Position numbers and translations under genes: made by a program. Positions 1 to 37,234 of a stretch of 37,234 nucleotides of DNA are shown in pieces. A model generated the notes under the pieces. It worked only from the letters and a program-made list of their open reading frames with translations. It did no database searches and was not told where the DNA came from. Numbering within the stretch: the stretch's first letter is position 1; each line of letters begins with the position of its first letter. Source of the DNA: a virus; IMG/VR virus record IMGVR_UViG_3300046804_004139, positions 1 through 37,234 of that record. One strand, 5' to 3'.

Positions 1-1
1 A

Positions 2-352
2 GGTCTTGCTGAGAGCTGCTTAGAGCCAATCATCAACAAGTATCCTGGAATGGTCATCACTTCTGGCTTTAGACGTCCAGGAGATGTAGCTAAGTCATCA
101 GCAACTTCACAACACTATAATGGTGAGGCAGCAGATATAGTTATACCAGGATTTAACAGACAGCAACACTACGAAGCTGTACAAGAGATACAAAAACTTG
201 TACCTTACGATCAGCTCATCCTTGAATATTCAGGTTCAACTACAGTTTGGATCCATGTATCATTCAAATATAGTGGAGCTCGTAAGATGGCATTTACCAT
301 GAGAGATCATACACGTTACGGAGCAATGGGTACATACACGTTGATAGCATAG
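2..352 (+). CDS. Peptidase M15-type murein hydrolase, C-terminal part (5' end outside window)
   Basis: The frame is open from the first bases of the window, so this is the C-terminal part of a longer protein; the ATG at 50 is internal. The visible part has the M15 zinc-peptidase pattern: a substrate loop 'SGFRRPGD', the metal-binding stretch 'SQHYNGEAAD' with His at 113-115 and Asp at 134-136, and a third ligand in 'WIHVSF' with His at 254-256. Such enzymes cut the peptide bridges of peptidoglycan (DD- or LD-peptidases). It lies just upstream of baseplate genes and a PAAR tip, so a tail-associated lysozyme (gp5-like hub domain) is an attractive role, but a free endolysin is also possible because the N-terminus is not visible. 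The stop TAG at 350-352 is followed one base later by the next ATG. Confidence 0.8.
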   Translation, partial: GLAESCLEPIINKYPGMVITSGFRRPGDVAKSSATSQHYNGEAADIVIPGFNRQQHYEAVQEIQKLVPYDQLILEYSGSTTVWIHVSFKYSGARKMAFTMRDHTRYGAMGTYTLIA

Positions 353-353
353 T

Positions 354-974
354 ATGGGAGATTGGTCACCTTCATCAACTCAGCTAAATACAGTTAACGA
401 ATATAACAACGTTAACCATACTATCACATATAGTGAAACGTCTTTATTAGGCGCAACTACAACTTATGATGTAACAGTTACTGCAATAGATACTAATACT
501 ACTGTAAACGTTGCAGGAAATAACATATCTGGTTACTATAGTGATTCTTTTGTAAATGATATACAATATAGAACACAAGATGATCAGTTTGTAAATGTTA
601 GAAAATGGGCAGACATTGATAGATCAAAGATATCTGAGGTAGTATACTACAAAGCTGATACTACTACAAGAAAAGTTTATAGTTATTTAGCAACAGCATC
701 AAACGGTGCAACACAGACTTATACTATTAATGTAGATAATAATTGGTCTTCAGGTAGAGATTCACTACTTAATGAAGTAAACTACACATTAACTGTCACT
801 AAGCCAAATACTGGATATACACCTAATGCTGATGCTGCAGATGGTGAAACTATCCAAGGGTTCCATCCAGGTAAGTTTACGTCTATTAAAGTTACTTGGA
901 TAAATAACAATAAACAAACCGTTGTTTGGAAAAACAAAGGTTATACTAACTATGATTGGGTCAACTTCGTATGA
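354..974 (+). CDS. Hypothetical virion protein, 206 aa
   Basis: I do not recognise this family. The protein is rich in Thr, Asn, Ser and aromatic residues, has no signal peptide or membrane segment, and looks beta-rich. The N-terminal half has alternating Thr/Val strands; the C-terminal part carries 'GETIQGFHPGKFTSIKVTWI' and ends in an aromatic segment ('YTNYDWVNFV'). It begins one base after the M15 gene and its stop overlaps the start of the next gene (ATGA at 971-974), so it belongs to the same translational unit. Position between a tail-lysozyme-like gene and a fibre-like gene suggests a structural or fibre-attachment role, which is inference only. Confidence 0.6.
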   Translation: MGDWSPSSTQLNTVNEYNNVNHTITYSETSLLGATTTYDVTVTAIDTNTTVNVAGNNISGYYSDSFVNDIQYRTQDDQFVNVRKWADIDRSKISEVVYYKADTTTRKVYSYLATASNGATQTYTINVDNNWSSGRDSLLNEVNYTLTVTKPNTGYTPNADAADGETIQGFHPGKFTSIKVTWINNNKQTVVWKNKGYTNYDWVNFV

Positions 975-2341
975 GTTTAACAATACCTATTACCTTTGCA
1001 ACTAGAACTGGCGAACTCCAACTTGCATACTTGGATGATAACTTTACATATTTAAAAAACCAATTAGATATAACCAATTCTACTGCTACAAACACTAATG
1101 CTACTATAACAAACATCCTTACTCAACTAACAGTATTAGGAAGTAATACAAGTGTAGGTGATGTATTATATGTAGATGATTCAAACAATAGAGTTGGTAT
1201 TAAGCGATCATCTCCTACAGTTGAACTAGATGTTAATGGTGCAGTTAAAGCTACAAGTCTTGCATTAACAACTCCACTACCAACAACATCAGGTGGATTG
1301 GGAGCAACAACAGCTTCAGGTGTTGGCGGTTGGTTAGATAACATATTACCTTCAGGTGAAGTTTCTGGTTATGTGCTCACAACTACAGGTGCAGGATCAT
1401 ATCAATGGGCTGCAGCAGGTTCTCCAAGTGGAACCGTAGGAACAAAAATCGATACGACTCGTCAAACGTTTACTGCGACTGCCAGTCAAACAGTGTTTAC
1501 TCTCACATCTATCACTTATACACCAGGTTCTGGCCAACTTAGAGTTTATATAGATGGCGTTAGACAATTTCCATCAGCATATACAGAGACTTCCTCATCA
1601 GTATTTACTTTAAGCACTGGTGTTACTGCAGGCGTATCTGTGCTTGCTGAGATTGACGGATACGTTTCATACCCAATAGCTGCGTCAGATATATCATATA
1701 CTCCAGCTGGTGGATCAAGTATATCTGCAACGAATGTTCAATCAGCGGTTTCTGAATTAGAGGTAGAAAAAGCTCCTAAAGATACTCCAGTATTTACTGG
1801 TAACGCAACATTCGATACCAATACATTATACGTAGATGCTACAAATAATAAAGTTGGTATAGGTAACACAACTCCATATACTGAATTGGATGTTACAGGC
1901 ACTATTAATGGTAGAATTCCTGGTTGGACATATTGGATTGATACAACATCTGGATCAAGAACTACAATTGCATCGTTCGTTAAGAATGCTAACGTTGTTG
2001 GGTACATGCCATCATATGGAGATGTAGAATATTGGTACTATAATCAAGGATGGTCATTTATGTTCCAAATGAAAGTATATTCACCAACAACTCAAGCTGT
2101 AACACAGTTGACAGGTGGTATTGATGATAACATATACTTCTTTATATCTGGAGGTACTGGATCAAGCACTGTTTCTCCAGCAAGTGCTACCGGTTCTGGT
2201 ACAGTTGTAACATGGACGTTGACTGCTGGAGTAAACTTACTTACAATCATTCAGAATAACTCGGGCGGTAGTGGCGCATATGCTAACCTATTTGGCGAAT
2301 TCTTGCTTCGCTACCCAACACTTAAATACGTGGCTCCATAA
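971..2341 (+). CDS. Tail fibre-like protein, 456 aa
   Basis: The start at 971 is preferred to the in-frame ATG at 956 because it forms an ATGA overlap with the previous stop and gives the N-terminus 'MSLTIPITFATRTGELQLAY' followed by LDDNFTYL, the short anchor found in other fibre genes of this window. After the anchor come two copies of a fibre linker ('NNRVGIKRSSPTVELDVNG' near residue 75 and 'NNKVGIGNTTPYTELDVTG' near 297). Between them is a beta module with 'QLRVYIDGVRQFPSAYTE' that I know from many phage fibres, then 'SATNVQSAVSELEVEKAP'. The last 140 residues form a distinct aromatic- and Gly-rich tip domain. Role: a virion appendage, probably a baseplate-attached short fibre. The stop overlaps the next start (TAATG). 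Confidence 0.75.
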   Translation: MSLTIPITFATRTGELQLAYLDDNFTYLKNQLDITNSTATNTNATITNILTQLTVLGSNTSVGDVLYVDDSNNRVGIKRSSPTVELDVNGAVKATSLALTTPLPTTSGGLGATTASGVGGWLDNILPSGEVSGYVLTTTGAGSYQWAAAGSPSGTVGTKIDTTRQTFTATASQTVFTLTSITYTPGSGQLRVYIDGVRQFPSAYTETSSSVFTLSTGVTAGVSVLAEIDGYVSYPIAASDISYTPAGGSSISATNVQSAVSELEVEKAPKDTPVFTGNATFDTNTLYVDATNNKVGIGNTTPYTELDVTGTINGRIPGWTYWIDTTSGSRTTIASFVKNANVVGYMPSYGDVEYWYYNQGWSFMFQMKVYSPTTQAVTQLTGGIDDNIYFFISGGTGSSTVSPASATGSGTVVTWTLTAGVNLLTIIQNNSGGSGAYANLFGEFLLRYPTLKYVAP

Positions 2342-2733
2342 TGGCATTATCTAAAATATCAAATGATGTAATAGCGTTATCGTTCACAGTAACCAATGTT
2401 GGAACTACTGTGGCAACTAATGCTACTGGTTCATATACCATTCCAAGCGGAGCTGTATGGGTACTAGGCACCGCATTTAGTTCGCAATCAAGTACTGGTA
2501 GTAGAATTGCAGTTAACGTTAAAAATTCTGGTGGTACAACATTATATACTTATGCTCTTAGCGGTGATAATGAAAATAATGGTACATCAGGCAATGGTGT
2601 TGGTATGTCGGCCAGATCAGGATGGATTGTATCAATCCCATCAGAAGCCGCTGGAGGCACATTAGAATTCTTCAGACAAGCCGGTAGCAATGCAACATAT
2701 AACGTTACAGTAAATCAAGTAGTAACTATATAG
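2341..2733 (+). CDS. Small beta-rich virion protein, 130 aa (paralogue 1)
   Basis: This protein of unknown function is closely related to its downstream neighbour (2741-3136). Shared landmarks are the N-terminus 'MAL[ST]KxSxDV', 'GSYTIP', 'LxGxNENNG', 'GGTL.F.R..GSNA.Y' and the end 'TVNQVVT'. The composition suggests a compact all-beta fold with no membrane segment. It is translated through a TAATG overlap with the fibre gene upstream. Two adjacent copies after a fibre gene suggest fibre tips, decoration proteins or spike accessory proteins. I cannot assign a family. Confidence 0.6.
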   Translation: MALSKISNDVIALSFTVTNVGTTVATNATGSYTIPSGAVWVLGTAFSSQSSTGSRIAVNVKNSGGTTLYTYALSGDNENNGTSGNGVGMSARSGWIVSIPSEAAGGTLEFFRQAGSNATYNVTVNQVVTI

Positions 2734-2740
2734 GATAAAC

Positions 2741-3136
2741 ATGGCATTAACTAAAGCATCTAAAGACGTTTTAAACTTTTCATTAAATACGACAAACGTA
2801 AATACTGTTGTTGCGAATGGAGCGGCTGGTTCATACACTATTCCTGCAAATACTATATTAGTTATGGGAACAACGTATCATTATATGGGAGGTAACTCTG
2901 GTAGTAGGATCTCTGTTGAGATTAGAAATAGTTCGGGAACTGCCTTATTTACATACATCTTAACAGGAGGTAATGAAAACAATGGTGGTGATGGTGGATC
3001 CGGTTTATCTACACGCTCAGCTTGGTCAGTTGCAATCCCAGCTGCAGCACAAGGTGGAACATTATATTTTTCAAGAACCTCAGGTAGCAATGCATCATAT
3101 ACTGTTACCGTTAACCAAGTGGTAACAACAGCATAA
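2741..3136 (+). CDS. Small beta-rich virion protein, 131 aa (paralogue 2)
   Basis: Second copy of the family above; the two align over their full length without large gaps. The most divergent stretch is the region around 'TYHYMGGNSGSR' against 'AFSSQSSTGSR'. A Shine-Dalgarno AGGA at 2732-2735 overlaps the stop codon of copy 1, five bases before the ATG. The stop overlaps the PAAR gene start as TAATG. The tight linkage to the PAAR gene raises the possibility that the pair is part of the spike or baseplate centre, but this is inference from position only. Confidence 0.6.
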   Translation: MALTKASKDVLNFSLNTTNVNTVVANGAAGSYTIPANTILVMGTTYHYMGGNSGSRISVEIRNSSGTALFTYILTGGNENNGGDGGSGLSTRSAWSVAIPAAAQGGTLYFSRTSGSNASYTVTVNQVVTTA

Positions 3137-3423
3137 TGCCAGCCGCAGTTAGATTAGGAGATCAGTGTACAGGGGATGGATGTTTCCCTCCTCGGGTCAA
3201 CGATGAAGCGTCTGAGAACGTATTCATCAATGGTATAGGTGCACATAGACAGGGTGACCACTGGATCACCCATTGCTGTACTATCATCTGTCATGATGGT
3301 ACATTACAGACTGGCTCTGCGACCGTATTCATTAATGGTAAAGCTGCAGCAAGGATAGGAGACCCAATAACATGTGGTGCGGCAGCTGCAGTTGGTTCAC
3401 CTAATGTCTTTTTTGGTGGATAA
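3136..3423 (+). CDS. PAAR-domain spike tip protein, 95 aa
   Basis: PAAR proteins form the sharpened, metal-bound cone at the tip of contractile-tail spikes (T4 gp5.4, T6SS PAAR). The hallmarks are visible: N-terminal 'AAVRLGDQCTGDG', the strand-turn 'ENVFINGIGAHRQGDHWITH', then 'SATVFINGKAAARIGDPITC' and the terminal 'GSPNVFFGG'. Candidate metal ligands are H37, H42, H46 and the cysteines at 47, 48, 52 and 80; the exact set cannot be decided from sequence. A length near 95 residues is typical. The gene starts in a TAATG overlap and is the last before the gp25 promoter box, so it probably belongs to the upstream transcript. Confidence 0.93.
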   Translation: MPAAVRLGDQCTGDGCFPPRVNDEASENVFINGIGAHRQGDHWITHCCTIICHDGTLQTGSATVFINGKAAARIGDPITCGAAAAVGSPNVFFGG

Positions 3424-3428
3424 AGGCT

Positions 3429-3436
3429 TATAAATA
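3429..3436 (+). promoter_or_regulatory. T4-type late promoter box TATAAATA abutting the gp25 start
   Basis: Exact TATAAATA, the -10-like element used by T4-type late sigma factor (gp55) and clamp-activated transcription. Its 3' end is only 4 bases before the ATG at 3441, so by T4 geometry the transcript would begin at about the gp25 start codon. Confidence 0.6.
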
Positions 3437-3440
3437 ATAA

Positions 3441-3833
3441 ATGGCACGCAATACACGAACATTCTCTGACCTTGATTTAAGCTTTGCAAGACACCCTGGT
3501 ACCAATGATGTCGTACGTAAGTATGATGAAGAGGCTATCAAGGCTGCTGTAAAGTACTTAATCTTGACACAGAACTTTGAGAGACCTTTCCATTCTGAGA
3601 TCGGCTCTCCAATTAGAGGGTTATTATTTGAACCCGCTACTCCCATGCTTGGGATCTTGCTTGAAAAGGCAATAACTGATACTATTAATGCGTTTGAACC
3701 TAGAGTCAACCTAGTTAAAGTATCATGCACAGTATCACCAGATAACAATGAGGTATATGCGACGATTATATTTAAGATAGTAAACACAACTAGACCAGTA
3801 ACTGTAGATCTAGTATTAACGAGAACACGATAA
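3441..3833 (+). CDS. 25: Baseplate wedge protein gp25-like, 130 aa
   Basis: GPW/gp25 family protein, part of the baseplate wedge and of the sheath-initiating surface; the same fold is TssE in T6SS. Diagnostic residues are the 'PFHSEIGSPIRGLLFEP' segment (residues ~49-65) and the 'FEPRV' motif (residues ~87-91), which in this family carries the conserved Glu-Pro-Arg. The length matches T4 gp25 (about 132 residues). No Shine-Dalgarno sits at normal distance: an AGG lies 14 bases upstream and a TATAAATA box fills the spacer, so translation may rely on coupling or a leaderless mRNA. It is followed by gp6 through a TAATG overlap, the usual gp25-gp6 pairing. Confidence 0.93.
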   Translation: MARNTRTFSDLDLSFARHPGTNDVVRKYDEEAIKAAVKYLILTQNFERPFHSEIGSPIRGLLFEPATPMLGILLEKAITDTINAFEPRVNLVKVSCTVSPDNNEVYATIIFKIVNTTRPVTVDLVLTRTR

Positions 3834-5704
3834 TGGCAAATACAAACATAACAACATCTGAGTTGGATTTTGATGCAATTAAGTCAAACCTTAAAACCTT
3901 TCTCAAAGGTCAAGATGCTTTTAAAGATTACGACTTTGAAGGTGCCGGGCTTTCCGTACTTATAGACTTACTTGCATACAATACCCATTACAACGCTCTA
4001 TATACAAACTTAGCTGTCAACGAGTCTTTCTTAGATTCAGCCAGCAAACGATCAAGCGTCGTTTCAAGAGCTAAAGAAATTGGGTACATTCCAAGATCAG
4101 TTACAAGCCCAAAGGCTGTTGTTAGTGTTAAAGTAACTCCATCGACTATCTTAAACCTACCGGCAACTATCAATATGCCAGCATACCAACCATTCACGAC
4201 GAGTGTTGATGGTGCACAGTTTACATTCTATAATCAATCTGCTGTATCTGCTACATTAGATTTAACCACGAATACATTTACCTTTGATGATATGGAAATC
4301 ATGGAAGGTTCACCTCTCTACTACAAGTATACAGTAGCAGATGGTACAAAATACATCTTGCCAAATGCTGATATCGATCTATCATCATTAGTAGTTAAAG
4401 TAGCGGATAATGCTACGACAAGTAATAGAACAACATTCGTAAACCAAGAAGACTTATTAAACATCACATCCACATCTACATGTTACTTCGTAAAAGAGAT
4501 CGAAGGACAATACTATGAACTTGAATTTGGTAATGGTGTAGTAGGTAAAGCACTTGCAAATGGCAATATCGTTGAGATATACTATATGACTACAAACAAA
4601 GCTGCTGCAAACGGAGCTAAGGTGTTTACATATGGTGGAGCAACGATGATTGCTGGTTCTGTTGGTGTTACAACCATTACAGAAGCATTAGAAGGCGGAG
4701 ATGCAGAAGACATCACATCAATTAGATATAATGCACCTCGTGCATACACAGCGCAAAACAGAGCAGTGACTGTAGAAGATTATAAAGCAAACGTATATAG
4801 ACTATTCTCTGAAGCACAAACAGTAAACGTTTGGGGCGGAGAAGATGCAACTCCTCCAGTATATGGTAAAGTATACATTGCTGTCAAACCAAAATCAACA
4901 GAGTACTTAACACCTACACAAAAAGATTATGTTAAGAGCCAACTATTAAAATCTCGTAACACTGTAACTATTAGTCCTGAGATCGTTGATCCAGAATACA
5001 TCAACCTTGAAGTTACCACATCAGTATACTATAACCCAAGGTTAACAAGTAGAACAGCATCTGAAATTAAATCTATCGTAGTTCAAGCAATTCAAGATTA
5101 TAATACAAACAACTTAAATTCATTTAGTGGTGTACTTAAGTTCTCTAAGTTAACTTCAGCTATCGATGCTGCAGACCCATCGTTAGTAAGTAACATCACT
5201 ACATTAAAACTTCATCGTAATATGAACCCATCATATGGTGTAGCTACTACGTATAGCATAGAATTAGGTAACCCAATTTATGGTTCTGGAGTTCCAGAGC
5301 AATCACTAGTATCATCTGGTTTCTATATACCAGAATCTACATATATCATGTACATCGAAGATCAGCCCATTGACACCACGTATGGTTTAGTTCGCATGTA
5401 CTACTATGATGATGTTGGCAATAAAACGTATTATCAAACTATTGGTACAGTTGATGCACCATGTATTAATTATACTACTGGTAGTATTTCAATTCCAAAC
5501 CTTACGATCTCTGGTTTAGATCTAACCGCACAAAGCGTTGGCGAGTGGATTATTAAACCACAATCAAATGATGTCATCTCTGTTAGAAACCAATTGATTA
5601 CTATCCCAGATGAAAAAATCCACGTTAATGTTATCGTTGACCAAGTTGCTGCTGGTGATTCTGGTGGTAATGCTAACTATGTATTCACTTCAAGTAGAAA
5701 CTAA
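3833..5704 (+). CDS. 6: Baseplate wedge protein gp6-like (baseplate J family), 623 aa
   Basis: gp6 forms the continuous ring of baseplate wedges in T4-like phages. The N-terminal region 'LDFDAIKSNLKTFLKGQD', the block ending 'VLIDLLAYNTHYNALYTNLA' and 'ESFLDSASKRSSVVSRAKEI' are characteristic of T4-like marine phages. The central segment 'RAYTAQNRAVTVEDYKANVY' (residue ~300) is the baseplate J-like signature. The length is close to T4 gp6 (660). The C-terminal ~100 residues are beta-rich. The gene starts in a TAATG overlap with gp25 and ends in one with the next wedge gene, consistent with one wedge-assembly operon. Confidence 0.92.
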   Translation: MANTNITTSELDFDAIKSNLKTFLKGQDAFKDYDFEGAGLSVLIDLLAYNTHYNALYTNLAVNESFLDSASKRSSVVSRAKEIGYIPRSVTSPKAVVSVKVTPSTILNLPATINMPAYQPFTTSVDGAQFTFYNQSAVSATLDLTTNTFTFDDMEIMEGSPLYYKYTVADGTKYILPNADIDLSSLVVKVADNATTSNRTTFVNQEDLLNITSTSTCYFVKEIEGQYYELEFGNGVVGKALANGNIVEIYYMTTNKAAANGAKVFTYGGATMIAGSVGVTTITEALEGGDAEDITSIRYNAPRAYTAQNRAVTVEDYKANVYRLFSEAQTVNVWGGEDATPPVYGKVYIAVKPKSTEYLTPTQKDYVKSQLLKSRNTVTISPEIVDPEYINLEVTTSVYYNPRLTSRTASEIKSIVVQAIQDYNTNNLNSFSGVLKFSKLTSAIDAADPSLVSNITTLKLHRNMNPSYGVATTYSIELGNPIYGSGVPEQSLVSSGFYIPESTYIMYIEDQPIDTTYGLVRMYYYDDVGNKTYYQTIGTVDAPCINYTTGSISIPNLTISGLDLTAQSVGEWIIKPQSNDVISVRNQLITIPDEKIHVNVIVDQVAAGDSGGNANYVFTSSRN

Positions 5705-8556
5705 TGGCAATTAAGTTAAAGACTGCAATAACCAAGCAGATCCCTGAGTTTATTAGGGCAGACTATCCGCACTTCGTTGAGTTCATACAAGCTTATTATG
5801 AATTCATGGATACTTACTATGTGCAAGATATAAACTCAATCAGAGATATTGATACCACATTAGATGAGTTTATAACATATTTTAAGAAAGAGTTAGACTT
5901 ACTTGGTAATGTATATCCATACATCGATCAAAGATTATTCTTAAGAAAGAGTAAAGAACTCTTTACAGCTAAAGGTACTGAAGCTTCATATAAACTACTA
6001 TTCAAGATCTTATCTAATAGAGATGCTGAGATAGCATACCCTTGGGATTCTGTACTTAAACCATCTGATGGTAAATGGCAACAAGAAAACTCATTGTTTG
6101 TTCGTATGATTGCTGGAGATGCTACAGAACTTGTTGGTAACACAGTTGTAATTCACGGTGAAAATACACGCTTAAGAGTATTCGTTGAGCGTGTTGTTGA
6201 AGTAGCAGACTTAGTAACTGTTGCTGCAACGGATTTGGTGGCAGGAAATACTTATACGATCACTGATGTTGGTACTACAGACTTTACTTTGGTTGGTGCT
6301 CCAGATAATATTATTGGTGCAACATTTATAGCTACAGGAAGAGGTTCTGGAACTGGTACAGTAACTTTTGATAAAAGAGTCTATGAGGTATTCATCAATA
6401 AAGACTATTATGGTACTATCAAAGTAGACGAAACTCTAGAACTAGTTCAAAGAACTATCACGTTTAATGCTATTAAAGATGTTCGTCCTGCTACAAACTC
6501 AATATATAAAATTAGTCATGGATTTGCCACGGGAGATTCTGTAGTTTATACACACACGGGTGGACTAACTGTGGGAGGTCTATTAAATGGAGCTTCCTAC
6601 TATATTATCAAAGTAGATGATGATAACTTCCAACTTGCTGTGACTGAAGCTAATGCGATGGATGGTATTAATATTACCATCAACTCAAACGGTATCGGCG
6701 AATTCCAAAAATTCTCTAAGAGTATTCGTGGTACAATCTTACCTACTACAATAAAGTATACTATTGTTAAACCTGGTAGTGGCTATAAAATCGGCTCACT
6801 CATTTACGGTACGACAGTATCTGATGGTAAAAAGATTAATCAACTTTTAAAAGTAACACAAGTAGATGATAACGGTGGAGTCGTAGCTTTACAAACCATT
6901 CAATATGGTTATGGATACACTAGTGACTTCTATCTATTACAAGCTTCACCTCAAGGTGATTTAGTTACCACATACCCATCTACATTATCTGCAACACGAG
7001 ATGGTACTAGCGTATATGGTCAAGCAATTCCAGATGACTCCATAGTTTCTGGCTATCAAGACTTTGGTTATATCATTAAACCAGATTATGCATTGACATC
7101 ATACTCTGACGTTTCATATGCAGCTACATTGCTACAACAATTCTATCAACAGATCGACAGTCAACTAGGAACTGGTGTTGACTTTGTATTGATGAGATTT
7201 GACTTAGGTGCAGTTGCTAAGTATCCTGGTCAGTACATCTCAAACGATGGGTTCGTTAATGATGAGATCTATGTACAAGATAGTTACAAATATCAAAAGT
7301 TTTCTTATGTTATTAAAGTTAACGAAAAACTTGATGCTTATAAGTCATTAGTTAAATCGCTATTACATCCAGCTGGCACAGCGTTATTTGCTGATTATCA
7401 AATCACAAGTAACTATAGTACTGGTATGTTGGACGGGGTATTCGATGTATCTGAAGCAGAGATCTCTAGTGCCGATATCGACGGCACGACATTAACTGTA
7501 AACTCTATGCCGGAGGGTAACTTAGCATATTCAACTTCTTCAAGTTATGCTAATGGTGTTTTAACTTTAGGCGGTCCTATAACTGGATCATTTAAAGTTG
7601 GTTATTATGTACACGGTACTAACTTAGTTAATGGATGTAAGATAGCTGCGCAATTAACATCAAGCGAGACTGCAGCTTATACTGCTACAGTTGTTTCTGG
7701 TGGTCAAGTAGGTACTGCAACATTTACTGTAGCAAGCTTAGGCACACATCCAGTTACTGGAAAAGATCTATTGGTTCCTGGTCAACTTATTAAAGGTTTA
7801 GGTATACCAGATAATACATTCGTTTATTCTATAAACACCACGACTAAACAAGTCCAATTAACTAACAAGATTAGTTATCAAATGTCAGGAAATTATGATG
7901 TATTCGCTCCAGGCGGACCAGGCACATATGTACTATCAACAGCTCCTACAGGTACAATAAGCGGTGTTATTACTGGTGGTCTAAGTAATATTAAGATTGG
8001 CGCTTACTTATTAAGCAGAGATGTTATCCCTGGAACTAAGATAACTGGCTTTGTATCTGGAACTGGAACATTAGGAACATATACTATTGATAAGTTCCAT
8101 GATAAAATAGCTAACATAGCTATCGTTTGTACCAATACATTGGTTACTGGTCAGAACAATCAACAAAAATCTATATTTGCTTCTGCCGCATCATTTACAA
8201 CCATAAATAGATCATTAACTGATACAACATCTAATAGTACTGGCCAACCAGCATTTGACAGCGGTGGTTACTGGTTGATAAACTCATACGGATTAGATTA
8301 TTGGTCTCCTGGTTCAACAGCAACAGCTTATGGAGATGGAACAACCATCTCAGCTGGAAGCTTTGTGTCTGGTACTACTTACACGATATATGAACTTGGA
8401 AGCACAAATTGGAATACAGCAGCTGGAACTACCGGAGTAACATATGCGGTAGGTGATCGCTTTGTTGCAGCAGCAGTAGGTTCTGGAACTGGTACAGTAA
8501 GAAGAGCAGGAACAATATATACGACTGCGGCACAGCTTGCAGCACAAAACCCTTAA
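5704..8556 (+). CDS. Baseplate wedge protein, gp7-position homologue, 950 aa, with inserted modules
   Basis: The N-terminus 'IPEFIRADYPHFVEFIQAYY' (residues ~14-33) and the later block 'KYPGQYISNDGFVNDEIYVQ' to 'LLHPAGTALFADYQIT' (residues ~505-565) match a large structural protein of T4-like marine phages. It lies between gp6 and gp8, where T4 has gp7, so a gp7-like wedge role is the best guess; sequence similarity to T4 gp7 itself is not evident to me. The conserved core is interrupted by a module A at about residues 172-222 and a module C at about 266-332. Everything after about residue 585 consists of D-type modules plus a terminal A. It starts by TAATG overlap; the next gene has AAGGAG overlapping this stop. 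Confidence 0.7.
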   Translation: MAIKLKTAITKQIPEFIRADYPHFVEFIQAYYEFMDTYYVQDINSIRDIDTTLDEFITYFKKELDLLGNVYPYIDQRLFLRKSKELFTAKGTEASYKLLFKILSNRDAEIAYPWDSVLKPSDGKWQQENSLFVRMIAGDATELVGNTVVIHGENTRLRVFVERVVEVADLVTVAATDLVAGNTYTITDVGTTDFTLVGAPDNIIGATFIATGRGSGTGTVTFDKRVYEVFINKDYYGTIKVDETLELVQRTITFNAIKDVRPATNSIYKISHGFATGDSVVYTHTGGLTVGGLLNGASYYIIKVDDDNFQLAVTEANAMDGINITINSNGIGEFQKFSKSIRGTILPTTIKYTIVKPGSGYKIGSLIYGTTVSDGKKINQLLKVTQVDDNGGVVALQTIQYGYGYTSDFYLLQASPQGDLVTTYPSTLSATRDGTSVYGQAIPDDSIVSGYQDFGYIIKPDYALTSYSDVSYAATLLQQFYQQIDSQLGTGVDFVLMRFDLGAVAKYPGQYISNDGFVNDEIYVQDSYKYQKFSYVIKVNEKLDAYKSLVKSLLHPAGTALFADYQITSNYSTGMLDGVFDVSEAEISSADIDGTTLTVNSMPEGNLAYSTSSSYANGVLTLGGPITGSFKVGYYVHGTNLVNGCKIAAQLTSSETAAYTATVVSGGQVGTATFTVASLGTHPVTGKDLLVPGQLIKGLGIPDNTFVYSINTTTKQVQLTNKISYQMSGNYDVFAPGGPGTYVLSTAPTGTISGVITGGLSNIKIGAYLLSRDVIPGTKITGFVSGTGTLGTYTIDKFHDKIANIAIVCTNTLVTGQNNQQKSIFASAASFTTINRSLTDTTSNSTGQPAFDSGGYWLINSYGLDYWSPGSTATAYGDGTTISAGSFVSGTTYTIYELGSTNWNTAAGTTGVTYAVGDRFVAAAVGSGTGTVRRAGTIYTTAAQLAAQNP
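6220..6370 (+). repeat. Module A copy in gp7-like protein
   Basis: Encodes about 50 residues with 'LVAGNTYTITDVGTTDFT', an IG-x-TF strand and 'GSGTGTV'. It sits between 'VFVERVVEVAD' and 'KRVYEVFINKDYYG', which read as one continuous core if it is removed. Confidence 0.6.
6502..6700 (+). repeat. Module C copy in gp7-like protein
   Basis: Encodes 'SHGFATGDSVVYTHTGG' followed by 'SYYIIKVDDDNFQLAVTEAN', the same pattern as copies at 9850, 13440, 21276 and 21503. Confidence 0.6.
7561..8095 (+). repeat. Three degenerate module D copies in gp7-like protein
   Basis: Segments at about 7561-7660, 7720-7870 and 7960-8095 each follow the pattern of a strand, 'VGxxxxGTxxxxGxKI', and 'GTxGTYxxD'. Examples are 'FKVGYYVHGTNLVNGCKI' and 'SGTGTLGTYTID'. 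Confidence 0.5.
8347..8511 (+). repeat. Module A copy at the C-terminus of gp7-like protein
   Basis: Encodes 'GSFVSGTTYTIYELGSTNWN', 'AVGDRFVAAAVGSGTGTV'. This is a clear, uninterrupted module A and is a useful template for recognising the split copies. Confidence 0.6.
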
Positions 8557-8565
8557 GGAGCAATT

Positions 8566-10173
8566 ATGCTAAGATCTAATAACATTAAACTAACAGGTAG
8601 ATTGATCGTCGATAAGTTTGACGAGAAGATGAACCTTATTGAGAAAAAGGAAATCCCAAACTTAGTAGTAACTGCGGGTAAAGAATGGATAGCTGCACGT
8701 TTAAATACTGCGGGAGGCCAAACTACAGCGCAATTAAAACGAAGCGGACAACTTGACATTGGTTATCGTTACAGAGTATGTTCAATTGGAACTACTGACT
8801 GGAATACAATGGGTGGTACTGTAGCTGCTACAGGAACTGGTTCAACTCCTACATTATCTACTGTATCTATTACAGGTACAGCTGGTCAATTTCAATGTGC
8901 ATCATTCTCTACTTTAAAAGTAGGTATGTCTGTTAAGATCACTGGAACATTTAGTGCAGGTTCTATTTCAGGTTATGCAACAGGAACAACATATTATATC
9001 ATAGCTACAAACGGTAGCACAACATTTACATTGTCAACATCAGCTGGAGGCTCAGCGGTATCAACTACAGCATCAGGTGGTACTATTACTGGTGTTACAT
9101 TTACAATGTCAAACACACTAACAATTTCAGGTTCAACTACGGGTTCTTTTGCTGTTGGTCAAGTTATCTATGGAACAAACGTAGTTACTGGTTCTAAGAT
9201 CTCTCAATTAGCATCAGGTACTGGTACTACAGGAACTTATGTATTAGATACACCAGCTTCTGGTTCAGTGTCAGGTACAATAACTGGTGGTGAAGTATAT
9301 GATATTGGTCGTATCTTCACAGCAGCAACAACTGGTCTTAAGGTAGATGCATCATCAACAACTTCAAGTGGTTCAACAGGAAGTACATCATTAACAGTTG
9401 GTGGTACGATCTCTGGTACATTTGCAATAGGTCAAACAGTTTTTGGTACAGGTATTCCAGATAATGCTATCATAACTTCACAATCTTCAGGCACATCAGG
9501 TGGTGCGGGTGTTTATGTATTAAGCTTACCATTAACTGGTGCGGCTTCTGGGGGTGTAACAACACAATATGACCCAGGTATCGCTATTCTATCAGCTTCG
9601 ATGGGTTTCATGGCTATTGGTGATGGTACTGATGCTACGGCTGTAGGTCAAACATCATTAGTAAAAGAAACTGCACGCGTATCTATTTCAACTGGTACAG
9701 CATCAGGTTTAGATGGTATCTTTACTGCGATCTTCCCAGCAGGTACACCATCAGCTGCTACAAATAACATCTATGAAGCTGGTATCTTTAATCAACCTGG
9801 TTCTAAAGTTAAGACATTTGATGCATCAGCTGATGTAAACGGTACTACACATGCTATTAATATTACTTCTCATGGATTCTCCACTGGTGATAAAGTAACT
9901 TATCAAACTGGCGGTGGTACAGCATTATCAACTGGTACTGGTACTTTAACTAATGGTGGTACATATTATGTTATTAAAGCTGATGCAGATAACTTTAAGT
10001 TGGCATTAACTGCAACAGATGCAACTGCTGGAACTGCCATAAATATAAGTACAGGTACTGGTAGTAACCAAAAAATCATCTACGGTACTATGCTTGCTAG
10101 AACGACTTTCCCAGTTATTACAAAGTCATCATCTGAAACAGTTGCTATTACTTGGATCATTACAGTAGGATAA
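8566..10173 (+). CDS. Virion structural protein with VPNLVV/EAGIFN core and inserted modules, 535 aa
   Basis: The core consists of an N-terminal piece ('IKLTGRLIVDKF' to 'IPNLVVTAGKEWIAARL', residues ~7-46), a middle 'MGFMAIGDGTDATAVGQTSL' (~346-365), 'NIYEAGIFN' (~400) and a C-terminal 'TMLARTTFPVITKSSSET' with a final ITWIITV strand. The gene at 33917 is a paralogue with the same four blocks. In this copy residues ~60-335 are a nested set of modules A, B and D, and residues ~424-505 are a module C between 'EAGIFN' and 'MLARTTF'. I recognise the core from marine phage virion genes but know no specific role. AAGGAG at 8555-8560 is a strong Shine-Dalgarno overlapping the previous stop. Position between the gp7-like gene and gp8 suggests a baseplate or fibre component. 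Confidence 0.7.
   Translation: MLRSNNIKLTGRLIVDKFDEKMNLIEKKEIPNLVVTAGKEWIAARLNTAGGQTTAQLKRSGQLDIGYRYRVCSIGTTDWNTMGGTVAATGTGSTPTLSTVSITGTAGQFQCASFSTLKVGMSVKITGTFSAGSISGYATGTTYYIIATNGSTTFTLSTSAGGSAVSTTASGGTITGVTFTMSNTLTISGSTTGSFAVGQVIYGTNVVTGSKISQLASGTGTTGTYVLDTPASGSVSGTITGGEVYDIGRIFTAATTGLKVDASSTTSSGSTGSTSLTVGGTISGTFAIGQTVFGTGIPDNAIITSQSSGTSGGAGVYVLSLPLTGAASGGVTTQYDPGIAILSASMGFMAIGDGTDATAVGQTSLVKETARVSISTGTASGLDGIFTAIFPAGTPSAATNNIYEAGIFNQPGSKVKTFDASADVNGTTHAINITSHGFSTGDKVTYQTGGGTALSTGTGTLTNGGTYYVIKADADNFKLALTATDATAGTAINISTGTGSNQKIIYGTMLARTTFPVITKSSSETVAITWIITVG
8743..9340 (+). repeat. Module A split by modules B and D
   Basis: The first half of A ('YRYRVCSIGTTDWNTMGGT', 8761-8820) is followed by module B (about 8851-9108, 'TLSTVSITGTAGQFQC' to 'TYYIIATNGSTTFTLS') and module D (about 9118-9290, 'GSFAVGQVIYGTNVVTGSKI'). 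Then comes 'GEVYDIGRIFTAATTG' (about 9290-9340), which resembles the missing second half of A. Confidence 0.5.
9391..9560 (+). repeat. Module D copy
   Basis: Encodes 'TISGTFAIGQTVFGTGIPDN' and 'GGAGVYVLSLPLTGAASGGV'. It is close to the D copies at 9118 and 19130. Confidence 0.6.
9835..10085 (+). repeat. Module C copy inserted before the C-terminal strand block
   Basis: Encodes 'SHGFSTGDKVTYQTGGGTAL' and 'TYYVIKADADNFKLALTATD'. The paralogue at 33917 has only about 15 residues at this site. Confidence 0.6.
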
Positions 10174-10177
10174 TACC

Positions 10178-13100
10178 ATGTCACTATCGTTTTCCGTATT
10201 TAAACCTAGATTTAAAAAGACTATCGCTGAAGCCGTCTATAATGAGGTGGTTTCCGGTACTTCTATCTACTATCATTGGTTGGGTAAGGAAAACTTGTGG
10301 ACAGACTTCTTATCACCGTTCATTGGCTCATCAGCTGGTGATTATCCAGGTCAACCATCAAATAACTTCCGTTATGACTTGCACGTTAAACGAGATATCT
10401 TAACACTTAAAAAGATTAAACCTTCAGACGTATCATTCGTTGTTAAACGTATTGATTGGGTTCAAGGTAACGTTTATGATATGTATGATGATGCGATCGA
10501 AACCGTAACAGGTTATGGTTATGCTCCTTCATACTCTGGTGCAGTGACACTAGAAGACTCATTATTCTATGTACTAACATCTGAGTATAAAGTTTATAAG
10601 TGTATTTGGAATGCTAATAACTCTCCATCTACTATCATGCCAACTTCTACATCTACAAAAGTAGTTACTACTTCAGATGGTTATAAATGGAAGTTCATGT
10701 ATTCTATTCCAGTATCATTACGAAATCGTTTCTTAACACCTGAATGGATGCCTATCGCTACAGCTCTTAAATCACAATACTACTCTGGTGGTGAGTTAAG
10801 ATCTATAGCTATTCAAAATGGCGGTGGCGGTTATGGTAGAACTACAACAACAGCTGCGATCTCTGGTGATGGATACCAAGAGATTAACCCATATGCTATA
10901 ACTGAAATAGTAGTTGGAACTCCATTATCTGGCACAACAGGTGGAAGCGGATACTTAGTAAAAGCTGGAAGTTTAGTTCCGGGCGACGAGTATGTGATCC
11001 TCACATTTAAAGATTCATTATTTTCAGGTTATATTAGTGATAGAGGTACTTCAGCAGGTACTGTATTAACTGTATCTGATATTAGTACAGGATCATATAA
11101 CGGATTAATAGACGTAAATCAAGAATTAAGTGGAGCTAGTATTACCGCACCAACTTTGACAACAGTTAAGATTACTGGTACTGGTGGCACATTCACATGT
11201 GATGCTACTACTCTTACGGTAGGCCAAAAAGTAGTTATCACTGGAACATTTACTGCAGGCAGTATTACTGGCTACTCAACAGGTAATACATATTACATTA
11301 TTACTACGAATGGTACTACATCATTCACACTATCATCTTCATATGGAGGTAGTGCAGTAACTACAACATCATCATCAGGTTCTGAAACTGGCGCAACATA
11401 TAAAAAGAATATCCTTGTAGTAAATCAAAGAGCAACAGCTGTAGGAACATTAGCGGCAAACAGCGCAATGGTTACATTATCATCAACTGATGGTAAGATT
11501 ATTCCTGGTATGGCTGTTACTGGTCCATCATCAACCACATTATCTAACGTAAGCATCTATAATGCGGCCGGTATATTCCAATGTGATGCTACTACATTAG
11601 CTGTAGGTCAATCAATCACTATCAGTGGAACATTAGCTAGTGGAGCAACTGGTGCTATAAGCGGTTATTCTAACCCTACTACATACTACATTACTTCAAC
11701 TAATGGTACAACTTCATTCACTCTATCAACTTCATTAGGTGGATCTTCAGTTACTACAACTGCAGGTACTGTAACTGGTTTAACATTTACTGTATCATAC
11801 ATTCCTGCTGGTACTCGTGTATTATATACTGACACAGTATCAAACACTGTAACATTAAGTACAACAGCAAGAGGCCCATTAACTGGTGCAGCATTAACAT
11901 TTATTGGTACTAAATCTATATCTAAGACAAATTATTCTGGTGCTACAATGGCTACAGCATCAACTGCATGGTCTTCAGGTGGTACTGCGACATTAAATTC
12001 ATATTATGTAGCAGGCACAACACCGTCAAGACGCTACTATCAATGTACAACTGCAGGAACATTTACAACAACAGCTCCTACTCATACATCTGGTTCAGCT
12101 TCTAACGGTACTGCAACACTAACATTTATTTGTTCTGAAGGCGCATTACCATATACATTAGTAACTAGATCAGCTATGATTGGTACTCCATTAGTTGGTA
12201 TGGAAGTTACGGGTTCTGTTGCTATACCAGCTGGAACAACCGTATTGCAAGTAAATGGTACATCACCAAACTATTACCTAACATTTGCTTCATCACAAAC
12301 TATAAATTCATCAACATGGGTTAATGATACTTATTTAGAATTGAATAATGGGTTTGAAGGAAGAGCGGGAACATACACGGTTGATACTTCTGCATTGACA
12401 GCAAGCGCAGATGTAACAGGTTCTGATAATTATACTACAGATTTTACTACAGTTGGCGCAGGAACAAATGCTGAAGGTGTTGTATTTACGGCTTCTGATG
12501 TAGCCTCCGGAAATGGTACAGTTTATAAAGTAGTTAGAACTACGGTAGCTGAACCATTTGAATCTGCTTCTGATTGGGTATCTAGTGGTACAGTTTCTAA
12601 AGGTCAATACATTAAGAATACGACTGGCGGATTTACTTACTACTATGAAGTTATTTCAGGTACAGCGGTAGGTACAACTCCTCCTACACACACTGGTGTT
12701 GTTGCTGGTAAAGGTCAAACAACATCATATACAGCAGGTGGAGGTAACGTAGAGTTTAAGTATGTCGGTAAGAGAACTGAATTAAATACTGCTATCATGA
12801 CTGCTGACAACGATTCTATAGCTCAAGTAGTTATTTCAGATGTAGGTTTAGGTTATAAAGGAAAACCTGATTTAACTTTCACACCTCCATACACATACAC
12901 ATCATTGTGGAAACCATCTTATGCAGGTGATTCTTTAGGTAACATCATTAAACATGAAGATCGTTATTATAGAGTTATGGGTACAGGCACTACTAATGCT
13001 ACTGATGGTCCATCACACGTAAGCGGAACAGCTGTAAATGGAAGTGTAGTATTCAAATTTTTAGGTCAAGATCCAAAATTAACAGCATCAGTTACTAAAA

Positions 13101-14659
13101 CTGAAGCTGCGATCTCATTGATTATTAGCCCACCAAAAGACAGCGTATTTAAGTTAGTATTAAATTATGGTGGTGACAAATATGTTGAAGCTCCAACTAT
13201 AACGATAGATCCTCCAGGAGGTGGTGGTAGTACTGCTACAGCAACCGCAGTTCTTGGAACTGGTACTTATGCTGGTAAAGTATATACTACTGAAGTCGTC
13301 GAAGTTGGTAATGGTTATACTGAAACTCCAGATGTAAGTATATCAAAACCTCAAGTTACCATTAACAGTCAACTATACACCTCTGGTGGTAATTTAAACT
13401 ATACCACAGACATCATAACATATACATCAGGTGGTGTTGCTAGCATTCATAGATTAGAAACTGGTGATCCAGTCATCTATAGTAATGGTGGTGGTACATC
13501 AATCGGTGGGTTAACTAATGGTAATACATACTATATCATTCGTGTAGATAGTACCAGCTTTAAATTAGCTACAACAAAAGCTAACGCTGTATCTACAACA
13601 GCTATAGATTTATCAACACCGGGTTCATTTAGTACTGGTCATACATTTACCTTATTAGCAACTGAAGAAGCTGCTACAGCAACAGCAGTATTAGGTACTG
13701 GTGGTGAGATCGTTGGTTATACAATTGATGACTATGGCACAGGTTATACTAATGCTACTATCGCTATTAACGATACATCACAATCAAGTACATGGAATGC
13801 AAACAATTCTGGCGGTGCAGTCTTGATCGCAGACTTTGACGTTGGTAACGTAGAGACTCTACAAGCTGACGTAGAGTTGCTTGCTGTGCCAGGTTCTATT
13901 GAAGTAGTTAAGATGGTTAATAAAGGAACAGGTTACTCTGTAGCCACAGTTGAGATTCGTGGTGATGGTACTGGAGCAACAGCTATTGCAACATGTTCAG
14001 GAGGAGAAGTTACACATATTGAGATCGTTACTACTGGTTCAGGTTATACTTGGACTGATATCATCATCTCAGGTAATGCTGGTGCATCTGGTGCAGAAGC
14101 TCGAGCAATTATGTCTCCACAAGATGGTCATGGAGCAAACGCTCTTGAAGAACTAAACGCACACTCATTATCATTCTTCACATCTATCTCTCGTGACGTT
14201 AACCAAGGTATTGAAGTTACCAATGATTATCGTAAGTTAGGTTTAGTAAGAAACATTAAGAAGTTTGGTTCTAACCAACGTTTCTCAGAAGACAACGGTT
14301 CAGGTTGCGTATTGATCGAAGGTACTTTTAATAAATTGAACTTAAGACAAGACATGCTTCTATTAAAAGATGGCTATAAGAAGTATCGTATCGTTGAGTT
14401 TAATGATACTCAGATCTTACTATCAGTTTTCAATAACTTTACTATTGCTCCAGGAGATACGCTTGAGACTGATCCAACCAACTTAGGTACTATTACAGAT
14501 CCAGCACTACAGCCTCCACAGATGACTATTACAGTTAACGCTGTTAAGGAAAGAACGATTGACCAGTTCTCAGGAGACTTCTTGTTCTTCTCGGTAAGAG
14601 AATCCTATGCTCCTACACCGGAACAAATTGTTACTGCAAGAACCACAATAACCATATAA
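10178..14659 (+). CDS. 8: Baseplate wedge protein gp8-like, 1493 aa, with a ~1,100-residue internal expansion
   Basis: T4 gp8 (334 residues) is a wedge protein. Here the N-terminal ~230 residues carry the gp8 pattern: 'ETVTGYGYAPSYSGAVTLED', 'VYKCIWNANNSPSTIMPTST' and 'TSDGYKWKFMYSIP', comparable to T4 'GDGYVWEYLFEIP'. The C-terminal ~170 residues ('RDVNQGIEVTNDYRKLGLVR' onward) end in 'SGDFLFFSVRESY' plus a final beta strand, matching the T4 ending 'SGEMIYMENR'. Between them lie modules A-D, partly nested, and from about residue 880 several 'GxGYTxAPxVxIxGDGTGATA'-type repeats. A Shine-Dalgarno AGGA lies at 10167-10170. The stop overlaps the next late promoter box. The frame is open throughout, so the expansion is not a frameshift artefact. 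Confidence 0.85.
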   Translation: MSLSFSVFKPRFKKTIAEAVYNEVVSGTSIYYHWLGKENLWTDFLSPFIGSSAGDYPGQPSNNFRYDLHVKRDILTLKKIKPSDVSFVVKRIDWVQGNVYDMYDDAIETVTGYGYAPSYSGAVTLEDSLFYVLTSEYKVYKCIWNANNSPSTIMPTSTSTKVVTTSDGYKWKFMYSIPVSLRNRFLTPEWMPIATALKSQYYSGGELRSIAIQNGGGGYGRTTTTAAISGDGYQEINPYAITEIVVGTPLSGTTGGSGYLVKAGSLVPGDEYVILTFKDSLFSGYISDRGTSAGTVLTVSDISTGSYNGLIDVNQELSGASITAPTLTTVKITGTGGTFTCDATTLTVGQKVVITGTFTAGSITGYSTGNTYYIITTNGTTSFTLSSSYGGSAVTTTSSSGSETGATYKKNILVVNQRATAVGTLAANSAMVTLSSTDGKIIPGMAVTGPSSTTLSNVSIYNAAGIFQCDATTLAVGQSITISGTLASGATGAISGYSNPTTYYITSTNGTTSFTLSTSLGGSSVTTTAGTVTGLTFTVSYIPAGTRVLYTDTVSNTVTLSTTARGPLTGAALTFIGTKSISKTNYSGATMATASTAWSSGGTATLNSYYVAGTTPSRRYYQCTTAGTFTTTAPTHTSGSASNGTATLTFICSEGALPYTLVTRSAMIGTPLVGMEVTGSVAIPAGTTVLQVNGTSPNYYLTFASSQTINSSTWVNDTYLELNNGFEGRAGTYTVDTSALTASADVTGSDNYTTDFTTVGAGTNAEGVVFTASDVASGNGTVYKVVRTTVAEPFESASDWVSSGTVSKGQYIKNTTGGFTYYYEVISGTAVGTTPPTHTGVVAGKGQTTSYTAGGGNVEFKYVGKRTELNTAIMTADNDSIAQVVISDVGLGYKGKPDLTFTPPYTYTSLWKPSYAGDSLGNIIKHEDRYYRVMGTGTTNATDGPSHVSGTAVNGSVVFKFLGQDPKLTASVTKTEAAISLIISPPKDSVFKLVLNYGGDKYVEAPTITIDPPGGGGSTATATAVLGTGTYAGKVYTTEVVEVGNGYTETPDVSISKPQVTINSQLYTSGGNLNYTTDIITYTSGGVASIHRLETGDPVIYSNGGGTSIGGLTNGNTYYIIRVDSTSFKLATTKANAVSTTAIDLSTPGSFSTGHTFTLLATEEAATATAVLGTGGEIVGYTIDDYGTGYTNATIAINDTSQSSTWNANNSGGAVLIADFDVGNVETLQADVELLAVPGSIEVVKMVNKGTGYSVATVEIRGDGTGATAIATCSGGEVTHIEIVTTGSGYTWTDIIISGNAGASGAEARAIMSPQDGHGANALEELNAHSLSFFTSISRDVNQGIEVTNDYRKLGLVRNIKKFGSNQRFSEDNGSGCVLIEGTFNKLNLRQDMLLLKDGYKKYRIVEFNDTQILLSVFNNFTIAPGDTLETDPTNLGTITDPALQPPQMTITVNAVKERTIDQFSGDFLFFSVRESYAPTPEQIVTARTTITI
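10940..12540 (+). repeat. Nested module cassette in gp8 (A, B, D types)
   Basis: An A-like opening 'AGSLVPGDEYVIL' (about 10960-11000) is separated from an A-like ending 'YTTDFTTVGAGTNAEGVVFT' to 'GNGTVYKVV' (about 12430-12535). In between are two module B copies (about 11155-11405 and 11540-11800), each apparently inside a D-type module, and a further D-like unit ('LVGMEVTGSVAIPAGTTVLQ', about 12190-12250). Confidence 0.5.
12810..14130 (+). repeat. Series of Gly-Tyr beta repeats in gp8, interrupted by module C
   Basis: Repeated pattern of a short strand, 'GxGYxxxPxVxIxxP' and a Gly/Ala/Thr loop. Examples: 'VVISDVGLGYKGKPDLTF', 'VVEVGNGYTETPDVSI', 'YTIDDYGTGYTNATIAI', 'MVNKGTGYSVATVEIRGDGT' and 'IEIVTTGSGYTWTDIIISG'. 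A module C (about 13440-13660) sits within the series. Similar Gly-Tyr units occur at residue ~210 of this protein and in the gp7-like protein. Confidence 0.6.
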
Positions 14660-14662
14660 ATA
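14655..14662 (+). promoter_or_regulatory. T4-type late promoter box TATAAATA
   Basis: Exact TATAAATA overlapping the gp8 stop codon (14657-14659). It gives a predicted leader of roughly 25 bases ahead of the DUF4815 gene; GGAAG at 14675-14679 can serve as ribosome binding site for the ATG at 14692. Confidence 0.7.
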
Positions 14663-14691
14663 TATAAAATAACTTGGAAGAGTAATCAAAC

Positions 14692-17600
14692 ATGGCACTT
14701 AACTTTAATACCGCTCCTTATTATGATGACTTTGATCAGACTAAAAACTATCATAGGATTCTTTTCCGTCCTGGATATGCTGTTCAAGCTCGCGAGTTAA
14801 CCCAACTACAAACTTCTCTTTCAAACCAAATTAAACAGTTTGGTAATAACATATTTGTAAACGGTACATTAGTTACTGGTGGCCAAAGAACATTTGAAAA
14901 CGATGTTCACTCTATTAAGGTTGACTCATCATATGATGGTACAGCTGTTGCTATTGCAAATTTTGAAGATAAAATCATTACTGGTGCGGATTCAGGCGCT
15001 AAAGCTCGTGTTAAGTTAGCTCTTGGTGAGACAGTTAATGATCCTATCACATTCATTGTTAAAGGTATCTCAGATGGAGATATAACTGTATCAAATCCTA
15101 CAGGACAATTCATTGCTGGTGAACGTGTTTATACTGATGACGCAGTACCATTTAGTGCACAGATAGCTTATAACGCTACAAGCCCAACAAGCTTCTTAAA
15201 CAGCGCTATGATGTTTGCTATTGACTCTGGCGTATTCTATATCAATGGTAACTTCGTATACCTTGAAGCTCAAAAGATTGCTGTTGCAAAATATGACAAC
15301 ACATCGAGCAAAACTATTGGTCTTACAGTTTCTGAAGAGATCCTTACATCTGATACAAATGAAGACTTATTAGACGCTGCACAAGGTACACCAAACTATA
15401 CAGCGCCAGGTGCAAACAGATATGCTATCACATTAACGTTAAGTACAAAAGCTGTTTTAGCAGCCAATGAAATTGTTGCTGGTCAAAAATATGAGATCGT
15501 AACTACTGGTAATACAGACTTTACAGTTATTGGGTCAGAAAATAATGCTATCGGTACTCAGTTTACTGCAACAGCAACTACAACTGGAACTGGTACAGTA
15601 ATCAATGTTATCGATAACTTCATTGAAGTTGCTCGTGTAGTTGATGGTCTTTTAACAGTAAACAAAGACAAGACAATTTACTCAGAGATTGGTAAAGAAC
15701 TTGCTCGTCGTACATATGATGAATCAGGTGACTACGCTGTTCGTAAATGGCCATTACAAGTCTTAGAATCTACTGACATCATTTCAGCTGCAGATTATGC
15801 TGACTTTGGTTTATCGAATGTATTATTATTAACTATTGGTAAAACATATAAAATTGTTTCAATAGGAACTACTGACTTCACTAAAGTTGGTGCACCATAC
15901 AACGAAGTTGGCACAGAATTTACAGCATTAATTTCACCAGCTGGTGGTACTGGCTATGGTACAGAATATTGTTATACAACTGGAACTGGTTCAGTAGTAG
16001 ATGTTGACATCTTCACTGCAGCTCTTGATCCAGGTAAAGGTTACATTAAAGGTTTTGAGTTTGAAACACAACAACAAACACCATTAACTTTAGATAGAGG
16101 TCGTGATACAGTACAAGTAAATCAACAAGATACTGCTGTAGCTTATGGTAACTTTGTTTATGTAACTAGTGTTGCTGGTACAACTCCGTTTGTAACCAAC
16201 TCAACCACCGCAACTGAGTATACTACAGTATACTTACACAGCCTACCAAAAGCTGCCGCAGCTGCAGGTTCTAAGATTGGTACAGCACAAGTTAGATGGA
16301 TGCAATACACAGCAGGAACTGTTGGAACATCAACATGTGTGTATAAGATGTCATTATTCAACATCCAAATGGATGCTGGAAAATACTTTAATGATGTTGA
16401 ATCGATTACATTAAGTGCATCATCTGGTGCATCTGGTGCAAACATCAGTACGTTAAGCAAACAAGGTGGTACTACATATACTTCTATCACTGTATCATCT
16501 ACAGCTTTAGTTGCTGGTCAACGTTACACGATCTATTCAGGTACATCAACATACCCAGGTGCAGCAAGTACAGCAATTGGTACAACATTTGTATGTACAT
16601 CAGCAGGAACTATTGGTTCTGGCTCAGGTGTAGTTATTACAGCATCTGATACCACATTACTATCTGGTGCTGATGCTCCAGGTTTAGTATTTAATTTACC
16701 AAACCAATTTGTAAAATCTGTAACAGACGAAAATGGTGATTCACTATCACAATATCAAACACAAAAGACATTTACTATTACATGGTCTGGCACAACATCT
16801 ACTGCTATTAATACAAGCGGTGGTACAGAACGTTTTGTTGGAACTGCAGGCGCAGCTCAATCAACTACAGTACAAAATACTTACTATCATTTAGTTGATA
16901 ATACATCAGGAGCAGTTATCGATTTATCTAGCCTTGGTGGTTACATAACATTAGGTTCTTTAACTTCTGGATCTGCTCAATCATTAACGATTAATCAAGG
17001 TTCTGGTTCATATACATCAGGAACACTTATCGCTACTACAACTATCAACGGTGCGAGTGCTAGAACTAAGACATTAAAAGTTGCTTCTACAGCAGGAGAA
17101 ACTTGGAGATATAAAGTAATAAACAAAGGTTCTGTAAATACTACAAACGGTGGTAAAGACAGTTTGGATATTGCTGACATCTATGAATTAAAATACGTGT
17201 ATAACGTTGGTGGTACTGGCTATGCAAACGCTGCAGCTATTGAAGCTCAGTTAACACTTAGCTTAACTACTGGTGAGTTTACTTCATGGGGTACAATCAC
17301 AGACTATACAGATGTTACTTCTAACTATGAGTTAGATAATGGTCAAAGAGATGAGTTCTATGATTATGGTAACTTAATCTTACGCGGTGCTGCACCTGAT
17401 GCATCTAATGATTTTATCGTTGCAGTATTTAGATCATTCACTCATTCTGGTTATGGTTTCTGTACAGTTGATTCTTACCCATCAACAGAGATTCCATACA
17501 ATAGAATCCCATCATTTACATCACCTGCTACTGGTAACTACTATGATCTAAAAGATTGCGTAGACTTTAGACCTATTAAAGTATCAGGTTCATTGACATT

Positions 17601-20600
17601 AGGTTTAGTTCCAGATCCAACTACTACGTTTGATGCATCATATAGTTACTACTTAGGCAGATTTGATAAGATCGTTGCTACATCTGACAAACAGTTTGTT
17701 GTTGCAAAAGGTATTCCAGCTGTAAATCCTGTGGTACCTAAAGATGTTTCAAATGGTATGACATTATATGTTGTGGCAATCCCACCATATACAGCAGATC
17801 TATCAGATGTTCAAATTAAGTACATCGATAATAAACGTTATACAATGCGTGATATTGGTCGTTTAGAAAAACGTATTAATAACCTTGAGTACTACACACA
17901 ACTTACATTGTTAGAAAAACAAGCTAAGGACACATCAATCCCTGATGCTACTAACTTTGAGAAGTTTAAAAACGGTTTTGCTGTTGATGCATTCACATCA
18001 CAAGACGTATTCATGGCAGGTCAAACTGCATGGTCTAAACGCCGTTGGGCTTGGTGGAATTCATGGTTCAATGGTTCAACAACATGGAATGGTTCATCAC
18101 AAAACTACAGCGAGAACTCAATCGCTGATGCTACCAACAAAGATTTCAATGCAGCTATTGATCCAATCAATGCTGAGTTAAGAGCTCCATTTACAGTAAG
18201 CTTCCATGATTTTGAATATAGAGAAGATAATGGCGGTTCAGATAAGACTTCTAAAGTTGGCGATCTAGTATCTCTTGACTATACAGAAGTTAATTTTATC
18301 GACCAACCACTTGCAAGTACATATGTAAACATCAACCCATTTGATGTTATTAGATTCTTGGGTACTATTACTCTTGAACCTAACTTCGATCAATGGGTAG
18401 AAACTAAGACACTTCCAGCTGTCAACAAAGTTGTTGATGTACAGATGCCGGATTTACCTGATAAAACTTCAACTATTGTTACAGCTTCATATAACTCTGG
18501 TAAATTGTTTAAAGAAACTGGTCGTACAACTTCTACAACATCTACAGTTACGTCTGTTAAAACCCAATCAATGGGAACACAAATTGTTGATGTACAGTTT
18601 ATCCCATATATCAGAGCTAAAACTGTTATTGGTTCTGGTAAAGCATTCAAACCTAACTCACGTCTATATGGATTTATTGAAGGTACACCTATCAGTTCTT
18701 ACATGAGACCACTAACAAGATATAAAGTACAACATATCTCTGGCCCTACATTTAGTTACGATCAAGGTGTATGGGAACAACTATCATTTAGATTAGATAA
18801 CTCTACATCAAAATCTTCTGGTACAGTTTACTCTAAATCTAAAACAGCTATGTATACTGATACACTATCAGATGGTTCTGGTTACAGATACTTATCAGTG
18901 TACGATGATGTTGTAGTAGGTACTCCACCAGTTGAAAAACGTGTAGAGACCACTAAAGCGATTGGTCCAGTATTTAGTACAAGCAAGAGTACTTCTATCA
19001 TTAAACCATCTGCTCTGTACGATGGTCATACTGTAAAAGTTACAGTGATGGGTACTACTGATTGGATTCGTATATCAGATGGTAAGACTACAACAGCTTC
19101 ATATTCAAATGGTGGCACTACACTAACTATTGGAAGTGTTTCATCAAGTAATGGTGGATTTGCTGTAGGTCAAACAGTATATGGTACAGGTATTCCAAAT
19201 AATACAATCATCTTAGCACAATTAACAGGTACTAAGTATGGTGCTGGTACATATACAGTTTCTAATGCATTCACTTCTACTCAATCTAGTGCTACGGTTT
19301 ATGGTGATTTTGCTACAGTAGCATTTACTGGTTATATTATCCGCAACATATTGTTTGTAGTATCAACACGCCATGGTAGTGTGAAAAACGGCGTATACTT
19401 ATTCAAATCAACATCAGCTGCTGGATCACAAATTGATTTACCTACATCTGTAAGAGGCAAAGCCAACCATTCTAATTCTAAGATCGTTCCAGCTAAAGCT
19501 ACAAATGCTTGGGTGCTAAGTAGAAACTTAGGTAAGATTGGAACTAAAGCCTCTCCTGTAGAATTTAGAGGTCTTTCAGTTGGTGATTCAATGGTGTACT
19601 TATCTAATACTTCCGGCATTAAAGGCACTGGTAAATGTTCAGTTGATGGTACAGTAACTACAGGTTCATCTGGATCTATCGTTACTACATCTGCAACAAC
19701 ATCAGATACTTATATTACTGGATCTAGAGGTGGTCTTGCTAAAGTTATCTCTAAAGAAACTTATGCATTAGGTGCAGCATTGTTACCAGATGAATACGGT
19801 AACCTTGCATTTGAGTTCCAAATCCCAGCCGATAAGTTTAAGACTGGTGAAAGAAACATTCGTCTAATTAATAAAGAAGATAATGATACTCAAACACAAA
19901 CTTCTGTGGGTGAAGCTAAGTATACTGCTATCGGTTTAGTACAAACTAAACAAGAAACTATCTTAACTACACGTGCTATTCAAAATCAAAAAACAACAGT
20001 TATTACTGGTTATGCATATGACCCAACTGCACAGTCATTCTTCGTTGAATCTGTTGCATACCCATTAGGTATTTGTGTAACATCAGTTGATATCTACTTC
20101 CAATCCAAATCAGCAAGTATTCCTGTTGAATTACAGATCCGTAGAAACGTAAATGGCTACCCAGCATCAGTATGGGATATCCCATTCGCTCAAGTTATTA
20201 AGAGAGCTAATGATGTTTCAGTATCATCAGACGGTACAGTTGCAACAACGTTTACATTCCCAAGCCCAATCTACTTGGCTCCTGGTGAATACTCTATCGT
20301 TCTGTTAGCTAATACACAAGAATACAATGTGTTTGTATCTGAAATGGGCGGTAAAGTTTTAGGTGGTACAGCTATCATCGACAAACAACCATACACTGGT
20401 TCTCTATTCAAGTCACAAAACGCTTCAACATGGGAAGCAGATCAAAATAAAGACTTGAAATTCAAGATCCGTCGTGCTAAGTTCAGTACTACAGGTACTG
20501 CTTACTTCAACATTGAAGATCCAGATGATATTCAAGATTACCATATCTTACATGTTAAGACTGCTACAGTTGAGCCAACTGGTTCTACAGTAAATTGGTA

Positions 20601-22329
20601 TGCAAAAGCATACTACCCAAGTGGATCATGGGATCCCACTGGAACTACTGGATGGTATCGTGTAAACATTAATCAAGATATTAATTATGATAGCTTAAAA
20701 CGTTTAGCTGCTAAAGATGATTTAACTGGTGGCGAATTAGGATCTGGTGATACTCCATCATTTAGATTAAGAGCTGACTTAGTATCTCCATCAGATGCTG
20801 CTACACCGTTGATCGACGTTAAAGGTCTTTCAATCTCAGCTGCTATCAATGATATCAATGACTACTCATATACAGCACCGACATCTGATGCTTATGTAAC
20901 GTATCTAAACACACAGATTACTAACGTTAATGATGATGTGTTTGATCATATTGCATTAGGAATGAATGTGGTAGGTACAAACTCAGCTGGTACTATAATC
21001 AGTGGTATTGTTAATGGTATTGATGGAGCTGCAAAAACAATCTCTGTTACTGAAGCTTCTGGTTCTTCTACAGATACATCTGTTGCTGCTACATCAATAT
21101 CAGTTCCTGCAGCATCAGCTGTTGCAACAGGTTCAATATCTGGTACAACACTAACTATCGGATCATACGCTGCGTTAACATTTAATGGTTCAACTGATGT
21201 AATTGCTACTCCTTCAACATCTAAAACATTTGATGGATCTAGTTCAGCTATCATTACATTAGATCGTGATAAGATCTATATTCCAGCACATGGTTATGCA
21301 ACAGGTCAAGAGTTGATCTATACAAATGGTGGTGGTACATCAATTGGTGGTTTAACTACTGCAACTACATACTTTGCTATCGTAGTAGATAATGATAATA
21401 TCAAACTAGGTGCTTCATATGATGCAGCATTAAACGGTGTCGCTGTTGATCTATTAGCGTTAGGTTCAGGTTCATCACACAACTTAGTTGGTCCTACAGT
21501 AATAAACTATACAAGTCACGGTTTAGTTACTGGCCAAAAAGTAGTATATGCAAACGGTGGCGGTACATCTATTACAGGTTTAACAACAGGTTATACTTAC
21601 TGGGTTATCCGTGTATCAGCAAACTATATTAGATTAGCTTCTAGCCAATCAAATGCTATTGCTGGTACTGCTATTGCTATATCAGCAGGTTCTGGTTCAT
21701 CACATACATTAACACAAGTTGGTACATTTGCTGTTGATCAAACTATTACTGGTGCAGGAATTCCATTTGGAACTTATATAACTACATTAGGATCTGGTTC
21801 TGGCGGCGCAGGTACATACACACTTAACCAAGATTGCGGTACTATATCATCACAAGCAATCTATGCTGGTGTTGATGCAACAAATCTATCATTAACATTT
21901 ACACAAAATGAAACTGCTAAGACTGGTGGCGGTGCTATCGCTAAGTATATTACCAAAGTAATTAACCTAAACGATGGCTTTGATGCTACTAACTTATGTG
22001 TTACTGTTGATGTTAACAAACCAACTGGTACAGGCATAAGAGTTTATTACAGAATATTACCTACAGAGGCTACAACACCAATCACTGATATTGGTTGGTC
22101 ATTGATGCAAATTGAAAAAGGTATGGAAATAGCTAACTCTGTTTCAGACTACGACTTTAAAGAACATAGATTCTTCCCATATGGAGCATTTACTACCTAT
22201 GGTGTACCTACAGACGGTCCATTAACAACCAGGTTCAATGCATTCCAGATTAAAGTGGTACTATTATCAGATTCAAGGACACAATCTCCAAGGTTGAAAG
22301 ACTTTAGAGCTATTGCGTTAGATCAATAA
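14692..22329 (+). CDS. DUF4815-type virion structural protein, 2545 aa
   Basis: The N-terminus 'YYDDFDQTKNYHRILFRPGY' followed by AVQARELTQLQT is the DUF4815 signature seen in large structural proteins of T4-like marine phages. Other core landmarks are 'NYYDLKDCVDFRPIK' (~945), a probable coiled coil 'RLEKRINNLEYYTQLTLLEK' (~1055), 'AQSFFVESVAYPLGICVTSV' (~1779) and the C-terminal 'FFPYGAFTTYG' and 'SPRLKDFRAIALD'. Its function is unproven; position after gp8 suggests a large peripheral baseplate protein, where T4 has gp10. Modules A (at about nt 15475, 15832, 16508 and 19015), C (21276, 21503) and D (19130, 21718) are scattered between core blocks and help explain the great length. It has its own late promoter box. 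Confidence 0.8.
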   Translation: MALNFNTAPYYDDFDQTKNYHRILFRPGYAVQARELTQLQTSLSNQIKQFGNNIFVNGTLVTGGQRTFENDVHSIKVDSSYDGTAVAIANFEDKIITGADSGAKARVKLALGETVNDPITFIVKGISDGDITVSNPTGQFIAGERVYTDDAVPFSAQIAYNATSPTSFLNSAMMFAIDSGVFYINGNFVYLEAQKIAVAKYDNTSSKTIGLTVSEEILTSDTNEDLLDAAQGTPNYTAPGANRYAITLTLSTKAVLAANEIVAGQKYEIVTTGNTDFTVIGSENNAIGTQFTATATTTGTGTVINVIDNFIEVARVVDGLLTVNKDKTIYSEIGKELARRTYDESGDYAVRKWPLQVLESTDIISAADYADFGLSNVLLLTIGKTYKIVSIGTTDFTKVGAPYNEVGTEFTALISPAGGTGYGTEYCYTTGTGSVVDVDIFTAALDPGKGYIKGFEFETQQQTPLTLDRGRDTVQVNQQDTAVAYGNFVYVTSVAGTTPFVTNSTTATEYTTVYLHSLPKAAAAAGSKIGTAQVRWMQYTAGTVGTSTCVYKMSLFNIQMDAGKYFNDVESITLSASSGASGANISTLSKQGGTTYTSITVSSTALVAGQRYTIYSGTSTYPGAASTAIGTTFVCTSAGTIGSGSGVVITASDTTLLSGADAPGLVFNLPNQFVKSVTDENGDSLSQYQTQKTFTITWSGTTSTAINTSGGTERFVGTAGAAQSTTVQNTYYHLVDNTSGAVIDLSSLGGYITLGSLTSGSAQSLTINQGSGSYTSGTLIATTTINGASARTKTLKVASTAGETWRYKVINKGSVNTTNGGKDSLDIADIYELKYVYNVGGTGYANAAAIEAQLTLSLTTGEFTSWGTITDYTDVTSNYELDNGQRDEFYDYGNLILRGAAPDASNDFIVAVFRSFTHSGYGFCTVDSYPSTEIPYNRIPSFTSPATGNYYDLKDCVDFRPIKVSGSLTLGLVPDPTTTFDASYSYYLGRFDKIVATSDKQFVVAKGIPAVNPVVPKDVSNGMTLYVVAIPPYTADLSDVQIKYIDNKRYTMRDIGRLEKRINNLEYYTQLTLLEKQAKDTSIPDATNFEKFKNGFAVDAFTSQDVFMAGQTAWSKRRWAWWNSWFNGSTTWNGSSQNYSENSIADATNKDFNAAIDPINAELRAPFTVSFHDFEYREDNGGSDKTSKVGDLVSLDYTEVNFIDQPLASTYVNINPFDVIRFLGTITLEPNFDQWVETKTLPAVNKVVDVQMPDLPDKTSTIVTASYNSGKLFKETGRTTSTTSTVTSVKTQSMGTQIVDVQFIPYIRAKTVIGSGKAFKPNSRLYGFIEGTPISSYMRPLTRYKVQHISGPTFSYDQGVWEQLSFRLDNSTSKSSGTVYSKSKTAMYTDTLSDGSGYRYLSVYDDVVVGTPPVEKRVETTKAIGPVFSTSKSTSIIKPSALYDGHTVKVTVMGTTDWIRISDGKTTTASYSNGGTTLTIGSVSSSNGGFAVGQTVYGTGIPNNTIILAQLTGTKYGAGTYTVSNAFTSTQSSATVYGDFATVAFTGYIIRNILFVVSTRHGSVKNGVYLFKSTSAAGSQIDLPTSVRGKANHSNSKIVPAKATNAWVLSRNLGKIGTKASPVEFRGLSVGDSMVYLSNTSGIKGTGKCSVDGTVTTGSSGSIVTTSATTSDTYITGSRGGLAKVISKETYALGAALLPDEYGNLAFEFQIPADKFKTGERNIRLINKEDNDTQTQTSVGEAKYTAIGLVQTKQETILTTRAIQNQKTTVITGYAYDPTAQSFFVESVAYPLGICVTSVDIYFQSKSASIPVELQIRRNVNGYPASVWDIPFAQVIKRANDVSVSSDGTVATTFTFPSPIYLAPGEYSIVLLANTQEYNVFVSEMGGKVLGGTAIIDKQPYTGSLFKSQNASTWEADQNKDLKFKIRRAKFSTTGTAYFNIEDPDDIQDYHILHVKTATVEPTGSTVNWYAKAYYPSGSWDPTGTTGWYRVNINQDINYDSLKRLAAKDDLTGGELGSGDTPSFRLRADLVSPSDAATPLIDVKGLSISAAINDINDYSYTAPTSDAYVTYLNTQITNVNDDVFDHIALGMNVVGTNSAGTIISGIVNGIDGAAKTISVTEASGSSTDTSVAATSISVPAASAVATGSISGTTLTIGSYAALTFNGSTDVIATPSTSKTFDGSSSAIITLDRDKIYIPAHGYATGQELIYTNGGGTSIGGLTTATTYFAIVVDNDNIKLGASYDAALNGVAVDLLALGSGSSHNLVGPTVINYTSHGLVTGQKVVYANGGGTSITGLTTGYTYWVIRVSANYIRLASSQSNAIAGTAIAISAGSGSSHTLTQVGTFAVDQTITGAGIPFGTYITTLGSGSGGAGTYTLNQDCGTISSQAIYAGVDATNLSLTFTQNETAKTGGGAIAKYITKVINLNDGFDATNLCVTVDVNKPTGTGIRVYYRILPTEATTPITDIGWSLMQIEKGMEIANSVSDYDFKEHRFFPYGAFTTYGVPTDGPLTTRFNAFQIKVVLLSDSRTQSPRLKDFRAIALDQ
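15475..16008 (+). repeat. Two module A copies in the DUF4815 protein
   Basis: Copy 1 (about 15475-15615) encodes 'VAGQKYEIVTTGNTDFTVIG' and 'GTQFTAT'. Copy 2 (about 15832-16008) encodes 'IGKTYKIVSIGTTDFTKVGA' and 'VGTEFTALIS', ending 'TGTGSVVDVD'. Confidence 0.6.
16508..16650 (+). repeat. Degenerate module A copy
   Basis: Encodes 'LVAGQRYTIYSGTSTYPGAA', 'AIGTTFVCTSAG' and 'GSGSGVV'. The GTTDF turn is replaced by GTSTY. Confidence 0.45.
19015..19310 (+). repeat. Module A start followed by module D
   Basis: Encodes 'YDGHTVKVTVMGTTDWIRIS' and then a D unit 'GGFAVGQTVYGTGIPNNTII' ending 'GAGTYTVSNAF'. The second half of A is not obvious. Confidence 0.45.
21276..21834 (+). repeat. Tandem module C pair followed by module D
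   Basis: C1 (about 21276-21490) has 'AHGYATGQELIYTNGGGTSI'; C2 (about 21503-21712) has 'SHGLVTGQKVVYANGGGTSI'. A D unit follows (about 21718-21834, 'FAVDQTITGAGIPFGTYITT'). Confidence 0.6.
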
Positions 22330-22535
22330 TGAAGTTAAAGGTAGAAAACGATTCATTAGTACGCGACACGATCTCAGGGGCTATCCTTGAGACCGATCGA
22401 GCTAAGCTTGAAAGATATCGTACTGCTAAAAATGCTTTAAAAGAAAAAGATGAAAAGTTAGATCTCCTTATTGATAGGATAAATAAACTAGAAACATTAA
22501 TCGAACGGATGACAAATGGCACTAATAACACTTAG
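22329..22535 (+). CDS. Small coiled-coil virion protein, 68 aa
   Basis: A short charged protein with a C-terminal heptad-like helix ('KDEKLDLLIDRINKLETLIE', residues ~41-60). The N-terminus 'MKLKVENDSLVRDTISGAIL' resembles small proteins that follow the DUF4815 gene in T4-like marine phages. It starts by TAATG overlap with that gene and its last 20 bases overlap the next fibre gene, so the three are probably translationally coupled. A role as an oligomerisation or assembly factor for the adjacent fibre is inference. Confidence 0.7.
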   Translation: MKLKVENDSLVRDTISGAILETDRAKLERYRTAKNALKEKDEKLDLLIDRINKLETLIERMTNGTNNT

Positions 22536-24480
22536 ATCAAGCTTAACTAGACCACTTACTAATGCTGAGATAGATGGCAATTTTACCAACTTAAATGCTG
22601 GTCAAACTAATAGCGTAGCTATCACTGGTGGCACCATCAATGGTGTAGCAATCGGCGGAAGTACTGCTGGACAAGGTTCATTCACTACGCTATCTGCTTC
22701 AAGCACATTAGATGTTACTGGTTTACTTACTCTTTCTGATAAGTTAAAATTATCTGCTGGTACATCTTTATTGCCTTCAGTATACTTCTCAACTAATACT
22801 ACATCAGGTTTATACAGCAGCACATCAAACGTAATTGGTGTTGCTATCTCTGCTTCATCTATCGGCACATTCACATCCACTGGTTTGAATGGTATGGCTA
22901 TTGGTACTACAACAAGAGCAGCTGGAGCTTTCACTACATTAGCAGCAAACGGTAACATGACATTTGGTGATGCTGACACCGATACTATCACAGTTGGAGC
23001 AAGTTTTGTAACTGGAACTGTATTAAGATCTGCTAAATCTGATACAAATACATTAGCACTAGCTGCTTATGACGTAGATGGAACTGCATACACAAACTTA
23101 ATCACATTGACTGCAAGCAATACACCTACAGTGACTATCACGTCAACTGGTGTAGGAACTATTGATAATATAACTATCGGTGGTACAACTCGTGCAGCTG
23201 GTAACTTTACTACATTAGCTGCAAATTCTACTGCAACGTTTTCTAGCACAGTAACATTATCTGGAACCACAACAAATATTACTGCAACATCACAAACAAC
23301 CGGTACTATTACAATCGGTGGTACAGCAGGAACTGGTGCATTAACATTTGGTTCTTCAACAGATACACAAACAACGAATATTGCAAATGGTGTTACAGCT
23401 TCCACTAAAACTAATACTATTAGTATTGGTAATAACGGTGCTTCAGGTAGTACAACAACTATCACTATTGGTTCAACTACAGGAACAACATCTACATTAA
23501 GAGGCACTGTTGCATTAACTAGTGCTAGTGCTGGTGGATTATTAAAAGCTGCAGCAACTTCAGGTAACGTAAGTGTTGCAACAGCTGGTACAGATTATGC
23601 TCCAAGTACAGCAGCTAATGCATCTGGCCTTGTATATAGTACAACTTCAACTGGTGCTTTAACTACAGCGACAGCAGCGCAAATTACAAGCGCGATTGGT
23701 ACAACCGCAGTTACTAATGCTAGTAACTTAGCTAATACGGCTTCTGTTACAACAGGCACATTAAATCTAATGTTAGGATCTAATGGATCAACTACTGCTT
23801 CTAGTACATCTGCAAACTTAACATATGATGCAGCTGGAAATAAATTAACCACACCAACACTAGCTATTACAACAACAACAGCATCCGCTATCACACTATC
23901 TAGTGCTACATTGCCTGCAGCGGCAGCTGGTACTATAGAATATGATGGTACATTCTTGTATCATACAGGTAACACTACTTCTGGTAGAGGTATGGTTCCT
24001 AACAATCATATATTTAGATTAACCAGTACACTAACTGGTCCAACAGTAATCAATACACAAACTGATTATTTTGGCGCATCTAGCTCTATCAATTTAGTAG
24101 CTTCATCAGTATATGATATTGAGTATCACTGTTATTTTGCTAAAACAACAGGTGCTGCAACTGCAACTTGGAATATTTTGGCATCATCAGCTCCTACTTT
24201 AATTTCAGCTTATTATATAGCAAGCCCTATTACCGGTGTTGGTGCTGGTGCTTCTGTGACAGCATATACAGCCGCACAAGCAGCTACTTCAGCAACATTT
24301 GCAGCTACTGGTTCATTAAGTGTAGCTAACCATAGCTTTGTGTTTAAAGTACAAGTTATTACCAATGCTGCTACTAATATTAGACTACAAGTAGCTACTC
24401 CTACTCTTGGGTTAACACCACTTGCTGGAAGCTATTATAAAGTAACACGTATCGGTACAAGTACAGGATCATTTGCATAA
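22516..24480 (+). CDS. Tail fibre protein, 654 aa
   Basis: The N-terminal anchor 'ITLRSSLTRPLTNAEIDGNF' followed by TNLN is the motif shared by the fibre genes of this window. The shaft has repeated triple-beta units: 'TINGVAIGGSTAGQGSFTTL', 'GMAIGTTTRAAGAFTTLAAN' and 'NITIGGTTRAAGNFTTLAAN'. A long Thr/Gly/Ser region follows, then a linker 'NNHIFRLTSTLTGPTVINTQ' and a C-terminal beta tip ending 'LAGSYYKVTRI', a typical fibre-tip ending. Role: trimeric appendage contacting the host surface. The start at 22516 lies inside the preceding small gene (20-base overlap). Confidence 0.8.
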   Translation: MALITLRSSLTRPLTNAEIDGNFTNLNAGQTNSVAITGGTINGVAIGGSTAGQGSFTTLSASSTLDVTGLLTLSDKLKLSAGTSLLPSVYFSTNTTSGLYSSTSNVIGVAISASSIGTFTSTGLNGMAIGTTTRAAGAFTTLAANGNMTFGDADTDTITVGASFVTGTVLRSAKSDTNTLALAAYDVDGTAYTNLITLTASNTPTVTITSTGVGTIDNITIGGTTRAAGNFTTLAANSTATFSSTVTLSGTTTNITATSQTTGTITIGGTAGTGALTFGSSTDTQTTNIANGVTASTKTNTISIGNNGASGSTTTITIGSTTGTTSTLRGTVALTSASAGGLLKAAATSGNVSVATAGTDYAPSTAANASGLVYSTTSTGALTTATAAQITSAIGTTAVTNASNLANTASVTTGTLNLMLGSNGSTTASSTSANLTYDAAGNKLTTPTLAITTTTASAITLSSATLPAAAAGTIEYDGTFLYHTGNTTSGRGMVPNNHIFRLTSTLTGPTVINTQTDYFGASSSINLVASSVYDIEYHCYFAKTTGAATATWNILASSAPTLISAYYIASPITGVGAGASVTAYTAAQAATSATFAATGSLSVANHSFVFKVQVITNAATNIRLQVATPTLGLTPLAGSYYKVTRIGTSTGSFA

Positions 24481-24499
24481 TAATTAATTAGGAAAAAAC

Positions 24500-26224
24500 A
24501 TGGCAGATATAACACTACGAACTGGACCAACTGGAAAAGGTGCTCCTCTATCATTGGAGCAGGTTGACCTTAACTTTACTAACATCAACACTGAGTTAGG
24601 CTTAAAGCTTGACGCTGTTAACTATACAGCAGCTGATGTATTAGCAAAGTTATTAACAGTTGACTCAGACACTGCCGGGATTAATGCTACAACTCTTAAG
24701 AGCTTAGATACTTCTTCAACTGTACCAACGACTGGTACAAAAGAAACAATCGTTAAACGTGACACAAGCGGTAACTTTGCTGGTGCAACTATCACAGCTG
24801 GAACAGGATTTGCCGGCAACTTAACTGGTAATGTTACAGGCGACTTAACAGGTAATGCTGATACCGCTACTAAGTTAGCTACAGCAAGAAACATCAACGG
24901 TGTTGCATTTGATGGTACAGCTGCTATCACAGTTTATGATTCTACAAAAGTATTAAAAGCCGGCGATACAATGACTGGTAACTTAACACTCAACTATACT
25001 GTTGATCCTGTTACAAGTGATGCTAAGTTAGGCGTAAACAAAGAATATGTTGACAAATATGGCGTACCAAAAGGTACTATCGTTATGTGGAGCGGCACAG
25101 CATTACCGGACAACATGGTTGGTATTTGGGGACTATGTGATGGTACAGTAGAAAATGGAGTATCTAAACCAGACTTAAGAAACAGATTCGTATACGGTGC
25201 TGCTACTTTTGGTGGTGTACGCACAACAGGTGGTTCTAACACAGTAACAACTTCAACAGCAGGTTCACATAGCCATACATCTGCTACAGGTAGAACTAAA
25301 TTATCTGCGGGTGATTGGCCAGAACATACACACGATTTCTATGATGTGTATGCTCTTTGGGGTGATAAGCCAGGAAATTATAGGATCGAAGGCGGTCTTC
25401 CAGTGTATCCTAAAACAGTTTCAGCTGGTGCTAATGGTGTAGGATTTAGAGATAAAGATGGTAACTTCGTAGAACAATACTTCTACTATAGTAATGCTGT
25501 AGACGGAGATAATGACGGAGCTGCTTATGCATTTAAGAACGTGACTTTACCTAATGACGGTGCAGGTAGTCCAACTTACACTACAGCAGATATGTTATGG
25601 GACTTTAGTACCGGATTATACGCCCTAGGTACTGATGCCCGTGTTGATTTATATAGTGTCTATTATAATAATACTAGCATCTCAGTTCCTGGCATAACTT
25701 CAGCTGGTTATATCGGATCATTTGGGTTTTCAAGCGCTACAAGTACATCGCCAGATTACTTAAGAACATTACAAAGTACATCTCCATTTGTACTAACAAC
25801 TTATAATAAGATTAGATATCAAGTTAATAAAGGTACAGATTCTACTTGGGGTGAAGTGCCTGATGGTGAGAACGAAGAGGAAATTAGACTTGACTATTCC
25901 ATAGACAACATTACATGGTATAATTTAAAGAAAACATACCCTAAAGAAGTTTCAGGTAATGTTTGGACAGATATCGAGGTTACTATACCAACTGCAGCTA
26001 AAGTTGCTGGTGGTGTATACTTAAGATACTCACAACCTCGCAATGGTTCAGCATCTCCTCCAAGAGATACTTGGGCATTTTCACCTCCACAATTTATAAC
26101 TACTGTGGTAGCACCTTCTGATGGTCACTTACATACTATCTCCTCAGATGGAACTCATGAACATACGGTGTCAGGTATCTTACCTCCATACTATACATTG
26201 GCATATATCATCAAGTTGATTTAA
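24500..26224 (+). CDS. Tail fibre with phage tail-collar domain (gp12-like), 574 aa
   Basis: Anchor 'LSLEQVDLNFTNINTELG' at the N-terminus, then the fibre repeat region 'GNLTGNVTGDLTGNADTATK' (~110) and 'AGDTMTGNLTLN' (~155). The collar domain begins near residue 187: 'GVPKGTIVMWSGTALPDNMV', 'LCDGTV' and 'KPDLRNRFVYGAA'. His-x-His pairs near 257 and 276, and again near 542 and 553, resemble the metal-binding His motif of T4 gp12 short tail fibres. The end 'PPYYTLAYIIKLI' is standard for this domain. About 250 residues are inserted between the two His pairs, including a beta-sandwich-like stretch. Shine-Dalgarno AGGA lies at 24490-24493. Function: receptor binding, probably a short tail fibre. 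Confidence 0.87.
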   Translation: MADITLRTGPTGKGAPLSLEQVDLNFTNINTELGLKLDAVNYTAADVLAKLLTVDSDTAGINATTLKSLDTSSTVPTTGTKETIVKRDTSGNFAGATITAGTGFAGNLTGNVTGDLTGNADTATKLATARNINGVAFDGTAAITVYDSTKVLKAGDTMTGNLTLNYTVDPVTSDAKLGVNKEYVDKYGVPKGTIVMWSGTALPDNMVGIWGLCDGTVENGVSKPDLRNRFVYGAATFGGVRTTGGSNTVTTSTAGSHSHTSATGRTKLSAGDWPEHTHDFYDVYALWGDKPGNYRIEGGLPVYPKTVSAGANGVGFRDKDGNFVEQYFYYSNAVDGDNDGAAYAFKNVTLPNDGAGSPTYTTADMLWDFSTGLYALGTDARVDLYSVYYNNTSISVPGITSAGYIGSFGFSSATSTSPDYLRTLQSTSPFVLTTYNKIRYQVNKGTDSTWGEVPDGENEEEIRLDYSIDNITWYNLKKTYPKEVSGNVWTDIEVTIPTAAKVAGGVYLRYSQPRNGSASPPRDTWAFSPPQFITTVVAPSDGHLHTISSDGTHEHTVSGILPPYYTLAYIIKLI

Positions 26225-26245
26225 TCCCCGCTGGTTGGGCTATAT

Positions 26246-26253
26246 TATAAATA
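26246..26253 (+). promoter_or_regulatory. T4-type late promoter box TATAAATA
   Basis: Exact TATAAATA in the 59-base gap after the collar fibre. The predicted leader is about 25 bases. AAGG at 26273-26276 lies seven bases before the ATG at 26284. Confidence 0.75.
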
Positions 26254-26283
26254 TAAGGAATATACTTACAATAAGGTCCAACC

Positions 26284-26619
26284 ATGGCTATCGTACAACA
26301 TCTAATAATCGATCAGAATTCAACCTTCTCAGCAGAGGTTACCATCTATGGTGACACTCGCTACCCTCTAGACTTAACCGGATATACAGCTGCTGCTCAG
26401 ATGAGAAAGTCATTTGGCTCAACATCTTATACAGCTTTTACCTGTACAATCCAAACACCGCGTTCAAATGGTAAGGTATCATTATACCTGACTGACGAAC
26501 AGACTGCGGCATTAAAACCTGGAAGATACCTCTATGATGTTATCGTAGAGAACTCGTCAGGGGAAAAGTTTAGAGCCATCGAAGGTGTAATCACTGTAAA
26601 CGCTACTATTACCCGATAA
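26284..26619 (+). CDS. Small Ig-like/BppU-like virion protein, 111 aa
   Basis: Short beta-sandwich-type protein with the pattern 'DLTGYTAAAQMRKSFGSTSY' (residues ~30-49), 'KVSLYLTDEQTAALKPGRYL' and 'YDVIVENSSGEKFRAIEGVI'. This resembles the N-terminal fold of upper baseplate (BppU-type) proteins and small virion proteins of T4-like marine phages. It is the first gene after a late promoter box and ends three bases before the start of the 2378-residue repeat protein. That arrangement suggests it attaches or chaperones this neighbour, which is inference. Confidence 0.75.
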   Translation: MAIVQHLIIDQNSTFSAEVTIYGDTRYPLDLTGYTAAAQMRKSFGSTSYTAFTCTIQTPRSNGKVSLYLTDEQTAALKPGRYLYDVIVENSSGEKFRAIEGVITVNATITR

Positions 26620-26622
26620 ATT

Positions 26623-29600
26623 ATGGCAAAGAAGATCCCTAGTGCAAGCATCAATATCACTAGTGCTCTTAGATCCATATTAACACAGTCGGACGTAAAA
26701 CGTTCAGTAGTAGATCAAAATCAGTTAATAAATTCTAAGATCAGAGTGACTGGCGGAGCATTCGCTGCAGCCGGTAACGCTCTATCTCCAATCGACCACG
26801 TAGCAATATCTTATGCTGGTTCAACATTCCGAGTAACAGCAGCAGATCTAATATCAGCAGTCACTGATACTATTAAAGTATCGATGGACTATGGTATCAA
26901 ACCTAAAGACTTCGTATCTAACTTATCAGATAAGATCACGTCATTCTCTATTGGTAAAGGCCTTAAAGACTTTGCTCCAGCAACAGAATCTATTAAGATT
27001 GCTATGGGCTTTAACAGAGCTTATGCTTCTGTTCAGTCTGCTCCATTAGATAGAAGGTTCATTGGATCAAGTAAAGTATTAAGTACTGTCACAGATCCTA
27101 TCGATAGTACATCGAGAGGATTCGTAAAATCAGCTAAAGACTTTATAAACAACATAAGCGATACTGTACGACCTTCCTTAACTAAATCATTAAAAGACTT
27201 TGTAATCCCATTAGATTACATGACGATTACAGATGGTTCTACATTCGAAGATGTTAAGGTTGTCAAAGATCTACAACCGGCAATTGAAAACTTATCTAGA
27301 ACAGTAAGTTACAATAGAGCATACCAAGATACTCAACCAGCTGAAGATAGACCATTTAAAGGTTTATTCAAGAGCTTTGCTGACTTTGTAAACACAGAAG
27401 ATGTATTAGACTTCAATAGATTTAAAGAAGAAACTGCAGAAGATACTTTCAATATAACAGATGCTGATGTTAGAGGGGTTATTAAAGCTGTAAGTGATAC
27501 AGCTATACCTCTCGATTACATGACTATCGATGATGGTTCTACATTTGAAGATGTTAAAGTACTAAGAGAAACAATATTTGCATCTGATATTAGAACAACA
27601 GATTATGCAAAACAATTAAAAGACATACAACCAGAGTTTGAAGGTCCTCGCAGAGGCCTTGCTAGCGACTTCTCCGTCGATTATTTCCTTGATGATTATA
27701 CTGAAGATCTTCGCCCGGTATGGAACTTTAATAAAGCTGTAGCAGACTTTGTAATCCCACTTGATTACATGGAAATCTTCGACGGTTCAACATTTGAAGA
27801 TGTTAAAGTATTAAGAGAAACAATAACAACTCCAGAGGCATTTAGTAGAACAGTAAGCTTCATTAGAAGATATATTGATAGCGTAAGTGTATTAGATGAT
27901 GGTAATATTTATAGTATAACTAAAGTGTTTAAAGATACAGCTGTTGCTCTTGACTACATGACCATAGCTGATGGTTCTACATTCAGCGATATTAAAGTAC
28001 TATCAGAAACTGCACCCGCAACAGATAGATTTACACGTGTATTAACGTTTGGCCGACGAGTAACTGATACAGTAATCGCTGACATAAACAATCAGTATAC
28101 ATTTATTAAACCTAGAAGTGATATTGTTGATGCACCGATTGACGGTTCAGGTCATGATACATACGCGTTTGATTATTTCCTTGATGGATCTGATCCATAC
28201 TTCTATGCTAATAAGTGGTTACCATTAATTAACTTTACTAAAGCTGTCCATGATTCAGTAATCCCACTTGATTATATGACTATTGCTGATGGCAGTACGT
28301 TTGAAGATGTTAAACGTTTATTCGACATTGTTACAACACCAGATAGAATACCATTAGATTTAACTAAACCATTAAGAGATGCTGTAGATAAGTTTGAAGG
28401 TCCTGGGTTCGGTAGTCAAGATGACTTTTCATTTAACTATTTCCTTGATGACTATACTACTGATCCGCGACCAATATGGACGATCTATAAACCATTCGTT
28501 GAACCATTAAGCTTAATAGAAGTATTCACATTAAGTTATACTCCTACAAGAAAATTTGTTGAGACTATGACAGTCTCCGACTTTGGTGGAGATACGTTTG
28601 ACTTACATAAACCATTTGCAGACACTGTTGGAACTCTTGACGAAACTACTATCACTGACGGTGGTTTATATACTATCGCTAAGACTTTTGTTGAAACATT
28701 ACGCGCGATAGAAGGTCCAGCTACACGATTCTTACCAGATTATATTGATCCATCTATTGATGATGGTGATTATTGGACAGATCCTACATATATCGAAGAT
28801 CATATACCAATATACACTATAGTTAAACCATTATCCGATTCTGTAATCCCACTAGATTACATGACTATTGCAGACGGATCGACATTTGAAGACATTAAGC
28901 GTATATTTGATACAGTATCAGTGGAAGAAGCTGGTCAAAATACATTCGACTTAACTAAACCACACACAGAAGCACAACCATTCTTCGAAGGTCCAGCTTA
29001 TGGTGACATCAACGATTACTCACCAGAGTATTTCCTTGACAAGTATACTGAAGACTTTAGACCAATATGGACGATCTATAAACCATTTGCAGATTCAGTA
29101 ATCCCATTGGATTACATGACTATTGCTGATGGTAGTACATTCGAGGATGTTAAACCATTACCACCAGAATTTATAGTTATAAGTTCATTTAGTTCTTTTG
29201 ATTGGTTAAAAACAAAAGATGAAGTGTTATCAGTATCTGATGCTGGCGGAGATGTATTCGATCTTAATAAAGCGATATTCGAATATAAGAAACCGGTAGA
29301 AGGTCCTGCATATCATGACTATACTTGGTATGCTATTGATTATTTTAATGATCCATATGCAGAATTCTTTGGTTCTATATTTGATTTCACTAAAGTGCTA
29401 CCTGGCGATTTCCAACCAGCATTAGATCATAATGCAGTCACATTCCAACCAGGAACTATCAAAGATTTCGTATCTGAGATAAGTGACTTTGGAAATATAT
29501 TCGACCTAAATAAGGTCAATCAATCGAGCGTAGAGTTAGAAGACTACGGTACTCTTTATAGCTTAACTAAAGTACTAGCAGATTCAGTAATTCCGCTTGA

Positions 29601-32600
29601 TTACATGACTATCGCGGATGGATCAACATTTGAAGATATTAAAGTATTACCAGAACAATTTGTTGGTGTATTTGATGACGGTAATACGTTTGACTTCAAT
29701 AAAGCTAAATTTGATTTTGTTTCTACAGAAGACTACGGCACACTATTCACATTAGAAAAAGTACTTGGCGATTCAGTAAGACCTAAAGAAGGTCCTACGA
29801 CGTATGATGGTGATGATTATGTACCAGATTGGACAGATCCCGCATACCTTGATGATGGTAGACCAATCTATAATATTATCAAAGTCTTACCTACTGATTA
29901 TGCAGTAGCTCTTGACTATATGACTATTGCGGATGGTTCTACATTCGACTATACTAATGTATTACCTCCAGATTTTGTAGATGCTCCAACAGATAGAAAC
30001 GTATATGACTTCAATAAAGGCCAATTTGATTTTGTTTCTACAGAAGACTATGGTACATTATTTGATATCACGTTAGTTAAGAGAGAATTTGTAGACCAAC
30101 CTCAAGGTCCAGTATACAAAGATTATACTCAATACTCTCCTGACTACTTTGCTGATAACTATACCGAGTATTTCAATATCAGCTATACGTTTATTAAGGT
30201 AGTAACACCAGACTTTGTAATCCCATTAGATTACATGACGATTGCTGACGGTTCTACATTTGATGAGATCAAAGTATTATCATCTATCAATCCAAGTCCT
30301 ACTGACAAGCTAACTACAGATCCAACAAAAGCGCTTGCTAGCTTCCAATACAGAGAGATCGAAGGTCCTGGTTATGGCAATGGAGATGACTTCTCATTAA
30401 ATTATTTCCTTGATGATTACACAGAAGACTTACGTCCTATCTGGACATTTACTAAAGCATTAGCGGACTCTGTAATACCATTAGATTACATGACCATCAC
30501 AGATGGTAGTACATTCGATGAGATTAAGGTATTAGCTTCATTACAATCTGCACCATTAGATAATGATACGTTCGACTTTAATAAAGTCCAGTCATCTTTT
30601 GTATCTAACATTGAAGACAATGGTAATCTATTTGAATTTACTAAAGTACTTGCAGATTTCCAATTAACTCGTCAAGGACCAGTAGATTATAACTTCGATG
30701 GTTATATTCCAGGATTTGGTGATCCTACCTACCTTGACGATGGCAATATACTATACACGTTTAATAAAGTATTATCAGATTCTGTAATCCCATTAGATTA
30801 CATGACTATTGTTGATGGTAGTACATTTGAAGATGTTAAAGTATTGTCTAGCTTTGTAACTGATATATCAGATGATGGCAATACATTTAGCTTTGATAAA
30901 GGCTTACATTCATATGTAACTAATGAAGATTACGGTACTCTATATACTATTGATTTAGTTAAGAGAGATTCTGTAAACGAAACCCAAGGTCCAGTATATA
31001 AGGATTACACGCAATATTCTGGTGACTACTTTGCTGATAATTATACTGAATACTTTAACATAAGCTATACATTCATTAAAATATTGCCTACAGACTTTGC
31101 TATTGCTTTAGATTACATGACGATTGCTGATGGCTCAACATTTAGTGATACTAAGATATTACCACCAGACTTTGTAACAGATATCAGTGACTTTACTACT
31201 ACGCATCCAACTAAAGCCTTATCAAGCAGTAATACTGGAACATCTGATCTATTACTACCATTTACATTCATCAAAGGTTTATCTGATGAAGTATTTGCTA
31301 TAGAAGTATTACGCATCCAACAACCACTAAGGGCGGATAAAGATAATCCGCAGATGGTTGATCAACTCGATGCTCATATATTTGATACAATTAAAGCATT
31401 GGCTGATACTGCGATACCATTAGATTACATGACGATTGCTGATGGATCTACATTTGCTGATATTAAGATACTAAGAGATGTAATAGATGCTCCTATCAGT
31501 GGGTCCGGTAGAGATAACTATGCGTTAAACTACTTTGATGATCCATATTACTATGCATTCCGTTTAGTTCCTATCTTTGATTTTAATAAGGTAATACATG
31601 ATTCAGTAATCCCATTGGATTACATGACAATTGTAGATGGGTCGACGTTTGATGAGATAAAAGTATTAGCTACACTCCAACCTGCCCCGTCTGATAGAAT
31701 CAGCAATATTAGTGCTGGTAAAGTATTAGGCTCTGTGCAGCCTGGAGTTGCTGATAATGGCAATGTATTCAACTTTAATAAAGTACTTGCAGACTTCCAA
31801 CTTACAAGACAAGGTCCAGGAGAAAATAATGCTAGCGACTATGCCTATGATGGTGTAGGAGATTACGGCAGTCCTGTATGGATGGATCCATCATACATTG
31901 ATGATAGCCGAGCAATATTTACTCTAACTAAAGTACTATCTGATTCTGTAATCCCACTTGATTACTTAACTATAGCTGATGGTTCAACATTTGAAGATGT
32001 TAAAGTATTATCAAGCTTTGTGTCTAACATCTCAGATGATGGTAATGTATTTGACTTAACAAAACCAAGGTCAGATAATATAGCGAGAGAACTTGAAGGA
32101 CCACGTAGAGGTTTACCAAGTGACTTCTCACCTGATTACTTCCTTGATGACTATACAGAAGATCTAAGACCAATATGGAACTTTAATAAGACTTTATCTG
32201 ATAGCGTTATACCTCTTGACTATATGACTATAGTCGACGGTAGTACATTTGAAGATGTTAAACCATTACCACCTGAGTATATAAGCACTAGCACATTTAA
32301 TGCGTATGATTTTAATAAAGTTAAGTCAGAAACGATGGTGGCTTCTGATGTCTTATTACCGTTTAATGTAAACCTTGCTAAGTTTGAATATGTAACTGAA
32401 CCTCAAGGTCCGGTTTACTATGACTACACACAATATTCCACAGACTACTTTGCAGACAACTATGCAGAGTACTTTAATCTCAAGTATAGCTTTACTAAGG
32501 TACTTGCTTCTAGTGCTATTGCTCTAGATTATATGACGATTGTAGATGGATCAACATTTGCTGATGTTAAGATCCTTGCTACTTTACAACCAGCACCTCA

Positions 32601-33759
32601 AGATGCTATAGCTAATTACCCACAAAAAGTACTATCAAGCTCTAATACTGGCACATCAGATAGGTTATTACCATTTACGTTCATCAAAGGTATCAATGAC
32701 TTCGTTTCTACAATGGACAATCAGTCTATCGCCCAACCTTATACACTAGATCGTTATAACCCACAAAAGGTATATCAACTTGACGATGATATCTTTAACC
32801 TTAATAAAGCTTTAATCTCATCAGCAACTAATGAAGATAATGGTAATGTATTTAACTTTAATAAAGTATTAACTGACAGTGTACGAGCAAAAGAAGGACC
32901 TGGTGATAACACAGCTGATGACTATGTGAATACATGGACAGATCCAAGCTATATTGAAGATGGACGCCCAGTTTATAACTACATTAAAGTTCTTCCTGCA
33001 GACTATGTAACAGCTCTTGATTACATGACAATTGCAGATGGATCGACGTTCGCTGATGTCAAAGTATTGTCAAGCTTCGTGTCTAATATATCTGATAATG
33101 GAAATGTATTTGACTTTAATAAAGTTAAACGAGACACACAACCAGCATCTGATACTTTACTACCATTTACAACAGGACTTGTTAAGCGCGACACAGTAAT
33201 CCAACCGCAAGGTCCAGTTTACTATAATAAAGCCGGTTATGCTCCTGACTTCTTCAATGATGACTATACTGAGTTCTTTGGTCCTAAGTATACAATAATC
33301 AAGCCATTATCTGACTTTGTAATCCCTCTTGATTACATGACTATTGCGGATGGATCAACATTTGCTGATATCAAACCAATAAGTGATATATTAAGTGCTT
33401 CTGACAGAAGAACCAATGAAGTAGTAAAACCCGTTGCTGATTCACAAGTAGGTCAAGGTGATGGAAAATTACATGGCCAAGATTGGTACGCCACGGATTA
33501 TTTTGATGGGTATTCTGGTCTGCTATCTCCTCCGGAAACCGTATTCCAATATACTATAGAATATAAGCCAACTATAATATTCGATAAAGTAAGGCATGAC
33601 ATAGTTCAGCAACAAGATGCTATTACTAATAGTTTTACAAAACCTATAAACAGCCCGCTATTATCTACTCTTACTGGCGGGCTAATAAACAAACATGACT
33701 ATGTGGCCGGGGTGTTTTTTGCAGCAGATTTTGTAGGTACGGCTTATGCCCTAACATAA
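26623..33759 (+). CDS. Giant repeat protein, 2378 aa
   Basis: No family name can be given. After an N-terminal region (1-~190) with weak K-x-x-x-D repeats, the protein contains 20 copies of 'IPLDYMTIADGSTFEDVK' or close variants. These alternate with ~20-residue units ('SDDGNVFDFNK') and ~42-residue units ('QGPVYKDYTQYSPDYFADNY'). All units share a starting K-x-x-x-D/S-x-V and an ending F/Y-x-F-x-K. It is rich in Asp, Phe, Tyr, Lys and Val, unlike the Gly/Thr/Ser-rich neighbours, which suggests an elongated solenoid or fibre shaft with acidic loops. The C-terminal ~100 residues are non-repetitive. It starts 3 bases after the previous stop without a clear Shine-Dalgarno, so translational coupling is likely. 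Confidence 0.8.
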   Translation: MAKKIPSASINITSALRSILTQSDVKRSVVDQNQLINSKIRVTGGAFAAAGNALSPIDHVAISYAGSTFRVTAADLISAVTDTIKVSMDYGIKPKDFVSNLSDKITSFSIGKGLKDFAPATESIKIAMGFNRAYASVQSAPLDRRFIGSSKVLSTVTDPIDSTSRGFVKSAKDFINNISDTVRPSLTKSLKDFVIPLDYMTITDGSTFEDVKVVKDLQPAIENLSRTVSYNRAYQDTQPAEDRPFKGLFKSFADFVNTEDVLDFNRFKEETAEDTFNITDADVRGVIKAVSDTAIPLDYMTIDDGSTFEDVKVLRETIFASDIRTTDYAKQLKDIQPEFEGPRRGLASDFSVDYFLDDYTEDLRPVWNFNKAVADFVIPLDYMEIFDGSTFEDVKVLRETITTPEAFSRTVSFIRRYIDSVSVLDDGNIYSITKVFKDTAVALDYMTIADGSTFSDIKVLSETAPATDRFTRVLTFGRRVTDTVIADINNQYTFIKPRSDIVDAPIDGSGHDTYAFDYFLDGSDPYFYANKWLPLINFTKAVHDSVIPLDYMTIADGSTFEDVKRLFDIVTTPDRIPLDLTKPLRDAVDKFEGPGFGSQDDFSFNYFLDDYTTDPRPIWTIYKPFVEPLSLIEVFTLSYTPTRKFVETMTVSDFGGDTFDLHKPFADTVGTLDETTITDGGLYTIAKTFVETLRAIEGPATRFLPDYIDPSIDDGDYWTDPTYIEDHIPIYTIVKPLSDSVIPLDYMTIADGSTFEDIKRIFDTVSVEEAGQNTFDLTKPHTEAQPFFEGPAYGDINDYSPEYFLDKYTEDFRPIWTIYKPFADSVIPLDYMTIADGSTFEDVKPLPPEFIVISSFSSFDWLKTKDEVLSVSDAGGDVFDLNKAIFEYKKPVEGPAYHDYTWYAIDYFNDPYAEFFGSIFDFTKVLPGDFQPALDHNAVTFQPGTIKDFVSEISDFGNIFDLNKVNQSSVELEDYGTLYSLTKVLADSVIPLDYMTIADGSTFEDIKVLPEQFVGVFDDGNTFDFNKAKFDFVSTEDYGTLFTLEKVLGDSVRPKEGPTTYDGDDYVPDWTDPAYLDDGRPIYNIIKVLPTDYAVALDYMTIADGSTFDYTNVLPPDFVDAPTDRNVYDFNKGQFDFVSTEDYGTLFDITLVKREFVDQPQGPVYKDYTQYSPDYFADNYTEYFNISYTFIKVVTPDFVIPLDYMTIADGSTFDEIKVLSSINPSPTDKLTTDPTKALASFQYREIEGPGYGNGDDFSLNYFLDDYTEDLRPIWTFTKALADSVIPLDYMTITDGSTFDEIKVLASLQSAPLDNDTFDFNKVQSSFVSNIEDNGNLFEFTKVLADFQLTRQGPVDYNFDGYIPGFGDPTYLDDGNILYTFNKVLSDSVIPLDYMTIVDGSTFEDVKVLSSFVTDISDDGNTFSFDKGLHSYVTNEDYGTLYTIDLVKRDSVNETQGPVYKDYTQYSGDYFADNYTEYFNISYTFIKILPTDFAIALDYMTIADGSTFSDTKILPPDFVTDISDFTTTHPTKALSSSNTGTSDLLLPFTFIKGLSDEVFAIEVLRIQQPLRADKDNPQMVDQLDAHIFDTIKALADTAIPLDYMTIADGSTFADIKILRDVIDAPISGSGRDNYALNYFDDPYYYAFRLVPIFDFNKVIHDSVIPLDYMTIVDGSTFDEIKVLATLQPAPSDRISNISAGKVLGSVQPGVADNGNVFNFNKVLADFQLTRQGPGENNASDYAYDGVGDYGSPVWMDPSYIDDSRAIFTLTKVLSDSVIPLDYLTIADGSTFEDVKVLSSFVSNISDDGNVFDLTKPRSDNIARELEGPRRGLPSDFSPDYFLDDYTEDLRPIWNFNKTLSDSVIPLDYMTIVDGSTFEDVKPLPPEYISTSTFNAYDFNKVKSETMVASDVLLPFNVNLAKFEYVTEPQGPVYYDYTQYSTDYFADNYAEYFNLKYSFTKVLASSAIALDYMTIVDGSTFADVKILATLQPAPQDAIANYPQKVLSSSNTGTSDRLLPFTFIKGINDFVSTMDNQSIAQPYTLDRYNPQKVYQLDDDIFNLNKALISSATNEDNGNVFNFNKVLTDSVRAKEGPGDNTADDYVNTWTDPSYIEDGRPVYNYIKVLPADYVTALDYMTIADGSTFADVKVLSSFVSNISDNGNVFDFNKVKRDTQPASDTLLPFTTGLVKRDTVIQPQGPVYYNKAGYAPDFFNDDYTEFFGPKYTIIKPLSDFVIPLDYMTIADGSTFADIKPISDILSASDRRTNEVVKPVADSQVGQGDGKLHGQDWYATDYFDGYSGLLSPPETVFQYTIEYKPTIIFDKVRHDIVQQQDAITNSFTKPINSPLLSTLTGGLINKHDYVAGVFFAADFVGTAYALT
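27211..33390 (+). repeat. 20-copy LDYM repeat array within the giant protein
   Basis: LDYM (or LDYL) codons start at 27211, 27511, 27760, 27949, 28267, 28852, 29107, 29596, 29911, 30226, 30481, 30793, 31108, 31420, 31615, 31957, 32215, 32524, 33016 and 33328. Nine of the 19 intervals are 300-318 bases, four are 249-258, two are 189-195; the others are 342, 489, 492 and 585. Fifteen [EQ]GP-type long units are interspersed. Two degenerate LDYM-like units occur in the longest gaps, near 28635 ('LDETTITDGG') and near 29420 ('ALDHNAVTFQ'). Confidence 0.9.
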
Positions 33760-33770
33760 AAATAGGGTTT

Positions 33771-33778
33771 TATAAATA
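33771..33778 (+). promoter_or_regulatory. T4-type late promoter box TATAAATA (distal)
   Basis: Exact TATAAATA 12 bases after the giant gene's stop. It would give a leader of about 130 bases ahead of 33917. Confidence 0.7.
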
Positions 33779-33794
33779 TATACAAGTTCAAGTA

Positions 33795-33816
33795 ATTCAA
33801 TAAAATTATGTTGAAT
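33795..33816 (+). repeat. Inverted repeat ATTCAA-N10-TTGAAT
   Basis: Perfect 6-base arms (33795-33800 and 33811-33816) around an AT-rich 10-base loop. It lies between the two late promoter boxes, and the same arms recur in the palindrome at 33862. Confidence 0.4.
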
Positions 33817-33831
33817 GTAACTAAAAAGATA

Positions 33832-33839
33832 TATAAATA
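33832..33839 (+). promoter_or_regulatory. T4-type late promoter box TATAAATA (proximal)
   Basis: Second exact box, 61 bases after the first. Predicted start near 33845, leader about 70 bases. Confidence 0.7.
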
Positions 33840-33842
33840 GTC

Positions 33843-33863
33843 TAGGTGCCGCAAAAGTGCCTA
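33843..33863 (+). promoter_or_regulatory. Possible RNA hairpin in the 33917 leader
   Basis: TAGGTGC (33843-33849) can pair with GTGCCTA (33857-33863) in RNA, with two G-U pairs and a CGCAAAA loop. There is no following U tract, so it is not a typical terminator. Confidence 0.35.
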
Positions 33864-33875
33864 TTCAATTGAATA
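33862..33875 (+). repeat. 14-base palindrome TATTCAATTGAATA
   Basis: Perfect self-complementary sequence in the leader of the 33917 gene. Further palindromes follow: TAAAACGTTTTA at 33884-33895 and GAGAATTCTC at 33905-33914, the latter overlapping the Shine-Dalgarno. Confidence 0.45.
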
Positions 33876-33902
33876 TAATGATCTAAAACGTTTTAAAACA
33901 CT

Positions 33903-33907
33903 AGGAG
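33903..33907 (+). promoter_or_regulatory. Strong ribosome binding site AGGAG
   Basis: AGGAG nine bases upstream of the ATG at 33917. It partly overlaps the GAGAATTCTC palindrome, so local pairing might limit access. Confidence 0.6.
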
Positions 33908-33916
33908 AATTCTCAC

Positions 33917-34861
33917 ATGGCAACAATTCAAGAACATATCAAGGCGACGGGTAAACTAAATATTTTAGTTACTGGTGCTGACGGTAAAGTAAAGCAAGAC
34001 CTCTTTGTTCCTAACTTAGTTGTAGCTTTAGGTAAAAACTACATCGCAGGTAGAATGAAAGACACAGTTTCAGGTTTCACAACTCCAACTCAAATGGGTT
34101 ATATGGCAGTTGGTGAAGTTTCAGAAAGCTATAACTATGGTACAGCTTCATCAGTATCACAGTTTGGCCCTTTCACATACAACAATACACTAGCAGCTGA
34201 AATTGCTTCTAGCCGTACAGCTTTAACAACAGCTGGTGGTACACAAGGCACAACAGTTACAACTACTGCAACTGGTTCAAACTCAGGTACAACTTTAACA
34301 GTTGGTTCATACTCTGGTATCGTTGCTGGTATGTACGTACACGGTCAAGGCGTTGCTGCAGGTACTAAAGTATCTACAACACCTGGCTCAACATCAGTAA
34401 CAATCGATACAGCTTTAACAGCTGATTTAGGTTCAGCTTCAACATCAGCTACTGGTTCTTCTGGTGCTAAGACGATCTCTGTATCATCTGCATCAGGTAT
34501 CGCAGTTGGTCAAGCTGTTTCTGGTACAGGTATCGGTTTAAATGCTAAAGTTTACTCAATCTCTGGTACAACTATCACATTGACAGTTGCTAACTCAGGT
34601 GCAGTATCAGGTACTATTACATTTAGCCAACCAGTATACTTCACAAACGCTAACACAATCACTTATGCTTGCACATTCTTACCAGGTACAGGTACAGGTG
34701 CTATTGTTGAAGCAGGTATCTTTAACGATTCATCCCCATCTCATACAGAATCAGTTTCTAGTTTAGTTGGTGGTGTAATGCTTTGTCGTACAACATTCGC
34801 TGTTGTTAACAAAGGTGCTGACGATACTATGTCTATTACATGGACAGTAACAATTAGTTAA
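33917..34861 (+). CDS. Virion structural protein with VPNLVV/EAGIFN core, 314 aa
   Basis: Paralogue of the 535-residue protein at 8566. The core blocks are 'KATGKLNILVTGADGKVKQD' and 'VPNLVVALGKNYIAGRM' (residues ~9-52), 'MGYMAVGEVSESYNYGT' (~60), 'ITYACTFLPGTGTGAIVEAG' followed by IFN (~250-275), and 'GVMLCRTTFAVVNKGADDTM' with a final ITWTVTI strand. Between ~115 and ~235 are two D-like modules ('VAGMYVHGQGVAAGTKV', 'IAVGQAVSGTGIGLNAKV'). It lacks the A, B and C modules of its paralogue. With two late promoter boxes, a long leader, a strong Shine-Dalgarno and frequent GGT/GCT/CGT codons, it looks like a highly expressed virion protein. The exact role is unknown. Confidence 0.75.
   Translation: MATIQEHIKATGKLNILVTGADGKVKQDLFVPNLVVALGKNYIAGRMKDTVSGFTTPTQMGYMAVGEVSESYNYGTASSVSQFGPFTYNNTLAAEIASSRTALTTAGGTQGTTVTTTATGSNSGTTLTVGSYSGIVAGMYVHGQGVAAGTKVSTTPGSTSVTIDTALTADLGSASTSATGSSGAKTISVSSASGIAVGQAVSGTGIGLNAKVYSISGTTITLTVANSGAVSGTITFSQPVYFTNANTITYACTFLPGTGTGAIVEAGIFNDSSPSHTESVSSLVGGVMLCRTTFAVVNKGADDTMSITWTVTIS
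34300..34625 (+). repeat. Two module D-like units in the 33917 protein
   Basis: Encodes 'LTVGSYSGIVAGMYVHGQGV' and 'SGIAVGQAVSGTGIGLNAKV', the latter followed by 'TITLTVANSGAVSGTITF'. The region lies between two core blocks that are separated by other modules in the paralogue. Confidence 0.5.
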
Positions 34862-34888
34862 TATAATAAAAATTTAAGGGCGTAAAAC

Positions 34889-36829
34889 ATGGCTAATAAT
34901 TCATCTACAATAATCACGCGATCTGCAAAGGGAACGCCACTAGCTTACACTGAAGTTGATGCTAACTTCACTAATCTAAACACAGATAAGGTAGCGGCAA
35001 GTGGTGGTTCGATGTCTGGTGGTGCAATTGATGACACTACGATCGGTGCTACAACTAGATCTTCTGGCAAGTTTACGACCCTTGACGCGAATGGCAATGT
35101 GATCCTAGGCGATGCATCAGGAGATACTGTAACAGTTAATGGTACAGTAACTCCTGCTTCATCATCAGCAATTGGTTTACTAGTTTCTGGTACATCATCA
35201 GGAGCAATGCTAAAAGTAACACAACAAGGAACTGGTGACGCTTTCGTAGTCGAAGACGTTGCATCAGATTCCACCCCATTCAAAATCGACCAATCAGGTA
35301 ACGTAACGATTGGCGGTAACTTAACAGTTCAAGGTACAACCACAACGATCAGTTCTACTACATTAGATGTTACAGACTTAAATATTACTGTAGCTAAAGG
35401 TTCTGGCAGTTCTTCTGCAGCAGACGGTGCAGGTCTTACAGTAGACATCGGTGGTTCTAACCCAACTCTAGTATATACACATTCTGGTACTAAGTTTACA
35501 TCTTCACTAGACTTTGATCTAGCATCAGGTAAAGTATACAAGATCAATAATACAGAAGTTTTAAGTGCTTCTGCTTTAACAATCGGTTCTTTAGGCTATT
35601 CAGCATCTGGCGCTGTAGCTACATTAACTTCAACTGTTGCCGGTTATAACCAATTAGTAGTAAGAAACTTAAGCTCAAATGCTTCTGCTTCTGCAGATAT
35701 CGTTGTAAACAATAACCAATCTACTGATACCACATACTATGGTGACTTCGGTATGAACTCATCAGCATGGTCTGGTACAGGTTTCAGTACAGCTAATGCT
35801 GTATACTTAACAGCTACTACAGCACCATTGATTCTTGGTACAACTACTGATCACGGTGTTGAGATCTGGACAGGTGCTACACCAGTTCAATCATTATCAA
35901 TCGCTGCTACAACTGGTATTACAACATTAAAAGAATTAGCTTTAACAACAAAATTAGCAGTCGCACAAGGTGGTACAGGCGGTTCATCTGCAGGTATCAC
36001 ATTATTCAATAACATTACAGGTTACACAGCTTCTGGCGCAACAGGTACAACATCAACAAACTTGGTGTTCTCAACTAGCCCAACATTAACAACTCCATCA
36101 TTAGCAGCAACTCCTGGTTCAACAGATAACGGTACAGCAGTAGCTTCTACAGCGTTTGTTCGCTTATATGGCGGTTTCCAAAACATGGTGGTTTTAACAT
36201 CAGGTTCTGGTGCAACTGGTACAATCCCAACAGGTATCTCTAAGATTAAAGTTACCATGATTGGCGGTGGTGGAGCTGGTGGTGGAGGTGCTGCAGCGAT
36301 CGGTGACGCAGGAGCAGGTGGTGGTTCTGGTGCAATGTCAATCGCTTACTTAGTATCTGCTTCATTATCAGGTGCAACATATACATACACAGTAGGTACT
36401 GCTGGAGCTGGTGCTTCAGGTGCAGTCGGTGGTAATGGTGGTGCTTCATCATTCTCAGTATTATCAAATACATTCACTGCTCCAGGCGGTACAGGTGGTG
36501 CACTTGGTGCTGCTGTTTCAACTCCATATGCTGGTGGTGCGGGTGGTACAGCAGGTTCTGTAACAGCTGGCGCATATACATCAACACAATTCTTAGTTGG
36601 TACTGCTGGTGGTTTTTCATGGGGTACTGCTGCAGCTGGTACATGTGTAGGTGGTATGGGTGGTTCAGGTTTATTTGGTCAAGGCGCTGGTCGTGGTGCA
36701 GTTGGTGCTACAGTTGCAACAGCTGCTACAGCTAATACTGGTGCAGGTGGTGGTGGTTCAGCTTCTACTACAGCTGCTGCAACTACAGGTGGTAACGGTG
36801 GTTCTGGCGTTATCATTATTGAGTATTAA
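34889..36829 (+). CDS. Tail fibre with glycine-rich adhesin tip, 646 aa
   Basis: Anchor 'GTPLAYTEVDANFTNLNTDK' at residues ~12-31. The shaft has 'TTIGATTRSSGKFTTLDANG', 'GNVTIGGNLTVQGTTTTISS' and 'TLDVTDLNITVAKG', a common marine phage fibre block. A linker 'STDNGTAVASTAFVRLYGGF' (~410-430) precedes the tip. Residues ~451-646 are a glycine-rich domain beginning 'KIKVTMIGGGGAGGGGAAAI' and closing 'GGNGGSGVIIIEY', with six or more Gly-rich runs. This matches the glycine-rich fibre-tip/adhesin class, comparable in style to the polyglycine sandwich of the S16 gp38 adhesin. The tip is fused to the fibre rather than separate. Shine-Dalgarno AAGGG lies at 34876-34880. Function: receptor recognition. 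Confidence 0.82.
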   Translation: MANNSSTIITRSAKGTPLAYTEVDANFTNLNTDKVAASGGSMSGGAIDDTTIGATTRSSGKFTTLDANGNVILGDASGDTVTVNGTVTPASSSAIGLLVSGTSSGAMLKVTQQGTGDAFVVEDVASDSTPFKIDQSGNVTIGGNLTVQGTTTTISSTTLDVTDLNITVAKGSGSSSAADGAGLTVDIGGSNPTLVYTHSGTKFTSSLDFDLASGKVYKINNTEVLSASALTIGSLGYSASGAVATLTSTVAGYNQLVVRNLSSNASASADIVVNNNQSTDTTYYGDFGMNSSAWSGTGFSTANAVYLTATTAPLILGTTTDHGVEIWTGATPVQSLSIAATTGITTLKELALTTKLAVAQGGTGGSSAGITLFNNITGYTASGATGTTSTNLVFSTSPTLTTPSLAATPGSTDNGTAVASTAFVRLYGGFQNMVVLTSGSGATGTIPTGISKIKVTMIGGGGAGGGGAAAIGDAGAGGGSGAMSIAYLVSASLSGATYTYTVGTAGAGASGAVGGNGGASSFSVLSNTFTAPGGTGGALGAAVSTPYAGGAGGTAGSVTAGAYTSTQFLVGTAGGFSWGTAAAGTCVGGMGGSGLFGQGAGRGAVGATVATAATANTGAGGGGSASTTAAATTGGNGGSGVIIIEY

Positions 36830-36855
36830 GATTTAAACTAAAAGAGAGAAAATAG

Positions 36856-37234
36856 ATGGACATTAAATTACGTGGTTCCCAATCCATTCCGTTAACTATT
36901 GCGGAGGTTGATGCTAACTTCTCTCAACTACGAGATGCTGTAACTAGTTCAGCCGAGATTGTAGGTGGTACCATCAATGGTGCCACTATTGGTGCTTCTA
37001 CAGCGGCAACTGGTAGATTCACAGATGTCACTATCACAGGTAATTTAACAGTTAATGGCGATACGACTACACTTAACGTATCAACTCTTGATGTAGAAGA
37101 CTTAAATATCACAGTAGCAAAAGGTGCAGCTAATGCAGCCGCAGCTAACGGGGCCGGTCTTACAGTAGATGGTGCCTCAGCAACAATCCTTTATACAAGT
37201 GCGTCAGATAGTTTCACCATAAATAAAGCAGTAA
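36856..37234 (+). CDS. Tail fibre protein, N-terminal part (3' end outside window)
   Basis: The frame is open from the ATG at 36856 to the window end (126 codons). The Shine-Dalgarno-like AGAGAGA lies about eight bases upstream. The anchor 'SIPLTIAEVDANFSQLRDAV' is followed by 'TINGATIGASTAATGRFTDV', 'TITGNLTVNGDTTTLNVSTL' and 'DVEDLNITVAKGAANAA'. These are the same blocks in the same order as in the 34889 fibre, so the two are paralogues at their N-terminal ends, at moderate divergence. The tip is not visible. It suggests a series of alternative or co-assembled fibres continuing beyond this window. Confidence 0.8.
   Translation, partial: MDIKLRGSQSIPLTIAEVDANFSQLRDAVTSSAEIVGGTINGATIGASTAATGRFTDVTITGNLTVNGDTTTLNVSTLDVEDLNITVAKGAANAAAANGAGLTVDGASATILYTSASDSFTINKAV

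Follow-up and report, generated by a model that had tools for sequence, protein, structure and literature searches.

The question raised by this locus is what a single uninterrupted reading frame of 2378 amino acids, built largely from short recurring units, does in a virus. The window analysed here was a 37,234-base IMG/VR virus record, and the frame, named P0001, lies at 26623..33759 on the plus strand and is open throughout. The protein is rich in D, S and T, with recurrent DG/DDGN turns, and is acidic (376 D+E and 187 K+R) with no cysteine. The virus is marine and T4-like (Kyanoviridae-like), and PHROG and Pfam matches showed that the genes around P0001 are baseplate and fibre genes. An earlier note on this DNA had suggested a very long fibre among its readings, and gene context and relatives support this: P0001 is probably a tail-fibre shaft, belonging to a very long side fibre of this T4-like virus.

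The protein was divided into an N-terminal region (aa 1-188, 26623..27186) that lies mostly outside the regular array, a repeat array (aa 189-2340, 27187..33642) and a C-terminal signature region (aa 2341-2378, 33643..33756) that ends in HDYVAGVFFAADFVGTAYALT, all on the plus strand. The earlier note had counted twenty LDYM units; the number of units stands, with 19 LDYM and one LDYL (residue 1779). A total of 15 of the 19 LDY[ML] intervals fell inside the three classes it had claimed (2 at 189-195, 4 at 249-258 and 9 at 300-318 bases), while four that it did not mention (342, 489, 492 and 585 bases) fell outside. It had also equated the classes with combinations of three building blocks, and the three unit types do separate; the two short intervals, however, are of unlike make-up (a+b+b' at residues 380-443 and a+c at residues 1600-1665), so the size of an interval class does not map one to one onto composition.

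Parsing with three class HMMs gave 21 a, 26 b and 18 c units with 70% coverage, and P0001 is thus made of about 65 variants of one short repeat. The a unit has 24 residues (LDYMTIADGSTFEDVK), the b unit has 18-20 residues with a short loop, and the c unit has about 40-50 residues with the pattern [EQ]GP...DYFxDxYTED. An example of a complete a+b+b+c cycle is found at aa 984-1087 (29572..29883, plus strand). The unit order is strongly non-random: c was followed by a 15 times (15 of the 18 c units), with a maximum of 13 in 20000 permutations and none reaching 15, and a was followed by b 15 times, a count reached by 14 of the 20000 permutations. A DNA-level tandem array was considered and rejected, as Tandem Repeats Finder returned none at P0001 and the codon identity of the a cores was about that expected from codon usage at most positions. 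The description of the protein as a grammar of units and not a simple tandem repeat held, with strong statistical backing from the unit order.

The three blocks were not unrelated. In all three unit types K or R tends to precede the unit, with an acidic residue, Ser or Thr at +3 and a hydrophobic residue at +5 (100% and 100% of the a units, 87% and 87% of the c units, respectively). Units start after K as x-[LIVF]-x-[DSE]-x-[V/hydrophobic], and their closing K has F, Y or L four residues earlier ([FY]xxxK end). Spacing peaks were found for K to D at +4 and +10 (z 7.7 and 7.2, respectively) and for D to D at +6 and +12, with z ranging from 6.8 to 9.7 over these peaks. The frame shared by a, b and c units can be written K-x3-D-x5-D...FxxxK with loops of three lengths; compared with b, the a loop has about 5 additional residues (TIADG) and the c loop about 20 ([EQ]GP...DYFxDxYTED). 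Judged by these residue patterns, a, b and c are one homologous unit with three loop lengths.

The age of the copies was assessed on the 20 a cores by comparing the chance of the same codon between copies with the codon usage of the gene. Observed and expected identities were close for S (0.23/0.23), G (0.37/0.37), A (0.38/0.39), L (0.28/0.36) and the first T (0.33/0.38). The observed value was somewhat above the expected one for D, Y and I, and one T stood clearly above it (0.73/0.38). Synonymous codons are thus near saturation at most positions, which means that the copies are old and that the peptide was kept copy by copy through selection and not by recent duplication. This shows that each a copy, with its 12-residue core, is individually maintained by selection.

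Relatives of P0001 were not readily found with its own sequence. No relative of P0001 or of two of its cycles was detected among isolate phages by tblastn, IMG/VR peptide patterns made from P0001, its cycles and g15 returned no relatives, and a fixed 19-residue double-unit DNA pattern had no matches. An eIF-5a Pfam match of P0001 was rejected as spurious, being a short match to LDYM segments of which no stretch passes alone. The search pattern that succeeded was taken from marine-phage repeats that end in YFAEDYVG. The DNA pattern for this octapeptide matched at least 120 IMG/VR contigs, and the counts on relatives given here cover the matches listed from these contigs. The distance from the signature to the stop was 13-14 residues in 119 of the 120 relatives listed and 19 residues in one; the proteins end by consensus in ..YFAEDYVGxSRTF, directly before the stop, and the motif is preceded by repeats with the consensus K-x3-D-x5-D-x7.

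Three independent tests linked P0001 to these proteins. The relatives showed the K to D and D to D peaks of P0001's register (z 20-44). A profile of the C-termini of 48 relatives scored 38.8 bits on P0001, with 500 shuffles at 9.9 or below and the reversed sequence at 0.9; the second-best domain (aa 2316-2374, 15.8 bits) reached the C-terminal end of the profile, and P0001 alone among the window proteins matched (E 1.1e-12, next 0.29). Also, a-like 24-residue units, such as DGVAMNDSFDLGDGAVFAFT, were present in 23 of 123 relatives and in none of the shuffles. The end of P0001, FFAADFVGTAYALT before the stop, is the equivalent of QGYCDFTYFAEDYVGxSRTF in the relatives and carries the Y(F/Y)xxD(Y/F)VG signature in a form divergent from the consensus. 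Compared profile to profile, the c units matched the terminal region of the relatives weakly (E 0.0013, probability 18%), a unit profile derived from P0001 did not separate the relatives from shuffles, and the N-terminus of P0001 had no detectable similarity to those of the relatives (9.0 bits, best shuffle 8.0). P0001 is hence, by the three tests, a member of a widespread viral KD-repeat family that carries no name. The earlier statement that it has no family is superseded by this family, with its C-terminal signature and conserved neighbourhood, although no description of the repeat family as such was found in Pfam, PHROGs or the literature, and no solved structure was found for any member.

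A search of 257 Gb of bacterial and archaeal genomes gave 3 matches to the YFAEDYVG motif, only 1 of them real, and since this one lay on a phage-like contig with the usual neighbour genes, the family is viral. Relatives with other unit counts, proposed earlier as a check, were found: family members range from about 200 to 2378 aa. P0001 is the largest member found, about twice the size of the largest other one seen, which has 1171 aa and is fused to a baseplate protein.

The neighbourhood of the repeat gene forms a module with the order BppU_N/p132-like gene, repeat gene, g17-like gene and fibre gene, and the window has all four. The first, g15 (26284..26619, plus strand, 111 aa), lies 3 bases upstream of P0001 and encodes a BppU_N / T5 p132-like Ig-type collar or adaptor. 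It matched phrog_3304 'L-shaped tail fiber protein assembly' (E 2.6e-20) and scored 26 bits with a profile of the BppU_N-like proteins upstream of relatives (300 shuffles, 10.0 or below); the match to the T5 p132 structure 8hqz_Q (PDB profile) was weak (E 0.096), and g15 itself had no Pfam matches. The upstream protein of one relative (L104) passed the curated PF10651 BppU_N cut-off (E 6e-8). Among the relatives listed, a BppU_N-like gene was directly upstream in 95 of 97 stand-alone relatives and in 0 of 12 fused ones. This complementarity is suggestive and is not proof, because the fused genes adjoin tape measure or gp6-like genes. The gene upstream of g15, g14 (24500-26224), is a collar-fibre gene, and g15 could act for it rather than for P0001.

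Downstream of P0001, after a gap of 157 bases, lies g17 (33917..34861, plus strand, 314 aa), an NLVV-type fibre adaptor and a homologue of the gene directly downstream of the relatives. A g17-like gene was directly downstream in 106 of the 115 loci with room among the relatives listed, and this neighbour occurs in siphophage, T4-like and stand-alone contexts. In profile comparisons the g17 family was linked weakly to the fibre proteins PF23140, PF12571 and phrog_4176, and significantly (E 1.4e-6) to part of the HFTV1 baseplate hub. It is followed in the window by g18 (34889..36829, plus strand, 646 aa), a fibre/spike protein with an EVDxNFxxLN N-terminus (phrog_863), and a g18 homologue followed the g17-like gene at 59 loci.

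Elsewhere in the window, the g17-type NLVV domain recurs in the protein encoded by g10 (8566-10173), directly after g9. The g9 homologue in other T4-like contigs carries KD repeats, and the g9 of the window is without them. The pair g9+g10 (5704-10173) was considered as a second copy of the module and rejected, as g9 failed the repeat profile (E 0.35), although g10 has the g17-type domain. Homologues of gp8 match the gp8-like baseplate protein (10178-14659, 1493 aa) over two separate segments (about aa 32-352 and 1232-1420), so that almost 900 residues appear to be inserted into the gp8 fold. The adjacent g4 and g5 (2341-3136) encode similar small proteins (130 and 131 aa) and appear to have arisen by tandem duplication of a gene.

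Shorter and fused forms were found in isolate phages and other contigs. In the Achromobacter siphophages JWX and SE2 and in phage Simon, a short version of the repeats ends a phrog_384 virion structural protein, whose gene adjoins the tape measure gene, directly after it. In some T4-like contigs a baseplate protein, whose gene follows a gp6-like gene, carries the repeats at its C-terminal end. The extended gp14 neck proteins of cyanophages, suspected via phrog_384, were rejected, as they carry other repeats. Four consecutive genes of Aeromonas phage phiA008 are BppU_N-like, repeat-like, g17-like and a fibre candidate; a 296-aa protein of this phage (L147:5105-5995) has KD-like repeats and a Gly-rich end, ...FYFGGMSFGGSPFGGRTI, in place of YFAEDYVG, possibly a variant terminus in an otherwise similar module. 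In the Synechococcus cyanophage BUCT-ZZ01 (L145:20-493) a g17-like gene lies directly after the gp5-like hub with no repeat protein, and KD repeats are absent from the hub's C-terminus, so g17-like proteins can exist outside the module. The incomplete first ORF of the window (2-352) resembles the C-terminal part of this hub (...SAFRR...SQHNKGQAVDFV...WLHISY...) and by eye looks like an M15-type peptidase domain.

Structure prediction with AlphaFold was carried out on two cycles of the window protein (pLDDT 36.6, pTM 0.11, alignment of only 12 rows) and on the C-terminus of a relative (pLDDT 60, pTM 0.21, 78 rows). Almost no regular structure was predicted in the repeats in either run. The last 30 residues of the relative alone reached pLDDT 73-81 (block means) and were modelled as a beta hairpin with YFAEDYVG displayed in its loop, which is consistent with a docking tip and not proof of one. 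The earlier note had named prediction of a disordered chain without a repeated fold as an outcome that would count against it; these low-confidence models show neither disorder nor a confident repeated fold.

The following arrangement is proposed for the fibre. A ring of g15 would hold the N-terminal region of P0001, in the way that the p132 collar holds the L-shaped fibre of T5, in line with the lack of an upstream BppU_N-like gene where the repeat proteins are fused to tail or baseplate proteins. The repeats would form an elongated shaft, probably as a homo-oligomer, on which the invariant a segments and the c loops may be regular surface features, perhaps further docking sites. The putative C-terminal hairpin presenting YF..D(Y/F)VG would dock the adaptor g17, and g17 would in turn carry the fibre/spike g18. 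Long-fibre proteins of T4 rise by about 0.055-0.065 nm per residue, and at a similar rise the shaft would be about 130-155 nm long.

Other readings of the repeats were weighed against the shaft. They might be a flexible acidic tether, an entropic linker that gives reach between anchor, adaptor and spike without a defined fold, as the near absence of regular structure in both AlphaFold runs and the acidic, D/S/T-rich composition would allow; by analogy, gp34 of Alishewanella phage LSH1 has low-confidence regions beside an adhesin (PMC13243795). The fixed spacing of hydrophobic and charged positions and the strict unit order are, however, unusual for an unstructured linker, the 12-residue core was kept in 20 copies despite codon saturation, and single-chain prediction with few aligned sequences often fails on intertwined homotrimers, so that a tether is considered unlikely. 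A calcium-binding beta-roll or solenoid of the RTX type, close to the ion-binding solenoid suggested earlier, would suit the acidic composition and the recurrent DG/DDGN turns. Of that suggestion the acidity holds; no calcium- or other ion-binding repeat family matched in Pfam or PHROGs, the unit length and K/D register are unlike the 9-residue RTX motifs, and neither the window segment nor the relative was confidently predicted as a solenoid, which makes this reading very improbable.

A further reading, compatible with the fibre, gives the a units, the c units or both a role in docking or in carbohydrate binding. P0001 would then be a multivalent scaffold or adhesin that carries many copies of g17/g18 or touches the host directly along its length. 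The a cores are conserved one by one, the c units resemble the C-terminal signature region (in the weak match given above), and one relative (L049) has an internal '...SEGPYSGQIYADPTYFAEDYTEDGVPVLLVGK'. Internal copies of the motif occur in 22 of 123 relatives, at most 2 in each, and P0001 has 18 c units. Yet some of these 22 internal copies sit in the non-repeat N-terminal part of baseplate-fused proteins, the internal motif YFLDDYTED is unlike the terminal YFAEDYVG, and no binding domains matched in Pfam or PHROGs; the reading is rated as rather unlikely. Its strongest form, a molecular ladder in which each a+b(+b)+c cycle docks another g17/g18 adaptor-spike, is a long shot; if true, one fibre would show up to about 18 receptor-binding heads, where typical relatives have one docking tip.

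A giant ORF of no family is thereby placed at the far end of a previously unnamed repeat family that spans podo-, sipho- and myovirus-like genomes and comes with a portable four-gene fibre module of collar, shaft, adaptor and spike. Side fibres control host range, and the C-terminal signature with the two flanking genes offers a handle for annotating them in uncultured marine viruses, while the range of family lengths is a natural series on the evolution of fibre length.

Among known systems, phage T5 offers a close layout in the form of p132 and the L-shaped fibre pb1, where, as in the window, a small Ig/BppU_N-like collar gene stands beside a long side fibre (a candidate one here). T5 p132 shows an Ig fold that is linked to the BppU N-terminal domain; it builds a dodecameric collar, which anchors the L-shaped side fibre, and is missing from a fibreless mutant (PMC10038345). 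In T5, p140 anchors p132. The phage of the window is T4-like and adds the g17/g18 continuation; P0001 had no sequence similarity to pb1 or any other known fibre in Pfam, PHROGs, isolate-phage tblastn or structure searches. The BppU of TP901-1 (PF10651) and the upstream family of g15 have a BppU_N-type domain in common, which in the P0001 module is a separate protein and is not fused to the fibre-carrying part as in TP901-1. Fibre I of the Ralstonia podophage GP4 (gp80, PF23140) and Phage_tail_fib (PF12571) were weakly matched by a g17-family protein (L076), below the curated cut-offs. The repeats of Achromobacter JWX gp22 (phrog_384) and of Simon end, as in the P0001 family, in YF[AS]E[SD]YVG and are followed by g17-like and fibre genes; there, a few repeats are fused to a protein of about 250 aa, whereas P0001, with its roughly 65 units, is a protein of its own. 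Side fibres on p132/BppU-like collars are a kind of object already known, and P0001 is a newly recognised and extreme form of it.
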